From the NCBI RefSeq assembly GCF_002930105.1, contig NZ_PJRN01000009.1, positions 124,001 to 188,000 of the forward strand: a stretch of DNA of 64,000 nucleotides, read 5' to 3'. Position 1 is the first letter of the stretch. Each line of letters opens with the position of its first letter. Both the position numbers and the translations under genes were made by a program. The notes below the pieces were generated by a model. The model did not search any database. It saw only the letters and a program-made list of their open reading frames with translations, and was not told where the DNA came from. This DNA comes from Billgrantia saliphila (lineage in GTDB: Bacteria; Pseudomonadota; Gammaproteobacteria; Pseudomonadales; Halomonadaceae). Of the stretch, positions 1 through 64,000 are shown one piece after another.

Positions 1-330
1 CATGCCGGCGTGATGGAGCACGCCGTCGATGAATTCACCGTCGGCGGTGAAGCCCGTGTCGTCCCAGTACTCGATGGTGTTGCCGGTCACTCGGTAGCGG
101 CCTTGATAAGCGCTCACGCGCTCGCCGCGGGCTTCGTCATAGCGGTTGTTCGGCAGTAGTTCGTGACGTATATGGCCATCGTCGGTGACCCACATGCCGA
201 CATAGGGGTGGTCTGCCATGGTGACGTCTCCGGTTGCGGTTGCCGCCTTCCCCAGCAGGGGAAGCGCTGCGGCGGTAGCCAGGGCCAGGCCCAGAAGCGT
301 GGATCTGGATTGGGTGGTAGGTACGGTCAT
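1..330 (-). CDS. Atu4866-domain exported protein, C-terminus cut by window edge
   Basis: The first 110 codons are in the window and the 3' end is lost at base 1. The N-terminus has a hydrophobic, Ala/Leu-rich stretch (about residues 10-30, LLGLALATAAALPLLGKAA) that looks like a signal peptide. The mature part carries the run MWVTDDGHIRHELLPNNRYDEARG and then YQGRYRVTGN and DDTGFTADGEF, which I recognise as the Atu4866 domain, a small beta-rich family of unknown function in proteobacteria. It lies 25 bp downstream of the SDR gene on the same strand, so the two may be co-transcribed. The ATG at 328-330 was chosen because it begins the signal peptide. A second in-frame ATG just before MADHPYVG would give a leaderless form. 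Confidence 0.7.
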   Translation of the reverse strand, partial: MTVPTTQSRSTLLGLALATAAALPLLGKAATATGDVTMADHPYVGMWVTDDGHIRHELLPNNRYDEARGERVSAYQGRYRVTGNTIEYWDDTGFTADGEFIDGVLHHAGM

Positions 331-355
331 CGGGTTTCCTCGGCAGCGGCCGGGC

Positions 356-1075
356 TCATGCGCTGGCGGTGGGGCGAACCACGATCTCGCTGGTATCCAC
401 GTCGTCGGGCTGGGCGATGACATGGGCGATGGCCGCGGCAATGGCGTCGGGCTTGAGCGCGATCTGGCGATAGGCTTGCATCGCTTCAGCGGCGCTGGGA
501 TCGGTGATGGTGTCGGCCAGTTCCGACTCCACGACACCGGGATAGACGCAGGTGACGCGAAGCTTGTCGTTCTCCTGACGCAGCCCGTCGGAAATGGCGC
601 GCACGGCGTATTTGGTCGCGCAGTAGACGGCGCCGGTGGGCACCACGTAGAGGCCGCCGATGGAGGAGATGTTGATCACTTGCCCGCTGCCCTGGGCATG
701 CATGGTGGGTAGTACGGCGGCGATGCCGTGCAGCACGCCGCGGATGTTGACGTCGATCATGCGGTCCCATTCGTCGACCTTGAGCGAGGCCAGGGGGGAG
801 AGCGGCATGACGCCGGCATTGTTGATGATGACGTCGATGCGGCCGTGGATCTCCAGTGCGGCATCGGCGAAGGCCTGCACGTCTTTCCGCTGCGTGACGT
901 CCAGCGCACGGGTGTCCACGGTGCCGCCCTCGGCGCGAATGGCTTGCGCCAGCGTCTCCAGCCTGTCGGTGCGGCGAGCGCCGATGACCAGTCGATGTCC
1001 GTGACTTGCCAGCAACCGGGCGGTGGCTTCGCCAATGCCGCTGCTGGCGCCGGTGAGAAGAATGACTTTGCTCAT
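356..1075 (-). CDS. SDR family NAD(P)-dependent oxidoreductase
   Basis: A classical short-chain dehydrogenase of 239 aa. It shows the cofactor motif TGASSGIG at residues 8-15, an arginine-rich segment after beta-2 (GARRTDR) that suggests NADP(H), the NNAG motif near residue 86, a catalytic Ser (NISSIGG) and the YxxxK pair in VYCATKYAV. The C-terminus RPTASA is usual for the YdfG-like 'SDR family oxidoreductase' group that reduces small carbonyls. It is divergent from an AraC-family regulator with a 243-bp gap, a layout common for AraC-controlled carbonyl reductases such as yqhC/yqhD. The substrate cannot be named. Confidence 0.9.
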   Translation of the reverse strand: MSKVILLTGASSGIGEATARLLASHGHRLVIGARRTDRLETLAQAIRAEGGTVDTRALDVTQRKDVQAFADAALEIHGRIDVIINNAGVMPLSPLASLKVDEWDRMIDVNIRGVLHGIAAVLPTMHAQGSGQVINISSIGGLYVVPTGAVYCATKYAVRAISDGLRQENDKLRVTCVYPGVVESELADTITDPSAAEAMQAYRQIALKPDAIAAAIAHVIAQPDDVDTSEIVVRPTASA

Positions 1076-1318
1076 GAGAGAAGGACTCCGTTTGGGTGGC
1101 TTGTGACGACCCTCTCGCAGGGCTCGGATGATCGATCCTTGAGCGAGACCATGAGCAAGAGCGTCGTTGAAACAAGCCTACGGAGGCGCCGGGAATGCCG
1201 ACAGAGCCATTCCTATCGAAATATTGCCTAATTCTATTGGTGGGCTTTATTTGGAGGGTTCTATGTTAGATATTGTTGCCTAAAGATGAATCCATCATGA
1301 AATGAAAGGGCTTTCGGC
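1076..1318. promoter_or_regulatory. Divergent promoter region with TTGCCTAA direct repeats
   Basis: This 243-bp gap separates the SDR gene from the AraC regulator and must hold both promoters. The octamer TTGCCTAA occurs twice in the same orientation, at 1224-1231 and 1276-1283 (52 bp apart). AraC proteins often bind direct repeats, so these are candidate operator halves. The region from about 1215 on is clearly more AT-rich than the genes. No gene is seen in the gap. Confidence 0.45.
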
Positions 1319-2263
1319 ATGTCTGCATCGCCTCCTGGCTTTCCTCACGAGCGAATGGTCGAGCGGCTGTATCGGCTCGCGCCGCATGAGGGCTACACCC
1401 AATCCTTGCTGGATGGGGTGCGCTTCCTGCGCTCGAATCGCCCCATGAAACATACGCCGGTGCTGTATGAGCCATGCATCGTGATCGTGTGCCAAGGGCG
1501 CAAGCGAGGCTATCTGGGCGGTGAAGTGTATCTCTACGATGCCCTCCACTATCTCGTGCTGTCGGTGCCGCTCCCGTTTACGTCGGAAACCGAGGCCAGC
1601 CCCGAGGAGCCGATGCTGGCCATTTCCATTCGCCTCGACATGGCCGTGGTGGCGGACCTGGTCTTCATGCTGGACCAGGCGGATGCACGCTCGGCGGCGC
1701 CGCCTAGAGGTATGCTTTCCACTCCGCTCGGTGCGCCCATGGCCGACGCCACGCTGAGACTGCTCGAGGCGTTGGCCTCGCCCCTGGAGGCGCAGGTGCT
1801 GGCGCCGGGGATCGTGCGGGAGATCTGCTACCGCGTACTGGTCGGCGAGCAGGGCGGAAGCGTGCGCGCGGCGCTTGCCCATCAAGGGCAATTCGGCAGG
1901 ATCGCCAAGGCGCTTCACCGCATCCACGTGGATTATGCCGAGCCCCTGGAGGTGGGGCGCCTGGCCAGCGAAGTCGGCATGAGTGCCGCGGTCTTCCATG
2001 TGCACTTCAAGGCGGTGACGCAGACGTCGCCACTGCAGTACATCAAGTCGACGCGGCTGCACCAGGCCCGGATCATGATGATCCGTGATGGCTTGCCCGC
2101 AGCGGCGGCCGCCGCCAGGGTGGGTTACGAGAGCCCTTCCCAGTTCAGCCGCGAGTTCAAGCGCTTCTTCGGACGGCCTCCCGGTGAGGAGGTGCGTGAA
2201 ATGAAAGCCACGCTGGCGCTGCTGCCCCCGACACAGGTGGCGGGGCTGGCGCTGACGCATTGA
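1319..2263 (+). CDS. AraC family transcriptional regulator (AraC_N type)
   Basis: A 314-aa regulator with an AraC_N cupin-like sensor half (about residues 25-180, including PVLYEPCIVIVCQGRKRGYLGGEVY) and a C-terminal double helix-turn-helix (about 205-300). The two helices include LASEVGMSAAVFHVHFKAVT and AARVGYESPSQFSREFKRFFG. AraC_N members such as YqhC regulate neighbouring aldehyde or carbonyl reductases, so the divergent SDR gene is the likely target. The ATG at 1319 is preceded by AAAGGG at suitable distance. The effector is unknown. Confidence 0.9.
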   Translation: MSASPPGFPHERMVERLYRLAPHEGYTQSLLDGVRFLRSNRPMKHTPVLYEPCIVIVCQGRKRGYLGGEVYLYDALHYLVLSVPLPFTSETEASPEEPMLAISIRLDMAVVADLVFMLDQADARSAAPPRGMLSTPLGAPMADATLRLLEALASPLEAQVLAPGIVREICYRVLVGEQGGSVRAALAHQGQFGRIAKALHRIHVDYAEPLEVGRLASEVGMSAAVFHVHFKAVTQTSPLQYIKSTRLHQARIMMIRDGLPAAAAAARVGYESPSQFSREFKRFFGRPPGEEVREMKATLALLPPTQVAGLALTH

Positions 2264-2308
2264 GGAGCCCTTCGCTTCGAACTCGTCAATTTCACGATGA
2301 GAAGTGGC

Positions 2309-3262
2309 TTAGTCCGCTCTGTCGCCGAGCGTCTCCCTGTCGAAGGCCGCCGCTTCGGCCAGCAGCCAGTCGATGAAGCGGCCGACCGCGGGCGGCGCGT
2401 CACCGGTGGCGGGCACCAGCAGGTCGTAGGTCATGGGCGAGGCGAGAACGTAGCGTTCGCCGAAGGGGCGCACGAGGATACCGCTCTTCAATCGATCCAT
2501 CGCGATGGGGTGGTTGGCGAGCATGACGCCGCGCCCGGCGATGGCCTGATCCAGGGCCAGGCCGAACAGCGAATAGCGACGCTGCGGCGGGGCGACCCTG
2601 TCGCCGACGCCGGCGGCCTCGAGCCATTCCCTCCAGCCGGGAAAGGCGATCCCCTGTCGCGATTCCCAGCCGACGTCCAGCAGGGTGTGGTCGGCCAGGT
2701 CGGCGGGTTCGCGCAGGGGCTGGCCCTGTTGCAGCAGCGATGGGGCGCAGACGGGGAACAGCTCATCGGCGAACAGGCGGTGACTCGTCACGCCCGACCA
2801 GGGCCCTCGGCCGTAGCGAATCGCCAAGCGCGCGCCGTCGCCTTGCCAGGCGGGCATGGTGAGCGATTGGCTGGCATCGAGGGAGATGCTGAGCCCCTCC
2901 GACGAGGCTTCGAAATCCGCTAGACGCGGCAGCAGCCACAACTGCAGGAAGGAGGGCGGGGCGCTCAGCGACAGGGTGGCGGCGCTGCGTGCCCGTTCCC
3001 TTGCGGCCGTGACCCCTGCGGCGATGCGCTCCAGGCCGCTGTCGATGTCGGCGGCCAGGTGGCGTCCGGCCTCGTTCAGGCGTACGCCGTTGGCGTGCCG
3101 GTCGAAGAGAGGAATCCCCAGCCTATCCTCGAGCTGCTTGATCTGTCGGCTGACCGCGCCGGGGGTGACGCCCAGGCGGACGGCGGCGACCTTGAAGCTT
3201 CCTTCTCGTGCCGCTTCGGCAAACGCCCGGAGTGCGTTCAGGGGGAGACGCTCGATCTTCAT
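2309..3262 (-). CDS. LysR family transcriptional regulator, GcvA-like
   Basis: A 317-aa LysR regulator. The N-terminal winged HTH (LNALRAFAEAAREGSFKVAAVRLGVTPGAVSRQIKQLEDRLG, about residues 8-50) has the PGAVSRQI recognition helix typical of the GcvA/AmpR branch, followed by a LysR substrate-binding domain to residue 300. The reading frame is open further upstream, but the ATG at 3260-3262 fits the family start (MKIERLPLNALRAF). It is divergent from an EamA transporter with under 100 bp between the starts, so it probably controls that exporter. The inducer is unknown. Confidence 0.9.
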   Translation of the reverse strand: MKIERLPLNALRAFAEAAREGSFKVAAVRLGVTPGAVSRQIKQLEDRLGIPLFDRHANGVRLNEAGRHLAADIDSGLERIAAGVTAARERARSAATLSLSAPPSFLQLWLLPRLADFEASSEGLSISLDASQSLTMPAWQGDGARLAIRYGRGPWSGVTSHRLFADELFPVCAPSLLQQGQPLREPADLADHTLLDVGWESRQGIAFPGWREWLEAAGVGDRVAPPQRRYSLFGLALDQAIAGRGVMLANHPIAMDRLKSGILVRPFGERYVLASPMTYDLLVPATGDAPPAVGRFIDWLLAEAAAFDRETLGDRAD

Positions 3263-3358
3263 AGCATGAGTTTTCCTGAGCCTAGGGCGGCAGAGTAATC
3301 GTTTGGAGCGTGCGACGGCAACTGCTTGACTGGCGGTATTCACGGTCAAGGAGGCGGT

Positions 3359-4288
3359 ATGGAGCACACCAGGCGATTGACTCGAACTGAGGCTGGGGAA
3401 TGCATTACCGCGCGCCGCCACATCGACTTGCAGGCGAGCGGCCTGATGGTGCTGTTCTGCCTGGCGCTCGGGCTTCAGCAGGTCGCGATCAAGGCGGTCG
3501 CCGCCGATATCTCGCCGTTGGCGCAGATCGCCCTGCGTTCGGCCATCGCGGCCCTGCTGGTGGCGGCCTTGGCCTACCGGCATGGCTTGCGGCTATCCGA
3601 TTTCCGCGCTCGTCTCGGGCCGGGGTTATTGGTGGGATTGGGGTTTACCGCGGAATTCGTGTTCGTGGCGTGGGGGCTGAATCACACGCTGGCATCGCAC
3701 ATGTCGGTGTTTCTCTACACCGCGCCGGTGTTCGCCGCACTGGGGTTGCACCTCTGGGTGCCAGGCGAGCAACTGACGAGGCGGCAATGGGCGGGGGTTG
3801 GGCTGGCCTTTGCCGGTATGGCCACGGCAATGGCACCGGCGACCGGTATCGAGAATGCCGGTGCCATTCTGCTGGGCGATGCCCTGGGGCTACTGGCGGG
3901 CCTCTCCTGGGCTGCGACCACGCTGGTGATTCGACGCTCGTCGCTTTCCGAAGCGCCGCCGGTCCAGACATTGTGCTACCAGCTCGCTATCGCCGGCCTG
4001 CTGCTGTTGCCCGTCGCCACGCTACTGGGGGATCTCGGTCGCATCCATGCGACCGGCGCCGTCATCGCCAGCCTCGCCTTCCAGACACTGGTGATCTCCT
4101 TTGCCGCGCTGCTGCTCTGGTTTTCGCTGCTGCGTCGCTACTTCGCCTCGCAGCTGGGCATCTTCTCGTTTCTGTCGCCGATATTCGGCGTGCTGTTCGG
4201 CGCCGCCCTGCTCGGCGAACCGTTGACGACGAACTTCATCGCCGGTGGCATTGCGTTGCTGGCCGGACTGCTGATGGTGACGCGCTAG
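3359..4288 (+). CDS. EamA/DMT family transporter
   Basis: A membrane protein of about 309 aa with ten predicted hydrophobic segments arranged as two EamA repeats (first about 25-155, second about 165-300). This is the drug/metabolite transporter superfamily, usually exporters of amino acids or small metabolites. The motif-rich ends LGLQQVAIKAVAADISPLAQIALRS and FLSPIFGVLFGAALLGEPL are typical. I chose the ATG at 3359 because AAGGAGG lies at 3348-3354; an in-frame ATG 33 bp upstream has no such site. It is divergently paired with the LysR gene. It converges with the malonate operon tail 17 bp downstream, with no clear terminator between. Confidence 0.85.
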   Translation: MEHTRRLTRTEAGECITARRHIDLQASGLMVLFCLALGLQQVAIKAVAADISPLAQIALRSAIAALLVAALAYRHGLRLSDFRARLGPGLLVGLGFTAEFVFVAWGLNHTLASHMSVFLYTAPVFAALGLHLWVPGEQLTRRQWAGVGLAFAGMATAMAPATGIENAGAILLGDALGLLAGLSWAATTLVIRRSSLSEAPPVQTLCYQLAIAGLLLLPVATLLGDLGRIHATGAVIASLAFQTLVISFAALLLWFSLLRRYFASQLGIFSFLSPIFGVLFGAALLGEPLTTNFIAGGIALLAGLLMVTR

Positions 4289-4305
4289 GTTCTCGTTCCG
4301 CCGAT

Positions 4306-4908
4306 TTACAGCTCGCCGGCCAGGTGCTTATCCACCAGCTCGAGGCGGTCCTGGCCCCAGAACGGTTCCCCTTCGACGTCGTACCACGGGACGCCGAAGC
4401 AGCCGGCCGCCAGGGCCTGCTCGCAGGCCGCGTCGAGGCGCTGCTGCCCTGGCTCCGCTTCCGCTTCCTGCAGCAGCGCCCGGCCATCCAGGCCGCAGGC
4501 GTCGGCGATCTCGCCTAGGGTGGCGAGGTCGGCAATGTCTCGCTCCTCGGCCCAGCAGGCCCGCAGTATGGCCAGCGTCAGTTCGGCGATATCGTGCCCT
4601 CGGGCCTGGGCGGTCAGCGCCAGGCGCGCCGCCGGTCGGTCGTCGGTGGGGAAGTGCTTGGGTTCCACGTTGAGCGGAACACCGAGCAGGCGCGGCCAGC
4701 GCCTCAGCTCCACCAGGCGGTATGCCTGGCGCTCGGGTGCGCGCTTGGGGAGCGGCAGCCCGCCGGTCCGGGGGAAGATCGCGCTTACCGTGATCGGCAC
4801 GTAGTCGACCGTGGCGCCGTGGCGGGCGGCGATCTCGCCGAGCCGGGCGTGACCCAGGTAGGTCCAGGGCGATACCAGACTGCAGTAATAGGTGATGCGC
4901 TTGGGCAT
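4306..4908 (-). CDS. DsbA-family 2-hydroxychromene-2-carboxylate isomerase-like (kappa GST type)
   Basis: A 200-aa thioredoxin-fold protein. The N-terminal YYCSLVSPWTYLGH places a Ser where kappa-class GSTs and HCCA isomerase (NahD) bind glutathione. The all-alpha insertion follows (about 70-160), then VPWYDVEGEPFWGQDRLELV, the cis-Pro and C-terminal signature of the family. These enzymes isomerise unsaturated ring-cleavage products or conjugate glutathione. It is the last gene of the minus-strand malonate operon, 103 bp after the CMD-fold gene, and has no place in the known malonate pathway. The start at 4908 has GAGGAG upstream; the upstream extension lacks homology. The substrate is unknown. 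Confidence 0.8.
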   Translation of the reverse strand: MPKRITYYCSLVSPWTYLGHARLGEIAARHGATVDYVPITVSAIFPRTGGLPLPKRAPERQAYRLVELRRWPRLLGVPLNVEPKHFPTDDRPAARLALTAQARGHDIAELTLAILRACWAEERDIADLATLGEIADACGLDGRALLQEAEAEPGQQRLDAACEQALAAGCFGVPWYDVEGEPFWGQDRLELVDKHLAGEL

Positions 4909-5011
4909 GCGTTGCTCCTCGCTGGTGGTGCTTGCGTCCACGGTGTGCGCAGGGGAAACCCCTGCGTCCGCCACGATGCCGGACTCGCCAAGTTGCGACT
5001 GGTCCAGTGGT

Positions 5012-5416
5012 TCAATCGCCGGCCTGTTGCTCCTCGCGGTAGGCGGCGATCACCTCTCGGGCGATCCGCATGCCGTCCATGGCGGCCGGGAAACCGCAGT
5101 AGGGCACGCACTGCAGCAGCACCTCGCGTATCTCCTCCTCGCTGCAGCCGTTGTTGAGCGCGCCGCGCAGGTGCACCTTGAGTTCGTGGGGGCGGTTTAG
5201 CGCGACCAGCATGCCGACGTTGATCAGGCTGCGGGTGGGGCGCGCAAGTCCCGGCCGGTTCCAGATGTCGTTCCAGCAGTTGCGCGTCACCAGTTCCTGG
5301 AGCGGCCAGCCGAACTCGTCGGCCTGGGCCAGGGCATTGTCGACGTAGGCGTCGCCGAGCACCTCGCGGCGCGTGGCGAGTCCGTTCGGATCGAGACGGT
5401 CATGGGGCGAAGTCAT
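5012..5416 (-). CDS. Carboxymuconolactone decarboxylase family protein
   Basis: A 134-aa alpha-helical protein of the CMD/PcaC family. It has the order ending NVGMLVALNRPHELKVHLRGALNNGCSEEEIREVLLQCVPYCGFPAAMDG, as in gamma-carboxymuconolactone decarboxylase. It lacks the CxxC of AhpD-type peroxidases, so decarboxylase- or lyase-like chemistry is more likely than peroxidase activity. A GAGGAG ribosome site precedes the start. It lies between matB and the kappa-GST-like gene and is co-directional with both. No protocatechuate genes are nearby, so a pcaC role is not supported. Confidence 0.85.
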   Translation of the reverse strand: MTSPHDRLDPNGLATRREVLGDAYVDNALAQADEFGWPLQELVTRNCWNDIWNRPGLARPTRSLINVGMLVALNRPHELKVHLRGALNNGCSEEEIREVLLQCVPYCGFPAAMDGMRIAREVIAAYREEQQAGD

Positions 5417-5502
5417 GGCACACTCCTCTCATTCGGCCATTCAATGTGCGGCGAACCGGGCGGTTTGCCAAGAGCCGCTGTGCATCCTCACCCCGGGGGC
5501 GT

Positions 5503-7014
5503 TCAGCGATAAGCGTCCTGGTAGCGCTTGCGCAGCTCGTTCTTCTGCACTTTACCCATGGTGTTACGCGGCAGGGAGTCGGCGAAGAAAACCCGCTTGG
5601 GCTGCTTGTACTTCGCCAGCCGATCCTGGAGATGGCCGAGCACCTGGCGTTCGCTGAGTTCCGCGTCCGGTTCGGGGACCACCACGGCGGTGACGCCCTC
5701 GCCGAAGTCCGGGTGCGGCACGCCGATCACCGCCGATTCCACCACGCCCTCCAGTTCGTCGATCACCTGCTCGACCTCCTTGGGGTAGACGTTGTAGCCC
5801 CCCGAGATCACCAGGTCCTTGTCGCGGCCGACGATATGCACGTAGCCCTTCTCGTCGACCATTGCCAGGTCACCGGTGACGAAGAAGCCGTCGTCGAGCA
5901 GCTCCTCGCGGGTTTTCTCGGGCATGCGCCAGTAGCCGATGAAGACGTTGGGGCCGCGGATCTCGAGCATGCCGATCTCTCCCCGGGGCACCGACTCGTG
6001 GGTCTCGCGGTCGGTAATGCGGTACTCCACTCCCGGCAGCGGCATGCCCACGGTACCGGCGCGGCGCTCGCCGTCGTAGGGATTGGAGAGGTTCATGTTG
6101 GTCTCGGTCATGCCGTAGCGCTCGAGGATGGCGTGACCGGTCCTGGCCTGGAAGGCCTGGTGGGTCTCGGCGGTCAGCGGCGCCGAGCCGGAGACGAACA
6201 GGCGCATGTTGGCGGTGGTCTCGGGCGTGAGACGCTCGTCCTGGACCAGGCGCGTGTAGAAGGTGGGCACGCCCATCAGCACCGTGCCGTGCGGCATCTC
6301 CTCGAAGATCACGTCGGCATCGAACCTGGGCAAGAACAGCATGCTCGAGCCGGCCATCAGGGTGACGTTGCAGCCGACGAATAGCCCGTGGGTATGGAAT
6401 ATCGGCAGCGCGTGGATCAAGCGATCCTCGGCGGTGAAGCGCCAGGCCTCCTTCAGCGTCTCTGCGTTGGAGCCCAGGTTGCGGTGGGTCAGCATGGCGC
6501 CCTTGGAGCGCCCGGTGGTGCCCGAGGTATAAAGAATCGCCGCCAGGTCGTCGTCTTCGCGCGGTTCGATGGCCTCGTGCGGGGTGGCCCGTTCGGCGGT
6601 GTCCATCAGGCTGCCGTCGGCGTCGGTGCCCAGCGTCTCCACCGCCGGGCAACCGGTCTCACGGGCCACCTCGCGCGCTTCATCGAGGGCGGTGGGGCGG
6701 CAGACGAATAGCGCCGGCTCGGCGTCGGACAGGAAGTAGCGGATCTCGTCGGCGGTGTAGCCGGTGTTCAGAGGCAGATAAATCCCGCCCACGCGCAGGC
6801 AGGCGAGATAGAGCAGAATCGCCTCGGGGCTCTTTTCGACCTGCACGGCAACCCGGTCGCCGGGAGCCACGCCCAGCTCGATAAGCGCCCCGGCGAGGCG
6901 GGCGGTGGCCGATCGGGCGTCGCTGTAGCGGTAGCGACGCCCCTCGCGGGTGGTGATGAAGTCGGCATCGCCGCGATCGCGCATGCGCGCGGTGAAGGTT
7001 TCGTACAGGTTCAT
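5503..7014 (-). CDS. matB: Malonyl-CoA synthetase MatB
   Basis: A 503-aa member of the acyl-adenylate-forming superfamily, the usual length for MatB, which makes malonyl-CoA from malonate, CoA and ATP. Visible motifs are the P-loop YTSGTTGRSKG (162-172), the adenylate motif YGMTETNMN (about 305), TGDLAMVDEKGYVHIVGRDKDLVISGG, and the catalytic Lys in RNTMGKVQKNELRK near the C-terminus. Its start overlaps the stop of the malonyl-CoA decarboxylase gene by 4 bp (ATGA), showing translational coupling. Together they form the MatAB cycle that converts malonate to acetyl-CoA and CO2. Confidence 0.93.
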   Translation of the reverse strand: MNLYETFTARMRDRGDADFITTREGRRYRYSDARSATARLAGALIELGVAPGDRVAVQVEKSPEAILLYLACLRVGGIYLPLNTGYTADEIRYFLSDAEPALFVCRPTALDEAREVARETGCPAVETLGTDADGSLMDTAERATPHEAIEPREDDDLAAILYTSGTTGRSKGAMLTHRNLGSNAETLKEAWRFTAEDRLIHALPIFHTHGLFVGCNVTLMAGSSMLFLPRFDADVIFEEMPHGTVLMGVPTFYTRLVQDERLTPETTANMRLFVSGSAPLTAETHQAFQARTGHAILERYGMTETNMNLSNPYDGERRAGTVGMPLPGVEYRITDRETHESVPRGEIGMLEIRGPNVFIGYWRMPEKTREELLDDGFFVTGDLAMVDEKGYVHIVGRDKDLVISGGYNVYPKEVEQVIDELEGVVESAVIGVPHPDFGEGVTAVVVPEPDAELSERQVLGHLQDRLAKYKQPKRVFFADSLPRNTMGKVQKNELRKRYQDAYR

Positions 7015-8381
7015 TTGGCGAATTCTCCCTTGGCCATTTTCCTGGCGCGGCGATTGAGGTCGCGGACCTCGCCGGAGCAGACCACGGTGGCATTGGCGGT
7101 GTAGTTCTCGTGGTTGCGCTCGATGTCGTCGAGCACATAGAGGTAATTGACCATGAGCCCGGCGGCCTGCTTCAAGCCCTTGGGCGAGGTGTCGCCCAAC
7201 CAGTTGATGCGATGCAGCTCGGCGCCGTTGCCCAGGTGGAAGCGCGCCACCGGGTTGAGCGGCAGGCCGGCGGCGTTCTTTTCCTCGACCAGATAGCGCG
7301 CGGCCAGCGGTTTGATCACGGCCTTGAGGCGCTCGCTGTGGGCCGGGTCGAGGTGCCAGTCGGGCGCGTCGAGTTCGTGCAACATCTGGCGCAGTTCGTC
7401 GGGCAGCGCCTCGTCGTTGCGACGCTCGGCGAGCCAGTGGGCGAACCCGGGGACCGGCGAGAGCGTGACGAAGTGCTTGAGCTGCGGCAGCTCCTGCTTG
7501 AGCTCCTGCACCACCTGCTTGATCAGGAAGTTACCGAAGGAGATGCCGCGCAGGCCGGTCTGGCAGTTGCTGATGCCGAAGAAGGCGGCGGCGTCGGCGG
7601 ACTCGGGATCGTCGATATCGCGGTGCTCGCCGGCCAGGATAGGCTGGATGCGCTGCGGCAGTCCCCTGTGCAGGGCCACCTCGACGAAGATCAGCGGCTC
7701 GTCGCCGATCGCCGGATGGAAGAAGGCGAAGCAGCGTCGATCCACGGCGTCCAGCCGCCGGCGCAGGTCATCCCAATCGCGGATCTCGTGGACCGCCTCG
7801 TAGCGGATGATCTTCTCCAGGATCGAGGCCGGTGTGTTCCAGTCGATGCGCTTGAGCACCAGGAAGCCGCGGTTGAACCAGGAGCCGAACAGATGCGCGA
7901 AGTCGGCGTCGATGGCACCGAGCTCGCGGGTGTCGGAGCGGGGCCGTTCGCGTATTCGTTCAAGCAGCCCTTCGCGCATGCGTACCAAGGCGTGGGTGCC
8001 GTTGCTGGCCAGGTTGAGGCGGCGAAACAGCTCCTGGCGACGCGGCTCGCAAGCGTCGAACAGCATCTGCAGACTGGCGTTGTCGCGCTGCTCGCGATAG
8101 ATCGCATAGGTTTCGTCGATATGCGCGGGGTCGGCGGCGAAGTCGCTGGCCAGCCGCTCGAAGAAGCGCGTGCGCTCCTCTTCGTCCAGGCGCTGATACA
8201 TGGCGAGCGCGCGGCTCGCCAGGCTGATGCTCGAGGCCTCACCGTCGCTTTCGAGCAGTGCCCGACAAGCGTCGAGCATTCGGCTGTGATTGGGAGTGGC
8301 CGTATCGCCCTGGCGCCGCCAGAGCCTGGCGTCGCGCTGGGTGATGCTGTTGAACAGCTCCTGCAGGAAGGTCATGTTCAT
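7011..8381 (-). CDS. matA: Malonyl-CoA decarboxylase
   Basis: A 456-aa protein of the malonyl-CoA decarboxylase family. It has the helical N-terminal domain (about 10-190) and the GNAT-like catalytic domain. This contains NCQTGLRGISFGNFLIKQVVQEL, FVTLSPVPGFAHWL (the catalytic Ser region) and ARFHLGNGAELHRINWLGD (the His region), then the conserved tail MVNYLYVLDDIERNHENY. It converts malonyl-CoA to acetyl-CoA. The reading frame stays open far upstream into the permease gene; I chose ATG 8381 because homology begins there, just 11 bp after the dctM stop. It sits in the order TRAP-matA-matB. Confidence 0.93.
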   Translation of the reverse strand: MNMTFLQELFNSITQRDARLWRRQGDTATPNHSRMLDACRALLESDGEASSISLASRALAMYQRLDEEERTRFFERLASDFAADPAHIDETYAIYREQRDNASLQMLFDACEPRRQELFRRLNLASNGTHALVRMREGLLERIRERPRSDTRELGAIDADFAHLFGSWFNRGFLVLKRIDWNTPASILEKIIRYEAVHEIRDWDDLRRRLDAVDRRCFAFFHPAIGDEPLIFVEVALHRGLPQRIQPILAGEHRDIDDPESADAAAFFGISNCQTGLRGISFGNFLIKQVVQELKQELPQLKHFVTLSPVPGFAHWLAERRNDEALPDELRQMLHELDAPDWHLDPAHSERLKAVIKPLAARYLVEEKNAAGLPLNPVARFHLGNGAELHRINWLGDTSPKGLKQAAGLMVNYLYVLDDIERNHENYTANATVVCSGEVRDLNRRARKMAKGEFAK

Positions 8382-8392
8382 GTCGCGCTCCG

Positions 8393-9727
8393 TCAGCCCA
8401 TGATCAGGTTGGGTAGCCACAAGGCGATGCCCGGGAAGAAACACAGCAGGACGATCCCGAGCACCATGCACAGGGCATAGGGCAGGCTGCCCATCAAGAT
8501 GTCGCGCAGCGAGATGTCCGGTGCGATGCCCTTGATGATGAACAGGTTGAGACCCACCGGCGGGGTGATCAGGCCGATCTCCAGGTTGATCGTCAGGATC
8601 ACCGCGAACCAGTAGGGGTCGAAGTCGGCGGCGAGGATGATCGGCAGCAGGATCGGGGCGGTCATCACGATTACCGCCACCGGCGGCAGGAAGAAGCCGG
8701 CGACCAGCAGGAAGACGTTGATCACGCCCATCAGCACCCAGCGGTTGACCTCCAGCTCGGCGATGGCGCCGGCCACGGTCTGGGTGATGAACAGCGAGGA
8801 GAGCGCATAGGCGAACACCTCGGCGCAGGCGATCACCAGCATGATCATCACGCTCTCGCGCAGCGAGTCGCGCATGATCAGCTTGATGGGCCCCACCTGC
8901 CACATGCGGTAGATGATCACGGCCAGCGCCAGGCACAGGAAGGCGCCGACACCGGCGGCCTCCGAGGGCGTGGCCACGCCGCCGTAGAGCGCGAACAGGA
9001 TGCCGCCGACCACTGCCAGGAAGGGCAGCACGCGAACCAGTGCTCGCATGTTGGTATCGACATTGGCCTTGATGGTTTCCTTCATCTGGCCGGCGGCCTG
9101 CGCCAGTGGATTGGCGTAGCCCCCGGCCAGCCTGCAGGCGATCATCGTCCAGGCCATGAACAGCCCGGCGAGCATGAAGCCCGGCACCACGCCGGCGATG
9201 AACAGCCGCCCGATCGAGGTTTCGGTGGAGATGCCATAGATAATCATGGTCACCGACGGCGGGATAAGGATGCCCAGGGTGCCGCCGGCGGCGATGCAGC
9301 CCGCCGCCACGCCGTCGGGGTAGCCGCGGGTGCGCATTTCGGGGATGCCCATCTTGCCGATGGCCGCGCAGGTGGCCGGCGACGAACCGGAGAGTGCGGA
9401 GAAGATGGTGCAGGCGCCGATGTTGGATACAGCCAGGCCGCCCGGCAGCCGGCCCATCCACAAGTCCAGCGAGCGGTAGAGATCGCGACCGGTGGGCGAC
9501 GATGCCACGGCGGCGCCCATCAGGATGAACATAGGGATGGCGACGAAGCCGAACTCGGCGATGCGATCGAAGAAGGTCTCGCCGAAATAGATGAGCTCGG
9601 GCAGGCCGCGGTCGTAAATCAGTGCCAGCAGCGAGACGCCGCCCAGGGCGAAGGCGATGGGCGTGCCGATCGCCATCAGTACGATCAGGGCGACGGCGAC
9701 AATAATGCCCAACGTAGTCGGATCCAT
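8393..9727 (-). CDS. matM: TRAP transporter large permease (DctM/MatM type)
   Basis: A 444-aa inner-membrane protein of the DctM family with 11-12 hydrophobic segments. It shows the family signatures MAIGTPIAFALGGVSLLAL near the N-terminus, AALSGSSPATCAAIGKMGIPEM, GGTLGILIPPSVTMIIYG and NLEIGLITPPVGLNLFIIKG. DctM proteins carry the substrate path and use the sodium gradient. The ATG at 9727 lies 2 bp after the dctQ stop. Its position between the SBP/small permease and matA-matB makes malonate the likely cargo, as in the MatPQM system of Sinorhizobium meliloti. Confidence 0.9.
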   Translation of the reverse strand: MDPTTLGIIVAVALIVLMAIGTPIAFALGGVSLLALIYDRGLPELIYFGETFFDRIAEFGFVAIPMFILMGAAVASSPTGRDLYRSLDLWMGRLPGGLAVSNIGACTIFSALSGSSPATCAAIGKMGIPEMRTRGYPDGVAAGCIAAGGTLGILIPPSVTMIIYGISTETSIGRLFIAGVVPGFMLAGLFMAWTMIACRLAGGYANPLAQAAGQMKETIKANVDTNMRALVRVLPFLAVVGGILFALYGGVATPSEAAGVGAFLCLALAVIIYRMWQVGPIKLIMRDSLRESVMIMLVIACAEVFAYALSSLFITQTVAGAIAELEVNRWVLMGVINVFLLVAGFFLPPVAVIVMTAPILLPIILAADFDPYWFAVILTINLEIGLITPPVGLNLFIIKGIAPDISLRDILMGSLPYALCMVLGIVLLCFFPGIALWLPNLIMG

Positions 9728-9729
9728 GC

Positions 9730-10251
9730 TCAGCCCTCCCCACGCAGGATTTCGGCCACGTACTGCAGCGACAGCTGCGTGGCGCCGACGGCCATCGGCA
9801 CCAGGCCGGGCCAGAGCGGCGGGTTCCAGACCGTGCCGGTGGTCCAGCCGCCCTCCCAGGCTTCCCATACATAAAGCCAGGAGGCGTAGGCCAGGGCGGC
9901 GCAGAAGGCGAGGCCGCACAGGGCGGCAGTCAGTCGCATCAGCCGACGTGCGATGCCGCCCAGCGCATCCGGCAGAATGGTGATGGCCACGTGGCCGCCG
10001 GTCATCAGCACGTAGGGGCTGCCCAGCAGCATGGCGGCGGTGACCGCGAGCACGGTGAACTCGGTCTGCCAGCTGGTGCTCATGCCGAGCACGTAGCGTA
10101 CGAAGACCATCTGGCAGATGACGGTGACCCCGGCAATGAACAGAATGCCAGCTACATAGGCCAGCAGGCGCGAGAGTCGATCCATCAGGCCGATGTAGGC
10201 GCCGACGACGCCAAAGCGTTGCGCAAGGGGTTGAGAGTGGGCCATGGCCAT
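9730..10251 (-). CDS. matQ: TRAP transporter small permease (DctQ/MatQ type)
   Basis: A 173-aa protein with four hydrophobic segments (about 30-50, 62-82, 102-125 and 145-165), as in DctQ subunits. The conserved segment after TM2 reads SPYVLMTGGHVAITILPDALG, the usual G-HVxxD/T pattern. It pairs with the large permease 2 bp downstream. GGGAGG at suitable spacing supports the ATG at 10251. It is part of the malonate uptake and degradation operon. Confidence 0.88.
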   Translation of the reverse strand: MAMAHSQPLAQRFGVVGAYIGLMDRLSRLLAYVAGILFIAGVTVICQMVFVRYVLGMSTSWQTEFTVLAVTAAMLLGSPYVLMTGGHVAITILPDALGGIARRLMRLTAALCGLAFCAALAYASWLYVWEAWEGGWTTGTVWNPPLWPGLVPMAVGATQLSLQYVAEILRGEG

Positions 10252-10324
10252 GCAGTCCTCCCGGGGTTCGAAACGGGGGCCACCCGTTGCGGGTGGCCCG
10301 GCTCACGCTGGGAAGGGCTGGGCG

Positions 10325-11320
10325 TCACTCGACGGCCAGGGCGGCGTCGATGATGGCTTGGCCGTTGGGCACGTTCTCGGCAAAGTTCTTGTAGGAGGTC
10401 TCGCGGGCGATCTCGAGCCAGGCGTTGTAGTCCTCCTCGCTCATGCGTACCACCTCGACGCCGTTCTCCTCGTAGACCTCCACCATCTCCTGGTCGATGG
10501 CGGCGGCTTCGGCGGCAAAGAACTCCTCTGCGGCCTGGCCGGCTTCGGTCAGTGCCTGCTGCTGCTCCTCGTTAAGCTCCTGCCAGGTCTGCTCAGAGAT
10601 CAGGATCGGCTCGTACATGAACCACAGTGCATAGTCGCCGGGTTCGGTCAGGCATTCGACCTGCTCGTAGAGGCGGAAGGAGATGAACGACATCGACGAG
10701 GTGTTGGCCGCGTCCAGCACGCCGGTCTGCATGGCGGTGTAGACCTCCGAGGAGGGCATCGAGGCGATCGACGCGCCGGCCGCTTCCAGCATCTGCTCGA
10801 AGGCCGGGCCGGCGGCGCGCAGGTTCTGCCCCTCCACGGTATCGGGCGAGGTAATGCACTGCTCGCTGGAGGCGAAACCGCCCGAGAGCCAGGCGTCGGC
10901 CAGTACTCGGGCACCGCCCTCTTGTATCACTTCCTTGATCATCTCCATGAATTCGGAATCGTTGAGGCGCTGGGCGTGCTCGTGATTGCGCACCAGCCCC
11001 GGCATCAGCGTGGCGGAGAACTCGGGGTGGCGGCCGCTGGCGTAGTCGAGCGGCAAGGAGGTGATATCGAGGCGACCGCGAACCAGGGCGCTCCATTGCT
11101 CGTCGGCCTTGAACAGGGACTGGCCCGGGTGGACCTGGATCTCTAGGCCCACATCGGCCTCGGCCACCTGACGGGCCATCATCTGCACCATCTCGTCGCG
11201 GACGTCTCCCTGTCCGCCGGGAAATTGGTGCGAGGCGCGCAGCACGGTATTGGCGGAAGCGGTGCTACTGACGACGAGGGCCAGGCCCAGGGCAGCGAGG
11301 GGTAGTGTGTGGCGTTGCAT
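10325..11320 (-). CDS. matP: TRAP transporter substrate-binding protein (DctP/MatP type)
   Basis: A 331-aa periplasmic binding protein with a Sec signal peptide (about 1-23, PLAALGLALVVSSTASA followed by NTV). The mature DctP fold begins LRASHQFPGGQGDVRDEMVQ. The central hinge part contains NLRAAGPAFEQMLEAAG and the run SSEVYTAMQTGVLDAANTSSMSF, where DctP proteins bind a carboxylate through a conserved Arg. It is the first gene of the mat operon and faces matR across 158 bp. Malonate as ligand is inferred from matA and matB. Confidence 0.9.
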   Translation of the reverse strand: MQRHTLPLAALGLALVVSSTASANTVLRASHQFPGGQGDVRDEMVQMMARQVAEADVGLEIQVHPGQSLFKADEQWSALVRGRLDITSLPLDYASGRHPEFSATLMPGLVRNHEHAQRLNDSEFMEMIKEVIQEGGARVLADAWLSGGFASSEQCITSPDTVEGQNLRAAGPAFEQMLEAAGASIASMPSSEVYTAMQTGVLDAANTSSMSFISFRLYEQVECLTEPGDYALWFMYEPILISEQTWQELNEEQQQALTEAGQAAEEFFAAEAAAIDQEMVEVYEENGVEVVRMSEEDYNAWLEIARETSYKNFAENVPNGQAIIDAALAVE

Positions 11321-11370
11321 TTGGCGTCTCCACGAGGTTGTTGTTGTGTGCTGTCATGCTTGTGATGTTT

Positions 11371-11412
11371 ATCAGCGACGCTGATGTATACTTCAATAGC
11401 CGTTGCGTATAC
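11371..11412. promoter_or_regulatory. Candidate MatR operators in the matP-matR gap
   Basis: Three symmetric elements lie between the divergent matP and matR genes. ATCAGCGACGCTGAT (11371-11385) is a perfect 7-bp inverted repeat around one base. It abuts TGATGTATACTTCA (11382-11395), centred on GTATAC at 11386-11391. A second GTATAC lies at 11407-11412. The two GTATAC centres are 21 bp apart, two turns of the helix. From memory, MatR of Rhizobium leguminosarum binds a near-palindrome with the core TGTA/TACA, which the first site matches well. Operator function is inferred. Confidence 0.6.
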
Positions 11413-11478
11413 TGATGTCAAATTCGTTACAGTGAATGGAAGGCCGACGGTAGCGGTCGATATCGAGGAGGTAGGCCC

Positions 11479-12162
11479 ATGGCCAACGCCAAGCGCTCCA
11501 ATGCGCAACGACTGCGAGACTCGCTGGAAAACGCCATCATCAACGGACGCCTGGCGCCCGGCGAACGGCTCGATCCCGAGGCGCTGGGCCGCGAGTTCAG
11601 CGTGTCGCGCACGCCGGTACGCGAGGCGATCCAGCAGCTCGTGGCCAGCGGGCTGGTCACGGTCACCCCGAAGAAGGGAACCTTCGTGGCCAAGGTGGGC
11701 ATCGACCAACTGATCGAGATGTTCGAGGTCATGGCCGAACTGGAGGGTATGTGCGGCAGGCTAGCGGCGCGCCGCATCACCGAGGCCGAGCTTGCCGCAT
11801 TGCGTGGAACGCTGGAGCGCTGCGAGGCCGCTGCCCAGGCTGGCGACACCGACGAGTACTACTACGAGAACGAGGCGTTCCACGACTGTATCTACGCGGC
11901 GAGCCACAATGCCTTCCTGGCGGGGGAGGCGCGCCAGCTCAAGCAGCGGCTAAAACCCTATCGGCGCCTGCAACTCCAGGTGCGCCAGCGCATGCGCAGT
12001 TCGCTGCACGAGCATCAGGCGATCGTGGCGGCGATCGAGACCGGCGATCCGGTCGCGGCCGAGTGCGCATTGCGCGACCATGTGCTGATCCAGGGCGAGC
12101 GCTTCAGCGATTTCGTCGCCAGCATCCGCGAGTTCGAGAAACCGCTCACCGTCACCGGTTGA
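11479..12162 (+). CDS. matR: GntR/FadR family transcriptional regulator, MatR-like
   Basis: A 227-aa GntR regulator: an N-terminal winged HTH (about 8-75, LDPEALGREFSVSRTPVREAIQQLVASGLVTVTPKKGTFV) and a helical FCD effector domain (about 85-215) with the metal/ligand histidines in FHDCIYAASHN, LHEHQAI and DHVLIQG. The FCD group senses carboxylates. It is divergent from the malonate TRAP and matAB operon, matching the matR-matABC arrangement, so I infer that it represses mat genes until malonate is present. GAGGAGGT at 11465-11472 supports the start. Confidence 0.88.
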   Translation: MANAKRSNAQRLRDSLENAIINGRLAPGERLDPEALGREFSVSRTPVREAIQQLVASGLVTVTPKKGTFVAKVGIDQLIEMFEVMAELEGMCGRLAARRITEAELAALRGTLERCEAAAQAGDTDEYYYENEAFHDCIYAASHNAFLAGEARQLKQRLKPYRRLQLQVRQRMRSSLHEHQAIVAAIETGDPVAAECALRDHVLIQGERFSDFVASIREFEKPLTVTG

Positions 12163-12187
12163 GCACGCTGGGTAAAGACCGGTAAAC

Positions 12188-12214
12188 GGCCTCGATTTTC
12201 CCCCTGCCGAGGCC
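12188..12214. terminator. Hairpin downstream of matR
   Basis: GGCCTCG (12188-12194) and CGAGGCC (12208-12214) form a perfect 7-bp stem around a 13-nt pyrimidine-rich loop, 25 bp after the matR stop. There is no U-tract, so termination is only plausible. Confidence 0.35.
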
Positions 12215-12279
12215 TAAAGTGACCGGTCAAGACCCTTGGCTATGCCTGTCGCAGCGCGGCCGGTTGCCTCTCGAAATGC

Positions 12280-12307
12280 CGTACGAAAAGAAGTGTCGTA
12301 CGAAAAA
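12280..12307 (+). repeat. CGTACGAAAA direct repeat upstream of selO
   Basis: The decamer CGTACGAAAA occurs at 12280-12289 and again at 12298-12307, a period of 18 bp, ending just 11 bp before the selO start. Each copy holds the palindrome CGTACG. It could be a binding site or part of the leader; nothing more can be said. Confidence 0.5.
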
Positions 12308-12318
12308 GTGGAGTCGCC

Positions 12319-13797
12319 ATGTTTCCCCGCTTTACCCTTCGCTACTCCCGCTTGCCGGAGCGCTTCTACGAGCGCTTCGATCCGGTGCCCGTGCGTGAAC
12401 CGCGGCTGGTGGCTTTCAACCGGCCGTTGGCCGAGGCGCTGGGCTTCGACCTGGCGGACTTCGATCGCGAGCAGGCCACGCAGTGGTTCTCGGGCAATGC
12501 CGTGCCGCCTGGCGCCGAGCCGCTGGCCCAGGCCTACGCCGGGCACCAGTTCGGTGGCTTCGTGCCGCGGCTGGGCGACGGTCGCGCCGTGCTGCTGGGC
12601 GAGGTGACCGACCGTGAGGGTCGGCTGCGCGACATCCAGCTCAAGGGGGCCGGGCGTACACCTTTCTCCCGTGGCGGCGACGGCCGCTCCCCGCTGGGGC
12701 CGGTGTTGCGCGAGTACGTGGTCAGCGAGGCGATGCATGCGCTGGGCATTCCCTCCACCCGCGCCCTTGCCGCGGTGACCACCGGCGAGCACGTGGTGCG
12801 TGGCGTACCGGAACCCGGCGCCATCCTCACCCGCGTGGCCGCCAGCCATATCCGGGTGGGCACCTTCCAGTACTTCGCCGCCCGGGGTGATATCGACGGC
12901 GTGCGCGAACTGGCCGATCACGTCATTGGCCGCCATTACCCGGAGCTCGAGACGCTGCAGGATGGCGAGCGCTACCTGGGGTTGCTGGAAGCGGTACAGG
13001 CGCGCCAGGCGGCGCTGATCGCCAAGTGGATGGGGGTGGGCTTCATTCATGGTGTCATGAATACCGACAATACCAGCGTATCCGGGGAGACCATCGACTT
13101 CGGTCCCTGCGCCTTCATGGAGCAGTACGACCCGAAGATGGTGTTCAGCTCCATCGACGAGGGCGGGCGCTACGCTTATTCCAACCAGCCGTGGATCGCC
13201 CAGTGGAACCTGGCGCGGCTGGCCGAGATCCTGCTACCGCTGATCGACGCCGATTCGGAGCGGGCTGTGGGCGTCGCCACCGAGCTGCTCGAGCGCTTCC
13301 CCGACCGCTACGAGGCCGAGTGGCTCGCGGTAATGCGCGCCAAGCTCGGCCTGGAGCGAGAGGAGACGGGCGACAGGACGCTGGTCGAGTCCCTGCTCGA
13401 TGCCATGCACAAGGGACGCGCCGATTTCACCCTGGCCTTTCGCCGCCTGGCGGATGCCGCTGATTCCCGGCAGGGTGACGCTGCCTTCGGCGAGCTGTTC
13501 GAGCGGCCTGAAGTGGCCGAAGGCTGGTTGGCGAGCTGGCGCGAGCGGCTCGCCCAGGAGCCGTTGCCCGAAGGCGAGCGGACGCGGCGGATGCGCCTGG
13601 CCAACCCGGCCTTTATTCCCCGCAACCACCGCGTGCAGCAGGCGCTGACCGCGGCCATGAATGAAGACGACTACGGCCCCTTCGAGACTCTGCTCGATGT
13701 CGTCACCCGGCCCTTCGACGACCAGCCCGGCCGCGAGGCCTATCAGCTTCCGGCAGCGCCCAGCGAGCGGGTCTTCCGCACCTTCTGCGGGACTTGA
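12319..13797 (+). CDS. selO: Protein adenylyltransferase SelO (YdiU family)
   Basis: A 492-aa SelO pseudokinase, close to the usual 480 aa. Family marks are AQAYAGHQFGGFVPRLGDGRAVLLGE (about 71-96), the nucleotide-binding LKGAGRTPFSRGGDGRSPLGP (108-128), REYVVSEAMHALGIPSTRALA, the metal-site run HGVMNTDNTSVSGETIDFGPCAF (the Asn and the DFG Asp) and the C-terminal FRTFCGT, whose Cys replaces the selenocysteine of animal SelO. SelO transfers AMP to Ser/Thr/Tyr of target proteins and acts in oxidative stress. It appears to be a single-gene unit, ending 4 bp from the convergent LysR gene. Confidence 0.95.
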   Translation: MFPRFTLRYSRLPERFYERFDPVPVREPRLVAFNRPLAEALGFDLADFDREQATQWFSGNAVPPGAEPLAQAYAGHQFGGFVPRLGDGRAVLLGEVTDREGRLRDIQLKGAGRTPFSRGGDGRSPLGPVLREYVVSEAMHALGIPSTRALAAVTTGEHVVRGVPEPGAILTRVAASHIRVGTFQYFAARGDIDGVRELADHVIGRHYPELETLQDGERYLGLLEAVQARQAALIAKWMGVGFIHGVMNTDNTSVSGETIDFGPCAFMEQYDPKMVFSSIDEGGRYAYSNQPWIAQWNLARLAEILLPLIDADSERAVGVATELLERFPDRYEAEWLAVMRAKLGLEREETGDRTLVESLLDAMHKGRADFTLAFRRLADAADSRQGDAAFGELFERPEVAEGWLASWRERLAQEPLPEGERTRRMRLANPAFIPRNHRVQQALTAAMNEDDYGPFETLLDVVTRPFDDQPGREAYQLPAAPSERVFRTFCGT

Positions 13798-13801
13798 TGG
13801 T

Positions 13802-14704
13802 TCAGCTCCCGCTGAGGCGATCGCACAGCGTACGGGTCAGTTGCCTGGCGGCCGAATCCTCTGCCTCGCCCTGGCGCATGACCAGAAACCAGTGCAGGTG
13901 GAGCCCCTTAGCGGTCAGCGCAACCGAGGCCAGGTCGCCCAGCTTCAGGTGGGGCGCAAGCGTCCAGGCTGGCAGGATGCTGACGCCCAGGCCGCCGCGC
14001 ACCAGGGCCAGCACGGCATCGGTCACCCCGGCACTGATCACCCGGGCCGGCAGCACGCCCGCGGGGCTGAACAGCTGCTCGTACTCGCGCCCCTTTTCCG
14101 GCGTGGTGTGGTAGGCGACGTAGGGTTCGGCGGCAACCTCCTCGGCGCTGGCCCACTCTTGCTGTGCCAGGGTGTGTGCTTGCGGCACCACCAGGCGCAG
14201 TTCGTCGCGGCGCAGCGAGACGGCCTCGAACCCGGTGGGCGGATGGCTGCCGGCGATCAGGGCCAGGTCCACGTGTCCCTGACGCAGTGCCCGGCAGGGT
14301 TCCAGCGAGACATCCGGCACGATCTCTACGCCGATACTTGGATGGCTTGCGGTGAAGGCGGCCAGGCTATCGGGCAGCCAGTGATAGCCGCCGCACGCCT
14401 CGACACCCAGGCGCACCACCTCTTCGATGCCCACCGACAAACGATGGATATCGCGTTCGGCACGCTCCAGCTCGGCCAGCACGCCGCGGGCGGCATGCAA
14501 CAGCCGTCGGCCCGCCTGTGTGGGGGTCAGCCGGCGCTGCCCGCGGGCGAACAACTCGGCTCCCAGCAGTCGCTCTGCCTCCTTGAGCCGATGGCTCAAG
14601 GCCGACTGGGTCAGGCCGAGCTGAACGGCGGCGTCGGACACACTGCCGGCGTCGGCGATGGCCACCATCATCTGTATCTGACGAGTGCTGAGCCGTGTTG
14701 GCAT
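13802..14704 (-). CDS. LysR family transcriptional regulator next to kynABU
   Basis: A 300-aa LysR protein with the HTH in STRQIQMMVAIADAGSVSDAAVQLGLTQSALSHRLKEAERLLG (about 6-48). The effector domain includes VEIVPDVSLEPCRALRQGHVDLALIAG. The QSALSHRLKE helix and overall sequence resemble the MetR branch. It is divergent from kynA with 127 bp between starts, so it is the best candidate regulator of kynABU. Known kyn regulators in Pseudomonas and relatives are Lrp/AsnC-type (KynR), so a LysR here would be a replacement. The ligand (kynurenine or another) is not known. Confidence 0.87.
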   Translation of the reverse strand: MPTRLSTRQIQMMVAIADAGSVSDAAVQLGLTQSALSHRLKEAERLLGAELFARGQRRLTPTQAGRRLLHAARGVLAELERAERDIHRLSVGIEEVVRLGVEACGGYHWLPDSLAAFTASHPSIGVEIVPDVSLEPCRALRQGHVDLALIAGSHPPTGFEAVSLRRDELRLVVPQAHTLAQQEWASAEEVAAEPYVAYHTTPEKGREYEQLFSPAGVLPARVISAGVTDAVLALVRGGLGVSILPAWTLAPHLKLGDLASVALTAKGLHLHWFLVMRQGEAEDSAARQLTRTLCDRLSGS

Positions 14705-14712
14705 ATTAATTT

Positions 14713-14803
14713 ATTTCATGAAATGGCGTATTTAAATCAAATTTAAACGTCTGGTGGCCCCTCGTAAACTGTTCGTAGGCACAACTCGTAGATACGGTTC
14801 GTA
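14713..14803. promoter_or_regulatory. kynA-lysR control region: two palindromes and four TCGTA repeats
   Basis: ATTTCATGAAAT (14713-14724) is a perfect palindrome beside the LysR start. TTTAAAT and ATTTAAA (14731-14747, 3-nt spacer) form a second perfect inverted repeat. Toward kynA the pentamer TCGTA appears in the same direction at 14762, 14773, 14786 and 14799, spaced 11, 13 and 13 bp. The first two fit LysR autoregulation sites. The repeat array may be a second binding surface. Confidence 0.5.
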
Positions 14804-14831
14804 AATACAATGACAAGACAGGAGGGCAGCC

Positions 14832-15704
14832 ATGGCTAGGCACGAAGGCAAGCCGGCACGCGGCGCCACGGTGGACCTGACGCAGGAGGCGGTGCATTGG
14901 GACCAGCCGATGAGCTACGGCGAGTACCTGCAACTGGGGCCGCTGCTGTCGGCGCAGCAGCCGGGAACCGATGAGCATGACGAGATGCTGTTCATCGTCA
15001 TTCATCAGGTCTCGGAGCTATGGCTCAAGCAGTGCCTGCACGAGGCCCACGCCGCGGCGGCCAGCATCGCCACCGATCGGCTGCGCCCGGCGTTCAAGAT
15101 GCTGTCGCGGGTGGCGCGGATCCAGGCGCAGATGATCAACGCCTGGGAAGTGCTGGTGACCATGACGCCGGCGGACTACGCGCGCTTCCGCGACAGCCTG
15201 GGCCAGAGCTCGGGGTTTCAGTCCTTCCAGTATCGTGAGCTGGAGTTCCTGCTCGGCAACAAGAACGCGGCCATGGTTGAGGTGCACCGCCGCCATCCGG
15301 CGCACCATCGCCGCCTCAGCGAGGTGCTGCATGCGCCGAGCCTCTACGACGTCAGCCTGCAGCTGCTGGCCCGGCGCGGCTTCGAGCTTCCCGAGTCGGT
15401 GGTCGAGCGGGACTGGTCGGAGCCCTACCGTCCAAGCGCCGAGGTGGAGCAGGCCTGGGCGGCGATCTATCGCGACACCGAGCATCACTGGGAGCTCTAC
15501 GAGCTGGCCGAGAAGCTCGTCGACACTGAGTACCACTTTCATCAATGGCGCTTCAGTCACCTCAAGACCGTGGAGCGCATCATCGGCCAAAAGCCCGGAA
15601 CCGGCGGGACCGGTGGCGTCTCCTTCCTGGCCAAGGCATTGGACCTGCAGTTCTTTCCCGAACTGTGGTCGGTGCGCACCACCCTCGAGGAGGGCGCCTC
15701 ATGA
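14832..15704 (+). CDS. kynA: Tryptophan 2,3-dioxygenase
   Basis: A 290-aa heme dioxygenase that opens the indole ring of L-tryptophan to N-formylkynurenine. The substrate-side motif DEMLFIVIHQVSELWLKQ (about 48-65) contains the distal His. SSGFQSFQYRELEFLLGNKN is the family core, and TEYHFHQWRFSHLKTVERIIGQKPGTGGTGG near 235-265 holds the proximal heme His and the GTGGTGG loop. Its stop overlaps the kynB start by 4 bp (ATGA). It begins a three-gene operon kynA-kynB-kynU. Confidence 0.96.
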   Translation: MARHEGKPARGATVDLTQEAVHWDQPMSYGEYLQLGPLLSAQQPGTDEHDEMLFIVIHQVSELWLKQCLHEAHAAAASIATDRLRPAFKMLSRVARIQAQMINAWEVLVTMTPADYARFRDSLGQSSGFQSFQYRELEFLLGNKNAAMVEVHRRHPAHHRRLSEVLHAPSLYDVSLQLLARRGFELPESVVERDWSEPYRPSAEVEQAWAAIYRDTEHHWELYELAEKLVDTEYHFHQWRFSHLKTVERIIGQKPGTGGTGGVSFLAKALDLQFFPELWSVRTTLEEGAS

Positions 15705-16333
15705 GTCGGCTCTACGATATCTCCCAGCCGCTGCGGGCGGGCATGCCGGTATGGCCCGGCGATACCTCCTTCTCGAACGAGCCTACCTGGGTGCTCGGCG
15801 ACAGCTGTCCGGTCAACGTCTCGCGCCTTACGCTCTCCACCCACACCGGTAGCCACGCCGACGCGCCGAGCCACTTCGACGCCGAGGGGCGGGCCATCGA
15901 TGCGGTGGACTTGGCCTGCTACATAGGTCCCTGTGTGCTGCTCGACATGACCCACGCCGGGCCGGTGGTCAAGCCCGAACACCTGTTTCCCGCGCTGCCT
16001 TCACGGGTCGAACGGGTGTTGCTGCGCACCTGGGTGCGCTTCCCTCACGATGAATGGCGCAGCGATTTCACCACGATGGCGGCTGAGAGCATCGACCTGC
16101 TGGCCGAACGCGGTGCTCGACTGATCGGCGTGGACGCTCCCTCGCTCGACCCCGAGGTGGACAGTGCGCTGCTGGCGCATCGGCGAGTGCACCACCACGG
16201 CATGGCGATCCTCGAGGGGCTGGTGCTGGACGCGGTGCCGCCGGGCCATTACGAATTGATCGCGCCGCCGCTGAAGCTCGCCGGCGGCGATGCCGCGCCG
16301 GTGCGTGCCCTGCTGCGTGAGCTGGAACAATAG
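15701..16333 (+). CDS. kynB: Arylformamidase (kynurenine formamidase) KynB
   Basis: A 210-aa metal-dependent hydrolase of the cyclase family that turns N-formylkynurenine into kynurenine and formate. The zinc motif is in LSTHTGSHADAPSHFD (H48, H52, D54, H58), and a second His pair lies in AHRRVHHHGMAILEGL. MSRLYDISQPLRAGMPVWPGD is the usual KynB beginning. The ATG at 15701 overlaps the kynA stop, so the pair is translationally coupled. Kynureninase follows 49 bp later. Confidence 0.95.
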   Translation: MSRLYDISQPLRAGMPVWPGDTSFSNEPTWVLGDSCPVNVSRLTLSTHTGSHADAPSHFDAEGRAIDAVDLACYIGPCVLLDMTHAGPVVKPEHLFPALPSRVERVLLRTWVRFPHDEWRSDFTTMAAESIDLLAERGARLIGVDAPSLDPEVDSALLAHRRVHHHGMAILEGLVLDAVPPGHYELIAPPLKLAGGDAAPVRALLRELEQ

Positions 16334-16382
16334 CCGCGCGAGCTGGATTGATCACCTTTCCCGATCTTCACCGGAGCCGACC

Positions 16383-17639
16383 ATGCCCCTGACTCTCGAT
16401 GACGTCCGCGAGCTGGATCGCCAGGATCCGCTGGCCTCTTTCAAGTCCCGCTTCGCTCTGCCCCAAAGGGTGATCTACCTCGACGGCAACTCCCTGGGCG
16501 CCCAGCCCGCAGCGGCCAGCGAGGCCGTGGAGGCCCTGATGGCGCAGTGGCGCGACGCGCTGATCCAAGGCTGGAACCAGGGCTGGTTCGATGCCCCCGA
16601 GCGGCTCGGCAAGCGGTTGGCGCCGCTGCTCGGGGCCGAGCCTGGGGAGGTGCTGGTCACCGACACCATCACTCATAACCTCTTCAAGCTGCTGGGCTAT
16701 ATCACCGAGGGGCAGGGAAGGGCGCGGCCGGTGATCCTCAGCGAAGGGGGCAATTTCCCCACCGACGGTTACATCGCCCAGGGCTTCAGTCGCTTCGGCG
16801 GTTTCGAACACCGGGTGCTGCCCGAGGGCGAGGAGGTGAGCGAGCACCTGGACCCGCAGGTGGCGGTAGTGGTGCTCAGCCACGTGCACTATCGCACCGG
16901 GCGGTTGCGCGACATGGCGGCGATCACGCGCCAGGTGCACGCCGGCGGCGCCGAGGTCATCTGGGACCTGGCTCACTCGGCCGGCGCCCTGCCCGTCGAT
17001 CTGGCGACCTGCGGTGTGCGCTACGCCGTGGGCTGCACCTACAAGTACCTCAACGGTGGCCCCGGCGCGCCGGCCTTTCTCTATGTGCGGCGCGACTGCC
17101 AGGATCGGGGCTGGCAGCCGCTCTCGGGTTGGCTGGGGCATGCGTCGCCGTTCGCCTTCGAGGCCGACTACGCCCCGGCTTCGGGCATCTCGCGGTTTCG
17201 CACCGGCACGCACTCGCCTCTCGCCTATGCGGCGCTGGAAGCGTCGCTGGCGCTATGGGAGGAGGTGGACCTCGCGCAGCTGCGCAGCAAGAGCCAGCGG
17301 TTGATTGCGCTCTTTCGCGAGTCGCTGGCCATCTGCCTGGATGAGCACGGCATAACGGACATCACGCCGTCCGAGGCGGAGCGGGGCAGCCAGGTCGGGC
17401 TGGTGGCGCCGGACCATGGCTCTTCCACCGCCCCGGACCATGGCTACGCCATCGTCCAGGCGTTGATCGAGCGGGGCGTGATCGGCGATTACCGCGAGCC
17501 GGGGCTGATGCGCTTCGGCTTTGCGCCGCTCTACCTGAGCCATGAGGATGTCTGGCAGGCGGCACAGCACCTGCGCGAGGTGCTGGCCGGGGGTGAGTAC
17601 CTGGCGCCGCGCTTCCAGCGTCGCGGCACCGTGACCTGA
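16383..17639 (+). CDS. kynU: Kynureninase
   Basis: A 418-aa PLP enzyme that splits kynurenine to anthranilate and alanine. It shows YLDGNSLG near the N-terminus, the PLP-binding DLAHSAGALPVDL and the Schiff-base Lys in GCTYKYLNGGPGAPAF (K221), and the C-terminal GLMRFGFAPLYLSHEDVW. The start at 16383 follows a 49-bp gap; the frame is open further upstream without homology. No kynurenine 3-monooxygenase or anthranilate dioxygenase gene is in the window, so the local pathway ends at anthranilate. Confidence 0.95.
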   Translation: MPLTLDDVRELDRQDPLASFKSRFALPQRVIYLDGNSLGAQPAAASEAVEALMAQWRDALIQGWNQGWFDAPERLGKRLAPLLGAEPGEVLVTDTITHNLFKLLGYITEGQGRARPVILSEGGNFPTDGYIAQGFSRFGGFEHRVLPEGEEVSEHLDPQVAVVVLSHVHYRTGRLRDMAAITRQVHAGGAEVIWDLAHSAGALPVDLATCGVRYAVGCTYKYLNGGPGAPAFLYVRRDCQDRGWQPLSGWLGHASPFAFEADYAPASGISRFRTGTHSPLAYAALEASLALWEEVDLAQLRSKSQRLIALFRESLAICLDEHGITDITPSEAERGSQVGLVAPDHGSSTAPDHGYAIVQALIERGVIGDYREPGLMRFGFAPLYLSHEDVWQAAQHLREVLAGGEYLAPRFQRRGTVT

Positions 17640-17677
17640 GCCGGGGTCCAGGCTTCTCCTGCAGCTATCTGGCAGGT

Positions 17678-18991
17678 CTAGTTGATCATGCCGGGCAGCC
17701 AGGTAGCGATGCCGGGGAACACGATCAGGATGGCCACCAGCAGCATCGAGCAGAGGATATAGGGAATGGCGGCTGCGTAGATCTCGCGCATGGTGGTGCC
17801 CTGGGGCGCCACGCCCTTCATCACGAACAGCAGCAGCCCCAGCGGCGGGGTGGAGAAGCTGATCTCCAGCGCCAGCAGCATGATGATGCCGAACCAGATG
17901 GGATCGAAGCCGAGCACCTGTGCCAGCGGGAAGAAAAACGGCACCGTCAGCATCATGATCGAAATCTGCTCCATGAAAGTGCCGAGTACCAGCAGTACCG
18001 CGAACATGGCCAGCAGCATCAGGATCGGTGCCAGGTCGAAGCCGGTGGCCCACTGGATCAGCCCGCTCGAGGCGCCGGAGAAGGCCAGCAGCTGACTGAA
18101 GGTGGCCGAGCCGAACACGATCAGGTAGGCCATCAGGGTGACCTTGAGCGCACCGATCACCGAGAGCTTGAACGCTTCCCAGGTCATGCAGCGAAAGATC
18201 ACCGCCAATACGATAGCCCCCAGGGCGCCGAACGCCGCCGCCTCGGAAGGCGTGGCGAAGCCCATCAGCATCAACGCCACGATGAATACCATCACGCTGA
18301 TCATCGGCAGGATGTCGGTGACGACCAGCAGCAGCTTCTGGCCGAGCGGTACCGGCTCGAGTTCGTAGTTGGGCGCCGCACTCGGGTCGAGCCGAGTCTG
18401 GATCCAGATCGTGGCCATGTAGAGCCCCGCCAGCACCAGGCCCGGCATGATGCCGGCGATCAGCAGGGCGCCGATATCGACCTTGGCCAGGGTGGCCAGT
18501 AGCACGGCCAGCGCGGAGGGCGGGATGATAATGGCGAGCCCCCCGGTGCCCAGGATCGGGCCGATGGCCATGCGCTTGTGATAACCGCGGCGCTCCATCT
18601 CGGGGACCAGCAGCGAACCCATCAGCGCGGTCGATCCCATTGACGAGCCGCTCAGGGTGGAGAAGCCGGTGCCGCCCACCACGGTGACGTAGGAGAGCCG
18701 CCCGGGCACCTTGCCCATGAGCTGGTCGATGGCGTTGAACATGCGCATGCCCAGGCCGGTGCGGAAGAACAGCTCACCCATCAGCAGGAAAAGCGGGATC
18801 GGCACCAGGTTGAAGCTGGAGAGCGCGCCGAAGCCGTTGTTGAGCAGCTGGATGAGCCCGTTCTGGCCGCCCATGAAGTGCCAGGCACCGATGACGTTGG
18901 CGGCGAGGAAGGCCAGGGCGATCGGCGTGCCGATGGCCATGAAGCCAAGGATCAGGGCCAGCAGAAAGGCCAGGGCCAGATACCATTCCAT
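17678..18991 (-). CDS. TRAP transporter large permease (DctM) of the LeuCD locus
   Basis: A 437-aa DctM-family protein with about 12 membrane segments. Typical elements are FMAIGTPIALAFLAANVIG near the start, STLSGSSMGSTALMGSLLVPEM, GTGGLAIIIPPSALAVLLA and LEISFSTPPLGLLLFVMKG. The ATG (18989-18991) overlaps the TAA of the small permease by one base, so the two are coupled. It is the last gene of the minus-strand unit leuC-leuD-dctP-dctQ-dctM and converges with kynU 38 bp away. The cargo is unknown; see the binding protein. Confidence 0.9.
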   Translation of the reverse strand: MEWYLALAFLLALILGFMAIGTPIALAFLAANVIGAWHFMGGQNGLIQLLNNGFGALSSFNLVPIPLFLLMGELFFRTGLGMRMFNAIDQLMGKVPGRLSYVTVVGGTGFSTLSGSSMGSTALMGSLLVPEMERRGYHKRMAIGPILGTGGLAIIIPPSALAVLLATLAKVDIGALLIAGIMPGLVLAGLYMATIWIQTRLDPSAAPNYELEPVPLGQKLLLVVTDILPMISVMVFIVALMLMGFATPSEAAAFGALGAIVLAVIFRCMTWEAFKLSVIGALKVTLMAYLIVFGSATFSQLLAFSGASSGLIQWATGFDLAPILMLLAMFAVLLVLGTFMEQISIMMLTVPFFFPLAQVLGFDPIWFGIIMLLALEISFSTPPLGLLLFVMKGVAPQGTTMREIYAAAIPYILCSMLLVAILIVFPGIATWLPGMIN

Positions 18992-19497
18992 TATTCCTTG
19001 ATCCCCGCTTCGCCGCTGTGAAGGATGTCCCGCCCGACCACGAAGCGGGCGAATTCGATGGCCATCATGGAGAAGCACACCGGATAGGCGACGGTGAGGA
19101 TCCACTTCGGCACGAAGAAGGCGCGCACGTCGTAATCGCTGCGCGCCAGGTTCATCGACACCAGGTCATAACCCTTCCACGCCAGTACCGCGCACACCGC
19201 CACGCACAGCAGGGCGACCAGGCGGCTCAGCACCTGCAGGGCCGGCGGCGGCAACAGCGAGGTGAGCAGTTCGATATGCACGTGGCCCTTGTGCCTGACC
19301 AGCCAGGGCGCGCCGAGCAGGGTCAGGTAGAACATGGCGTACTCGGTGGAGAGGAAGAACCACGCCGAGGGCTGCAGGCCCAGGTTGCGGATCACCACGG
19401 AAACCACGATGGCGACCATCAGCCACACCAGCATGATGGCGGCCATCAGGGCCATGCCGTTGAGCAACAGCCGATAAGCACGACTCGCGAAATGCAT
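18991..19497 (-). CDS. TRAP transporter small permease (DctQ)
   Basis: A 168-aa four-helix membrane protein of the DctQ family with GAPWLVRHKGHVHIELLTSLLPP after the second segment and KWILTVAYPVCFSMMAIEFARF at the end. I chose the ATG at 19497, but a GTG 33 bp upstream in frame is possible; neither has a strong ribosome site. It sits 77 bp after dctP and overlaps dctM by one base. Confidence 0.85.
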   Translation of the reverse strand: MHFASRAYRLLLNGMALMAAIMLVWLMVAIVVSVVIRNLGLQPSAWFFLSTEYAMFYLTLLGAPWLVRHKGHVHIELLTSLLPPPALQVLSRLVALLCVAVCAVLAWKGYDLVSMNLARSDYDVRAFFVPKWILTVAYPVCFSMMAIEFARFVVGRDILHSGEAGIKE

Positions 19498-19574
19498 AGG
19501 AGTACCCGGACGCGGAGGGAATGGTTGCACGCGGCGAAATCAGGGACCGGCCGCTCGGGTCGGCCCCGCGACAC

Positions 19575-20576
19575 TTACAGATCGTTGAACTTCTCGATCA
19601 GCTCGTCGTAATGCTCCAGGCCCGTGGGATGCCGCTCCATCTGGCTGCGCATGCGCTCCCAGGTGGCTTCGCGGGCGGCTTCGGAGAAGCGCTCGCCGGC
19701 CTCGCCCTCCAGGCGGAAGACCTGCATGCCGTCGGCCTCGAGTTCGGCCTGCTGCTCCTCGGCCAGTACCTCGAAGCGCTCGGCACTTTCGCGCTCGTGC
19801 TCGATGGCAACTTCCTGCAGGAGCTCGCGTGCCTCCTCGCTGAGGCCGTTCCAGCTGTCCAGGTTGACGATCACGCCCATGTCGGTGGAGAAGAAGGCGG
19901 GGTCGATGCGGTAGTTGAGGAAGCGATCCCAGTTGAGGTCCTTCAGGCCGATCTGGGTCCAGCCAGTGGCGTTGACCACGTTGCGCTCAAGCGCTGAATA
20001 GACGTCGGTCGTCGGCAGGCTGATCGGCTGGGCGCCGAGGTAGTCCTGGAAGAAGGCGTCGTAGACCGGGTTGCTGCGCAGGGTCAGGCCCGAGACGCTG
20101 AGGTTGCCTTCGCCGTCCAGCTGGGGTTCGTCGATGGTGTAGAGGTTGTAACTGACGCCGCTGTCGAACCAGCCCAGATAGTAGACGCCCATCTTGTCCT
20201 GATGGATCTGGTTGAGCAGATCGATGCCACCGTTCTCGCGGGCGAAGATGGCGTTGGTGTTGGATGCCACCATGGCGTCGCGCTCGGGCACGGTACCGGC
20301 GTAGAAGCTCGCCGCGGTGTAGGCCATGTCGACAACGCCATTGCGTACGGCGTCCGGCTGTTCGGAAAGGCCGATGACCTCGGGGCCGCCGCGCACGTCG
20401 ATCTGCACCACGCCTTCGCCGCGCTCGTTCACCTTGTCGACGAACTCGAGAAAGCTCTGGGTATAGATCAGCGACGGCGGAAAGGCGTGAACGGCACTGA
20501 TGCGGTCGACGGCCAATGCCTGGCCGGAGACCATGAGGGCGGCCAGGCCGAGAGAGGCGATGAGAGGTTTGTTCAT
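19575..20576 (-). CDS. TRAP transporter substrate-binding protein (DctP)
   Basis: A 333-aa periplasmic protein with a Sec signal peptide (1-22, IASLGLAALMVSGQALA). The DctP fold follows: the run VVQIDVRGGPEVIGLSEQPDAVRNGVVDMAYTAASFY in the first lobe, LTLRSNPVYDAFFQDYLGAQPISLPTTDVYSALERNVVNATGW in the ligand region. The 'LRSNP..' position holds the Arg that usually grips a carboxylate, so the ligand is expected to be an organic acid. GGAG precedes the start. It follows leuD by 72 bp in one transcript. By context the ligand is the substrate of the locus. Confidence 0.9.
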   Translation of the reverse strand: MNKPLIASLGLAALMVSGQALAVDRISAVHAFPPSLIYTQSFLEFVDKVNERGEGVVQIDVRGGPEVIGLSEQPDAVRNGVVDMAYTAASFYAGTVPERDAMVASNTNAIFARENGGIDLLNQIHQDKMGVYYLGWFDSGVSYNLYTIDEPQLDGEGNLSVSGLTLRSNPVYDAFFQDYLGAQPISLPTTDVYSALERNVVNATGWTQIGLKDLNWDRFLNYRIDPAFFSTDMGVIVNLDSWNGLSEEARELLQEVAIEHERESAERFEVLAEEQQAELEADGMQVFRLEGEAGERFSEAAREATWERMRSQMERHPTGLEHYDELIEKFNDL

Positions 20577-20648
20577 GATTGTTCTCCTTGTGACAGCGGG
20601 TAGTCGTGTTGTGGCTTGTTATGAACCCCTTAGGGCGGTTATCGGGCT

Positions 20649-21281
20649 TCAGCCCCGCGAGATGACCTCCGGTGGCGTCGTGTCCAGCCAAGGGCGCCGT
20701 TCGGCATAGTCGGCGGCGAAGCGGCGGATTCTCTCCGCGTGCTGCCGGGTCATGTCGATGTCGTCCCAGCCGTTGAGCAGCTTGGTGCGCCAGGTCGGGG
20801 CGATGGAGAAGGCCACGCTCAGCTCGCCGGCTTCGATGCGCTGGGCTTCCAGGTCGACGCGCAGCGGGCCGGGAGTATCGCTCAGGGCCGTTAGCAGGGC
20901 TTCGGCATCCTCCTCGCTGACCGTGGCAGGCAGCAGGCCGTTATTGACCGCATTGGAGGCGAAGATGTCGCCGAAGCTCGGCGCGATCACGCAGCGAAAG
21001 CCGTAATCCACCAGGGCGTAGACCGCCGCCTCCCGCGACGAGCCGCCGCCGAAGTTGCGTCGCGCCACCAGGACTTTCGCCTGATCGGCCTGGGGGCGGT
21101 TGAGGATGAAGCCCTCGACAGGCCGGCCGCTCGCGTCGTGGCGAAGGTCATGGAGCAGGAACTGGCCGTAGCCGACGCTGCGCGGTTCCTTCATGAAGCG
21201 GGCCGGGATCAACTGATCGGTATCCACGTTGGCCAGCGGCAGCGGACAGGCGAGGGCGTCGAGAATCTTGATCGGTTCCAT
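20649..21281 (-). CDS. LeuD-type hydro-lyase small subunit, likely catabolic paralog
   Basis: A 210-aa swivel-domain protein of the LeuD/aconitase-D family, forming the active site with the LeuC-type subunit. It has PLPLANVDTDQLIPARFMK at the N-terminus and the core NFGGGSSREAAVYALVDYGFRCVIAPSFGDIFASNAVNNGLLP. Biosynthetic LeuD normally reads NFGCGSSREHAPWAL at this point, so Cys, His and Pro-Trp are replaced by Gly, Ala and Val-Tyr. Together with co-transcription with a TRAP importer, and the absence of leuA or leuB, this argues for a hydratase acting on another unsaturated dicarboxylate (maleate, citraconate or dimethylmaleate type). ATG 21281 has AGGAG upstream. Confidence 0.85.
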   Translation of the reverse strand: MEPIKILDALACPLPLANVDTDQLIPARFMKEPRSVGYGQFLLHDLRHDASGRPVEGFILNRPQADQAKVLVARRNFGGGSSREAAVYALVDYGFRCVIAPSFGDIFASNAVNNGLLPATVSEEDAEALLTALSDTPGPLRVDLEAQRIEAGELSVAFSIAPTWRTKLLNGWDDIDMTRQHAERIRRFAADYAERRPWLDTTPPEVISRG

Positions 21282-21294
21282 CACACGGCTCCTG

Positions 21295-22692
21295 TCACAG
21301 CTCGCGCACGTCGGCCAGGCGACCGGCCACGGCCGCCGCGGCCACCATGACCGGCGACATCAGGTGGGTCCTGGCGCCAGGTCCCTGGCGGCCCTTGAAG
21401 TTGCGGTTGGTGGTGGAGGCGCAGCGTTCGCCGGCCGCCACCAGGTCGCCGTTCATGCCTACGCACATGGAGCAGCCGGATTCGCGCCACTCCAGCCCCG
21501 CCTCGCGAAAGACGACGTCGAGCCCTTCGGCTTCCGCCTGTCGCTTCACCTGGGTGGAACCCGGCGAGACGATGCCCGGCACCTGGCTGCGACGACCGCG
21601 CAGCACCGCGGCGGCGGCGCGAAGATCCTCCAGGCGGGCGTTGGTACAGGAGCCGATGAAGATGCGGTCGATGACGATGTCGGTCAGCTTCTGGCCGGGG
21701 GCGAGGCCCATGTAGTCGAGGCTGTCGCGTACCTGACGGGCGCGGGCGGCGTCCTGGACCTGCGCCGGATCGGGCACCTGGCCGTCGATGGGCAGCGCCT
21801 CCTCGGGCGAGACGCCCCAGGTCACGGTGGGGGCGATCTCCGCAGCGTCCAGCGTCACTTCGCTGTCGAACCGGGCGTCGGCGTCGCTCTGCAGCGTCTT
21901 CCAGTAGGCCAGCGCCTGCTCCCAGCGTTCACCCCGGGGGGCGAAGGGGCGACTGCGCAGGTAGGCGAAGGTGGTTTCGTCGGGAGCGACCATGCCGCAG
22001 CGGGCGCCGCCTTCGATGGAGAGGTTGCACAGCGTCAGGCGTGCCTCCATGGAGAGGCCGCGGATGGCGCTGCCGGCGTACTCGATGGCATAGCCACGAG
22101 CGCCGTCGGCACCCAGTCGCGCGATCCAGGTCAGGGCGATGTCCTTGGCACCGATGCCCGGGGGCAGCTCACCCTCCACGCTCAGGCGCATTCTCTTCGG
22201 ACGGCTCTGCCACAGCGTCTGGGTGGCCAGCACGTGGGCGACCTCCGAGGCGCCGATGCCGAAGGCGATGCTGCCGAAGGCGCCGTGGGTCGAGGTGTGG
22301 CTGTCGCCGCAAACCATCAGCAGCCCGGGCTGGGTCAGCCCCTGCTCGGGGCCGAGCACATGGACGATGCCCTGGCGCGGGTCGTCGAGGCCGAACAGGG
22401 TGATGCCGTGCTCGTGCGTGTTGCCTTCGAGCTGTTCGATCATGCCGCGCACCTTGGCGTCGCCGATGGCGTCGAGGCGGCGGGTCAGGGTCGGCACATA
22501 GTGGTCGGCGATGCCGAAGGTCAGGTCGGGGCGGGCCACCGACAGCGAGCGTTCGCGCAGTTTGTTAAAGGCGTGAAAGGAACCTTCGTGCACGAAGTGC
22601 CGGTCGATCCACAGCAGGCTCTGGCCGCTCTCGCCGCGAAGGATCTCGTGGGCATCCCATACCTTGTCGAACAGGGTCGTTGGCATTGTCAT
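21295..22692 (-). CDS. LeuC-type hydro-lyase large subunit, likely catabolic paralog
   Basis: A 465-aa aconitase-superfamily subunit of LeuC length. The 4Fe-4S ligands are visible as C349 (FIGSCTNARLEDL) and C407/C410 (ESGCSMCVGMN). CGDSHTSTHGAFGSIAFGIGASEVAHVLATQTL is the usual substrate/cluster region. The family adds water to, or removes it from, 2-alkyl malates and maleates. It starts the minus arm of the GntR-controlled locus, 13 bp before leuD. Automatic annotation as 3-isopropylmalate dehydratase is expected, but the context is catabolic. The start may also be the ATG two codons later. Confidence 0.87.
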   Translation of the reverse strand: MTMPTTLFDKVWDAHEILRGESGQSLLWIDRHFVHEGSFHAFNKLRERSLSVARPDLTFGIADHYVPTLTRRLDAIGDAKVRGMIEQLEGNTHEHGITLFGLDDPRQGIVHVLGPEQGLTQPGLLMVCGDSHTSTHGAFGSIAFGIGASEVAHVLATQTLWQSRPKRMRLSVEGELPPGIGAKDIALTWIARLGADGARGYAIEYAGSAIRGLSMEARLTLCNLSIEGGARCGMVAPDETTFAYLRSRPFAPRGERWEQALAYWKTLQSDADARFDSEVTLDAAEIAPTVTWGVSPEEALPIDGQVPDPAQVQDAARARQVRDSLDYMGLAPGQKLTDIVIDRIFIGSCTNARLEDLRAAAAVLRGRRSQVPGIVSPGSTQVKRQAEAEGLDVVFREAGLEWRESGCSMCVGMNGDLVAAGERCASTTNRNFKGRQGPGARTHLMSPVMVAAAAVAGRLADVREL

Positions 22693-22742
22693 GTCGGTCG
22701 CTTACCGAGGCTGCATCACCCGAGAACGCCGGAGCGTTCCTC

Positions 22743-22827
22743 GTATCGTCTTGATACAACTATCGCAGAGTGGTGAACAGGTCAAATGTATTTTATTGAC
22801 TTTTTTAAATGTTATAAAAATAGGACA
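22743..22827. promoter_or_regulatory. leuC-side control region between leuC and the GntR gene
   Basis: This AT-rich stretch lies upstream of leuC on the minus strand. GTATC-N5-GATAC (22743-22757) is a perfect inverted repeat about 50 bp before the leuC start. AAATGTATT (22784-22792) and ATAGGACA (22820-22827) recur in the promoter of the plus-strand arm (23745-23753 and 23758-23765). The shared boxes are candidate sites for the GntR regulator. Confidence 0.45.
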
Positions 22828-22861
22828 ACTGTTCTTCTCTTTCACCCTTTTCCCCGCCGAC

Positions 22862-23677
22862 TCATGCCTCCTGGCTTTCCCTTTCCCTATGGTGCGGCTC
22901 CGGCGCCATCGGCTCCCAGTAGCGGGCCGCCTCGTCGCCGGTGCGGTTGAGGTCGATCTGGATGCGGTAGCGGTCGGGACGGTAGAGCGCATCGAGGTGT
23001 TCCACGCCGCGTCCCTCCTCGTCGTACACCACGCGGGTCAGGGCGATCAGCGGCGAGCCTACCGAGACGTCGAGCGCCTCGGCCACCTCGTGGGTGGCCA
23101 GAGTGGCCGAGATGGTCTGGGCCGCATGATCGACCTTCACGCCGCTGCGCTCGAGCAGGGCGAACAGCGGGGTCTGCGAAAGGTCCGCCTCGTTGTAGTG
23201 CAGGGCGATATATTCCGGCACGTGGGTCACCAGGTAGGAGAACGGCTTGTCGTCGGCCATGCGCACGCGAATCGAGCGCTGCACGCGCTCGCCGTCGCGC
23301 AGCCCCAGGCTCTCGCGCACCGGCTCCGGCGGCTTGACGTAGCAGAACTCCAGCAGCCGCACCCGCGAGGCCTTGCTCATCTTGACCATGTTGGGCAGCA
23401 GGTTGGCGACGCTGGCGGTCATCACCGTGGCGTCCAGCGGCTGCTCCAGCACCACGGTGCCGAGCCCCGGCTTGCGCGCCACCAGGCCCGCCTCGTCGAG
23501 CGCCTGCATGGCGCGCCTGACCGTGACCCGCGACACGCCATACTGCTCCGCCAGCTTCAGCTCGCCGGGTAGCTTGCGTCCTGGCGCCAGCCGGCCGCTG
23601 AGGATTGCATCCTTGAGCAGCAGGTAGATGCGGTGGGACTTGGTGCCGCCCACGGAATTCGCATGCGTATCGTTCAT
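22862..23677 (-). CDS. GntR family regulator with UTRA domain (HutC type)
   Basis: A 271-aa regulator: a winged HTH (about 15-85, LPGELKLAEQYGVSRVTVRRAMQALDEAGLVARKPGLGTVV) and a UTRA effector domain (about 105-260) with SIRVRMADDKPFSYLVTHVPEYIA and GSPLIALTRVVYDEEGRGVEHLDALYRPDRYRI. HutC-type proteins sense pathway intermediates. It lies between the two divergent arms of the locus, co-directional with leuC and 157 bp from the plus arm, so it is the natural regulator of both. The ATG at 23677 has an AAGGA site; the open frame extends upstream without one. Confidence 0.88.
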   Translation of the reverse strand: MNDTHANSVGGTKSHRIYLLLKDAILSGRLAPGRKLPGELKLAEQYGVSRVTVRRAMQALDEAGLVARKPGLGTVVLEQPLDATVMTASVANLLPNMVKMSKASRVRLLEFCYVKPPEPVRESLGLRDGERVQRSIRVRMADDKPFSYLVTHVPEYIALHYNEADLSQTPLFALLERSGVKVDHAAQTISATLATHEVAEALDVSVGSPLIALTRVVYDEEGRGVEHLDALYRPDRYRIQIDLNRTGDEAARYWEPMAPEPHHRERESQEA

Positions 23678-23717
23678 CGTGCTGTCCTTGGTCTTGTTGC
23701 TAATCATGGTGAAGCGC

Positions 23718-23765
23718 TTGACGCGATGCATGAAGTAGACATAGAAATGTATTATGCATAGGACA
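23718..23765 (+). promoter_or_regulatory. Promoter/operator region of the plus-strand arm
   Basis: TTGACG (23718-23723) is a possible -35 element. AAATGTATT (23745-23753) and ATAGGACA (23758-23765) are identical to boxes upstream of leuC. ATGCAT occurs twice, at 23726-23731 and 23754-23759. ACAT-AGAA-ATGT forms a short inverted repeat that overlaps the first box. These mark a likely GntR-controlled promoter about 70-115 bp before the tautomerase start. Confidence 0.4.
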
Positions 23766-23834
23766 GCTTTGTGTGCCATGCAATTCGAAGAATAGCGCCA
23801 TACAACGACAAAGGCTTCCTTGGAGAACGCTTTC

Positions 23835-24410
23835 ATGCCTGTCATTCAGGTCAGCCTGATCCGCGGCTACTCCGCCGAACTCAAACAGCGTCTCTGCGCG
23901 CGCCTCACCGATGCCGTGCGTCGCAGCATCGCCGCGGATCCGGATGGCATCACCGTACTGCTGCACGAAGTGGAGCCCGACGCCTACATGCGCGGCGGCC
24001 AACCGCGAACGCCGGGGAAGGCCGCTACCGACGAGGCGCCGGGCACGGCTCCCGAGGAGGTGGTGCGCGACTTCCTCGACGCCATGGAGGGGCGTGACCT
24101 TCCACGCGCCGAACGCCTGCTCGACGACAGTTTTTCCATGGTTTTCCCCGGCAGCGGCGAGATGACCCGGCTGGTCGATCTGGTGGCCTGGACCGGCGAA
24201 CGCTACCGCTTCGTGCGCAAGCGCATCGCCGGATTCGACAGCTTCGCCGAGGGCGAGCGGGCGACGGTGGTGTGCCATGGCGAACTCGACGGCGAGTGGC
24301 CCGACGGGACGCCCTTCGCCGGCGTGCGTTTCATCGATCGCTTCGAGCTGCACTGCGACAGGATCGTTCGGCAGCAGGTCTGGAACGACCTGGCGCTGGC
24401 TCGGCGCTGA
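23835..24410 (+). CDS. Fusion of 4-oxalocrotonate tautomerase-like and SnoaL-like domains
   Basis: A 191-aa protein with two parts. Residues 1-62 (MPVIQVSLIRGYSAELKQRLCARLTDAVRRSIAADPDGITVLLHEV) look like a tautomerase monomer: processing of Met-1 would expose the catalytic Pro, and the beta-alpha-beta pattern fits. Residues about 75-190 (EEVVRDFLDAMEGRDLPRAERLLDDSFSMVFPGSGEMTRL) look like a SnoaL/NTF2-fold domain. ATG 23835 was chosen because it places Pro next to Met and has GGAG upstream. It opens the plus-strand arm. A role in moving or isomerising a double bond of an unsaturated intermediate is inferred. Confidence 0.7.
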   Translation: MPVIQVSLIRGYSAELKQRLCARLTDAVRRSIAADPDGITVLLHEVEPDAYMRGGQPRTPGKAATDEAPGTAPEEVVRDFLDAMEGRDLPRAERLLDDSFSMVFPGSGEMTRLVDLVAWTGERYRFVRKRIAGFDSFAEGERATVVCHGELDGEWPDGTPFAGVRFIDRFELHCDRIVRQQVWNDLALARR

Positions 24411-24466
24411 ACCGTGCGTCACGCCGCTTTTCCTGATTTCACTTTCTACCGAGGACCTTTAACGCC

Positions 24467-25342
24467 ATGACTCTTCCTGCCATCGATCTGAAGGCCAGGC
24501 TGCACGCCCCCGAGATCGTCGTGGCGCCGGGCGTCTACGACGCCCTGAGCGCCTCGCTCGCCGCCGATGCCGGCTTCGATACCGTCTATCTCTCCGGGGC
24601 CAGCATCGCCTATACCCAGCTCGGCCGCCCTGACATCGGCCTGGTCAGCGTGAGCGAGGTCAACGACGTGATGTCGCACATCCGCGAGCGTACCGAGCTA
24701 TCGGTGGTGGTCGACGGTGACACCGGCTTCGGCAACGCCATGAATGTGATGCGCAGCGTACGCATGCTGGAGCGCGCGGGGGCCAACGCCATCCAGCTGG
24801 AGGACCAGACCTATCCCAAGCGCTGTGGCCACTTGCGCGGCAAGACCCTGGTACCCGAAGGCGAGATGGTGGGAAAGCTCAAGGCCGCCCTTGATGCCCG
24901 CGAGAGCGACTCGACCCTGATTATCGGCCGCACCGACGCGGTGGCGGTGGAGGGCACCGAGCGGGCCATCGAGCGCGCCCGCGCCTACCGCGAGGCCGGC
25001 GTCGACATGCTGTTCATCGAGGGCATTCGCAGCGACGCTGACATTTCCCGCATCATGGCCGAATTCCGCGGCGAGATCCCGATCATGGCCAACATGGTGG
25101 AGGGAGGCGACACGCCGCTGCAGAACGCCCGGGCGCTGCAGGAACTGGGTTTCTCGCTGGTGATCTTCCCCGGCGCCCTGGTGCGCGCCTTCACGCACAT
25201 GGCGGGCCAATTCTTCGACATCCTGCGTCGCGACGGCTCTACCGACGCCTTCCGCGAGCGCATGCTCGACTTCGGTCAGCTCAACGAGGTGCTGGGTACC
25301 CGCAAGATGCTCGAGCTGGGCGAGAAGTACGACGGCCGCTGA
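24467..25342 (+). CDS. Isocitrate lyase/PEP mutase family C-C lyase (2,3-dimethylmalate lyase-like)
   Basis: A 291-aa TIM-barrel enzyme of the ICL/PEPM superfamily. Metal ligands are in DGDTGFGNAMNV (D83, D85). The lyase signature KRCGH (118-122) carries the catalytic Cys120 in a flexible loop, followed by LRGKTLVPEGEM. Members with this Cys cleave 2-hydroxy acids (isocitrate, methylisocitrate, 2,3-dimethylmalate), while the oxaloacetate decarboxylase branch lacks it. Methylisocitrate lyase would normally sit beside prpC, which is absent. Next to a LeuCD-type hydratase the likely job is to split an alkyl-malate to pyruvate plus a carboxylate. It lies 56 bp after the tautomerase gene. Confidence 0.85.
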   Translation: MTLPAIDLKARLHAPEIVVAPGVYDALSASLAADAGFDTVYLSGASIAYTQLGRPDIGLVSVSEVNDVMSHIRERTELSVVVDGDTGFGNAMNVMRSVRMLERAGANAIQLEDQTYPKRCGHLRGKTLVPEGEMVGKLKAALDARESDSTLIIGRTDAVAVEGTERAIERARAYREAGVDMLFIEGIRSDADISRIMAEFRGEIPIMANMVEGGDTPLQNARALQELGFSLVIFPGALVRAFTHMAGQFFDILRRDGSTDAFRERMLDFGQLNEVLGTRKMLELGEKYDGR

Positions 25343-25383
25343 CGCTCAGGACAACGACAGGCACAACGACAAGGAGAGAGCGC

Positions 25384-26058
25384 ATGATCACGACCGACAA
25401 GACCGCCAAGGAGATCTTCCACGAGGTGATGGCCAACCCCCAGCGTGTGCCGTTCGGCTTCGGCCGCAAGGCGGTGCTGGTCAACGTCGATCCGCAGAAG
25501 GCCTACACCCGCACCGATCTCTACAAGACCGCCTACGAGACCGACCCCAACCAGCTCGAGTACGTCAACCAGCTGGCACGCGGCTTCCGCCGGCTCGGCT
25601 GGCCGGTGGTATGGACCCATGTGGCCTTCCTCGACTCCGCCGAGGATGCCGGTATATGGGGCACGCGCACCGACACCCCCGACTCGCTGCAGAACATCAA
25701 GTACGGCTCCGATCGCGCCGCCTTCGACGAGCGGGTGGAGATTGACCCGCGCGACGTCGTCTACACCAAGCGCATGCCCTCGGCCTTCTTCGAGACCCCG
25801 CTGCAGTCGCTGCTGGTATGGCACCAGGTCGATACCGTGATCGTTACCGGCGGTTCCACCTCCGGCTGCATCCGCGCCACCGCAGTGGACAGCCTGTCGC
25901 GGGGCTATCGCACCATCGTGCCGATGGAGTGCGTGGCCGACAAGCACGAGAGCTACCATTACGCCAACCTCACCGACCTGCACCTGAAGTACGCCGACGT
26001 GCTGAACGTGGCCGATGTGCTGGCCTGGCTCGAGACGCGCGCGGCCGAGCAGGCCTGA
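25384..26058 (+). CDS. Isochorismatase-family amidohydrolase (maleamate amidase-like)
   Basis: A 224-aa cysteine hydrolase. The D-K-C triad is visible: D36 in LVNVDPQKAYT, K129 in VYTKRMPSAFFET and C162 in VTGGSTSGCIRATAVD with the preceding cis-peptide. The long form with the N-terminal helix and 'PSAFFETPL' resembles N-carbamoylsarcosine amidase and NicF maleamate amidase more than nicotinamidase. Expected chemistry is removal of ammonia from a half-amide. AAGGAGAG supports the start. It sits between the C-C lyase and two cyclic amide hydrolases, which would produce its half-amide substrate. Confidence 0.85.
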   Translation: MITTDKTAKEIFHEVMANPQRVPFGFGRKAVLVNVDPQKAYTRTDLYKTAYETDPNQLEYVNQLARGFRRLGWPVVWTHVAFLDSAEDAGIWGTRTDTPDSLQNIKYGSDRAAFDERVEIDPRDVVYTKRMPSAFFETPLQSLLVWHQVDTVIVTGGSTSGCIRATAVDSLSRGYRTIVPMECVADKHESYHYANLTDLHLKYADVLNVADVLAWLETRAAEQA

Positions 26059-26075
26059 GCGGCGAGGAGGCCGAT

Positions 26076-27026
26076 ATGAAAGAACGACTGGACGCCTACG
26101 ACTACTGGCCCTACGAGAACCGGCCGAAGATCACCTGGCCGAACGGGGCCCGGGTGGCCTTCTGGGTGGCCCCCAACATCGAGTACTACGAGCTCGACCC
26201 GCCGGCCAATCCGCAGCGCAAGCCGTGGCCCACGCCACATCCCTCGGTGCCGGGCTTCAGCATTCGCGACTACGGCAACCGGGTCGGACACCAGCGCCAG
26301 ATGGCGCTGCTCGACAAGTATGGCATCCGCGGTTCGGTATCGCTCTCGGTGGCACTGTGCGAGCACCACCCCGACATCATCGCGATGTGCCGTGAGCGTG
26401 ACTGGGAGTTCTTCAGCCACGGCATCTACAACACCCGCTACACCTACGGCCTGAGCGAAGCCCAGGAACGGGAGATGATCCGCGACGGCATCGAGACGAT
26501 CCATCGCCATACCTGGCAGAAGTGCGCTGGCTACCTTGCGCCGGCGCTGTCCCACTCGGAGCGCACGCTCGACCTCTTCGCCGAAGTGGGCCAGGACTTG
26601 TTCGGCGAGGAGGGCGGCATCTACACCTGCGACCTGTTCCACGACGACCAGCCCACGCCGATCCGCCTGCGTTCGGGGCGCCGCTTCATCTCCATGCCCT
26701 ATTCCCTGGAGATGAATGACACCATCGTCTATGCGGTGAACAAGGTGGAGCCGCGCCACTACCTGACCATGCTCAAGCGCCACTTCGACCGGCTCTACGC
26801 CGAGGGCGCCGAGTCGGGCACGGTGATGTGCATTCCTACCCACAACTACCAGATCAGCTGCCCGCACCGCATCAAGGCCTTCGAGGAGGCGCTGGAATAC
26901 ATCACCGGCCACAGCGACGTATGGGTCGCCACCGGCCGCGAGATCGCCCAGCACTATCTTTCTCACCACTACGATGACGCCCTGCATGACATCGACGCCA
27001 AGGCCGCCATGGCAGGGAGGAGCTGA
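26076..27026 (+). CDS. Polysaccharide-deacetylase-fold hydrolase, PuuE/cyclic imide hydrolase type (copy 1)
   Basis: A 316-aa protein of the NodB-like fold, PuuE branch. It shows WPNGARVAFWVAPNIEYYEL, FSIRDYGNRVGHQRQMALLDKYGIRGSVSLSVALCEHHPDI, EFFSHGIYNTRYTYGL and GYLAPALSHSERTLDLFAEVG. Branch members include allantoinase PuuE and, as I recall, a Pseudomonas cyclic imide hydrolase; they open cyclic amides and are not true polysaccharide enzymes. No signal peptide is seen, so it is cytoplasmic. GAGGAGG at 26064-26070 fixes the start at 26076, although the frame is open upstream. It is paired with copy 2, two bases away. Confidence 0.83.
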   Translation: MKERLDAYDYWPYENRPKITWPNGARVAFWVAPNIEYYELDPPANPQRKPWPTPHPSVPGFSIRDYGNRVGHQRQMALLDKYGIRGSVSLSVALCEHHPDIIAMCRERDWEFFSHGIYNTRYTYGLSEAQEREMIRDGIETIHRHTWQKCAGYLAPALSHSERTLDLFAEVGQDLFGEEGGIYTCDLFHDDQPTPIRLRSGRRFISMPYSLEMNDTIVYAVNKVEPRHYLTMLKRHFDRLYAEGAESGTVMCIPTHNYQISCPHRIKAFEEALEYITGHSDVWVATGREIAQHYLSHHYDDALHDIDAKAAMAGRS

Positions 27027-27028
27027 GC

Positions 27029-27961
27029 ATGTCCCTCGAACCGGAGTACCTGACCTACCCCTTGCGGCGCCACGGCTACGACCACGAGCGTTACGCCTGG
27101 TCGATGCTCGGCGACCGCCCGCCGCTCCGCTGGCCCGGCGACAAGCCGTTGGCGGTGTGGATCAACGTGTCGCTGCAGTTCTACCCGCTCAATCAGCGCG
27201 GCGTGCCCTTCAAGGTGCCCAACGGTATGACCATGCCATACCCGGACCTGCGCCACTACTCACTGCGCGACTACGGCAATCGGGTGGGTATCTATCGCAT
27301 GCTCGCGGCCTTCGCGCAGCGCGGCGTTCGACCCACCTGGGCGATCAGCGCCCAGCTCGCCGAGCAGACCCCCTACCTGCTGCAGCGCCTCAAGGCCTAC
27401 GGCGGCGAGTTCCTGTGCCACGGCTGGAACATGGATCACCTGCACTACGGCGGCCAGGACCGCGACGAGGAGGCGGAGATCGTGCGCCGCTCGGTGAGCA
27501 CCCTGCGCGAGCTGACCGGCCAGCCCGTGCGCGGCTGGCTGAGCCCGGCCAAGCACCAGAGCTGGAACACCCCGGAGCTGCTGGCCGAGAACGGCATCGA
27601 GTACTGCTGCGACTGGGTCAACGACGATCTGCCCTACCCCTTCTCCACCGAGCAGGGCGCGCTGACCATGATGCCGCTTTCCACCGAGATCGAGGATCAA
27701 TTCGTGATGTGCCAGAACCTGCACTCGGAGGAGAGCTGGGCGACCCAGGTGAGGGACGCCTTCGACTACCTGCTGCAGGAGGGGCGGGAGCAGGGCGGCC
27801 GGCTGCTGGCGCTCAACCTGCACCCCTGGCTCGTGGGCCAGCCCCATCGCATCGGCTGCCTGGAGGCGGTGCTCGACCATATCGTGGGGCATGCCGAAGT
27901 GTGGCAGGCCCCGGCGGGTGAGATTCTCGACGCCTACCGGGCCCAGACCGTTAACGACTGA
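27029..27961 (+). CDS. Polysaccharide-deacetylase-fold hydrolase, PuuE/cyclic imide hydrolase type (copy 2)
   Basis: A 310-aa relative of the preceding protein, sharing RDYGNRVG and the overall plan but clearly diverged. It has EFLCHGWNMDHLHYGG, GWLSPAKHQSWNTPELLAENGIEYCCDWVNDDLPYPF and LLALNLHPWLVGQPHRIGCLEAVLDHI, which match PuuE-type allantoinases better than copy 1 does. It starts 2 bp after the copy 1 stop. The pair could form a heteromeric enzyme or act on two related rings. No allantoin or ureide genes are nearby. Confidence 0.83.
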   Translation: MSLEPEYLTYPLRRHGYDHERYAWSMLGDRPPLRWPGDKPLAVWINVSLQFYPLNQRGVPFKVPNGMTMPYPDLRHYSLRDYGNRVGIYRMLAAFAQRGVRPTWAISAQLAEQTPYLLQRLKAYGGEFLCHGWNMDHLHYGGQDRDEEAEIVRRSVSTLRELTGQPVRGWLSPAKHQSWNTPELLAENGIEYCCDWVNDDLPYPFSTEQGALTMMPLSTEIEDQFVMCQNLHSEESWATQVRDAFDYLLQEGREQGGRLLALNLHPWLVGQPHRIGCLEAVLDHIVGHAEVWQAPAGEILDAYRAQTVND

Positions 27962-27972
27962 GGAGAGACGTC

Positions 27973-29385
27973 ATGCCTATCGTGGCCTTTGGTAGCGGTG
28001 AGGCGTTCGAGGCGCATGTGCCGCTGGTGATCGTCGGGGCGGGCGCCTGCGGCCTGGTGGCGGCGCTTGCTGCCAAGGGGGCCGGCATGGACTCGGTAGT
28101 GCTGGAGCGCGATGCGCTGCCACGGGGCAGCACCTCCATGTCCCAGGGCTTCATCCCGGCGGCGGGGACGCGCTTCCAGAAAGAGGCGAGTGTCGAGGAC
28201 AGCCCCGAACTGATGGCCGAGGACATACAGCGCAAGAACGGCCACCAGGCCGACCCGGCCATCGTGCGCGCGCTGACCGAGGCCTCCGCCGGCGTGGTGG
28301 AGTGGCTGGCCGACGCCCACGGCGTGCCCTTCGATCTGGTGGAGGGCTTTCTCTACCCGGGGCACAGTCGCATGCGCATGCACGCCACGCCGCGGCGCAC
28401 CGGGGAAGAACTGATGGGCAGCCTGATGAATGCCATGGAGGCGGCGGGCATCGACCTGCTCACCGAGGCCCGCGTGATCGACCTGCACGTCGATGATGCC
28501 GGCCGGGTGGGGGGCGTGACGCTCGAGCGTCCCGACGGCAGCCGGGAGTCCATCGGTTGCGACGCCCTGATACTCGCCTGCAACGGCTACGGCGGAAATC
28601 CCGAGTTGGTGGCGCGTTACTTGCCGACCCTGAAGAATGCCCTCTACTTCGGCCACGAAGGCAACCAGGGGGACGCCTTGCTCTGGGGCGAGGCCATAGG
28701 CGCCAGCATGAAGGACCTGGGCGCCTGCCAGGGCCACGGCTCGCTGGCGATGCCGCACCAGACCCTGATCACCTGGGCGGTGATGATGCGCGGCGGCGTA
28801 CAGGTCAACATTGAGGGGCGACGCTTCTCCAACGAGCACGGCGGGTACTCGGAGCAGGCGGCCAAGGTGCTGGCCCAGCCGGACGGTATCGCCTGGAACC
28901 TGTTCGACCGGCGCATCCACCAGGCTGCGCTGGAATTCGAGGACTACCGCAACGCCCATATCGCGGGTGCGGTGCGCACCTTCGACAGCCTCGAATCCAT
29001 GGCTGTAACGCTGGCATTGCCGTTGGAGGCCCTGAGGGCGACTTTCGCCGAGATGCATGTCCTGGCCGAGAGCGGTGAGGCCGACGCCTTCGGGCGGCGT
29101 TTCAAGGCCTCGGATATGCTGGAGGCGCCCTTTCATGCGATCAGGGTCACCGGCGCGCTGTTTCATACCCAGGGCGGGCTCGAGGTGGACACCCAGGCGC
29201 GGGTACTGCGGCGTGATGGCTCTATATTCCCGAACCTGTTTGCCGCCGGCGGCGCGGCCCGGGGCGTTTCCGGCTCGGGTGACAGCGGCTATCTCTCAGG
29301 CAACGGCTTGCTGAGTGCCGTGGTGCTGGGGGCCATTGCGGGGCGAGAGGCCGCCCGCCAGCTTGGCTGCGACTCGGCCGCCTGA
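27973..29385 (+). CDS. FAD-dependent oxidoreductase (fumarate reductase/KstD flavoprotein family)
   Basis: A 470-aa flavoprotein with the dinucleotide motif VIVGAGACGLVAALAAKGAG (about 19-38), SMSQGFIPAAGTRFQKE, a capping domain in the middle and the C-terminal FAD segment FPNLFAAGGAARGVSGSGDSGYLSGNGLLSAVVLGAIAGREAA. The family reduces or desaturates C=C bonds next to carbonyls or carboxylates (fumarate reductase, ketosteroid dehydrogenase, tricarballylate dehydrogenase). No signal peptide or heme motif is seen. It is the last gene of the plus arm, 11 bp after the second hydrolase. A desaturase of a succinimide-type ring, or an ene-reductase, would fit the locus; the direction is unknown. Confidence 0.85.
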   Translation: MPIVAFGSGEAFEAHVPLVIVGAGACGLVAALAAKGAGMDSVVLERDALPRGSTSMSQGFIPAAGTRFQKEASVEDSPELMAEDIQRKNGHQADPAIVRALTEASAGVVEWLADAHGVPFDLVEGFLYPGHSRMRMHATPRRTGEELMGSLMNAMEAAGIDLLTEARVIDLHVDDAGRVGGVTLERPDGSRESIGCDALILACNGYGGNPELVARYLPTLKNALYFGHEGNQGDALLWGEAIGASMKDLGACQGHGSLAMPHQTLITWAVMMRGGVQVNIEGRRFSNEHGGYSEQAAKVLAQPDGIAWNLFDRRIHQAALEFEDYRNAHIAGAVRTFDSLESMAVTLALPLEALRATFAEMHVLAESGEADAFGRRFKASDMLEAPFHAIRVTGALFHTQGGLEVDTQARVLRRDGSIFPNLFAAGGAARGVSGSGDSGYLSGNGLLSAVVLGAIAGREAARQLGCDSAA

Positions 29386-29393
29386 GCGCAGGC

Positions 29394-30338
29394 CTAGTGC
29401 GGGGTATCGGGAAGCACCAACTCCCGCGCCTCGCCCATCAGCAGTGCCTGGTTGGCCTCCAGCGCTTCGCGCAGGAAGTCCCACAGCAGGCGTACCCGCG
29501 CCAGGCGGCGCTGCTCCTGGCGGGCAGTGATCCAGAACTGGCGCACGATATCGATTTCCGTGTCGAGCACGCTCGATAGCGTGTCGCTGGTTTCCGCCAT
29601 GAAGCAGGGCAGCACGGCGAGCCCGGCCCCCTGCAGGGCGGCGGCGTGCTGAGTAGTGACACTGGTGCTGCGGATCGAGAAGTGCGGCGGCGTGCCGACC
29701 ACCGCTGGGTCGAGCAGCGGGTCGAGGTAGCTGAGCTGCTCGCTGAAGATCAGGTCGTCGACGTAGCCGATTAACCGATGGCCGCCCAGCTCGGCGAGCC
29801 GCACCGGGCGGCCGTGGCGCGCCAAGTAGGCCTCGCTGGCATAGAGCCGCAGGCGATAGTCGCACAGCCGCGAGATGACCAGCCCCTGGCTCGCCGGACG
29901 CTCCACGGTGATCGCCAGGTCCGCCTCGTGGCGACTCAAGTTGACCACCCGGGGCAGGGCCAGCAAGTCCAGGGTGATCCCGGGATGACGTTCACAGAAG
30001 GCGGAGAGCAGTGGGGCGATGACCCAAGTGCCGAAGCCCTCGGTCACGCCCAGGCGGATCTGGCCGCCGAGCTGGCGGTTCTGGTCGGAGAGGCTCTCAC
30101 CCGCTTCGAAGGCGTGGCGGGCCATTTCCTCGGCGTGGGCGAGCAACTGCTGGCCGGCCTCGGTCAGATGGTAGCCGTGAGTGCTACGCTCGAAGAGCTG
30201 GGTATTGAGTTTTTGCTCGAAGCGCCGGGTGCGCCGTGACAGGGTTGAGTGGTCCAGTCCCAGCCGTCGGGCGGCGTCGGTCAACCGCTCGCTGCGTGCC
30301 ACTTCGAGAAAGATCTGGATGTCCTGCCAGTCGAGCAT
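29394..30338 (-). CDS. LysR family transcriptional regulator divergent from mmsA
   Basis: A 314-aa LysR regulator. The HTH is DIQIFLEVARSERLTDAARRLGLDHSTLSRRTRRFEQKL (about 6-44), whose DHSTLSRR helix is typical of the group often annotated as CrgA-like. The effector domain runs to residue about 295. ATG 30338 is preceded by GAGGGTAGG; a longer frame upstream has no site. It faces mmsA across 234 bp and is convergent with the FAD gene (8 bp apart). Control of mmsA is inferred. Confidence 0.88.
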   Translation of the reverse strand: MLDWQDIQIFLEVARSERLTDAARRLGLDHSTLSRRTRRFEQKLNTQLFERSTHGYHLTEAGQQLLAHAEEMARHAFEAGESLSDQNRQLGGQIRLGVTEGFGTWVIAPLLSAFCERHPGITLDLLALPRVVNLSRHEADLAITVERPASQGLVISRLCDYRLRLYASEAYLARHGRPVRLAELGGHRLIGYVDDLIFSEQLSYLDPLLDPAVVGTPPHFSIRSTSVTTQHAAALQGAGLAVLPCFMAETSDTLSSVLDTEIDIVRQFWITARQEQRRLARVRLLWDFLREALEANQALLMGEARELVLPDTPH

Positions 30339-30361
30339 GGGCCTACCCTCAAACGAAGCTG

Positions 30362-30460
30362 TTGTGCATTGTTGCACAAACCATGTGAAGAAGTGCCCGT
30401 TGTCAGTCTGGCAAAGGACTGGATAGACTCGAATTCATCAAGCTTCGTGTATTTCTACAC
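30362..30460. promoter_or_regulatory. LysR-type operator candidates between lysR and mmsA
   Basis: TTGTGCA-TTGT-TGCACAA (30362-30379) is a perfect 7-bp inverted repeat. It contains the T-N11-A pattern typical of LysR recognition sites and lies 24 bp from the regulator start. GTGTA-TTTC-TACAC (30447-30460) is a second, shorter repeat with the same 4-nt spacer, closer to mmsA. The pair suggests a recognition site and an activation site. Confidence 0.55.
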
Positions 30461-30572
30461 AGAAAGTCTAACGTCAACCGATCCACTACAATGACGACAA
30501 AAGGACGTTGGCAAACGGACGAGCGATCCCGTCGCGCAGTCCTTTTCCAGCGCCTCCCGAGAGGAGCCAGCC

Positions 30573-32072
30573 ATGTCCATTCGTGAAATTTCCATGTACA
30601 TCGACGGCCAGGCCGTCCCGTCCCAGAGCCAGGAGTGGCGCGACGTAGTCAACCCCGCCACCCAGGAAGTGGTGGCGCGGGTGCCGTTCTGCACCGCCGA
30701 GGAGGTCGACCGCGCCGTAGCCAGCGCCAAGGCGGCGTTCAAGACCTGGCGCAAGACGCCGCTGGCCAAGCGCATGCGCATCATGCTCACGCTGCAGGCG
30801 CTGATCCGCGAGCACACCGAGGAGCTCGCCGCTTTGATCACCGAGGAGCACGGCAAGACCCTGCCCGACGCCGCCGGCGAAGTGGGTCGCGGTCTGGAGG
30901 TGGTGGAGCACGCCTGTTCGATCACCTCGCTGCAGCTCGGCGAGCTGGCCGAGAACGCCGCCAACGAGGTCGACGTCTACACCCTCAACCAGCCGCTGGG
31001 CGTGGGCGCGGGTATCACCGCCTTCAACTTCCCGATCATGCTGCCGTGCTTCATGTTCCCGCTGGCCATCGCCAGCGGCAACACCTTCGTGCTCAAGCCC
31101 TCCGAGCAGGACCCGAGCTCCACCATGCGCCTGGTCGAGCTGGCCCACGAAGCGGGCGTGCCGGCCGGTGTGCTCAACGTGGTACACGGCGGCCCCGATG
31201 TGGCCAATCAAATCTGCGATCATCCCGACATCAAGGCGCTCTCCTTCATCGGTTCCACCAACGTGGGGACCCACCTCTACCGTCGCGCTTCCGAGGCCGG
31301 CAAGCGGGTGCAATCGATGATGGGCGCCAAGAACCATTGCGTGGTGATGCCCGACGCCAACCGCAGCCAGGCCATCAACAACCTGCTGGGCTCTGCCTTC
31401 GGCGCCGCCGGCCAGCGCTGCATGGCCAACTCGGTGGTGGTGCTGGTGGGTGAAGCCAATCAGTGGCTCGAGGATATTGTCGAGGGCGCGCGCAACATGA
31501 AGGTGGGCCCGGGCACGCAGCGCGACGCCGACCTCGGCCCGCTGGTCTCACCGGCCGCGAAGGAGCGCGTGGAGCGCCTGATCGGCATCGGCGAGCAGGA
31601 AGGTGCCAGGCTGCTGGTCGATGGCCGCGGCTACCAGGTGGATGGCTACCCGGACGGCAACTTCGTCGGCGCCACCGTGTTTGCCGACGTCAAGCCGGAG
31701 ATGACCGTCTACCGCGAGGAGATCTTCGGTCCGGTGCTGTGCGTGGTCAGCGTCGACACGCTGGACGAGGCGATCGAATTCATCAACGCCAACCCCAACG
31801 GCAACGGCACCTCGATCTTCACCAACTCCGGCTGGGTGGCGCGCCGCTTCGAGAGCGACATTGACGTGGGCCAGGTGGGCATCAACGTGCCGATCCCGGT
31901 GCCGGTGGCCTACTTCAGCTTCACCGGCTCGCGCGGCTCCAAGCTGGGCGACCTGGGCCCCAACGGCAAGCAGGCGATCCAGTTCTGGACCCAGACCAAG
32001 ACCGTGACGGCGCGCTGGTTCGAGCCCGAGAACGTCTCCAGCGGCATCAACAGCACCATCTCGCTGAGCTGA
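30573..32072 (+). CDS. mmsA: CoA-acylating methylmalonate-semialdehyde dehydrogenase
   Basis: A 499-aa aldehyde dehydrogenase of the MmsA group, which converts (methyl)malonate semialdehyde to propionyl-CoA or acetyl-CoA. [35 protein letters not shown] is the cofactor region. The catalytic Cys is C283 in [14 protein letters not shown]. The usual general-base Glu (LELGGK) is replaced by GAKNH, a hallmark of CoA-dependent MMSDH. The first step of valine or myo-inositol breakdown is not in the window. The start has GAGAGGAG upstream. A hairpin terminator follows. Confidence 0.93.
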
Positions 32073-32092
32073 CGCCGCTACGTCGGCATCTG

Positions 32093-32120
32093 GCGGCCCC
32101 GCTGTGCTCAGCGGGGCCGC
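32093..32120 (+). terminator. Terminator after mmsA
   Basis: A perfect 12-bp GC-rich stem (GCGGCCCCGCTG / CAGCGGGGCCGC) with a TGCT loop lies 20 bp after the mmsA stop, followed by TTGCGTT. It is a probable intrinsic terminator with a weak U-tract. Confidence 0.7.
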
Positions 32121-32198
32121 TTGCGTTACAAGCGAAGCGCAGCGGCACGCATTCCTGCTACAGTGGTGGCATCGTAAGGACACGATCATGGAGGCGGT

Positions 32199-34049
32199 GT
32201 GCTCAAACGTGGTGCGCTCGCCGGGATGCCAGCCGGCATGGCCAGTTGGATGGCCATATTTCTCTGGCTAATAGCGTGGCCGGCCCAGGCCGCCATCGAT
32301 GTCACCGCGACGGGGGCAACGCCGCTCGGGCCACATGCCGAGCTGTTCGAGGACGCTACCGGTGAGCTCGAGCTCGCGGACGTCCTGGCGCGCAGCGAGA
32401 CGTTGTCCTGGGCGCCTTCCGGTCAGCAGGTTATCGATATCGGCTTTTCCTCTTCGGCCTGGTGGCTGCGGTTCGGGATCGAGAACGATGCCCCCGTGCC
32501 GGTGCGCCGGATGCTCGAGCTGGCTTCGCCGCTTCCCGACTATGTCGACGTCTATGCCATCGACGGGCAGGGGCGCGTGGTCCAGCAGTGGCACACCGGC
32601 AGCCGTCGACCCTTCATGTCCCGACCTATCCGGCATCGTACCTTCGTGCTGCCGCTCTATCTGGGGCCGAACGAGACGCGTGAGCTCTACCTACGCTTGG
32701 ATAGCCACGACGGACTGCTGCCCGCCGCGCCGCTCTACCTGATGAATGACGCCGAGTTTCTCGACAGGACCCAGCGCGAGCTGATGGGCTACAGCCTCTT
32801 CTACGGTGGCTTGCTGGCGCTACTGATCTACAACCTGCTGACCTTTCTCGCCACCCGGGAGCGCGCTTTTCTCTACTCGGTGTTCTACCTGGGCGCCTTC
32901 TTCCTGTTCAATTTCGGCCTGCGCGGTTTCGCCTATCAGTTCATGTGGCCGGAGAGGCCGCATCTCAACGGCCAGCTGCTGTTGCTCAGCGGCGGCCTGC
33001 TGACCGTTGCCCTGACCCTGTTCAGTGTTGAGTGCCTTGGCCTGAGGCGCCATGCGCCGCGCATGGCGAGGGGCATCGTCGTCCTGACTGGGTTGATCGT
33101 GGCATGCGTATTGCCCGCGCTGGCCAATCATTTCGCCTGGGTGCTGCGCGCATTGATACCTCTGGGTATTGCCTACGCGGCGCTGCTACTGGGTGTAGCC
33201 GCCTGGCTCGGCGTACGGCGCGACCGACTGGCGCTGATCTACCTGGCGGCCTGGACCAGCCTGCTGAGCGGAAGCGGGCTGTTTCTGCTGGGGGAGAGCG
33301 GCGTCATGGCCTATGAAGTCTCGCAATATGCGCTGGAAAGCGGCGCCGCCCTCGGTTTCCTGCTGCTGGCCTTTGGCCTGGCCGTCAGGATCAATCGCCT
33401 GAAGCGGGACAAGCTGGCCGCCGAACGCGAGACCTACAAGCTTCAGCGCTCGCTCAACCGCAAACTGGAGGACGAAGTGCAGCAGCGCACCCGCGAACTC
33501 GAGCGAGCCAACCGCAAGCTGGAGGCCATGGTGCGCACCGATCCGCTGACCGGTCTGCTCAACCGGCGCCAGTTCGAATCGCTGGTCAACGAGGAGATCC
33601 ATCGGCGCCAGCGCGATGCCAAGCCGCTGCTGTTCGCCATGATGGATATCGACGACTTCAAGCTCTACAACGACACCTATGGCCACCAGGCCGGCGACGA
33701 AGTGCTGGTCGAGGTGGCCAGGCTGCTCTCGTCGCACTTTCGCCGCGCCGGGGATCGGCTGTTCCGCCTGGGCGGGGAGGAGTTCGGTATCTTGCTGGAA
33801 GCCGATTCGTTCGAGGCGGGACGCTTCGCCATGGAGCGCTTCCGGCACGACCTGCAGCAGTTGAAGATTCCCCACGAGCGCTCCCGCCATGGGGTCATTA
33901 CCGGCTCCTTCGGTCTGGTTTGCTGCGACGACTACGGCCAAGTCCCCAACGCCATGGCGCTATACGAGCAGGCCGACCAGGCGATGTATCAGGCCAAGGA
34001 GGAGAGTCGCAACCGCGTGGTCACTCGCTCGCTGCTGCTGGAGGCGTGA
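32199..34049 (+). CDS. 7TM-DISM sensor diguanylate cyclase
   Basis: A 616-aa membrane protein. It begins with a signal peptide (about 10-32), then an extracellular 7TMR-DISMED2-like sensor (about 35-180), seven membrane segments (about 190-390), a coiled coil (KRDKLAAERETYKLQRSLNRKLEDEVQQRTRELERAN, about 398-445) and a GGDEF domain (about 450-610). The active site is intact: LGGEEFGIL. DIDDFKLYNDTYGHQAGDEVL is the GTP/Mg part. It should make cyclic di-GMP in response to an outside ligand. The start is a GTG preceded by GGAGG; an ATG nine codons later is an alternative. It lies alone between mmsA and the AhpD-like gene. Confidence 0.9.
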   Translation: MLKRGALAGMPAGMASWMAIFLWLIAWPAQAAIDVTATGATPLGPHAELFEDATGELELADVLARSETLSWAPSGQQVIDIGFSSSAWWLRFGIENDAPVPVRRMLELASPLPDYVDVYAIDGQGRVVQQWHTGSRRPFMSRPIRHRTFVLPLYLGPNETRELYLRLDSHDGLLPAAPLYLMNDAEFLDRTQRELMGYSLFYGGLLALLIYNLLTFLATRERAFLYSVFYLGAFFLFNFGLRGFAYQFMWPERPHLNGQLLLLSGGLLTVALTLFSVECLGLRRHAPRMARGIVVLTGLIVACVLPALANHFAWVLRALIPLGIAYAALLLGVAAWLGVRRDRLALIYLAAWTSLLSGSGLFLLGESGVMAYEVSQYALESGAALGFLLLAFGLAVRINRLKRDKLAAERETYKLQRSLNRKLEDEVQQRTRELERANRKLEAMVRTDPLTGLLNRRQFESLVNEEIHRRQRDAKPLLFAMMDIDDFKLYNDTYGHQAGDEVLVEVARLLSSHFRRAGDRLFRLGGEEFGILLEADSFEAGRFAMERFRHDLQQLKIPHERSRHGVITGSFGLVCCDDYGQVPNAMALYEQADQAMYQAKEESRNRVVTRSLLLEA

Positions 34050-34127
34050 CGGAGGTCGCATGGACAGCAGGTTGACGTTGACGTTAACTGAGAAAAGGAA
34101 ATAACGACAACGTCCCAGGAGAACGCC

Positions 34128-34724
34128 ATGTCAGCTCCGATCAGCCGCTTCCCCGTGCCCGAGTCGATCCACGACCTGCACGACGATATTCGCGAGGCGA
34201 TCCTTGCCGTGCAGGAGAAGGCGGGCTTCGTGCCCAACGTGTTCCTGATGCTGGCGCATCGCCCCGACGAGTTCCGCGCCTTCTTTGCCTATCACGATGC
34301 GCTGATGGAACGGGAATCCGACACCCTGACCAAGGCCGAGAAGGAGATGATCGTGGTGGCTACCAGCGCGCGCAACCACTGCCTTTACTGCGTGGTGGCC
34401 CACGGCGCGCTGGTGCGCATCTATAGCAAGGACCCGCTGTTGGCCGATCAGGTCGCCATCAATCACCGCACTGCACCGATCAGCGAGCGCCATCGGGTCA
34501 TGCTCGACTTCGCTCTTCACTGCGGCCTGGAGGTGGGCGAGCTCACGGACGAATGGCAGGCCCGCCTGACCGAGGTTGGCTTCACTCTTGACGATATCTG
34601 GGATATCGGTGCCATCACCGCCTTCTTCGGTCTCTCCAACCGCCTGGTCACCCTGACGGGCACGCCGCCTAACCCGGAGTTCTACCTGATGGGGCGGGTG
34701 CCGCGGGAGAGATCCGCGAACTAG
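34128..34724 (+). CDS. Peroxidase-related AhpD-like protein (CMD family)
   Basis: A 198-aa all-alpha protein. The AhpD-type redox motif is complete: SARNHCLYCVVAHGALVR (about 80-97), with CxxC and the downstream His, as in the 'uncharacterised peroxidase-related enzyme' family. KAGFVPNVFLMLAHRPDEFRAFFAYHDALM and FTLDDIWDIGAITAFFGLSNRL are usual for it. Alkylhydroperoxidase-type activity is expected but unproven. Its TAG stop lies in CTAG (34721-34724), which on the other strand supplies the stop of the convergent gene. Confidence 0.87.
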   Translation: MSAPISRFPVPESIHDLHDDIREAILAVQEKAGFVPNVFLMLAHRPDEFRAFFAYHDALMERESDTLTKAEKEMIVVATSARNHCLYCVVAHGALVRIYSKDPLLADQVAINHRTAPISERHRVMLDFALHCGLEVGELTDEWQARLTEVGFTLDDIWDIGAITAFFGLSNRLVTLTGTPPNPEFYLMGRVPRERSAN

Positions 34725-35392
34725 TCCCGGCACTCCTCGAGCAGCATCAGCACCGGCTCGAGCTGGCTGACGTGCAGGACCAGGACGCTATTGCCGGGTT
34801 CGTCGCCGGCGGGGCGGACCACGGCGAACTCGCCCTCTTCGAGATGAAACTCATGGATCTCGCGGGGGCCTGCCGGCGTCTGGCAATGAATGGAGCGGTA
34901 GGCGTCGTCCTCGCCGTAGGTGAGGCGGTGGTAGACCTTGAAGAATGTGTAGAGCGTGAGACCGCCACTGAAAGCCGGCCAGCGTGCGGGGATGGTGCGG
35001 GTTGGCTCGTCGAGCTCCTGGCCTGCGTCCTCGGCGGCATCGATGGCCTCGGCCAGGGGGCGAGCGAGCAGTGAGGCATCGTCTCGGGGGATCGGGGCGG
35101 CCTGCTCCAGCGCTTGGCGATAGCTGTCGCGAGCCCGATCGAGATCGGCCAGCGAGGCGATGCGATGATCCCGGTGCGCCAAGTCGGCGGGCTCGAAGCC
35201 GCCGTTCTCCCAGCCGTGTATCACCCGGAGCGTGAGGCGTTCGTTCGCCATGGGCTCGCATACCAGCGCCTGCAGCGCGATGCGTAGATGCAATTGACGT
35301 TCGGTGGTCAGGTTGTCGAAGGCGGAGTAGGGGTCGGCGAAGATGGCGTGCAGCCGCCCGGGGGCATGTTCCTTGGCTTCGGTAAACGGCAT
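34721..35392 (-). CDS. Hypothetical protein
   Basis: A 223-aa soluble protein that I do not recognise. It is acidic (many Asp/Glu), has no signal peptide or membrane segment, and shows no clear catalytic motif. The C-terminal third (TLYTFFKVYHRLTYGEDDAYRSIHCQTPAGPREIHEFHLEEGEFAVV) seems beta-rich. Coding is supported by GC-rich third positions and a tight 4-bp tail overlap with the AhpD-like gene. It may belong to a Halomonadaceae-restricted family. The upstream region holds the TPP riboswitch of the neighbouring gene, on the opposite strand. Confidence 0.65.
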   Translation of the reverse strand: MPFTEAKEHAPGRLHAIFADPYSAFDNLTTERQLHLRIALQALVCEPMANERLTLRVIHGWENGGFEPADLAHRDHRIASLADLDRARDSYRQALEQAAPIPRDDASLLARPLAEAIDAAEDAGQELDEPTRTIPARWPAFSGGLTLYTFFKVYHRLTYGEDDAYRSIHCQTPAGPREIHEFHLEEGEFAVVRPAGDEPGNSVLVLHVSQLEPVLMLLEECRD

Positions 35393-35514
35393 GATGGTTC
35401 CCTGCGAGGGTAGTCGTTCTGGTTATGTCGCTGTTATATCATTCTCGGGGACTCGAGGTCATATCGGCTTGACCGTTTTTTCTCTCGAGCTCGATCGACT
35501 GCCATTCACTCACT

Positions 35515-35607
35515 GTCGCCAGGGGAGTCTCGCTGCGGCGAGGCTGAGAGGGCGCAAGGCGCCGACCCTGGACCTGATCCGGTTCATACCGGCGGAGGAA
35601 GTGCGAC
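35515..35607 (+). promoter_or_regulatory. TPP riboswitch (THI element)
   Basis: A complete thiamine pyrophosphate aptamer. The pyrimidine-sensing CTGAGA (35544-35549) and the pyrophosphate-side ACCTGATCCGG (35572-35582) are both present. Stems: P1 GTCGC/GCGAC (35515-35519/35603-35607), P2 CAGGG/CCCTG (35520-35524/35566-35570), P3 CTCGC/GCGAG (35529-35533/35538-35542), P5 CCGGT/ACCGG. The ribosome site GGAGGAA (35594-35600) lies within the aptamer and P1 closes against the ATG at 35608, so TPP binding should block translation directly. It controls the SSS-family transporter. Confidence 0.93.
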
Positions 35608-36996
35608 ATGCCCTACCTGACGTCAGCCGTGCTCGGCGCGGCGCTGCTCTGTTTCGCTCTGCTGGGCCTGAGTGCCCGCCGGACCGATGGCCCTCTCGAT
35701 GATTACGTGACCGCCCGCAACTCCCAGACGGCGACGACCCTGGGTCTGTCGTTCCTGGCCTCGGGCATGGGCGCGTGGATTCTCTTCGCGCCGCCCGAGA
35801 TCGGCGCCTTCGTCGGTCCCGTGGCGCTGGCCGGCTACGCCATCGGCTCGGCGCTGCCGTTCATCGTGCTGGGGCTGTATGGCCCCGCGATTCGCCGCCA
35901 CCTGCCGGAAGGGCGCAGCATCGGCGAATTCGCGGAAGCCTGCTACGGCACCGGCGTGCGCCGCTGGGTGGCGCTGGTCTCGGTGCTCTACATGGCCTGT
36001 TTCCTGGCCGCGGAGCTGACCGCCATCGGCGCCATCACCGCCATGCTCTCCGAGGTGCCGCCGGCGCTGGTGGTGGTCGGCGTGGCCGTGACCACGCTGC
36101 TCTACACGGCCGTCGGTGGCCTGCGTGCTAGCCTCGCCACCGATCGCTGGCAGGCCTGGCTGTTGATCGCGCTGCTGCTGTTGGTTGGCGGGGTGGCGCT
36201 AACGCGCCTGCCGGCCATGCCGACCCAGGCCGCCATCCCGTCGCTGCCCGTCGGCAGCGCGCTCGGCGTGGCGCTGACTCTGGTGATCGCGGTCACCGCC
36301 GCCAACCTCTTCCACCAAGGGTACTGGCAGCGGGTATGGGCGGCGCGCGACGACCAGGCCCTTCACCGTGGCGCCTGGCTGGGTGGTATCGCCACGGTAG
36401 GGGTGATTGCCGCGGTGGGCGGGCTCGGCATCCTGGCGGCCATGAGCGGATTGGCGCTGGGCGAGCCGCCCATTCCGTTCTTCGCCCTGCTGGCCGAGGC
36501 GCCCGGCTGGCTGGCGCTGCCGGCATTGGTGCTGGCGGTGACGCTGGTGGCATCCAGCGTCGATACCCTGCAGAACGGCATCGCGTCGCTGGTGGTGGCG
36601 GGTGCAGGGCGTCGCGGATTCTCCATCGGAGCGGCACGCCTGGTGACCGTGGCCTTGATGGTGCCGGTGGTGATCGTGGCCCTGCAGGGGCTCTCGGTGC
36701 TGCGACTATTCCTGATCGCCGATCTGCTGTGCGCCGCCATCGTGGTGCCGGTATTGCTGGGGCTGTGGCGGCGCATGACGCCAGTGGCCGCGGTGGTGGG
36801 GGGACTGGCCGGCATGCTTGGCGCCGTGCTGCCGGGCTGGGTCGCTCAGGGCAGCCTGGCAGCCGGTGTGCTGGCGGCAAGCTTCCCGGGCAGCATCCCC
36901 ACGCTGCCGCCTTTCCTTGGCGCGCTCGTCGCCTCGACGCTGGTGAGCCTGGCCGTGGCCGGCGCGGCGCCGAGCAAGCGCGCTCGCACGGTGTGA
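35608..36996 (+). CDS. Sodium:solute symporter family protein under TPP control (thiamine or precursor transporter)
   Basis: A 462-aa SSS-family membrane protein with 12-13 hydrophobic segments. The family signature is in FLASGMGAWILFAPPEIGAF, AYAIGSALPFIVLGLYGPAIRRHLPEGRSIGEF and TLLYTAVGGLRASLATDRWQAW. The TPP riboswitch immediately upstream makes thiamine or a thiamine precursor the likely cargo. PanF-like SSS proteins under THI control have been predicted as thiamine transporters (named thiV in comparative work), but I cannot confirm that this is an ortholog. No thi biosynthesis genes are in the window. Confidence 0.87.
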   Translation: MPYLTSAVLGAALLCFALLGLSARRTDGPLDDYVTARNSQTATTLGLSFLASGMGAWILFAPPEIGAFVGPVALAGYAIGSALPFIVLGLYGPAIRRHLPEGRSIGEFAEACYGTGVRRWVALVSVLYMACFLAAELTAIGAITAMLSEVPPALVVVGVAVTTLLYTAVGGLRASLATDRWQAWLLIALLLLVGGVALTRLPAMPTQAAIPSLPVGSALGVALTLVIAVTAANLFHQGYWQRVWAARDDQALHRGAWLGGIATVGVIAAVGGLGILAAMSGLALGEPPIPFFALLAEAPGWLALPALVLAVTLVASSVDTLQNGIASLVVAGAGRRGFSIGAARLVTVALMVPVVIVALQGLSVLRLFLIADLLCAAIVVPVLLGLWRRMTPVAAVVGGLAGMLGAVLPGWVAQGSLAAGVLAASFPGSIPTLPPFLGALVASTLVSLAVAGAAPSKRARTV

Positions 36997-37086
36997 GCCG
37001 GCTTCTGGTCGGCTCGCCTGACTGCTGCTAAGTCCCGACCTACCCGCCGCACACGACAGGCGAGATCTTCGGGGCCGATCCGCCGC

Positions 37087-37106
37087 GCGCCAGCTCCGGC
37101 TGGCGC
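37087..37106. terminator. Hairpin between the SSS and APC transporter genes
   Basis: GCGCCAGC and GCTGGCGC form a perfect 8-bp stem with a TCCG loop, about 90 bp after the SSS stop. No U-tract is seen. The rest of the 270-bp gap (36997-37266) becomes AT-rich from about 37155 and probably holds the APC promoter. Confidence 0.4.
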
Positions 37107-37266
37107 ACCTAGTTGGGTATGCCAGTCTCGCAACCTTCGTCAACCATTACCCCGACCAAGGTCTATTCTTCTAAAAATCGTCGCGGCTTGTGGATATTTG
37201 CGTTGATTATTTTAATAGTCATGAGGTAAATATTTAACACTCAACAACGACAATCGTGAGGACGAT

Positions 37267-38709
37267 ATGACACAGGAAACCGCGACAGAACCGGGCCAAC
37301 TGGCGCGCGTGCTGGCACGCAAGGACGTGCTGGCGCTTGCCTTCGGCGCCATGATCGGCTGGGGGTGGATCGTGCTGACCGGCAGCTGGATCCAGTCCGC
37401 CGGAAGCCTGGGGGCGATCACCGCCTTTCTGATCGGCGGACTGATCATCGTGCTGGTGGGCCTCACCTATGCCGAACTCGCTTCCGCCATGCCCCAGGTA
37501 GGCGGAGAGCACGTCTACAGCTATCGCGCCTTGGGCCACTTCGCCTCCTTCCTGTGCACCTGGGCGATCACCCTGGGCTACGTCAGCGTGGTGGCCTTCG
37601 AGGCCGTGGCGTTGCCCACCGTCGTCGAGCATCTCTTCCCCGGCTATGCCGTGGGACACTTGTGGACCATCGCCGACTGGGACGTGCAGGCGACCTGGGT
37701 GGCCGTCGGCGTGGCCGGCTCGGTGCTGATGATGTGGGTGAACTACGTGGGCATCCGCACGGCGGCGCTGCTGCAGAAGCTGGTGACCCTGCTGATCCTG
37801 GTGGTGGGCGTCATGTTCATCACCGGGGCGCTCTTCCAGGGCAATACCGCGACCATGGAGCCGCTGTTTTCTGTCGAGCAGGGTGTCGTGGGCGGCATCA
37901 TGATGGTGATCATCATGGTTCCCTTCATGTTCGTGGGGTTCGACGTGATTCCCCAGGCGGCCGAAGAGATCAACCTGCCGTTTCGCGAGATAGGCCGCGT
38001 GTTGATGGTCTCGGTGATCATGGCGGTGTTCTGGTACTCGCTCATCATCCTCGGCACGGCCCTGATGCTGAATCCCGACCAGCTGGCTGCCAGTTCCCTG
38101 GCCGTGCCGGATGCGATGCAGGCCGTCTTTCAGGCCCCATGGGCGGGCAACTTGATGATCCTGGCCGGCATCGCAGGCATCGTCACCAGTTGGAACGCCT
38201 TCTACGTGGGTGGCTCGCGGGCGATCTACGCGCTGGCGCACTCCGGCATGCTGCCGGCCTGGCTGGGCAAGCTGCATCCCAAGCATCGCACTCCCACCAA
38301 CGCCATCCTGGTGATGGGCGTTCTCTCCTCCATCGCGCCGTTCTTCGGTCGTCCGGCCCTGGTCTGGCTGGTGGTAGCCGGCGGCCTCGGCATCGTCATC
38401 GCCTACCTGTTCGTGGCGATCTCGTTCGTGATGCTGCGTCGTCGCGCGCCGGAAATGCCGCGCCCGTTCCGGGTGCGCCACGGCAAGCTGGTGGGCAGCC
38501 TGTCGATTCTGCTCTCGCTGGGTCTCATCGCCCTGTACATGCCCGGCAGCCCCTCCGCCCTGGCGCCGGTGGAGTGGTTGATGTTCGCCGGCTGGATGCT
38601 GATCGGCCTGGTGCTCTACGCCTGGTCGAGAAAGCGCTACGGCACCGCCTACAGCGACCGAATGATGATGCGCGAGCTGGCCGGCGCGGACCCCTGCTCG
38701 GGACGCTGA
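37267..38709 (+). CDS. APC family amino acid permease
   Basis: A 480-aa transporter with 12 membrane segments. FGAMIGWGWIVLTGSWIQSAGSLGAI (about 26-51) is the APC TM1 with its unwound Gly region, and AAEEINLPFREIGRV is the conserved cytoplasmic loop. The C-terminus is hydrophilic. Substrates of this subgroup are amino acids or amines and cannot be told from the sequence. It lies upstream of ilvD with a 123-bp gap; co-expression is possible. The start is well placed after an AT-rich promoter-like region. Confidence 0.88.
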   Translation: MTQETATEPGQLARVLARKDVLALAFGAMIGWGWIVLTGSWIQSAGSLGAITAFLIGGLIIVLVGLTYAELASAMPQVGGEHVYSYRALGHFASFLCTWAITLGYVSVVAFEAVALPTVVEHLFPGYAVGHLWTIADWDVQATWVAVGVAGSVLMMWVNYVGIRTAALLQKLVTLLILVVGVMFITGALFQGNTATMEPLFSVEQGVVGGIMMVIIMVPFMFVGFDVIPQAAEEINLPFREIGRVLMVSVIMAVFWYSLIILGTALMLNPDQLAASSLAVPDAMQAVFQAPWAGNLMILAGIAGIVTSWNAFYVGGSRAIYALAHSGMLPAWLGKLHPKHRTPTNAILVMGVLSSIAPFFGRPALVWLVVAGGLGIVIAYLFVAISFVMLRRRAPEMPRPFRVRHGKLVGSLSILLSLGLIALYMPGSPSALAPVEWLMFAGWMLIGLVLYAWSRKRYGTAYSDRMMMRELAGADPCSGR

Positions 38710-38832
38710 CGCTGTTGACCCGGCATGGCCCTCGTCGACCTCGACTGTGCCTTGCAGTAACTCGAGCATTTGCCAGTGCGCCTGCGGACGGCCACCCTCA
38801 GTAGATCACCCGATCGAAACGGAGGCCGTTCC

Positions 38833-40518
38833 ATGAGCGATCACCCTGACCCGCGCCGCCGCCACTCCGCCCCGGTGGTGGATGGTGTCGGCAAGTCGGC
38901 CAGCCGCGCCATGCTGCGCGCGGTGGGCTTCACCGACGAGGATTTCACCAAGCCCCAGGTGGGGATCGCCTCCACCTGGAGCATGGTCACGCCCTGCAAC
39001 AGCCATATTCACGAACTCGCCGAGCGGGCGCGCGACGGTGCCGACGAGGCCGGCGGCAAGGGAGTGGTATTCAATACCGTCACCATTTCCGACGGCATCG
39101 CCAACGGCACCGAAGGGATGAAGTACTCGCTGGTCTCGCGGGAGGTGATCGCCGACTCCATCGAGACGGTGGCCGGCTGCGAGGGCTTCGACGGCCTGGT
39201 GGCCATCGGCGGCTGCGACAAGAACATGCCGGGCTGCGTGATGGGACTGGCGCGGCTGAACCGGCCGAGCGTGTTCGTCTATGGCGGCACCATCCAGCCG
39301 GGACGCAACCACACCGACATCGTCTCGGTATTCGAGGCCATGGGCGCCCACTCGCGCGGCGACATGGACCTGATCGAGCTGAAGCAGATCGAGGAGACGG
39401 CGATTCCCGGTCCCGGCTCCTGCGGCGGGATGTACACCGCCAACACCATGGCCTCGGCCATCGAGGCGCTGGGCATGAGCCTGCCGGGCAGCTCGGCCCA
39501 GGAGGCTGTGTCGCAGGCCAAGCGCGCCGACTGCGAGGCAGCGGGGGCTGCAGTGCTCGAGCTGCTCGAGCGCGACATCAAGCCCAGCGACATCATGACC
39601 CGCGAGGCGTTCGAGAACGCCATCACCGTGACGATCGCTCTGGGCGGTTCCACCAACGCGGTGCTGCATCTCATTGCCATGGCCAGCACCGTGGGCGTGC
39701 CGCTCACGCTTGCCGATTTCACCGAAATTGGCCGGCACGTGCCGGTGGTGGCCGACCTGCGTCCCAGCGGGCGCTACATGATGAGCGAGCTGGTGGCGAT
39801 CGGCGGCATCCAGCCGTTGATGAAGCGGCTGCTCGATGCGGGGCTGCTGCACGGCGACTGTCTCACGGTCACCGGCCGGACGTTGGCCGTGAACCTGACC
39901 GGGGTCGACGACTACCCCTTGGACCAGGACATCGTGGTGCCGCTGGACCGGCCCCTCAAGGCCGAGAGCCACCTGCGCATCCTCTACGGTAACCTGGCGC
40001 CGGAGGGGGCGGTGGCCAAGATCACCGGCAAGGAGGGCACGCGCTTCTCCGGCACCGCACGGGTGTTCGGCTCCGAGGAGGAGGCGCAGGCACGCATCAA
40101 CGACGGCAGCGTGGTGGCCGGCGACGTGGTGGTGATCCGCTACGAGGGGCCGCGGGGCGGACCCGGCATGCGCGAGATGCTCACGCCCACCTCCGCCATC
40201 ATGGGACGCGGGCTCGGCAGCGACGTGGCGTTGATCACCGACGGCCGTTTCTCCGGCGGCAGCCATGGCTTCGTGGTGGGGCATGTCTCGCCCGAGGCCT
40301 ACGACGGCGGCCCGCTGGCCCTGGTGCAGGATGGCGACCTAATCACCATCGACGCCGAGGCCGACACCCTCGAGGTCGAACTCACGGACGAGGAGTTGAT
40401 GCGCCGGCGCGCCGCCTGGCGCCGCCCACCGCCGCGCTATGCGCGCGGCGTGCTGGCGAAGTACGCCCGCACGGTGAGTTCGGCCAGTACCGGCGCCGTC
40501 ACCGATCTCCTCGAATGA
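38833..40518 (+). CDS. ilvD: Dihydroxy-acid dehydratase
   Basis: A 561-aa IlvD, the usual length, for the third step of valine and isoleucine synthesis: dehydration of 2,3-dihydroxy acids to 2-oxo acids. Cluster cysteines are C55 (VTPCNSH), C128 (GGCDKNMPG, with the Lys that is carbamylated) and C197 ([14 protein letters not shown]), fitting the 2Fe-2S plant/mycobacterial type. The C-terminal half has [18 protein letters not shown] and [25 protein letters not shown] 38833 has CGGAGG upstream; the frame extends 21 codons further without a site. Sugar-acid dehydratases are relatives, but the motifs fit IlvD. Confidence 0.92.
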
Positions 40519-40622
40519 TGGTGGCACGGCGCGTTTGGCAATGCCCGGGGTCTTGGCTAGGTTGAGGGTGCGCAACGTGAGCGCGTCATTCCGATAGCTG
40601 AAGGCAACGGCAAGGAGGCAAC

Positions 40623-40811
40623 ATGCCCAAGAGCGGACCCAAGCAAGCCCGAATCGAGCCGATCCGTGATGCCGAGGACATCAACCTGCCGGTCACCGGC
40701 TGGCATGTGATCGACGAGACGGACCCCGACAACGAGATCGTCGTCTCCGAGCACGAGACGGAGGTCGAGGCCCTCAAGGCGGCGGAAGAGTACGAACAGC
40801 GCGAGGAGTGA
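40623..40811 (+). CDS. Small acidic protein, unknown function
   Basis: A 62-aa protein (MPKSGPKQARIEPIRDAEDINLPVTGWHVI, then Asp/Glu-rich, ending with a helix of Glu and Ala). The perfect AAGGAGG at 40612-40618 four bases before the ATG and the strong codon bias support expression. It has no signal or membrane part. Its role is unknown; similar short acidic proteins occur in halophiles. It is followed by a strong hairpin. Confidence 0.65.
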   Translation: MPKSGPKQARIEPIRDAEDINLPVTGWHVIDETDPDNEIVVSEHETEVEALKAAEEYEQREE

Positions 40812-40839
40812 AGAGGGCGGCTATCGACCGGACACAAAC

Positions 40840-40867
40840 AGACGCCTCGTCCATTGACGAGGCGTCT
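40840..40867. terminator. Bidirectional hairpin between convergent genes
   Basis: AGACGCCTCGTC (40840-40851) pairs perfectly with GACGAGGCGTCT (40856-40867) around a CATT loop. It lies between the small acidic gene and the convergent HTH gene. The flanks have no U-tract, so it may act as a two-sided terminator or RNA 3' protector. Confidence 0.6.
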
Positions 40868-40898
40868 GCGGTCGGGATTCATGCATGCCGAGGCGCGT

Positions 40899-41180
40899 TC
40901 AGTAATTCACGGCGCCATCCGGATCGATGCTGCGATAGACGAGGCGTAGCTCATCGATAGAGAGGTGCTCTAGGCGTCCTGCCAACAGATCGCTGATCTT
41001 TTGCGCCGGTAGCCCGGCGCGGCGAGCAATCTCGCGGCAGCCTAGGTCGGATACGGCGATCAGCCGTGTGACGATACGCATGAGGCGTGTACGTTTTTCC
41101 AGGTCCCTGACATCGAGGTCAGGGCATCTTCGCGGGGGGTCGAGGAGTTCCGCGCTGGTGGTATGACGTGCCGTACTCAT
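40899..41180 (-). CDS. HigA-like XRE family HTH protein without a toxin partner
   Basis: A 93-aa DNA-binding protein. The HTH lies in LIAVSDLGCREIARRAGLPAQKISDLLAGRLEHLSIDELRLVYRSID (about 44-90), the arrangement of HigA2/HTH_37 antitoxins, in which the tail after the HTH continues as SIDELxxxL. These usually sit next to a RelE/HigB toxin. No toxin-sized reading frame lies on either side: the small acidic gene is opposite and the next 379 bp upstream are non-coding. It may be an orphan antitoxin or a stand-alone regulator. The ATG at 41180 has GGAG upstream; a longer form would start 51 bp earlier. Confidence 0.7.
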   Translation of the reverse strand: MSTARHTTSAELLDPPRRCPDLDVRDLEKRTRLMRIVTRLIAVSDLGCREIARRAGLPAQKISDLLAGRLEHLSIDELRLVYRSIDPDGAVNY

Positions 41181-41559
41181 GATGCTCCAGTGGGCGATTG
41201 CGACACACACACTATGGGGGCATTTCGGCATTTTTGCCAGTGTCGTTTGGCGACTTTTTCGCGTTGCCTCGAGAGCCGTGGCCGGTTGCGTCGAGCCGCG
41301 GCAAGAGCAGCCTGAAGCGGCCGCGCAGTGTGGCGATCACGCCCCTCCAGGTGCCCGCAACTTGCCGCTTGCGGGCTGGTCGGTCAGATGAGGACCGCCG
41401 ACCTTTGTGGAATTGCTAATATTTCCAATAACGTAGAAAGTATCGATTAGCCCCTCGACGCAGGGGCGTGCTAGTTTTTGATAAGTGCGCGGGCTTCGCC
41501 CCGTGCGCCATGCGACTTCTACAACCACAAGCAATCCGGTTTCAGGACGGAGGAAATCC
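41181..41559. other. 379-bp gap without a recognisable gene
   Basis: No coding sequence is convincing here. The stretch from about 41400 to 41450 is AT-rich (AATTGCTAATATTTCC, ATAACGTAGAAAG) and is the likely promoter of the TAXI TRAP operon. A short GC hairpin (GGGC-TTC-GCCC near 41500) precedes the ribosome site ACGGAGGAA. The part near 41181-41280 would hold the HTH gene promoter. Confidence 0.5.
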
Positions 41560-42519
41560 ATGCGAGCTCTCAAATACGCTGCAGCCGCTTCGCTGTTGGC
41601 CGTGGCCCCGCTGGCGAGCGCCCAACAGCTCTCCATCGCTACCGGCGGTACTGGTGGTGTCTACTATCCGATCGGTGGCGGTTTCGCCGAGATCATCAAC
41701 GATCATCTCGAAGGTTACGAAGCAACTGCCGAGGTGACCGGCGCCTCGGTCGAGAACATGGGCCTGATCATGCGCGGCGACGCCGACCTGGCCCTGGTAC
41801 TGGCCGATACCGCGATGCAGGCCTACGAGGGCAGCGGCGATTTCGAAGGCCGCCAGATCGAGAACACCCGCGCGCTGGCGTCCGTCTATCCCAATGCCGT
41901 GCAGCTGGTAGTGCTGGCGGATTCCGACATCGAGTCCCTGGAAGACCTGAAGGGCAAGCGCGTCTCCGTCGGCGCACCGGGCAGTGGCACCGAGCTCAAC
42001 GCCCGCGCGCTGCTGGAAGCCAACGGCATCACCTACGACGACATCACGCCGCAGCGCCTCAATTTCAACGAGACTGCCGACGCCATTCGTGACGGCGACA
42101 TCGACGCCGGCTTCTGGAGCGTGGGACCGCCCACCAGCTCGATCCTCAACCTGGCCGCCACCCGCGACATCCGCCTGATCGGTCTCTCCGACGAGGAGAT
42201 CGCCAACGCCCAGGAAGAGGAGCCGGTCTTCGCTGCCTACGAGCTGAGCGAAGGGATGTACGACGGTATGGACGAGCCGGTGCAGACCATCAGCATTCCC
42301 AACGTGCTGGTCGTGAATGCCGACATGGACGAGGAGCTGGCCTACAACCTGACCAAGCTGCTTTATGAGCGTATCGACGACCTGATCGCGGTGCATCCGG
42401 CGGCCAACGACACTACCGTCGAGTTCACCATGGAGTCGACGCCGGTGCCGCTGCATCCGGGTGCGATCCGCTACTACGAAGAGGTCGATGCCGAGATCCC
42501 CGACAAGCTGCGTCCGTGA
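41560..42519 (+). CDS. TAXI family TRAP transporter substrate-binding protein
   Basis: A 319-aa periplasmic protein with a Sec signal peptide (1-21, YAAAASLLAVAPLASA) and the TAXI start QLSIATGGTGGVYYPIGGGFAEIIN. VSVGAPGSGTELNARALLEANGITYDD is the conserved second motif. TAXI proteins feed 4TM-12TM fused TRAP permeases; known ligands include glutamate and other acids. ATG 41560 has GGAGG upstream. It begins the unit SBP, DUF1850, fused permease. The ligand is unknown. Confidence 0.92.
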   Translation: MRALKYAAAASLLAVAPLASAQQLSIATGGTGGVYYPIGGGFAEIINDHLEGYEATAEVTGASVENMGLIMRGDADLALVLADTAMQAYEGSGDFEGRQIENTRALASVYPNAVQLVVLADSDIESLEDLKGKRVSVGAPGSGTELNARALLEANGITYDDITPQRLNFNETADAIRDGDIDAGFWSVGPPTSSILNLAATRDIRLIGLSDEEIANAQEEEPVFAAYELSEGMYDGMDEPVQTISIPNVLVVNADMDEELAYNLTKLLYERIDDLIAVHPAANDTTVEFTMESTPVPLHPGAIRYYEEVDAEIPDKLRP

Positions 42520-42547
42520 CACGCAGCCGCGGCAAGGGGTGTGACGC

Positions 42548-43174
42548 ATGAGCGTCGCATCGCTGTCGAGCTTGGCAAGGAAGCGCATGGCAGGGTGGGC
42601 GATGACGTCCGCCCTGTCGTCGTGTTGCCGGCCGTATAATGCTTGGCTGCAACGCCTGCTGGCAGGCGGTATCGCCGGCTGGCTCAGCCTGGCCGCCATG
42701 GCGGACGGCTCCATCGAGGGGGCGACGCTGGCCGTGCTCGATGCGTCGGGCGAGACCATGGTCGAGATTCCTCTCAAGCCCGGCATGCGCTGGTGCCTGG
42801 GCTGGAATCACTCGGTCAAGAAATTCCCGGTGCTCGACTGCTATCGCTACCAACAGGGACGGATGGTGCTGGAGCGCAGCCATCAGCCCGATTTCGCCGC
42901 TGGCCTGGGGCATACCCTGGGGCGTGGCGAACAGGTTTCCGACGGGCGGGGTGGCTACTGGATCGAAAATATTGATGAGCCCGTACCCGGTGACCGTTAT
43001 ACGCTGCGGGTCGGTTCGCCAACCGTCGACCATCGTCTGCTATGGCAGTCGGAAGGGGACGAGCACAGGGTCAGCCTGAGCGAGTTGGCCGCCGGCGAGC
43101 GCGTCATCCTACAACTACGCAAGCCTGAAGACCTGAGCAAGCCTGAAGATCCAGGCAAGCCTGACGACGTCTGA
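42548..43174 (+). CDS. DUF1850 domain protein of the TAXI TRAP system
   Basis: A 208-aa protein. A hydrophobic segment (about 32-52) acts as signal or anchor. The DUF1850 domain follows (about 55-165: LAVLDASGETMVEIPLKPGMRWCLGWNHSVKKFPVLDCYRY), then a hydrophilic tail with three KPED/KPDD repeats. DUF1850 genes are known neighbours of TAXI SBPs and fused permeases, but their role is not established. It sits 28 bp after the SBP and 11 bp before the permease gene. Confidence 0.82.
   Translation: MSVASLSSLARKRMAGWAMTSALSSCCRPYNAWLQRLLAGGIAGWLSLAAMADGSIEGATLAVLDASGETMVEIPLKPGMRWCLGWNHSVKKFPVLDCYRYQQGRMVLERSHQPDFAAGLGHTLGRGEQVSDGRGGYWIENIDEPVPGDRYTLRVGSPTVDHRLLWQSEGDEHRVSLSELAAGERVILQLRKPEDLSKPEDPGKPDDV
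43121..43171 (+). repeat. Tandem 18-bp coding repeat at the DUF1850 C-terminus
   Basis: Two full 18-bp units (43121-43138, 43139-43156) and a partial third (43157-43171) all start AAGCCTGA and encode KPEDLS, KPEDPG and KPDDV. The differences are point changes, consistent with recent slippage. The tail is probably disordered. Confidence 0.7.
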
Positions 43175-43185
43175 CGAGGAATCCG

Positions 43186-45207
43186 ATGAACGAATCCACC
43201 AGCCCGCCCGTGACGATGCCCGGGGGTAATGCCATTCAGCCGCGCTTCGTGCTATGGCTGATCACCATCGTGGCGGTGGGGCTGTCGCTGTTCCAGCTCT
43301 ATTCGGCGGGCATCCAGCCGCTGGGTCTGTTCTATCAGCGCGGCATTCACCTGGCGCTGGTCATGATGCTGGCCTTCCTGATGTTTCCGGTGTTCGGCCC
43401 TAGCCGCAAACGCGGCGTGCTTGGCTGGGCGATCGATATTGCCTTCTTCAGCGGTGCCGTCATTACCGGCGGCTACCTGGTCCTCTATCTGGACGAGATC
43501 GTCAGTCGCGCCGGTTTCTGGAGCGAGACCGACATCCGTGTCGCCATCATCGCCACCGTCACCGTGCTGGAGGCGAGTCGGCGCGCGGTGGGCCTGGGCA
43601 TGACGGTGATCGGCGCGCTGGCCATCGTCTACGCCTTCGCCGGGCCCCGCGGCGAGCTGCCCTGGCTGGGCGAATGGCTGCCAGGCATCATGGGCCATCG
43701 CGGCTACGGCCTGGACCGCGTGGCCGGCCAGCTCTACTTGGGGCAGGAGGGCATCTTCGGCCTGCCGCTGGGCGTGGCGGCCACCTATATCTTCATCTTC
43801 GTGCTGTTCGGGGCCTTTCTCGAGAGCACCGGTGCCGGCAAGTTCTTCATCGACATGGCTTACGCCGCCACCGGTCGCCAGCGCGGCGGCCCGGCCAAGG
43901 CGGCAGTGCTCGCCTCGGCGGGCATGGGGTCGATCTCCGGTAGCGCTATTGCCAACGTGGTGACTACCGGCGCCTTCACCATCCCGCTGATGAAGCGCCT
44001 GGGCTACAAGCCGCACCAGGCCGGTGGCATCGAGGCCGCCGCTTCCACCGGCGGCCAGATTATGCCCCCGCTGATGGGGGCCGGCGCCTTCCTGATCGCC
44101 GAATACACCAACACACCCTATCTGGATGTGGTCAAGGTCAGCATCCTGCCGGCGATCATGTACTTCGCTACCGTCTATTTGTTCGTGCATATCATCGCGC
44201 TCAAGCAGGGCATGCAGGGCATGGCGAAGAGCGAATTGCCGCAGATGCGCGACGTGATGCGCGAGGGCTGGCATTTCCTGCTGCCGCTGGCGGTGCTGGT
44301 GTGGCTGCTGGTGATGAGCATGTCGCCGATGCGCGTGGGCTTCTACGCGGTGGTGACCATGGTGGCAGTGGCGGTGCTGCGCTATGCGTTCTGGTTCCTG
44401 TTCATCGCGCCGCGCCAGGGGCAGAAAGTGACGCTGGCGAGCATTCGCGGTGTGATCTGGGCCGGCCTGGTCAAGCTGGTCGAGGGGCTCGAACTCGGTG
44501 CGCGCAACGCCGTGGCCGTTTCCATGGCCTGCGCCGTGGCCGGTATCATCGTCGGTGTGGTCGGCCTGACCGGGCTGGGGCTCAAGTTCTCCTCGATGAT
44601 GATGGCGTTCTCGGGCGGTAACCTGCTGCTGGCGCTGCTGCTGGTCCTGCTCGCCAGCCTGGTGCTGGGCATGGGCCTGCCGGTCACCGCCAGCTACATC
44701 GTGCTGATCGTACTGGTGGGGCCGGCGCTGTCCAACGAGTTCGGCGTGCCGCTGCTGATCGCCCACCTGGTGGTGTTCTGGTACTCGCAAGATTCCAACG
44801 TCACGCCACCGATCGCCCTGGCCGGCTTCGCCGGTGCGGCGATCGCCGGCAGCAAGCCGATGGAAACGGGCATACAGGCGTGGAAGTTCGCCAAGGGGCT
44901 CTACCTGATTCCCGTATTCATGGTCTACAACCCCGAGATCATCATGGGCGGCCCGGTGCTGGTCGTGGCCTGGAACGCGGTCATCGCAATCCTGGCGCTG
45001 TGCGCCTTCGCCGCAGCGCTGGAAGGCTACCTGTTCACGCGCATGTCGTGGTTGCCGCGCATCGCCATTTCCGCCGCCATCGTGGCGGTGTTCTATCCCA
45101 ACCTGATGGTGGAGGCGGCCGGCGTGGTCGTGATGATCGTGGCCATCGGCGGCAACTGGCTGGCCAGCCGGCGCGAGGTCGGCGCCACCGGTACCGGCCC
45201 GGCCTGA
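43186..45207 (+). CDS. TRAP transporter fused permease (DctQ-DctM, 4TM/12TM)
   Basis: A 673-aa membrane protein. The N-terminal quarter corresponds to the small permease (four segments, about 20-165) and the rest to the large permease. Family motifs are LGVAATYIFIFVLFGAFLESTGAGKFFIDMA, GSISGSAIANVVTTGAFTIPLMKRLGY, AAASTGGQIMPPLMGAGAFLIAEYTN, and LGMGLPVTASYIVLIVLVGP with QDSNVTPPIALAGFAGAAIAG. It works with the TAXI SBP as a sodium-driven importer. GAGGAA precedes the start. A hairpin follows before purE. Confidence 0.92.
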   Translation: MNESTSPPVTMPGGNAIQPRFVLWLITIVAVGLSLFQLYSAGIQPLGLFYQRGIHLALVMMLAFLMFPVFGPSRKRGVLGWAIDIAFFSGAVITGGYLVLYLDEIVSRAGFWSETDIRVAIIATVTVLEASRRAVGLGMTVIGALAIVYAFAGPRGELPWLGEWLPGIMGHRGYGLDRVAGQLYLGQEGIFGLPLGVAATYIFIFVLFGAFLESTGAGKFFIDMAYAATGRQRGGPAKAAVLASAGMGSISGSAIANVVTTGAFTIPLMKRLGYKPHQAGGIEAAASTGGQIMPPLMGAGAFLIAEYTNTPYLDVVKVSILPAIMYFATVYLFVHIIALKQGMQGMAKSELPQMRDVMREGWHFLLPLAVLVWLLVMSMSPMRVGFYAVVTMVAVAVLRYAFWFLFIAPRQGQKVTLASIRGVIWAGLVKLVEGLELGARNAVAVSMACAVAGIIVGVVGLTGLGLKFSSMMMAFSGGNLLLALLLVLLASLVLGMGLPVTASYIVLIVLVGPALSNEFGVPLLIAHLVVFWYSQDSNVTPPIALAGFAGAAIAGSKPMETGIQAWKFAKGLYLIPVFMVYNPEIIMGGPVLVVAWNAVIAILALCAFAAALEGYLFTRMSWLPRIAISAAIVAVFYPNLMVEAAGVVVMIVAIGGNWLASRREVGATGTGPA

Positions 45208-45258
45208 GCCGAGGGTCGGCCACTTGGGGTGTGGCTGGCTGTCCGGTTGGTCAAGATG

Positions 45259-45278
45259 ACGGCGCCTGCGGGCGCCGT
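45259..45278. terminator. Hairpin between the fused permease and purE
   Basis: ACGGCGCC and GGCGCCGT form an 8-bp perfect stem with a TGCG loop, 52 bp after the permease stop, followed directly by TAGAATAC. That TAGAAT (45279-45284) could be the -10 box of purE, so the hairpin may end the TRAP transcript just where the pur promoter starts. Confidence 0.5.
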
Positions 45279-45349
45279 TAGAATACTTGCCCTTCGATTT
45301 CGCGTCGTGTCTGTCGCGCCGCCTTTCAGCGTCACTACGGGAGCCGTAC

Positions 45350-45859
45350 ATGCAGTCCTCCAACCAGCAGCCGCGCGTCGGCGTGATCATGGGATCGAAA
45401 TCCGACTGGCCGGTCATGGAGCATGCAGTAGCAATGCTCGAACGTTTGGGGGTGTCTTACGAGACGCGCGTGGTGTCGGCCCACCGCACGCCGGACCTGC
45501 TGTTCGACTACGCCAGGTCCGCCGCCGGGCGCGGCCTGCAAGTGATCGTCGCCGGTGCCGGCGGTGCCGCCCACCTGCCGGGCATGGTGGCGTCCCAGAC
45601 GGCGCTGCCGGTACTCGGCGTACCGGTGGAGTCCAAGGCGCTCAAGGGGCTCGACTCGCTGCTCTCGATCGTGCAGATGCCGGGCGGCATCGCCGTGGGG
45701 ACGCTTGCCATCGGCAAGGCCGGCGCCACCAACGCCGGCCTGCTGGCGGCGCAGATCGTCGGCCTACAGGACGACAAGGTGCGTGCCGCCGTCGAGGCCT
45801 TCCGCGCCGAGCAGACGCAAGCCGTGCTCGACAACCCCGACCCCCGTCCCCAGTCCTGA
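45350..45859 (+). CDS. purE: 5-(carboxyamino)imidazole ribonucleotide mutase PurE
   Basis: A 169-aa class I Pur[18 protein letters not shown] (about 10-26) is the substrate loop with the catalytic Ser/Asp. SAHRTPD and the run [68 protein letters not shown] form the active site with the catalytic His. It converts N5-CAIR to CAIR in purine synthesis. The start at 45350 has GGGAG upstream. purK follows 25 bp later. Confidence 0.96.
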
Positions 45860-45884
45860 TTGAGCGACGAATGAGGTGCCTGAC

Positions 45885-47018
45885 ATGAATATCGGCGTGC
45901 TCGGTGCCGGCCAGCTCGGCCGCATGCTGGCGCTGGCCGGCTACCCGCTGGCCAACCGCTTCACCTTCCTCGACACCACAGGCCACCCCAGTGCGGGTAT
46001 CGGCGAGGTGATGATCGACACCGATCGCAAGCACCTCGACGCCTTCCTGGCCAAGGTCGCCCTGGTTACCTACGAATTCGAGCACCTGCCCGTTTCGCTG
46101 GTGCAGGCCATCGAGGAGGTGAAGCCGGTCTTCCCCTCGAGCGAGGCGATCCGCATCTGCCAGAATCGCGCCGAGGAGAAGGCGCTGTTCGATCGGCTGG
46201 GCATTCCCACTCCGGCCTACCGCTTGGTGGAGCATGCCGACGAGCTCGAAGCCGCGGCCCGTGAACTCGGTTGCCCGGTGGTGGCGAAATCGGTCACCGA
46301 GGGCTACGACGGCAAGGGCCAGGCGGTGCTGCGCGATCCGGCCGAAGCCGCCGAGGCCTGGCGCAGCATCAACCACCCGCGGCTGATCGTCGAGGCCTTC
46401 GTCGACTTCGTGCGTGAAGTGTCGATCATCGCCGTGCGCGGACGCGAGGGGGAAGTGGTGTTCTACCCTATGGCGGAGAACCTGCACGTCGATGGCATCC
46501 TGCGCTATTCGCTGGCACCGATGCCGGACCTCGACGACGAAGTGCAGCAGACCGCTGAAGGCTACATTCGCACCTTGCTCGACGAGCTCGACTATGTCGG
46601 CGTACTGACGCTGGAGCTATTCCAGACCCGTGACGGCCGGCTGCTGGCCAACGAGATGGCGCCGCGCGTGCACAACTCGGGGCACTGGACCATGGACGGT
46701 GCCGTGACCAGCCAGTTCGAGAACCACCTGCGCGCCATCCAGGGCCTGCCGCTGGGCGATACCTCGGCTCGGCAACCCACCTGCATGGTCAACGTGATCG
46801 GCCAGGAGGGGGACCCGGCGGCGATACTCGCTATCCATGATGCCCACCTGCACCGCTACGACAAGAGTGAGCGCCCCGGACGCAAGCTCGGCCACGTCAA
46901 CCTGTTGGCGAAAAGCCACGGCGAGCTGCTCGAGAAGGTACACGCCTGCGCCTGGCTGCTGCCCGAAGCGCCGGAGCCCCGCTTCAGCTTCGAAGATGAG
47001 TTCCGCCAGGGCAACTGA
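45885..47018 (+). CDS. purK: 5-(carboxyamino)imidazole ribonucleotide synthase PurK
   Basis: A 377-aa ATP-grasp enzyme that carboxylates AIR with bicarbonate and ATP to N5-CAIR, the substrate of PurE. The N-terminal GVLGAGQLGRMLALAGYPLA, the glycine-rich SVTEGYDGKGQAVLR loop, IVEAFVDFVREVSIIAVRG, and LTLELFQTRDGRLLANEMAPRVHNSGHWT are typical. The ATG at 45885 was chosen over a GTG three codons earlier because of GAGGTG spacing. A 17-bp hairpin follows. Confidence 0.96.
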   Translation: MNIGVLGAGQLGRMLALAGYPLANRFTFLDTTGHPSAGIGEVMIDTDRKHLDAFLAKVALVTYEFEHLPVSLVQAIEEVKPVFPSSEAIRICQNRAEEKALFDRLGIPTPAYRLVEHADELEAAARELGCPVVAKSVTEGYDGKGQAVLRDPAEAAEAWRSINHPRLIVEAFVDFVREVSIIAVRGREGEVVFYPMAENLHVDGILRYSLAPMPDLDDEVQQTAEGYIRTLLDELDYVGVLTLELFQTRDGRLLANEMAPRVHNSGHWTMDGAVTSQFENHLRAIQGLPLGDTSARQPTCMVNVIGQEGDPAAILAIHDAHLHRYDKSERPGRKLGHVNLLAKSHGELLEKVHACAWLLPEAPEPRFSFEDEFRQGN

Positions 47019-47037
47019 GCCCCCCGACCGCAAGACA

Positions 47038-47074
47038 ACGCAGCGGGCCCCGCCGATGGCGGGGCCCGCTGCGT
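47038..47074. terminator. Strong bidirectional hairpin between purK and phoX
   Basis: A perfect 17-bp stem (47038-47054 with 47058-47074) around a GAT loop, 20 bp after the purK stop and 14 bp before the phoX stop. It serves both convergent genes. No clear U-tract follows in either direction. Confidence 0.7.
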
Positions 47075-47087
47075 TCATCCACCACCA

Positions 47088-49106
47088 TCACGCACCGATG
47101 ATGCCGCCGTCTTCCCGGGTGATTACCAGCGTCGCCGAGCGTGGGATGGCGTTGCCGCCCTCCGGCCAATGGCTGGTCAGCCGGCCCTCGGCGAAATCCG
47201 CGGCCGAGGTGTTGGCACCGGGATGCTGCACGTTGACGAACAGCGTGCGCTGGTCGGGCGTCATGGCGATGCCGGTGATCTCCTGGCCGACGGGGCCGGT
47301 CAGGAAGCGACGGAGCTCGCCGGTATCGGGGTCGGCCACCAGCATCTGATTGTTGCCGAACGGCGCGTAGACGCCTGCGTTGACCGCCGATTCGCTGATG
47401 TCCGTCTGGATCCACACACGGCGGTCGGGATCGATCCACAGCCCGTCGGGGGACGCGAGAATGGCGTCCTCGTCGAGGGGCTCGCCGTTCAGGTCGCGGC
47501 CGCTCTCCCGATCGCCGGCCAGCAGGAATATCTCCCACTGGAAGCGCTCGGCGGCGTGGGTGCCGTCTTCCCGCCAGCGGATGATGTGACCGAAGTGGTT
47601 TTCGGCGCGAGGATTGGCGGCGTCGCGCTGCTCCTCGCTGCGGCGGGTGTTGTTGGTCAACGTGAAGTAGACCTGGCCGGTGGCCGGGTCCACCGCGCCC
47701 CATTCGGGGCGGTCCATCTTGGTTGCGCCCGCGTGATCGGCGGCGCTGCGCGCATTGACCAGGATATCGGCCAGATCGGCGAAACCGTTCTCGGGCGTCA
47801 GGCCGTTCTCGCCCGGGGCGAGGGCCAGCCATTCGCCGCTGCCGTCCTCATGGAACTTCGCCACGTAGAGCGTACCCTCGTCGAGCAGTGAGCCGTCGGC
47901 GCTGGCCGCCTGGTACGGCCTGGCCGAGACGAACTTGTAAATATACTCGAAGCGGGCATCGTCGCCGGAATAACAGACGATGGGCTGGCCCTCCACGGCG
48001 GGGGCGAATATAACCCCCTCGTGGGCAAAACGGCCCAGGTGGGTGCGCTTGACCGGCGTGCCCTGCGGATCGAAGGGGTCGATCTCCACCATGTAACCGA
48101 AGCCGTGGGGCTCGTTGCGGTAGTCCTCGCTGGACGAGGCACCGCGGGAGGTGGCGTCGAAGCGCATGTACTCGTCGGCTCCGTCCGCGGCACGATGCCA
48201 CTGGTAGCGCCCCTCGCTGCGCGTCTGGATGCCGTAGCGCGCCTGGCGCCGATCGATTTCGGTATCCTCGTTGGCGAAGTAGCCCGACCAGTTCTCCTCG
48301 GCCGCCAGGTAGGTGTTCCATGGCGTAACGCCATTGGAGCAGTTGTTCAGTGTGCCGCGTATGCGGTTGCCGTCCGGGCTGTACTTCGTCACCACGTGCT
48401 CGGTACCGGCCACCGGCCCGGCCAGGCGCATCGGGGTCAGGCCGGTGATGCGCCGGTTGCGTTCGTCCTCGACCACTTGCCACTGTCCGTCGTCACCCTG
48501 GCGCACCCGGACCACCGATATCCCGTGTGCGTTGAGCTCCTTGAGTACCTGGTTCGGATCGCGGCTGCCGTCCTCGTGCTGCGGGAAACCCTCGGAGTCG
48601 AGCGCCATGCCCTGGGCATCGGCATGCAGTAGGCGCGGCTCGACGTATTCGTGGTTGAGCATCAGCAGGCCGTCGCGGGAGCTGCCGTCCAGCGGGAAGA
48701 AATGCATGCCGTCGTGATGGCTGCCGATCTGGTGGGCCTGCGCCGCGCCATCGCTGGCGGTGGCCGCGGGCATGGGGCCGCTGATCGGGGTGCCCCAGGG
48801 AATGAAGGTCTGCGCGCGGTAGCCCTCCGGCACCACCACCCTGTCGGCGGCGCTGACCGGGATCGCCTGGAAACCGATACGCGACGAAACCGACGGCGTG
48901 CCGGCGGCCAGAGCGCGCCCGAAGGGCAGACTGGTGCACATGGCGCCGGCCACCGCGGCGGCCAGACTGCCGCGCAGCAGGGTGCGCCGATTCATGCGGG
49001 CCGCGAGGATGTCGCCGAAGTAGGCATTGGACGAGGGATTGCTGGCGGGCTCGTCACCGGCGGCGAGGATCGGGTCGACCTGGCCGGGCTGGCGAGGCTG
49101 GGTCAT
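47088..49106 (-). CDS. PhoX family alkaline phosphatase (DUF839), Tat-exported
   Basis: A 672-aa protein of the PhoX/DUF839 family, monomeric Ca/Fe phosphatases of the periplasm. A Tat-like signal lies at residues 38-68 (MNRRTLLRGSLAAAVAGA, then SLPFGRALA), after an unusually long n-region. The beta-propeller follows with LNNCSNGVTPWNTYLAAEENWSGYF, EPHGFGYMVEIDPFDP, FAHEGVIFAPAVEGQPIVCYSGDDARFEYIYKFVS, WGAVDPATGQVYFTLTNN and SPDGLWIDPDRRVWIQTD. The ATG at 49106 has GGAG upstream; starting at residue 38 is possible. It is convergent with purK and divergent from a GGDEF-EAL gene. No clear Pho box was found. Confidence 0.88.
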   Translation of the reverse strand: MTQPRQPGQVDPILAAGDEPASNPSSNAYFGDILAARMNRRTLLRGSLAAAVAGAMCTSLPFGRALAAGTPSVSSRIGFQAIPVSAADRVVVPEGYRAQTFIPWGTPISGPMPAATASDGAAQAHQIGSHHDGMHFFPLDGSSRDGLLMLNHEYVEPRLLHADAQGMALDSEGFPQHEDGSRDPNQVLKELNAHGISVVRVRQGDDGQWQVVEDERNRRITGLTPMRLAGPVAGTEHVVTKYSPDGNRIRGTLNNCSNGVTPWNTYLAAEENWSGYFANEDTEIDRRQARYGIQTRSEGRYQWHRAADGADEYMRFDATSRGASSSEDYRNEPHGFGYMVEIDPFDPQGTPVKRTHLGRFAHEGVIFAPAVEGQPIVCYSGDDARFEYIYKFVSARPYQAASADGSLLDEGTLYVAKFHEDGSGEWLALAPGENGLTPENGFADLADILVNARSAADHAGATKMDRPEWGAVDPATGQVYFTLTNNTRRSEEQRDAANPRAENHFGHIIRWREDGTHAAERFQWEIFLLAGDRESGRDLNGEPLDEDAILASPDGLWIDPDRRVWIQTDISESAVNAGVYAPFGNNQMLVADPDTGELRRFLTGPVGQEITGIAMTPDQRTLFVNVQHPGANTSAADFAEGRLTSHWPEGGNAIPRSATLVITREDGGIIGA

Positions 49107-49175
49107 GGCATGTCTCCAGAAGGGTGAAACGGGACGAACCCATAGGGTGGTGAGGAGACATTGCAGCGATATGAA

Positions 49176-49202
49176 CGTATCGCGACAGTTCGTCGCGATA
49201 CG
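49176..49202. promoter_or_regulatory. Perfect 11-bp inverted repeat between phoX and the GGDEF-EAL gene
   Basis: CGTATCGCGAC (49176-49186) and GTCGCGATACG (49192-49202) are perfect complements around the spacer AGTTC. It lies 70 bp upstream of phoX and 96 bp upstream of the GGDEF-EAL start, so a protein bound there could affect both. It could also form an RNA stem in a leader. Confidence 0.5.
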
Positions 49203-49297
49203 CCATGCCGTGCCGTATCCCGAGCGCTCCCTGCGTTGAGGAGCCTCCTCGCCAAACTTCGTCGCATCGGGTAAAGATAGGGGCTGACATAACGACA

Positions 49298-51652
49298 ATG
49301 AGTACGGACCCGATCGCGCGCATGTCTTTTTCGCTTCAGGAAGAGCACCTTGAGGCCGTTCCCGCTTCCTCGCACCGTCTGCAGTTGGCTTCTGAACAGG
49401 TACGCCTGCTGTATGAGCGACTGTGGCAGCCGGTTCTGGCCAGCGTACTCGCTGCCCTGCTGCTGGTGGCGGCGATGTGGCCCATCATGCCGGCAGGGCT
49501 TCTCGTTGCCTGGCTCGTGGCGCTGGTCTCGGTCTCGTTCGGACGCCTGTGGCTGGCCCGGCACTACCAGTGCCAGCCGCCCCGACGTCGGCTGCAACGA
49601 CGCTGGGTATGTCGCTTCGCCTGGGGCGCCGCTCTCGCCGGCCTGGTATGGGGCGCGGCGGGGCTCGCGATGTTCACCATGGAGCATCTGGGGCAGCTGG
49701 CGGCGCTGACGATCGTCTTGGCGGGCATTACCGCGGGCGGGGTGACGACGCTCTCTTCGGTATGGTGGATGGCGCCGCTGTTCGTCCTGCCTGCCATGCT
49801 GCCGCTGCTCGGCCAGCTGCTGCTGCAGGGCTCGTCGCTCGCCTGGCTGCTGGCTTCAATGATCGTGCTGTTCCTGGCCCTGGTGCTGGTGACCAGTCAT
49901 CGACTCAACCGTATCATTACCGACAATATCGCCCTGCGCCTGGCCGTCACGTCCCGCGAGCAGCAGCTACGCGTGAGCGAGGCACGCTATCGCGCCATCT
50001 TTCGCCATACGCCGCTGGGGGTGCTGCACTTCGATTGCGATGGCCGGGTGGTCGACTGCAACGAAATGTGTCTCGATATCCTCGGGACCAGCCGGCATCG
50101 CCTGCTGGGCATGAACCTGCTGACCCAGCTCGACGATGACCGTGTAGTGCGGGCGGTCCGCGACGCGCTCGATAGTGGCACCGGCTATTTCGAAGGTACC
50201 TATCGCACGGTGGTGAGTGGCAAGCAGACGCCGCTGCGCGCCTTTTATAGCGCGCTGCGCAGCGAATCCGGGGTGGTGGTCGGCGGGGTGGCCATCATCG
50301 AGGACTTCACTGAACGCAAGCTGGCCGAGGAGACCATCCACCGCCAGGCCTACTTCGACCCGCTGACGGAGCTGCCCAACCGCCGTCTGCTGATCGAGAC
50401 GCTCGCCTCGACCATCCGTGATCGCCGCGACGATGGCCGCGTGGGTCTGGTGATGTTCCTCGACCTCGACCGCTTCAAGATCATCAACGACACCCTGGGT
50501 CACGCGGTGGGCGACGAACTGTTGCGCCAGGTCAGCAAGCGCCTGCTGCTGTGCATGGGCACGGCCGACATTGCCGCCCGTCTCAGCGGTGACGAATTCG
50601 TGGTGTTGATGCCGGCGCTGAGCAGCGACCGTGAGCTCGAACTGCAGCGAGCAGAGCAGCGTGCCGAGCGCCTGCTCTCCACCCTGCGCCGAACCTACGA
50701 CCTGGGCGGTCAACGCATCAGCGTGACGCCGAGCATTGGCTATACACTGTTTCCGCTGGGCGACGAGGACGTGGGCGACGTGCTGCGCCACGCCGATACC
50801 GCCATGTATCAGGCCAAGATGAAGGGACGCGCCCAGATCTGCGGGTACGAGCCCTCGATGCAGACCCAGATGAGCTGGCGCCTGGAGATGGAGCAGGCCC
50901 TGCGTCGCGCCTTGGCCGAGGAGCAGTTGAGCATCGCCTTCCAGCCCCAGCTCGACGAGCGCGGCGAAGTGATCGGCGGCGAGGCGCTGATGCGCTGGGA
51001 GCATCCGCAGCATGGCTGGATCTCGCCGGAGGTGTTCATCGCCATCGCCGAAGAGAGCGACCTGATCGTCGAACTCGAGACCTGGATGCTGGATCGCTGC
51101 TGTGCGCTGTTGGCGCGGCTGCCGGCGGAAACCCTGCCGCGCTTGTCGGTCAACATCAGCGTGCGCCACTTCACCCAGCCCGGTTTCGTCGAGGGCGTGA
51201 CCTGGGTGGTAGGTACCCACGGTATCGATCCTTCCCGACTCACGGTGGAGCTGACCGAGAGCATCATGATCGATGGCTTGCAGGACGCCATCGAGCGCAT
51301 GCGGGCGCTCAAGCGGCTCGGTGTCCAACTGGCGCTTGACGACTTCGGTACCGGCTTCTCGTCGCTCTCCTATCTCAAGTCGCTACCGTTGGACGAGCTG
51401 AAGATCGACCGCAGCTTCGTCAGCAGCCTCGATACCGACAGCAGCGACGCCACCATCGTCGAGACGGTGCTCGCCATGGCGCAGCATCTCGGCATCGATG
51501 TGGTGGCGGAAGGAGTGGAGAACAGAGCGCAGCGGGATTTTCTGCTGATGCGAGGATGCCGTCTGTTCCAAGGGTTCTATTTCCATCGCCCGATGCCGCT
51601 CGACGCTTTCGAGCGGCTGTTGGCCGAGCGTATGGATACCCGGGCGGAATGA
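49298..51652 (+). CDS. Membrane-bound PAS-GGDEF-EAL cyclic di-GMP protein
   Basis: A 784-aa protein. An N-terminal membrane region with about five segments (45-195) is followed by a PAS domain (about 225-335), GGDEF (about 345-510) and EAL (about 525-775). The GGDEF site reads RLSGDEFVVL (Ser for the first Gly), a variant found in both active and inactive cyclases. DLDRFKIINDTLGHAVGDELL is intact. The EAL site is complete: GGEALMRWEHPQ, ISVNISVRHF, TESIMI, LDDFGTGFSSLSYLKSLPLDELKIDRSFV and AEGVENRAQRDFL. Phosphodiesterase activity is the safer prediction. The start is uncertain; another ATG lies eight codons downstream. It may respond to oxygen or redox state through PAS. Confidence 0.9.
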   Translation: MSTDPIARMSFSLQEEHLEAVPASSHRLQLASEQVRLLYERLWQPVLASVLAALLLVAAMWPIMPAGLLVAWLVALVSVSFGRLWLARHYQCQPPRRRLQRRWVCRFAWGAALAGLVWGAAGLAMFTMEHLGQLAALTIVLAGITAGGVTTLSSVWWMAPLFVLPAMLPLLGQLLLQGSSLAWLLASMIVLFLALVLVTSHRLNRIITDNIALRLAVTSREQQLRVSEARYRAIFRHTPLGVLHFDCDGRVVDCNEMCLDILGTSRHRLLGMNLLTQLDDDRVVRAVRDALDSGTGYFEGTYRTVVSGKQTPLRAFYSALRSESGVVVGGVAIIEDFTERKLAEETIHRQAYFDPLTELPNRRLLIETLASTIRDRRDDGRVGLVMFLDLDRFKIINDTLGHAVGDELLRQVSKRLLLCMGTADIAARLSGDEFVVLMPALSSDRELELQRAEQRAERLLSTLRRTYDLGGQRISVTPSIGYTLFPLGDEDVGDVLRHADTAMYQAKMKGRAQICGYEPSMQTQMSWRLEMEQALRRALAEEQLSIAFQPQLDERGEVIGGEALMRWEHPQHGWISPEVFIAIAEESDLIVELETWMLDRCCALLARLPAETLPRLSVNISVRHFTQPGFVEGVTWVVGTHGIDPSRLTVELTESIMIDGLQDAIERMRALKRLGVQLALDDFGTGFSSLSYLKSLPLDELKIDRSFVSSLDTDSSDATIVETVLAMAQHLGIDVVAEGVENRAQRDFLLMRGCRLFQGFYFHRPMPLDAFERLLAERMDTRAE

Positions 51653-51658
51653 CGCCGC

Positions 51659-52459
51659 TCAGCCAAGGCCGCCGGACGCCCAGAGCCACAGGGCGATCAG
51701 CATGAAATGGCCGGGGTACCAGGCCAGCCACAGCCGTCGCGGCATGACGCTGGGTACCGCCGGCGCCAGGCGATGAGCGCCGGCAGCCAGCCAGAGGGCC
51801 GTCAGGCAGGTGGCCACGGTGAACGACTTGGCCATGTCGGAGCTGTTCATCAGCCCGGCCACGACCAGCAGCGGCACGGCCATGCATACCGCCCCCAGGC
51901 GCTCAGCCAGGCCATCGCCGGCGGCGTGGAGGTGGTACATGGCCAGCATGAACAGCGGAATCAGCAGCAGCCCGCGATGGCCGTACTCGACCCAGTAGCC
52001 GAGCAGGTACCAGACCGCCAGCGTCGTCGTCACGCCCAGCCCCACCCAGGCGACACCCAGGTTACCGGCACGCTGGCGGGCGAACAGGTCGCGCAGCCAG
52101 GCACCCCAGGCCAGCCCCAGGGCCAGGGTGAAGCAGACATTGAGCACGAAGGCGTCGGAGGCCCGCGGCATCAGCATGTAGGGCAGTTGCGCCACCAGCC
52201 CGATGATCAGTATGCGTCGGGCATAGCGCAGCGGATTGCGGGTATTGAACAGCCCGTGCCAGGCGACCATGGCCGCGAACAGGGGAAAGGCGATCCGCCC
52301 GATCGACGAGCCGGCCCAGTCGAGCTCCCAACTGGCGGGTAGCACGTAGCGGGTCAGGTGATCGATCGTCATGGTGGCGAGCGCCAGCCATTGACCCCAG
52401 CCGGTCCATGTCGAGGCGGGACGATCCGGCACCGAGAGGGCGGCGGCTTGTGCGGTCAT
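51659..52459 (-). CDS. TraX family membrane protein
   Basis: A 266-aa protein with about eight hydrophobic segments. The TraX-type beginning WLALATMTIDHLTRYVLP and the segment SSIGRIAFPLFAAMVAWHGLFNTRNPLRYARRILIIGLVAQLPYML are typical. TraX of the F plasmid N-acetylates pilin, but chromosomal homologs are common and may acetylate other substrates. No tra genes are nearby. GGGAGG supports the ATG at 52459. It converges with the GGDEF-EAL gene (6 bp apart) and is divergent from the LysR gene. Confidence 0.8.
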   Translation of the reverse strand: MTAQAAALSVPDRPASTWTGWGQWLALATMTIDHLTRYVLPASWELDWAGSSIGRIAFPLFAAMVAWHGLFNTRNPLRYARRILIIGLVAQLPYMLMPRASDAFVLNVCFTLALGLAWGAWLRDLFARQRAGNLGVAWVGLGVTTTLAVWYLLGYWVEYGHRGLLLIPLFMLAMYHLHAAGDGLAERLGAVCMAVPLLVVAGLMNSSDMAKSFTVATCLTALWLAAGAHRLAPAVPSVMPRRLWLAWYPGHFMLIALWLWASGGLG

Positions 52460-52576
52460 CGTGACCTCCCTGTGGATGACGTATCGAGGAGCGGAATGAT
52501 GCCACCTTGTTGACCGGGGCGCGACGGTGGGAGTTCCTCCTCGTCGGGCAACGGTTCGGGAAAGAGGACAGCAGCG

Positions 52577-53536
52577 ATGCGCAGCGGCTTCGGCTTCGAT
52601 CTTCGCAGCATGGAGATATTCGTCGAGACTCTCGAGCAGGGCAGTCAGAGCGCAGCGGCCCGGCGACTCGGGCTCAAGCAGTCGTCGGTCTCCCAGAGCC
52701 TGGCCAATCTGGAGGAGAGCATGGGCGTGACGCTGTTCAAACGCCACTCCCGCCCGCTCGAGCCGACCAGCGCCGGGCGCTTCTTCTACGACCGTGCCCG
52801 GCGGCTGCTCGAGGACGCGCGCAGCACGCGCCGCGAGCTGGTCTCCGGCGACTTCGGTCACTTGCACCAGGTGCGCCTGGCGCTGGTCGATTCGCTGGCC
52901 ACGGCGGTCGGCCAGCCGTTGATCGAGCTGATCCGTCGCTACACCCGCGACTATACCCTGACGACCGGGCTGTCGCACATGCATGCGCACTCGCTGCTCA
53001 CCCGGCACGTGGATATCATCGTTTCCGATGATCGGCTGGAAAATTACGATGGTCTGGAGCGCCATGCCCTGCTGCGCGAACCCTTCGTCCTGGTGGTGCC
53101 CCGCCACTGGAACGGCCCGCTGGACAACCTGCGCTGGCTGGCCCGGCATCTGGATTTCGTGCGCTACACCCCGCAGTCGCTGATCGGTCAAGCCATCGAG
53201 CGGCACCTGCGCTTGAACCAGCTCGAGCTGCCGGCCAGGCTGCATCTCGACAACACCTTCGCCGTACTGCGCCTGGTCGGCGCCGGCGCCGGGTGGACCA
53301 TCACCACGCCGCTGTGCCTCTACCAGGCCGGCCTCGAGGAGCTCAACGTCACGGTGGCCCCGCTTCCGCTGGCACCGCTCAGCCGCGAGCTGACGCTGGT
53401 GGCGCGCCGCGACGAGCTGGGTGAGCTGCCGGCGCTGCTAGCTCGCGACAGCCGGCGCCTGCTGGAGAAGCACTTTCGCGCCCAGCTCGAGCGGGTGCTG
53501 CCCTGGCTGTCCGCCGAGGTCACCACCCAGCCCTGA
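52577..53536 (+). CDS. LysR family transcriptional regulator upstream of the gamma-glutamyl locus
   Basis: A 319-aa LysR regulator: HTH in LRSMEIFVETLEQGSQSAAARRLGLKQSSVSQSLANLEESMG (about 9-50), effector domain about 95-300. It lies 187 bp upstream of, and co-directional with, the TRAP operon, with a good LysR-type inverted repeat between them. Control of the downstream operon is inferred from position. The start has an AGAGGA site. Confidence 0.87.
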   Translation: MRSGFGFDLRSMEIFVETLEQGSQSAAARRLGLKQSSVSQSLANLEESMGVTLFKRHSRPLEPTSAGRFFYDRARRLLEDARSTRRELVSGDFGHLHQVRLALVDSLATAVGQPLIELIRRYTRDYTLTTGLSHMHAHSLLTRHVDIIVSDDRLENYDGLERHALLREPFVLVVPRHWNGPLDNLRWLARHLDFVRYTPQSLIGQAIERHLRLNQLELPARLHLDNTFAVLRLVGAGAGWTITTPLCLYQAGLEELNVTVAPLPLAPLSRELTLVARRDELGELPALLARDSRRLLEKHFRAQLERVLPWLSAEVTTQP

Positions 53537-53608
53537 TTCCGTCTCCCCGGTAGCGCGCCTTGCTCTCGAAGGGCGCATGAAGGCCGACCACGGCTTCACC
53601 ATGACGCA

Positions 53609-53649
53609 CTATCGATTTCATCGATAGTTTGGCCGTCATCGGTATCGAT
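53609..53649 (+). promoter_or_regulatory. LysR-type operator candidate before the TRAP/gamma-glutamyl operon
   Basis: CTATCGAT-TTC-ATCGATAG (53609-53627) is a perfect 8-bp inverted repeat with a T-N11-A core. The partial motif TATCGAT recurs at 53643-53649. The site is 97 bp upstream of dctQ, a usual distance for LysR activation. Confidence 0.6.
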
Positions 53650-53723
53650 TCACGTTGCGCTTTCGCTTCGCCCCCACCAAGACTGGTCGAAACCCAAGGT
53701 AACGAACAGGCCGGGGCCGAACG

Positions 53724-54251
53724 ATGCCAAGAATAATAATGCTCTACGTGCGCTGGGTGGACGCGTTCAATCGCGTGGTGGGGCGCCTAATCATGTTCCT
53801 GATCTTCGTGATGATCGGTGTGCTGCTCTTCTCCTCGGTGGCGCGTACCGCCTTCAACAGCCCGCTGATCTGGAGCATCGAGGTCTCGCAGTTCATGATG
53901 GCCGCCTACTACATGCTCGGCGGCGCCTACGCCATGCAGATGGGCGCGCACGTGCGCATGGACCTGTTCTACTCGCGATGGTCCGATCGTACCCGCGCCA
54001 TTGTCGACGCCCTCACCATCGTGCTGCTGCTGGTCTTCCTCGGGGCGCTGCTCGTCGGCGGCATCTCGAGCACCGAGTATGCCCTGCGCTACGGCGAGAA
54101 GAGCTATACCTCCTGGGCGCCGCCCCTGGCGCCGATCAAGATCATCATGACCTTCGGCGTGCTGCTGATGCTGCTGCAGAGCGTGTCGATCCTGTTCAAG
54201 GACATCGCCCGGGCACGCGGCGTCTCCCTGGAAGGGGAGACCGGTCAATGA
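53724..54251 (+). CDS. TRAP transporter small permease (DctQ)
   Basis: A 175-aa DctQ protein with four membrane segments (about 20-42, 55-75, 95-118, 132-155). YYMLGGAYAMQMGAHVRMDLFYSRWSDRTRAIVD is the conserved loop after TM2, with 'GAHVRMD' as in acid-type TRAP systems. The stop overlaps the dctM start by 4 bp (ATGA). Order here is dctQ-dctM-dctP, unlike the other two DctP-type systems in the window. Confidence 0.9.
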   Translation: MPRIIMLYVRWVDAFNRVVGRLIMFLIFVMIGVLLFSSVARTAFNSPLIWSIEVSQFMMAAYYMLGGAYAMQMGAHVRMDLFYSRWSDRTRAIVDALTIVLLLVFLGALLVGGISSTEYALRYGEKSYTSWAPPLAPIKIIMTFGVLLMLLQSVSILFKDIARARGVSLEGETGQ

Positions 54252-55570
54252 GCTACGAGATGATCGCTCTGCTGATGTTCTCGACCATGATGCTGCTGCT
54301 GCTCACCGGGCAGCGCGTGTTCGGCGTGATCGGCTTCGTCGGCGCCGCCTCGGCGCTGCTGCTGTGGGGGCACGGTGGCGTGGAGATGCCGTTCAGCGCC
54401 GCCATCCAACTGATGAACTGGTATCCGCTGCTGACCCTGCCGCTGTTCATCTACATGGGCTACATGCTCTCCGAGTCGGGCATCGCCAGCGAGCTCTACG
54501 AGATGTTCCACGTCTGGATGGGCTCGCTCAGGGGCGGCCTGGCAGTGGGCACCATCGGTCTGATGGTGGTGGTCTCGGCGATGAACGGCCTGAGCGTGGC
54601 GGGCATGGCCATCGGCGCGACCATCGCCCTGCCGGAGCTTTTGCGCCGCGGCTACGACAAGATCATGGTCACTGGCGTGATCCAGGCCGGAAGCTCGCTG
54701 GGCATCCTGGTGCCGCCCAGCGTGGTGTTGGTGCTCTATGGCATGATCGCCCGCCAGCCGGTCAGCCAGCTGTGGCTGGCCGGGGCCATCCCGGGGCTGA
54801 TCCTGGCGGCGCTGTTCGTGATCTACATCGTCATCCGTTGCCGCCTGCAGCCTCACCTCGGCCCGGCGCTGCCCGCCGAGGAGCGCCGGATGAGCCTCGC
54901 CGAGAAGCTCAAGCTGCTGCGCGCCGGCATCCTGCCGCTGCTGATCTTCTTCTTCATGACCGGGCTGTTCCTGATGGGCGTGACCAGCCTGGTGGAAAGT
55001 TCGGCAGTGGGGGCGATGGCCGCCACCCTGGCCGCGCTGGTCAAGCGGCGGCTGACCTGGACGGTGATCGAGAGCACCGTGCACAAGACGCTGGGCATCA
55101 GCTGCATGTTCATGTGGATCATCCTGGCGGCGCTGTGTTTCGGCGCGGTGTTCGATGGCCTCGGTGCGGTACGCGCCATCGAGAACATCTTCCTCGACCG
55201 CATCGGCATGAGCCCGTGGCAGATACTCGTAATGATGCAGCTCTCCTACATCCTGCTCGGGATGTTCCTCGACGACACCGCCATGCTAGTGATCGTGGCG
55301 CCGCTCTACGTGCCGCTGGTGATCAGCCTGGGCTTCGACCCGATCTGGTACGGCGTGCTCTACACCATCACCGTGCAGATCGCCTACATGACCCCGCCGT
55401 TCGGCTACAACCTGTTCCTGATGCGCGCCATGGCGCCGCCGGAGATCTCGCTCGGCGACATCTACCGCAGCGTCTGGCCCTTCGTCGGCATCATGCTGAT
55501 CGGGTTGGCGCTGATCACAATCTTCCCGCAACTGGCGCTATGGCTGCCGCAGCTCTATCGCGGCTACTGA
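54248..55570 (+). CDS. TRAP transporter large permease (DctM)
   Basis: A 440-aa DctM protein with about 12 segments. Motifs: MMLLLLTGQRVFGVIGFVGAASALLLWG, YPLLTLPLFIYMGYMLSESGIASELYEM, AMNGLSVAGMAIGATIALPELLRRGYDK, GSSLGILVPPSVVLVLYGMIARQPVSQLWLAGAIPG and IAYMTPPFGYNLFLMRAMAPPEISL. This pattern resembles DctM of mannitol/keto-acid (TakP-like) branches. The ATG at 54248 overlaps the dctQ stop; the open frame runs further upstream without homology. Confidence 0.92.
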   Translation: MSYEMIALLMFSTMMLLLLTGQRVFGVIGFVGAASALLLWGHGGVEMPFSAAIQLMNWYPLLTLPLFIYMGYMLSESGIASELYEMFHVWMGSLRGGLAVGTIGLMVVVSAMNGLSVAGMAIGATIALPELLRRGYDKIMVTGVIQAGSSLGILVPPSVVLVLYGMIARQPVSQLWLAGAIPGLILAALFVIYIVIRCRLQPHLGPALPAEERRMSLAEKLKLLRAGILPLLIFFFMTGLFLMGVTSLVESSAVGAMAATLAALVKRRLTWTVIESTVHKTLGISCMFMWIILAALCFGAVFDGLGAVRAIENIFLDRIGMSPWQILVMMQLSYILLGMFLDDTAMLVIVAPLYVPLVISLGFDPIWYGVLYTITVQIAYMTPPFGYNLFLMRAMAPPEISLGDIYRSVWPFVGIMLIGLALITIFPQLALWLPQLYRGY

Positions 55571-55657
55571 GCCCAGGAGGTGACCCCAGGCACGACGACC
55601 CGATTACCGCAACGATCTTTCTTCCGACAACAAGAAGCACAGCGAGGATGAAATCCC

Positions 55658-56716
55658 ATGACCAACCGTCGCGATTTCCTCAAGAAGGCGGGGCTGGCCA
55701 CCGCCGCCACCGTCGGGGCCACGACACTCTCGGCCCCCTATGTCCACGCGCAGTCGCGCAGCCCGATTCGCTGGCGTCTGCAGACCTACGCCGGCCCGGC
55801 GCTCGCCGAGCACGTGATCAAGCCTTCCATCGACGCCTTCAACAAGGCCGCCAACGGCGAGATGGAGATCGAGCTCTACTACGCCGACCAGCTGGTACCC
55901 ACCGGCGAGCTGTTCCGCGCCATGCAGCGCGGCACCATCGACGCCGTGCAGAGCGATGACGATTCGATCAACGCGCCGGTCGACGTCTCGGTGTTTGGCG
56001 GCTACTTCCCGTTCGCCTCGCGCTACAGCCTCGACGTGCCGGCGCTGTTCCACCATTACGGTCTCAAGGAGATCTGGGAGGAGGCCTACGGCGAGGTCGA
56101 GGGCGTCACCTGGCTGGGCTCGGGCGCCTGGGATCCGTGCAATTTCGTGACCCGCGAACCGATCCGAAGCCTCGACGACCTCGAGGGCAAGCGTGTGTTC
56201 ACCTTCCCCACCGCGGGGCGCTTCTTAAGCCGCTTCGGCGTGGTACCGGTGACACTGCCGTGGGAGGACATCGAGGTCGCCATGCAGACCCGCGAGCTCG
56301 ACGGCATCGCCTGGGCCGGCATCACCGAGGCCTACACCGTAGGCTGGGCCGACGTCAGCAACTACTACCTGACCAACAACATCTCCGGCGCCTGGGCGGG
56401 CTCATATTTTGCCAACACCGAACGCTGGAACGAGGTGCCCGAGCATCTCCAGACCCTGTTCAAGCTGTGCATGGACAGCTCGCATTATTACCGCCAGCAC
56501 TGGTACTGGTGGGGCGAGGCGCACTACCGCACCACCGGCGGCAAGCTGGAACTGACCTCGATACCCGAAGAGGAGTGGCAGCGGCTCGAGGACGAAGCGC
56601 TGGCCTTCTGGGACGAGATCGCCCAGGAGAGCGATCGCAGCGCCCGCGTGGTGCAGATCCTCAAGGATTATCGACAGACCATGCAGCAGGCCGGGCCTCC
56701 CTACCGCTACGGTTGA
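55658..56716 (+). CDS. TRAP transporter substrate-binding protein (DctP) with Tat signal
   Basis: A 352-aa DctP protein. The leader has a twin-arginine motif (NRRDFLKKAGLATAATVGATTLSAPYVHAQ), so it should be exported folded. LYYADQLVPTGELFRAMQRGTIDAVQSDDDS and CNFVTREPIRSLDDLEGKRVFTFPTAGRFLSRFGVVPVTLPWEDIEVAMQTRELDGIAWAGITEAYTVGWADVS fit the TakP/DctP subgroup that binds keto acids or ions through a metal. Several Trp and Tyr lie in QHWYWWGEAHY. The ligand is unknown; by context it feeds the gamma-glutamyl pathway. Confidence 0.92.
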   Translation: MTNRRDFLKKAGLATAATVGATTLSAPYVHAQSRSPIRWRLQTYAGPALAEHVIKPSIDAFNKAANGEMEIELYYADQLVPTGELFRAMQRGTIDAVQSDDDSINAPVDVSVFGGYFPFASRYSLDVPALFHHYGLKEIWEEAYGEVEGVTWLGSGAWDPCNFVTREPIRSLDDLEGKRVFTFPTAGRFLSRFGVVPVTLPWEDIEVAMQTRELDGIAWAGITEAYTVGWADVSNYYLTNNISGAWAGSYFANTERWNEVPEHLQTLFKLCMDSSHYYRQHWYWWGEAHYRTTGGKLELTSIPEEEWQRLEDEALAFWDEIAQESDRSARVVQILKDYRQTMQQAGPPYRYG

Positions 56717-56804
56717 AGGAGCGCGGGGCGCCGGGCCTGGCCCGGCGCATCCCGTCGGCGTTCGCCACCACCTATGACAACGAAGGGCGTGCGAGGAAGC
56801 GGAG

Positions 56805-58184
56805 ATGAGCCGACTGCAGGCGAGAGACGTGAAGAGTGCCGACGATGCCAAGCGGATCGTCGAACAGCGTGGCCTGACCCACGTCAAGGTCGGCATGTTC
56901 GACATGGATGGCGTGATGGTCGGCAAGTACATGCGACGCGACAAGTTCTTCCATGCGTTGGAGGCGGGCTTCGCCTTCTGCGACGTGGTGCTGGGCTGGG
57001 ACAGCAAGGACGAGCTCTACGACAACGTGACCTATACCGGCTGGCACACAGGCTACCCGGATGCGGCGTTGCGGGTGGTGCCCGAGAGCTGCCGCGAGCT
57101 GCCAAGCGAAGGAGACATGCTGCTGTTCCTGGCTGAATTCACCGGCCCGGCCGAGGCGATTTGCCCCCGGGGGCTGCTGCGGCGGGTACTGGGCCGGGCG
57201 CGGGAGATGGGTTTCGTCGCCTGCGGTGCGCTGGAGTACGAATTCTTTTTGTTCCAGGAGACACCGGAGTCGATCCGCGAGAAAGGCTTTCGCAACCTGA
57301 AGCCGCTGACCCCCGACATGATGGGCTACTCGATGCTGCGAAGCTCGGTGCACGGCGAGCTCTACCACGAGCTGCTGGCGCTGGCCGAGGCCATGGACTT
57401 CCCCATCGAGGGGCTGCACACCGAGACCGGGCCGGGCGTGCTTGAGGCGGCGATCTGCGTCGATCAGGCGCTCTCCGCTGGCGACAAGGGGGCGCTGTTC
57501 AAGACCTTCATCAAGGTATGGGCGCAGCGCCGCGGGCTGATGGCCACCTTCATGGCCAAGTGGTCGCCGGATTATCCCGGCCAGAGCGGGCATATCCACC
57601 TCTCGCTCAATCACGTCGACAGCCACGAGTCGGCCTTCTTCGATGCCGACAAACCCCACGGCATGAGCGACATCCAGCGTCATTTCGTGGCCGGCCAGCA
57701 GACGTTGATGCCCGAGTTCCTGGCCATGTTCGCCCCGACGATCAACAGCTATACGCGGCTAATCCCGGGCTTCTGGGCGCCCACCGACGCCACCTGGGGC
57801 GTGGAGAACCGCACCTGTGCGCTGCGCGTGATCCCGGGCAGCGCCAAGTCGCAGCGGGTCGAGTATCGCCTGGGCAGTGCCGACGCCAACCCCTACCTGG
57901 CGCTGGCTGCGGCGATCGGTGCGGGGCTCTACGGCATTGAGCACCGGCTTGAGCCGGACGCGGCGGTGACAGGTAACGCCTACGAGCTCGAGCATCCCGA
58001 ACACCAGGCGCTGTCGCGAACGTTGTGGGAGGCCGCCCAGCGGCTGAAAGGCTCGGCGGCGGCGCGCGAGCTGTTCGGCGATGCCTTCGTCGAGCACTTC
58101 GCGGCCACGCGGGAGTGGGAGGAAAGGCAATTCCGAAGGCATATCACCGACTGGGAACTCGACCGCTATTTCGAAATTATTTGA
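56805..58184 (+). CDS. Glutamine synthetase family gamma-glutamyl-amine ligase (PuuA/GlnA4-like)
   Basis: A 459-aa type I GS-fold protein. The N-terminal beta-grasp has VKVGMFDMDGVMVGKYMRRDKF. The catalytic domain has the metal Glu in ALEYEFFLFQE, GLHTETGPGVLEAAICVDQAL, MATFMAKWSPDYPGQSGHIHLSLN (the metal/ATP His) and NRTCALRVIPGSAKSQRVEYRLGSADANPYLALAA. The adenylylation Tyr segment of true GlnA is absent, and NRTCALR differs from NRSAxxR. Such proteins attach glutamate to amines (putrescine for PuuA; ethanolamine for Streptomyces GlnA4; isopropylamine for IpuC). The neighbours, an aldehyde dehydrogenase and a class I amidotransferase, complete the Puu-type set. Confidence 0.87.
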   Translation: MSRLQARDVKSADDAKRIVEQRGLTHVKVGMFDMDGVMVGKYMRRDKFFHALEAGFAFCDVVLGWDSKDELYDNVTYTGWHTGYPDAALRVVPESCRELPSEGDMLLFLAEFTGPAEAICPRGLLRRVLGRAREMGFVACGALEYEFFLFQETPESIREKGFRNLKPLTPDMMGYSMLRSSVHGELYHELLALAEAMDFPIEGLHTETGPGVLEAAICVDQALSAGDKGALFKTFIKVWAQRRGLMATFMAKWSPDYPGQSGHIHLSLNHVDSHESAFFDADKPHGMSDIQRHFVAGQQTLMPEFLAMFAPTINSYTRLIPGFWAPTDATWGVENRTCALRVIPGSAKSQRVEYRLGSADANPYLALAAAIGAGLYGIEHRLEPDAAVTGNAYELEHPEHQALSRTLWEAAQRLKGSAAARELFGDAFVEHFAATREWEERQFRRHITDWELDRYFEII

Positions 58185-58404
58185 TTCGCACTGCCTGCGA
58201 ACCGCTCGCTCAGTGCTCACCTTGGCGGGGCTAAGTCGTTCAGACTGATAAGCGGCGCCGGGGGCAGGCATGAGCGAAGCGTTTTTTCAGGGATGAAGAA
58301 TGGAGCGCCCAGGGAGGGGGTCACAGCGTCTCCGCGAGAGACTGCCGACGGGGTAGCCGCGTGTCGGGATTCGGCTCACGCTATTGGAAGGGATGAAGAA
58401 AATT

Positions 58405-59790
58405 ATGGCCATACAGCAGACGATTTCTCCGGTCGACGGCTCGGTCTACGTCGAGCGGGAGCAGGCCGACCCGGGACGGGTCGAGGCGACGCTGGCGCGG
58501 GCGGTAGCGGCGCAGCGCGAGTGGCGCGAGACGAGCCTCGACGAGCGCGCGCGGGTGTGCTCGGCAATGGTCGATGTCTTCGTCGCGTGGCGCGACGAGC
58601 TGGCCCGCGAGCTGACCTGGCAGATGGGGCGGCCGATCGCCGCGGCCGGCGGAGAGATCGGCGGCTTCGAGGATCGCGCACGGACCATGATCGCGCTGGC
58701 CGAGGAGGCGCTTTCGCCGCTCCGACTGGCCGAGAAGCCCGGCTTCACCCGCTACATCACCCGCGAGCCGCTGGGCGTCTCGTTCATCGTCGCGCCGTGG
58801 AACTTTCCCTATATGACCGCGGTGAACGCCGTGGTGCCGTCGATCATGGCGGGCAACGCCGTGATCCTCAAGCACTCCGCCCAGACGCCGCTGTGCGCCG
58901 AGCGCTTCCAGCAGGCGTTCGATGAGGCGGGGTTGCCCGAGGGTGTGTTCCAGCACCTGCACCTGTCCCATGACGCCACCGAGGCGCTGATTCGCGACGG
59001 CCGGGTCGCGCATGTCTCCTTCACCGGTTCGGTGGCGGGCGGGGCGATGGTGGAGCGCAATGCCGCCGGACGCTTCATCGCCACGGGGCTCGAGCTCGGC
59101 GGCAAGGACCCGGCCTACATCCGCGCCGACGTCAACCTCGACGAGGCGGTGCCCGGCGTGATGGACGGCGCCTTCTTCAATTCAGGGCAGAGCTGCTGCG
59201 GGATCGAGCGGATATACGTGCACGAGTCGATCTTCGACGACTTCGTCGAGCGCGCGGTGGCCTGGGTGCGCCAGCTGCGGCTGGGCAACCCCACCGATCC
59301 CGAAACCACCCTGGGACCATTGGTGCGCCCCGCGGCGGCGGATTTCGTGCGTGGCCAGGTCGAGGAGGCGGTTGCCGCCGGCGCCAAGGCCTGGCTCGAC
59401 CCCGGCGACTATCCGCTCTCGCTTGCGGGCAGCGCCTATCTGGCTCCGCAGGTACTGACCGGCGTCGACCACACGATGCGGGTGATGACCGAGGAGAGCT
59501 TCGGCCCCGTGGTGGGCATCATGCCGGTCGCCTCCGACGACGAGGCCGTGCGCCTGATGAACGACAGCGAATTCGGCCTCACCGCCGCCGTCTTCACCCG
59601 CGATATCAACGCCGGTGAGGCCATCGCCCGCCGGCTCGAAGCCGGCACGGTGTTCACCAACCGCTGCGATTACCTCGATCCGGAACTCGCCTGGACCGGG
59701 GTCAAGCACTCGGGGCGAGGCTGTTCGCTGTCGCGGATCGGCTACGAGACGCTTACCCGGCCCAAATCCTTCCACTTGAAGCATGCCTGA
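58405..59790 (+). CDS. Aldehyde dehydrogenase family protein
   Basis: A 461-aa NAD(P)-dependent aldehyde dehydrogenase, slightly short for the family. VSFIVAPWNFPYMTAVNAVVPSIMAGNAVILKHSAQTP is the cofactor region. The general base is E230 in GLELGGKDP and the nucleophile C264 in FFNSGQSCCGIER. In the proposed route it oxidises the gamma-glutamyl aminoaldehyde to the acid. A 220-bp gap separates it from the GS-like gene; no gene is seen there, only small hairpins, so a second promoter is possible. The start is uncertain between ATG 58393 and 58405. The C-terminus runs to FHLKHA. Confidence 0.9.
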   Translation: MAIQQTISPVDGSVYVEREQADPGRVEATLARAVAAQREWRETSLDERARVCSAMVDVFVAWRDELARELTWQMGRPIAAAGGEIGGFEDRARTMIALAEEALSPLRLAEKPGFTRYITREPLGVSFIVAPWNFPYMTAVNAVVPSIMAGNAVILKHSAQTPLCAERFQQAFDEAGLPEGVFQHLHLSHDATEALIRDGRVAHVSFTGSVAGGAMVERNAAGRFIATGLELGGKDPAYIRADVNLDEAVPGVMDGAFFNSGQSCCGIERIYVHESIFDDFVERAVAWVRQLRLGNPTDPETTLGPLVRPAAADFVRGQVEEAVAAGAKAWLDPGDYPLSLAGSAYLAPQVLTGVDHTMRVMTEESFGPVVGIMPVASDDEAVRLMNDSEFGLTAAVFTRDINAGEAIARRLEAGTVFTNRCDYLDPELAWTGVKHSGRGCSLSRIGYETLTRPKSFHLKHA

Positions 59791-59813
59791 ACCGGCGCGC
59801 TCAGGAGACCCAC

Positions 59814-60989
59814 ATGACGCTCGATCACTTCACCATGGGCTGGAACTATCCGGCCAATATCATCACCGGGGTGGGCCGCATCCGTGAGCTGCCCGCGGCG
59901 TGCCAGGCGCTGGGCATGCGTGCGCCGCTGCTGGTGACCGACCCGGGGCTGGCGGCGCTGCCGATGGTGCGAGACTGCGTGCAGGCGTGCCAGGACGCCG
60001 GGCTGCGCATCGCCGTGTTCAGCCAAGTCAAGGGCAACCCCACCGGCCGCAACGTGCTCGACGGCATGGCCGCCTTCCGTGACGGCAGTCATGACGGCGT
60101 GATCGCCTTCGGCGGCGGCTCCGGGCTCGATGCCGCCAAGGCGGTGGCGCTGATGGCCAATCAACGCGAAGGGCTGTCGCTGTGGTCACTCGAGGATATC
60201 GGCGACAACTGGAAGAACGCCGACGGTCAGGCCATCGCCCCGGTGGTCGCCGTGCCGACCACCGCCGGGACCGGTTCGGAGGTGGGCCGCGCCTCGGTGA
60301 TCACCGACGAGGCGGAACACGTCAAGCGCATCATCTTCCATCCCGGCATGGTACCCGACACCGTCATACTCGATCCCGAGCTGACCGTGGGCCTGCCCCC
60401 GGCGATTACCGCCGCCACCGGCATGGATGCACTGTCGCATTGCCTGGAGGCATGGTGCTCGCCGCTCTACCATCCCATGGCCGAGGGCATCGCCGTGGAG
60501 GGCATGCGCCGCATCGATCTCTATCTGCAGCGCGCCTTCAGCGAAGGCCACGACCTTGAGGCCCGCATGAACATGCTGGTGGCCTCGAGCATGGGCGCCA
60601 CCGCCTTCCAGCGCGGCCTGGGCGCCATGCATGCGCTGGCGCATCCGCTCGGGGCGCTGTTCGATGCTCATCACGGAACCCTGAACGCGGTACTGATGCC
60701 CTACGTGCTGCGTGCCAACGAACGCGCCATCGGCGAGCCCATGGTGCGCCTGGGTCGCTATCTCAACCTGGACCAGCCGGGCACGGCGTCGGTCATCGAC
60801 TGGGTGCTCTCGTTGCGCGAACGCCTGGGTATTCCGCATACCCTGGCCGAGCTCGGCATCGACACGCGCCAGGCCGACAAGGTCGGGCGCATGGCGGTGG
60901 CCGACCCTTCGTCCGGCACCAACCCGGTCGCGTTCGATGCCGATGCGTACCGTGGCATTTTCGTGGCCGCCGTAGAGGGGCGTCTCTAG
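59814..60989 (+). CDS. Iron-containing alcohol dehydrogenase
   Basis: A 391-aa group III alcohol dehydrogenase. The NAD site is AFGGGSGLDAAKAVALMA (98-115) and PTTAGTGSEVGRASVIT. Metal ligands by comparison with FucO are D205 and H209 (TGMDALSHCLEAW) and H273 and H287 (MHALAHPLGALFDAHHGTLNAVLMP), with catalytic H277. Within the locus it takes the place of the amine oxidase PuuB, oxidising an alcohol group to an aldehyde for the upstream ALDH. CAGGAG precedes the start, 23 bp after the ALDH stop. Confidence 0.92.
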   Translation: MTLDHFTMGWNYPANIITGVGRIRELPAACQALGMRAPLLVTDPGLAALPMVRDCVQACQDAGLRIAVFSQVKGNPTGRNVLDGMAAFRDGSHDGVIAFGGGSGLDAAKAVALMANQREGLSLWSLEDIGDNWKNADGQAIAPVVAVPTTAGTGSEVGRASVITDEAEHVKRIIFHPGMVPDTVILDPELTVGLPPAITAATGMDALSHCLEAWCSPLYHPMAEGIAVEGMRRIDLYLQRAFSEGHDLEARMNMLVASSMGATAFQRGLGAMHALAHPLGALFDAHHGTLNAVLMPYVLRANERAIGEPMVRLGRYLNLDQPGTASVIDWVLSLRERLGIPHTLAELGIDTRQADKVGRMAVADPSSGTNPVAFDADAYRGIFVAAVEGRL

Positions 60990-61094
60990 GCTTCGCCCGG
61001 AAAGCGTTCAGGCGAAGTCTCAGGGGATCTGGCCGGTGAAGCCGTGGCTGGCAGGCTGGGACACCAAGGAAGGTCAATGAAAGGAGATGCATCG

Positions 61095-61853
61095 ATGCGC
61101 ATCGGACTCCTGCAGTGCGATGACGTGGCGCCCGAGCTGCGCGAGGCCCACGGCAACTACCCGGAGATGTTCGCGGCCCTGTTCCACCGGGTCGACCCTA
61201 AGCTCGAGTTTCGCGTCTGGCGCTGCCTGGATGGCGAGATTCCCGACGATATCGACGCCGTGGATGCCTGGATGACCACCGGCTCCAAGTTCGGCGTCAA
61301 CGATGGTCTGCCCTGGGTCGACACGCTGTGCGACTTCGTGCGGCGTCTGTGGCACGCCGGCAAGCCGCTGGTGGGGATTTGCTTCGGCCACCAATTGATA
61401 GCCAAGGCGCTGGGCGGCGAGGTGGAGAAGAGCGATAGGGGCTGGGGCGTCGGCATGTCGTTCAACCGGCTCGAGGCGGCCGATTGGATGACCCCCGAGC
61501 AGCCGGAGCTGAACCTGCTGGTGAGCCACCAGGACCAGATCAGCGAACTTCCGGCGGGGGCCAGGGTGCTCGGCGGCAGTGATTTCTGCCCCCACTACCT
61601 GATGCAGATCGGCGAGCACTTCCTCGGCGTGCAGGGTCACCCTGAGTTCACCAAGGACTACTCGCGCGACCTGATGACGCTGCGCCGGGAGCTGGTGGGC
61701 AATGAGCGGGTGCGACAGGGCGAAGCATCGCTTTGCGCGCCGGTGGACGATACGCTGATGGCACGCTGGATAGTGAATTTCATGAAGCGTGCCGTGCAGC
61801 GGAGGATAGATGACGGCGAGCGAGGCCTGGCAGACGGCAATCGAACACCTTGA
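61095..61853 (+). CDS. Class I glutamine amidotransferase (PuuD/gamma-glutamyl hydrolase-like)
   Basis: A 252-aa class I amidotransferase-fold protein. The catalytic triad is visible: C97 in LVGICFGHQLIAKALGG, and H182/E184 in FLGVQGHPEFTKDY. No synthetase domain is attached, so it is a free hydrolase of gamma-glutamyl bonds, as PuuD hydrolyses gamma-glutamyl-GABA. Its N-terminal half resembles YfeJ/GuaA-like stand-alone forms, so assignment to PuuD function rests on context. AAAGGAG (61080-61086) fixes the ATG at 61095. It overlaps the antiporter gene by 44 bp. Confidence 0.87.
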   Translation: MRIGLLQCDDVAPELREAHGNYPEMFAALFHRVDPKLEFRVWRCLDGEIPDDIDAVDAWMTTGSKFGVNDGLPWVDTLCDFVRRLWHAGKPLVGICFGHQLIAKALGGEVEKSDRGWGVGMSFNRLEAADWMTPEQPELNLLVSHQDQISELPAGARVLGGSDFCPHYLMQIGEHFLGVQGHPEFTKDYSRDLMTLRRELVGNERVRQGEASLCAPVDDTLMARWIVNFMKRAVQRRIDDGERGLADGNRTP

Positions 61854-63012
61854 CCCCGCAACCACCAACCTGATCCTGCTGGGCATCATACTCAGTCTCA
61901 GCATTCTCGCCGATACCGTGGCCAGCCGTACCCGGCTGCCGCGTATCTCGCTACTGGTACTGGTGGGCGTGGCGGTGGCCGTCGTCCAGCAGCTCGGCTT
62001 CGGCCGGATGGGTGGCAGCCCACTGGATGGGCTGAGCGAGCCGCTTATCCAGGTCGCGCTGGTCATGGTGGCCTTTCTGCTGGGTGGCGAACTGACGCTC
62101 GAGCGCTTGCGTGCCACCGGAGCGCTGATCGCGCTCGTGTCGCTCGCCGTGCTGGGGGTGGGCGTGCTGGCGGTGGGCGTGGGGCTGCTGTTGCTCGGCT
62201 TTCCGCTGCTGGTGGCGGTCAGCTTGGCGGCGATCTCGGTGGCCACCGATCCGGCTGAAGTGCGTGAAGTGATACGCGAGAAGAACGATACGCGGCTGCG
62301 CGCACGGGTGCTGATGGGTATCGTCGCCATCGACGATGCTTGGGGCATTCTCGTATTCGGTCTGGCCATGGCGCTGCTGGGCTGGCAGGTCTCGGGCGAC
62401 GGCATGGCCGCGCTGCTGGACGCTGCCTGGGAGCTTGGAGGCGCGTTATTGCTGGGGACGGCGATCGGCGTGCCGGCGGCCTGGCTGACCGGACGCTTGC
62501 GCCCCGGGGAGCCGACCCAGGTCGAGGCCGTGGCGCTGATCCTGCTGCTGGCCGGCTTCGCCGAATGGCTCGACGTGTCGGCCCTGTTGGCCGCCATGGT
62601 CGCCGGCGCCCTGGTGGCCAATCTCTCCACCCATCACACTCGCTCGTTCAACGAGATCGAGTATATCGAATGGCCTTTCCTGGTGTTCTTCTTCGTCCTC
62701 TCGGGGGCGAGCATCGACCTGCGCTACCTGGGCCAGGCCGCGGGCCTGACCCTGGCCTATATCGCGCTGCGCGCCTTGGGCCGCTACCTCGGTGGCCTTC
62801 TGGGGAGTTACCTGGCGCGGCCATGGGGGGCCTCACTTCCCCGCGATATCGGCCTGGCATTGACGCCCCAGGCCGGTATCGCCATGGGCATGGCGCTGCT
62901 GGTGGCGGAACGCTATCCCGAGCATGGCCCGGTCCTGCTCTCGGCGGTGGTGGCCTCCACGGTAGTCTTCGAAGTCATCGGGCCGTTACTGGTGCGCCGG
63001 GTACTGCGCTAG
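61810..63012 (+). CDS. Cation:proton antiporter (CPA1/NhaP-like)
   Basis: A 400-aa antiporter with about 12 membrane segments. VALVMVAFLLGGELTLERL and ISVATDPAEVREVIREKNDTRLRARVLMGIVAIDDAWGILVF hold the TDPA-like and the DD motif of the ion-binding site seen in CPA antiporters. The C-terminal RDIGLALTPQAGIAMGMALLVAERYPEHG is usual for this family. Halophiles use many such antiporters for Na+ and pH control. The start lies inside the amidotransferase gene (44-bp overlap), with GGAGGATAG just before it, suggesting translational coupling. Confidence 0.88.
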   Translation: MTASEAWQTAIEHLDPATTNLILLGIILSLSILADTVASRTRLPRISLLVLVGVAVAVVQQLGFGRMGGSPLDGLSEPLIQVALVMVAFLLGGELTLERLRATGALIALVSLAVLGVGVLAVGVGLLLLGFPLLVAVSLAAISVATDPAEVREVIREKNDTRLRARVLMGIVAIDDAWGILVFGLAMALLGWQVSGDGMAALLDAAWELGGALLLGTAIGVPAAWLTGRLRPGEPTQVEAVALILLLAGFAEWLDVSALLAAMVAGALVANLSTHHTRSFNEIEYIEWPFLVFFFVLSGASIDLRYLGQAAGLTLAYIALRALGRYLGGLLGSYLARPWGASLPRDIGLALTPQAGIAMGMALLVAERYPEHGPVLLSAVVASTVVFEVIGPLLVRRVLR

Positions 63013-64000
63013 CCCTGACGGCGCCGGTGGGAACTCCGCTGGACAGCAGGCGCAGGCCGTTGGCCACGACCAACAGACTGGCGCCCATGTCGGCGAATAC
63101 CGCCATCCACAGGGTGGCGTGGCCGGTGAACGCCAGCGCCATGAATACGGCCTTGATGCCCAGTGCGAGCACGATGTTCTGTACCAGCACCGTGCGGGTG
63201 GCACGCGACAGGCGCAGGAAGGCGGCCAGGCGCCGCGGGTCGTCGTCCATCAGCGCCACGTCGGCGGTCTCGATGGCCGCGTCGCTGCCCAGCGCACCCA
63301 TGGCGAAGCCGATATCGGCTCGGGCCAGCGCCGGTGCGTCGTTGATGCCGTCACCGACCATGCCCACCGGCCCCTGCTGCGCACGCGCTTCGATCATGCG
63401 CAGCTTGTCTTCGGGAAGCAGGGCGCCATGTGCCTCGTCGATACCTGCCTGCTCGGCCACCGCGGCCACGTTTGCCGGGGTGTCGCCGCTGAGCATCAGC
63501 GTGGTCACGCCCAATGCGTGCAGTGCCTCGATCGCCTCGCGGCTCTCCGAACGCAGCGGGTCGCCCACCGCGAACAGCGCCAGCGGACGCTCCCCCTCGC
63601 CCAGGATCACCAGCGTCTCCCCCCGCGACGCCTGCTCTTCGAGGTGCTGGCGCAGGGCCTCGTTCGGCGCGGCATACGCTTCCATCAGCCGCCGGTTGCC
63701 CAGCCACACGATGCCGCCTTCGTAGCGAGCGGTGACGCCGCGCCCCGGCAGTTCCTGTACGTCATGCACCGTGAGCGGTTCGATTCCCTCTGCCTCGGCG
63801 GCTCGGGCCAGCGCCGCCGACACCGGGTGCGACGAACGGTCGGCGAGCCCTGCGGCCAAGGCACGGTGTCGAGCGCGTCCGGCCGCATCCAGCGACCCGT
63901 CCAGCGGTTGCCAGCGGCGCTGCGACGGCCTGCCCTGCGTCAGGGTGCCGGTCTTGTCGAAGGCCAATGTCTTGAGGCGGTAGCCCTGCTCGAGCACATT
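62975..64000 (-). CDS. Heavy-metal P1B-type ATPase, C-terminal part (N-terminus beyond the window)
   Basis: The visible 341 codons cover the soluble domains and the last two membrane segments. DKTGTLT, the phosphorylation site, is at the edge of the window, followed by SSHPVSAALARAAEAEG (the HP motif of P1B pumps), the phosphatase part with MLSGDTPANVAAVAEQAGI and GMVGDGINDAPALARADIGFAMG. The C-terminal membrane region is VLVQNIVLALGIKAVFMALAFTGHATLWMAVFADMGASLLVVANGLRLL, where the Asp and Lys suggest Zn/Cd/Pb specificity (ZntA/CadA). The N-terminal metal-binding part is not seen. The stop overlaps the convergent antiporter gene by 38 bp. Confidence 0.92.
   Translation of the reverse strand, partial: NVLEQGYRLKTLAFDKTGTLTQGRPSQRRWQPLDGSLDAAGRARHRALAAGLADRSSHPVSAALARAAEAEGIEPLTVHDVQELPGRGVTARYEGGIVWLGNRRLMEAYAAPNEALRQHLEEQASRGETLVILGEGERPLALFAVGDPLRSESREAIEALHALGVTTLMLSGDTPANVAAVAEQAGIDEAHGALLPEDKLRMIEARAQQGPVGMVGDGINDAPALARADIGFAMGALGSDAAIETADVALMDDDPRRLAAFLRLSRATRTVLVQNIVLALGIKAVFMALAFTGHATLWMAVFADMGASLLVVANGLRLLSSGVPTGAVRASAVPGAPVTAR

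Follow-up and report, generated by a model that had tools for sequence, protein, structure and literature searches.

A conserved gene cluster of Billgrantia saliphila that may import and degrade an acidic cyclic imide

The DNA analysed here (the window) is a stretch of 64,000 nucleotides from contig NZ_PJRN01000009.1 of Billgrantia saliphila. Family scans and open reading frames revealed a cluster of 12 genes at positions 17678-29385, which are listed in Table 1 together with two operator-like elements. All genes that the initial annotation had placed around a GntR/UTRA regulator are present, and each part was confirmed by the scans and the ORFs. According to the ORF coordinates, the gaps are 17 bp between isoA and PuuE1, 2 bp between PuuE1 and PuuE2 and 11 bp between PuuE2 and the FAD oxidoreductase gene. 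The borders of the cluster fit the finding, since its outer neighbours in the window are missing from the g11 loci fetched. Of the neighbour families f16, f23, f25, f34 and f35, a single representative was scanned in each case, and none matched a Pfam family at 1e-5. Just upstream of the cluster lie a tryptophan dioxygenase gene, a cyclase-family gene and an ORF that was named kynU-like by reading the ORFs. Since kynU was present in only 5 of 26 cluster loci, it was not counted as a cluster member and a link to tryptophan breakdown was rejected.

Table 1. Genes and operator-like elements of the cluster (positions in the window)
Feature	Position	Strand	Evidence or remark
DctM, TRAP large membrane subunit	17678..18991	-	PF06808 E 5e-73
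DctQ, TRAP small membrane subunit	18991..19530	-	PF04290 E 1.1e-20
DctP, TRAP solute-binding protein	19575..20576	-	PF03480 E 9e-27
LeuD-type hydratase small subunit, divergent motif REAAVY	20649..21281	-	TIGR00171 181 bits
LeuC-type hydratase large subunit	21295..22692	-	TIGR00170 658 bits
Operator-like AWAATACATTT upstream of leuC	22784..22794	-	1 of 2 genome sites
GntR/UTRA regulator	22862..23677	-	PF00392, PF07702
Operator-like AWAATACATTT between gntR and plus-strand genes	23745..23755	-	other of 2 genome sites
4-Oxalocrotonate-tautomerase-like + SnoaL-like fusion	23835..24410	+	PF01361 E 3.2e-11
ICL/PEP-mutase superfamily lyase	24467..25342	+	PF13714 E 8e-47; KRCGH at 24818-24832
isoA, isochorismatase-family amidase, D36-K129-C162	25384..26058	+	PF00857 E 4e-29
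PuuE1, PuuE-type ring-opening hydrolase, likely catalytic subunit	26076..27026	+	3cl6 E 1e-23
PuuE2, paired PuuE-type protein	27029..27961	+	1z7a E 1e-29
FAD oxidoreductase, fumarate-reductase/ketosteroid-dehydrogenase superfamily	27973..29385	+	TIGR01813 261.6 bits

The family loci around the PuuE1 orthologue contained the hydratase, the lyase, the amidase, the PuuE pair, the FAD enzyme, the TRAP importer and the GntR regulator in 29 of 29 cases, and the tautomerase gene in 24 of the 29 (tblastn). The gene counts were taken from tblastn because the ORF picker had missed genes; the thresholds were fixed after earlier locus surveys had been viewed and were unchanged thereafter. Some of the queries came from loci L071, L073, L075, L076, L101 and L116, which therefore match by construction, and L071-L074 and L121 were compared separately using the window proteins alone. 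Fourteen control loci around distant PuuE paralogues, selected by the author from 52 genomes with weaker matches only, contained no relative of isoA, LeuCD, the ICL-family lyase, the FAD enzyme, the tautomerase, DctQ or GntR, while a distant DctM was found in 4 and DctP in 2 of them (E 1e-5 throughout). Since the set is retained at every family locus, the cluster represents more than a chance association, and its co-occurrence in other genomes, with the catabolic genes in none of the controls, bears out the grouping made in the initial annotation.

The TRAP importer is complete, as DctP, DctQ and DctM are all encoded in the cluster. The solved chain nearest to DctP was 4mnc (E 4.6e-47), which we take to have been solved with benzoylformate, and R167 of DctP was aligned to an Arg of this chain. 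The motif AWAATACATTT, which was picked after inspecting both regions, occurs in only two places of the whole genome, both of them intergenic regions of the cluster. Its core upstream of leuC was conserved throughout an alignment of 12 sequences, and the element between gntR and the plus-strand genes in 10 of 12, the remaining two being cut off by the extraction. Through these two elements the GntR/UTRA protein may control both halves of the cluster.

Both hydratase subunits pass the cut-offs of their NCBIfam models (560 bits for LeuC, 116 bits for LeuD). The genome contains, however, a second leuCD, in which LeuD has the motif REHAPW and scores 273 bits as against 181 bits for the cluster LeuD with REAAVY; the two LeuC proteins are 55% identical. 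The pair in the cluster is thus not the leucine-pathway copy, which supports the initial annotation. Position 85 of LeuD was Ala in 48, Gln in 17, His in 10 and Gly in 1 of 76 homologues. The lyase is likewise distinct from the PrpB of the genome, since it reached about 278-279 bits with the PrpB model (cut-off 354) and the other copy 420 bits. It has the K-x-C-G-H motif (K118-R-C-G-H) and the metal-site acids of the ICL/PEP-mutase superfamily, and K118, C120, G121, H122, D56, D83 and D85 were each at least 95% conserved in 70 homologues (in this set and in the large homologue sets of isoA, the PuuE proteins and the FAD enzyme, hits with a stop or a query coverage of 75% or less were left out). 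Methylisocitrate lyase (190 bits) and petal death protein (187 bits) were similarly close to it; the motif NMVEGG corresponds to NMIEGG in petal death protein and to NLTEFG in methylisocitrate lyase. In the fusion protein the tautomerase domain has a Pro directly after the Met, and the SnoaL-like part is weak (SnoaL_2 26.8 bits, cut-off 27).

In isoA, D36, K129 and C162 were invariant in an alignment of 7 sequences and at least 95% conserved in 120 homologues. Among its relatives of solved structure are the N-carbamoylsarcosine amidohydrolase 1nba as well as 3uao, which is labelled putative isochorismatase. Another amide hydrolase was found near the PuuE pair in 5 of the 6 distant loci without the usual isoA, which supports the amidase role that the isochorismatase-type protein had been given. 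The substitutes were an amidase (L076, L167), an asparaginase (L078) and a distant isochorismatase-fold protein (L077); at L169 a gamma-glutamyltranspeptidase is encoded near the PuuE pair on the opposite strand.

Both PuuE-type proteins scored well below the NCBIfam cut-off of the PuuE equivalog (111 bits for PuuE1 and 128 bits for PuuE2 against 424.6). In PuuE1, 12 of 13 checked residues were invariant in 126 of 126 homologues, and E36 was present in 125 of the 126. In PuuE2 the checked residues of the PuuE superfamily are mostly conserved; at position 50 it has Gln where PuuE1 has Glu, and among 138 sequences this position was Gln in 97 and Glu in 36, the 14 control loci being part of this set. 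Four residues past His115, PuuE1 has Asn119 in all 126 homologues, at the position where metal-binding members of the imidase branch (HxnM / HpPgdA type) presumably carry a second His. PuuE1 was closer to PuuE allantoinase (3cl6, E 1e-23) than to 3qbu (E 5e-6), the structure that a previous study gives as closest to HxnM (PMC9304392); judged by closest relation to 3qbu, it therefore falls outside the metal-binding imidase branch. The same study reports that A. nidulans HxnM is 64% identical to the cyclic imide hydrolase of P. putida and that PuuE relatives open imides (PMC9304392). The pairing of the PuuE proteins suggests a two-subunit ring-opening enzyme.

The FAD enzyme is flavocytochrome-c-like, although its TIGR01813 score remains below the cut-off of 285.45. 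Residues R402, E378, R381, H504 and R544 of Fcc3, which we take to be the key residues of fumarate reductase, were aligned to Tyr, Trp, Met, Phe and Tyr. Y292, F397 and Y440 thereby replace R402, H504 and R544, and H398 is aligned with the residue next to H504, the position of H504 itself being occupied by F397. Each of the three replacing residues was at least 95% conserved in 53 homologues, mostly of the TRAP-type cluster. The loss of the key residues, presumably those that hold and protonate a dicarboxylate in fumarate reductase, rules out a plain fumarate reductase and indicates that this enzyme may act on the ring, not on the free diacid. The initial annotation had assigned a step neither to this enzyme nor to the tautomerase.

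The triad isoA, PuuE1 and PuuE2 is the stable core of the cluster. It was found in 79 of 80 genome_contigs loci, mostly of Proteobacteria and Bacteroidota; this set consists of the best 80 of 578 relatives, thus leans toward close relatives, and 8 of its loci duplicate family loci and 1 a phylum-sample locus. PuuE2 stood alongside PuuE1 in 29 of 29 family loci and in all of these best 80 loci; L164 has PuuE1 and isoA without PuuE2. Of the 38 full-length loci without the TRAP importer, 22 contained LeuCD, 26 an ICL- or HMGL-type lyase and 19 both LeuCD and a lyase, and in 9 neither was present within 20 kb. The lyase was HMGL without ICL in 18 of the 38, ICL without HMGL in 4 and both in 4, so the two types are not strict alternatives; they vary as if an ICL-family or an HMG-CoA-lyase-like enzyme served one hydroxy-acid product. 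Together with the 9 loci that have neither, the phylum sample, in which only 1 of the 8 loci from beyond the family contains LeuCD, shows that the triad serves further pathways as well. Plasmids of Burkholderia plantarii and Rhizobium rhizoryzae carry the triad, LeuCD, the ICL-family lyase and the FAD enzyme in other gene orders, with FAD enzymes 51 and 54% and lyases 53 and 37% identical to the window proteins, respectively. FAD relatives at 51-54% identity to the window protein occur in the Burkholderia, Rhizobium and Acidiphilium clusters. The Rhizobium cluster contains two genes of the Asp/Glu/hydantoin racemase family, and an NCS1 permease gene adjoins the PuuE pair in L167, which stops at a contig end (13638 bases).

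Taken together, the cluster probably encodes the import and degradation of a cyclic imide with an acidic group, most likely one with a five-membered ring, such as a substituted succinimide or maleimide. From the gene content and linkage observed we infer the substrate, the reactions and their order as follows. The TRAP importer would take up the anionic imide and the FAD enzyme would alter the C-C saturation of the ring beside a carbonyl. PuuE1 and PuuE2, perhaps as one heteromeric enzyme, would then open the imide to a half-amide, from which the isochorismatase-type amidase would free ammonia to leave a substituted cis-dicarboxylate. Hydration by LeuCD would give a 2-alkyl-type malate, and the ICL-family lyase would cleave this to a carboxylate and a 2-oxo acid, which would be pyruvate in the case of a methyl substituent. 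Of the cyclic-imide pathway in the initial annotation, the view that the genes belong together stands; the maleimide ring, haematinic acid as the substrate and the particular order of steps are hypothetical. The divergence of the LeuD, lyase and PuuE proteins from known equivalogs was counted for the imide reading; the resemblance of isoA to N-carbamoyl amidohydrolases, the position of PuuE1 nearer to allantoinase than to 3qbu, and L164 were counted against it.

Certain cyclic imides arise in nature as the last products of pigment degradation. A dedicated bacterial route that mineralises the maleimides remaining from chlorophyll and haem (haematinic acid, methylethylmaleimide, methylvinylmaleimide) was considered, but seems doubtful. 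It would use a two-subunit PuuE-type imidase, the amidase, LeuCD and either the ICL-family lyase or a CoA-transferase/HMG-CoA-lyase pair, and would yield pyruvate together with another acid, which for haematinic acid would be glutarate. In clusters that have the tautomerase, this enzyme would shift a double bond from an exocyclic to a ring position. If true, the module would be spread across marine and soil Proteobacteria and Bacteroidota. Glutarate being the expected product, the lack of a CsiD-type glutarate hydroxylase in the genome (the CsiD route alone was checked) argues against haematinic acid. In a study of leaves, haematinic acid occurred in amounts similar to the dipyrrolic products and alkylmaleimides were undetected (PMC7318184); the latter was counted against alkylmaleimides as substrates. 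The literature matches listed (the top of long lists) included neither a bacterial gene set for using pigment-derived imides nor, in agreement with the initial annotation, an operon with the present set of genes. Riboflavin catabolism was rejected, since the main text of PMC12746152, as far as available, does not mention isochorismatase, polysaccharide deacetylase, isopropylmalate, isocitrate lyase or allantoinase.

The substrate could instead be a six-membered imide (glutarimide) formed from a pyridine carboxylate of the isonicotinate kind, which would be opened and deamidated to a tricarboxylate that LeuCD and the ICL-family lyase treat like aconitate and (methyl)isocitrate. We regard this as unlikely. 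In Arthrobacter a PuuE pair does lie between a preceding molybdenum hydroxylase and a following asparaginase, and tcuA is located about 12 kb upstream of this pair. Moreover, the cluster lyase resembles methylisocitrate lyase and petal death protein to the same degree, and HxnM of A. nidulans has been proposed to open a piperidine-2,6-dione (PMC9304392). The family scans revealed, however, no molybdenum hydroxylase in the window cluster, the FAD enzyme is without the dicarboxylate-holding and protonating residues, and the NMxEGG motif of the lyase is that of petal death protein, not of methylisocitrate lyase. No description of an isonicotinate gene cluster was found at the top of the list of literature matches.

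A hydantoin or ureide, opened by the PuuE pair and relieved of its carbamoyl group by the isochorismatase-type enzyme, appears quite improbable. PuuE itself is an allantoinase, the nearest structures of isoA include N-carbamoylsarcosine amidohydrolases, and the Rhizobium racemases and the L167 permease are compatible with hydantoin-like substrates, but such a route would give LeuCD and the lyase no function, the family scans revealed neither an aminotransferase nor an ammonia-lyase among the 12 cluster genes, and the PuuE scores are far from the equivalog. It is very improbable that an ordinary leucine-pathway LeuCD merely stands beside an unrelated cluster of transporter and hydrolases: the scores of LeuC and LeuD as isopropylmalate dehydratase would allow it, but the second leuCD with its higher-scoring LeuD, and the company of LeuCD and the triad in several lineages, argue against this. 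If the imide reading is confirmed, it would give a function to genes annotated as polysaccharide deacetylase, isopropylmalate dehydratase and isocitrate lyase/PEP mutase family, and the triad would be a genetic marker for imide use.

The proposed steps have counterparts in known systems. NicF, the maleamate amidase of nicotinate degradation, has the isochorismatase fold and D-K-C in common with isoA, with the amide of a cis-dicarboxylate as likely substrate; isoA is distant in sequence and has different neighbours. Petal death protein, a 2-alkylmalate lyase, belongs to the same ICL superfamily and has similar motifs (KCGH/KRCGH, NMxEGG), but the window lyase is bacterial and lies within an imide-type gene cluster. 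PuuE allantoinase has the fold family and the residues N-x-E, HG, D...DD, PY...ND and H in common with the window proteins (pairwise alignments), which differ in being far below its cut-off, paired, and accompanied by an amidase and LeuCD. In nicotinate fermentation the two-subunit, aconitase-family 2,3-dimethylmaleate hydratase (DmdAB) is followed by the ICL-family 2,3-dimethylmalate lyase; the order of hydratase and lyase would be the same here, but the diacid would derive from an imide, and no enamidase, mutase or methylitaconate isomerase is found among the 12 cluster genes. In the microbial cyclic imide route (P. putida YZ-26 imidase, A. nidulans HxnM/HxnN), an enzyme from the polysaccharide-deacetylase/PuuE superfamily opens the imide and the amide is then hydrolysed (PMC9304392), whereas the window has paired PuuE-type proteins, an isochorismatase-fold amidase and, clustered with them, a hydratase and a C-C lyase.

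ORFs and family scans agreed that every gene named in the initial annotation is present in the cluster: gntR, leuC, leuD, dctP, dctQ and dctM on the minus strand, and the tautomerase-SnoaL fusion, the isocitrate-lyase-family (ICL) lyase, the isochorismatase-type amidase isoA, puuE1, puuE2 and the FAD oxidoreductase on the plus strand. The SnoaL part of the fusion was weak (26.8 bits, cut-off 27). The edges at 17678 and 29385 are real, since the genes that flank the cluster in the window are missing from the family loci compared while the gene set persists there. The kyn-type genes next to the cluster are listed in the table; among 26 cluster loci compared, kynU was seen in five.

Coordinates of the cluster and of features at related loci
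Locus	Position	Feature
Window	17678-29385	the 12-gene cluster
Window	14832-17639	tryptophan dioxygenase, cyclase-family gene (kynB-like) and kynU-like ORF, directly upstream of dctM
Window	22784 and 23745	AWAATACATTT, flanking gntR
L164	9531-10469	PuuE1 relative without PuuE2; isoA about 2.8 kb off
L078, Arthrobacter crystallopoietes plasmid	9228-15821	molybdenum hydroxylase genes, PuuE pair and asparaginase, consecutive
L077, Variovorax	6694-8449	ICL/PEP-mutase gene adjoining hemP and a repressor gene; a PuuE pair lies at a distance of 4-6 kb
L075, Salipiger abyssi plasmid	5854-9321	isoA and PuuE pair near nadA, L-aspartate oxidase gene and nadC
L139	5408-6136	recurring family f16
L124	11999-12691	recurring family f34
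L121	18091-19056	recurring family f35

Of 201 genomes searched in the bacterial family, 82 matched PuuE1 at an E-value of 1e-20 or lower; in 30 of them, the window's genome counted, the identity was at least 83%. The remaining 29 loci were fetched; LeuC, LeuD, the lyase, isoA, PuuE1, PuuE2, the FAD enzyme, DctM, DctP and GntR were found in all of them and the tautomerase in 24. Fourteen controls were chosen from the 52 family genomes with weaker PuuE1 matches only. At E 1e-5 none of these loci contained isoA, LeuCD, ICL-lyase, FAD enzyme, tautomerase or GntR, and distant DctM (32-36%) and DctP occurred in four and two, respectively; at the family-count thresholds the HMG-CoA-lyase-like enzyme (HMGL) was found in 0/14 and CoA-transferase in 1/14. 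Thus the co-occurrence of the genes outside this strain, left to be checked by the initial annotation, was confirmed within the family.

Beyond the family it held in part. The genome_contigs profile search retained the best 80 of 578 relatives, of which eight duplicate family loci and one duplicates a phylum-sample locus; they include Billgrantia ethanolica and B. pellis (95-96% PuuE1 identity). Among these best 80, PuuE1 and PuuE2 were present in all, isoA in 79, LeuC in 43, ICL-lyase in 31, HMGL in 24, CoA-transferase III in 23, the FAD enzyme in 22, the TRAP importer in 20 and the tautomerase in 14. When 398 genomes were sampled across the phylum, 11 matched PuuE1 at 1e-50, and the eight loci outside the family contained PuuE2 (7), isoA (5), HMGL (2), ICL-lyase (2), FAD enzyme (1) and LeuCD (1). 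By these counts the isoA-PuuE1-PuuE2 triad has a wide but sparse distribution, and LeuCD is frequent chiefly among nearer relatives. Three protein families, f16, f34 and f35, are repeatedly found close to the triad, most often in Gammaproteobacteria; a single member of each was scanned and gave no Pfam match at 1e-5.

PuuE1 matches were found at 1e-40 in 37 plasmid records, and the nine analysed contained the PuuE pair (9), isoA (6), LeuCD (4), ICL-lyase (3) and FAD enzyme (3). On the Burkholderia plantarii and Rhizobium rhizoryzae plasmids the triad is joined by LeuCD, the lyase and the FAD enzyme, in gene orders other than that of the window, with identities to the window proteins of 51 and 54% (FAD enzyme), 53 and 37% (lyase) and 40 and 59% (LeuC), respectively; the Rhizobium cluster also has an ABC importer of the branched-chain type and two genes of the Asp/Glu/hydantoin racemase family. 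CaiB, HMGL, the triad, LeuCD and an FAD enzyme (54% identity to that of the window) are found on an Acidiphilium plasmid, and HMGL, CaiB, two LeuCD pairs and ICL-lyase on the Sphingomonas JE1 plasmid. At the Arthrobacter locus tcuA lies some 12 kb upstream of the PuuE pair, and the arrangement resembles a form of the module for a pyridine-to-glutarimide route. The position of the Variovorax ICL/PEP-mutase gene is possibly due to chance.

PuuE1 aligned with PuuE allantoinase at E 1e-23, and of 13 residues checked 12 were invariant in 126/126 homologues and E36 was kept in 125/126. At the position matching the PuuE1 Glu, the PuuE2 of the window has Q, as do 97 of 138 sequences (14 control paralogues included); 36 have E. 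Since the two genes are separated by 2 bp in the window and stay together nearly throughout, a two-subunit enzyme is possible. At L164 five queries detected, within the 20 kb retrieved, no PuuE2 distinct from the PuuE1 of that locus. According to PMC3084791, metal is bound by HpPgdA and not by PuuE.

In isoA, D36, K129 and C162 are kept in the alignments, so the D-K-C triad is indeed intact. The gene is missing from 6 of 17 distant loci (8 phylum-sample, 9 plasmid), and five of these six have another amide hydrolase: an amidase adjoining the PuuE pair (L167) or one gene beyond its neighbour (L076), an asparaginase (L078) or a distant isochorismatase-fold protein (L077) adjoining the pair, or a gamma-glutamyltranspeptidase on the opposite strand (L169). 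No amide hydrolase was identified at L168.

A hydroxylated dicarboxylate would be cleaved by the ICL-type lyase as the free acid; alternatively, a CoA-transferase and an HMGL-type lyase would act on its thioester. Another leuCD is present in the genome; its LeuD reaches 273 bits versus 181 for the cluster copy and has REHAPW where the latter has REAAVY; the cluster lyase scores under the PrpB cut-off, and a real PrpB is encoded elsewhere. After removal of the 20 TRAP loci, 38 full-length loci were left from the best 80 of 578, with LeuCD in 22, a lyase in 26 (HMGL 22, ICL 8), LeuCD plus lyase in 19 and neither in 9. Fourteen full-length loci of the best 80 combine LeuCD, HMGL and CoA-transferase without ICL, including marine Flavobacteriaceae (L116: HMGL, LeuCD, CMD, CaiB, DUF4440, isoA, PuuE1, PuuE2, SBF symporter, SDR). 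We believe the hydration and cleavage half mainly because such lyases recur with LeuCD, though four of the 38 loci hold both types.

In the alignment with Shewanella fumarate reductase, H365 and T377 correspond to H255 and T267 of the FAD enzyme, and R402, E378, R381, H504 and R544 to Y292, W268, M271, F397 and Y440. Y292, F397, Y440, H255 and W268 are conserved in at least 95% of 53 homologues, a set drawn mostly from TRAP-type clusters. The tyrosine pair presumably recalls ketosteroid dehydrogenases, and we infer that the enzyme would act on a carbonyl-bearing ring, not on the free diacid.

The AWAATACATTT motif, picked after inspection of the two regions in which it lies, occurs only there in the 4.34 Mb genome. 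Since by a rough estimate about 0.1 match per genome would be expected by chance, its rarity elsewhere adds little; its conservation in 12/12 and 10/12 aligned sequences, the other two being cut short by extraction, is the better evidence for this putative site.

The nearest solved relative of DctP is 4mnc, which was reportedly solved with benzoylformate, and an Arg of DctP aligns with an Arg of 4mnc. The importer type and this Arg suggest that a carboxylate would be taken up, which makes haematinic acid a better candidate than the uncharged alkylmaleimides. Against haematinic acid counts that CsiD was not found in the genome; the compound has been detected in leaves (PMC7318184). Breakdown of pigment maleimides would be an attractive role for the module, but an unlikely one; imide catabolism is its best reading and a fairly probable one. 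The cluster is a real, conserved catabolic module and apparently an undescribed one: as the initial annotation had supposed, no description of such an operon appeared among the open PMC papers listed. As regards known systems, the NMVEGG of the cluster lyase resembles NMIEGG of the petal death protein, unlike NLTEFG of methylisocitrate lyase, and HxnM of A. nidulans, which shares a superfamily with PuuE1 and PuuE2 and is 64% identical to a P. putida cyclic imide hydrolase, has been proposed from mutant metabolites to open a cyclic imide (PMC9304392).
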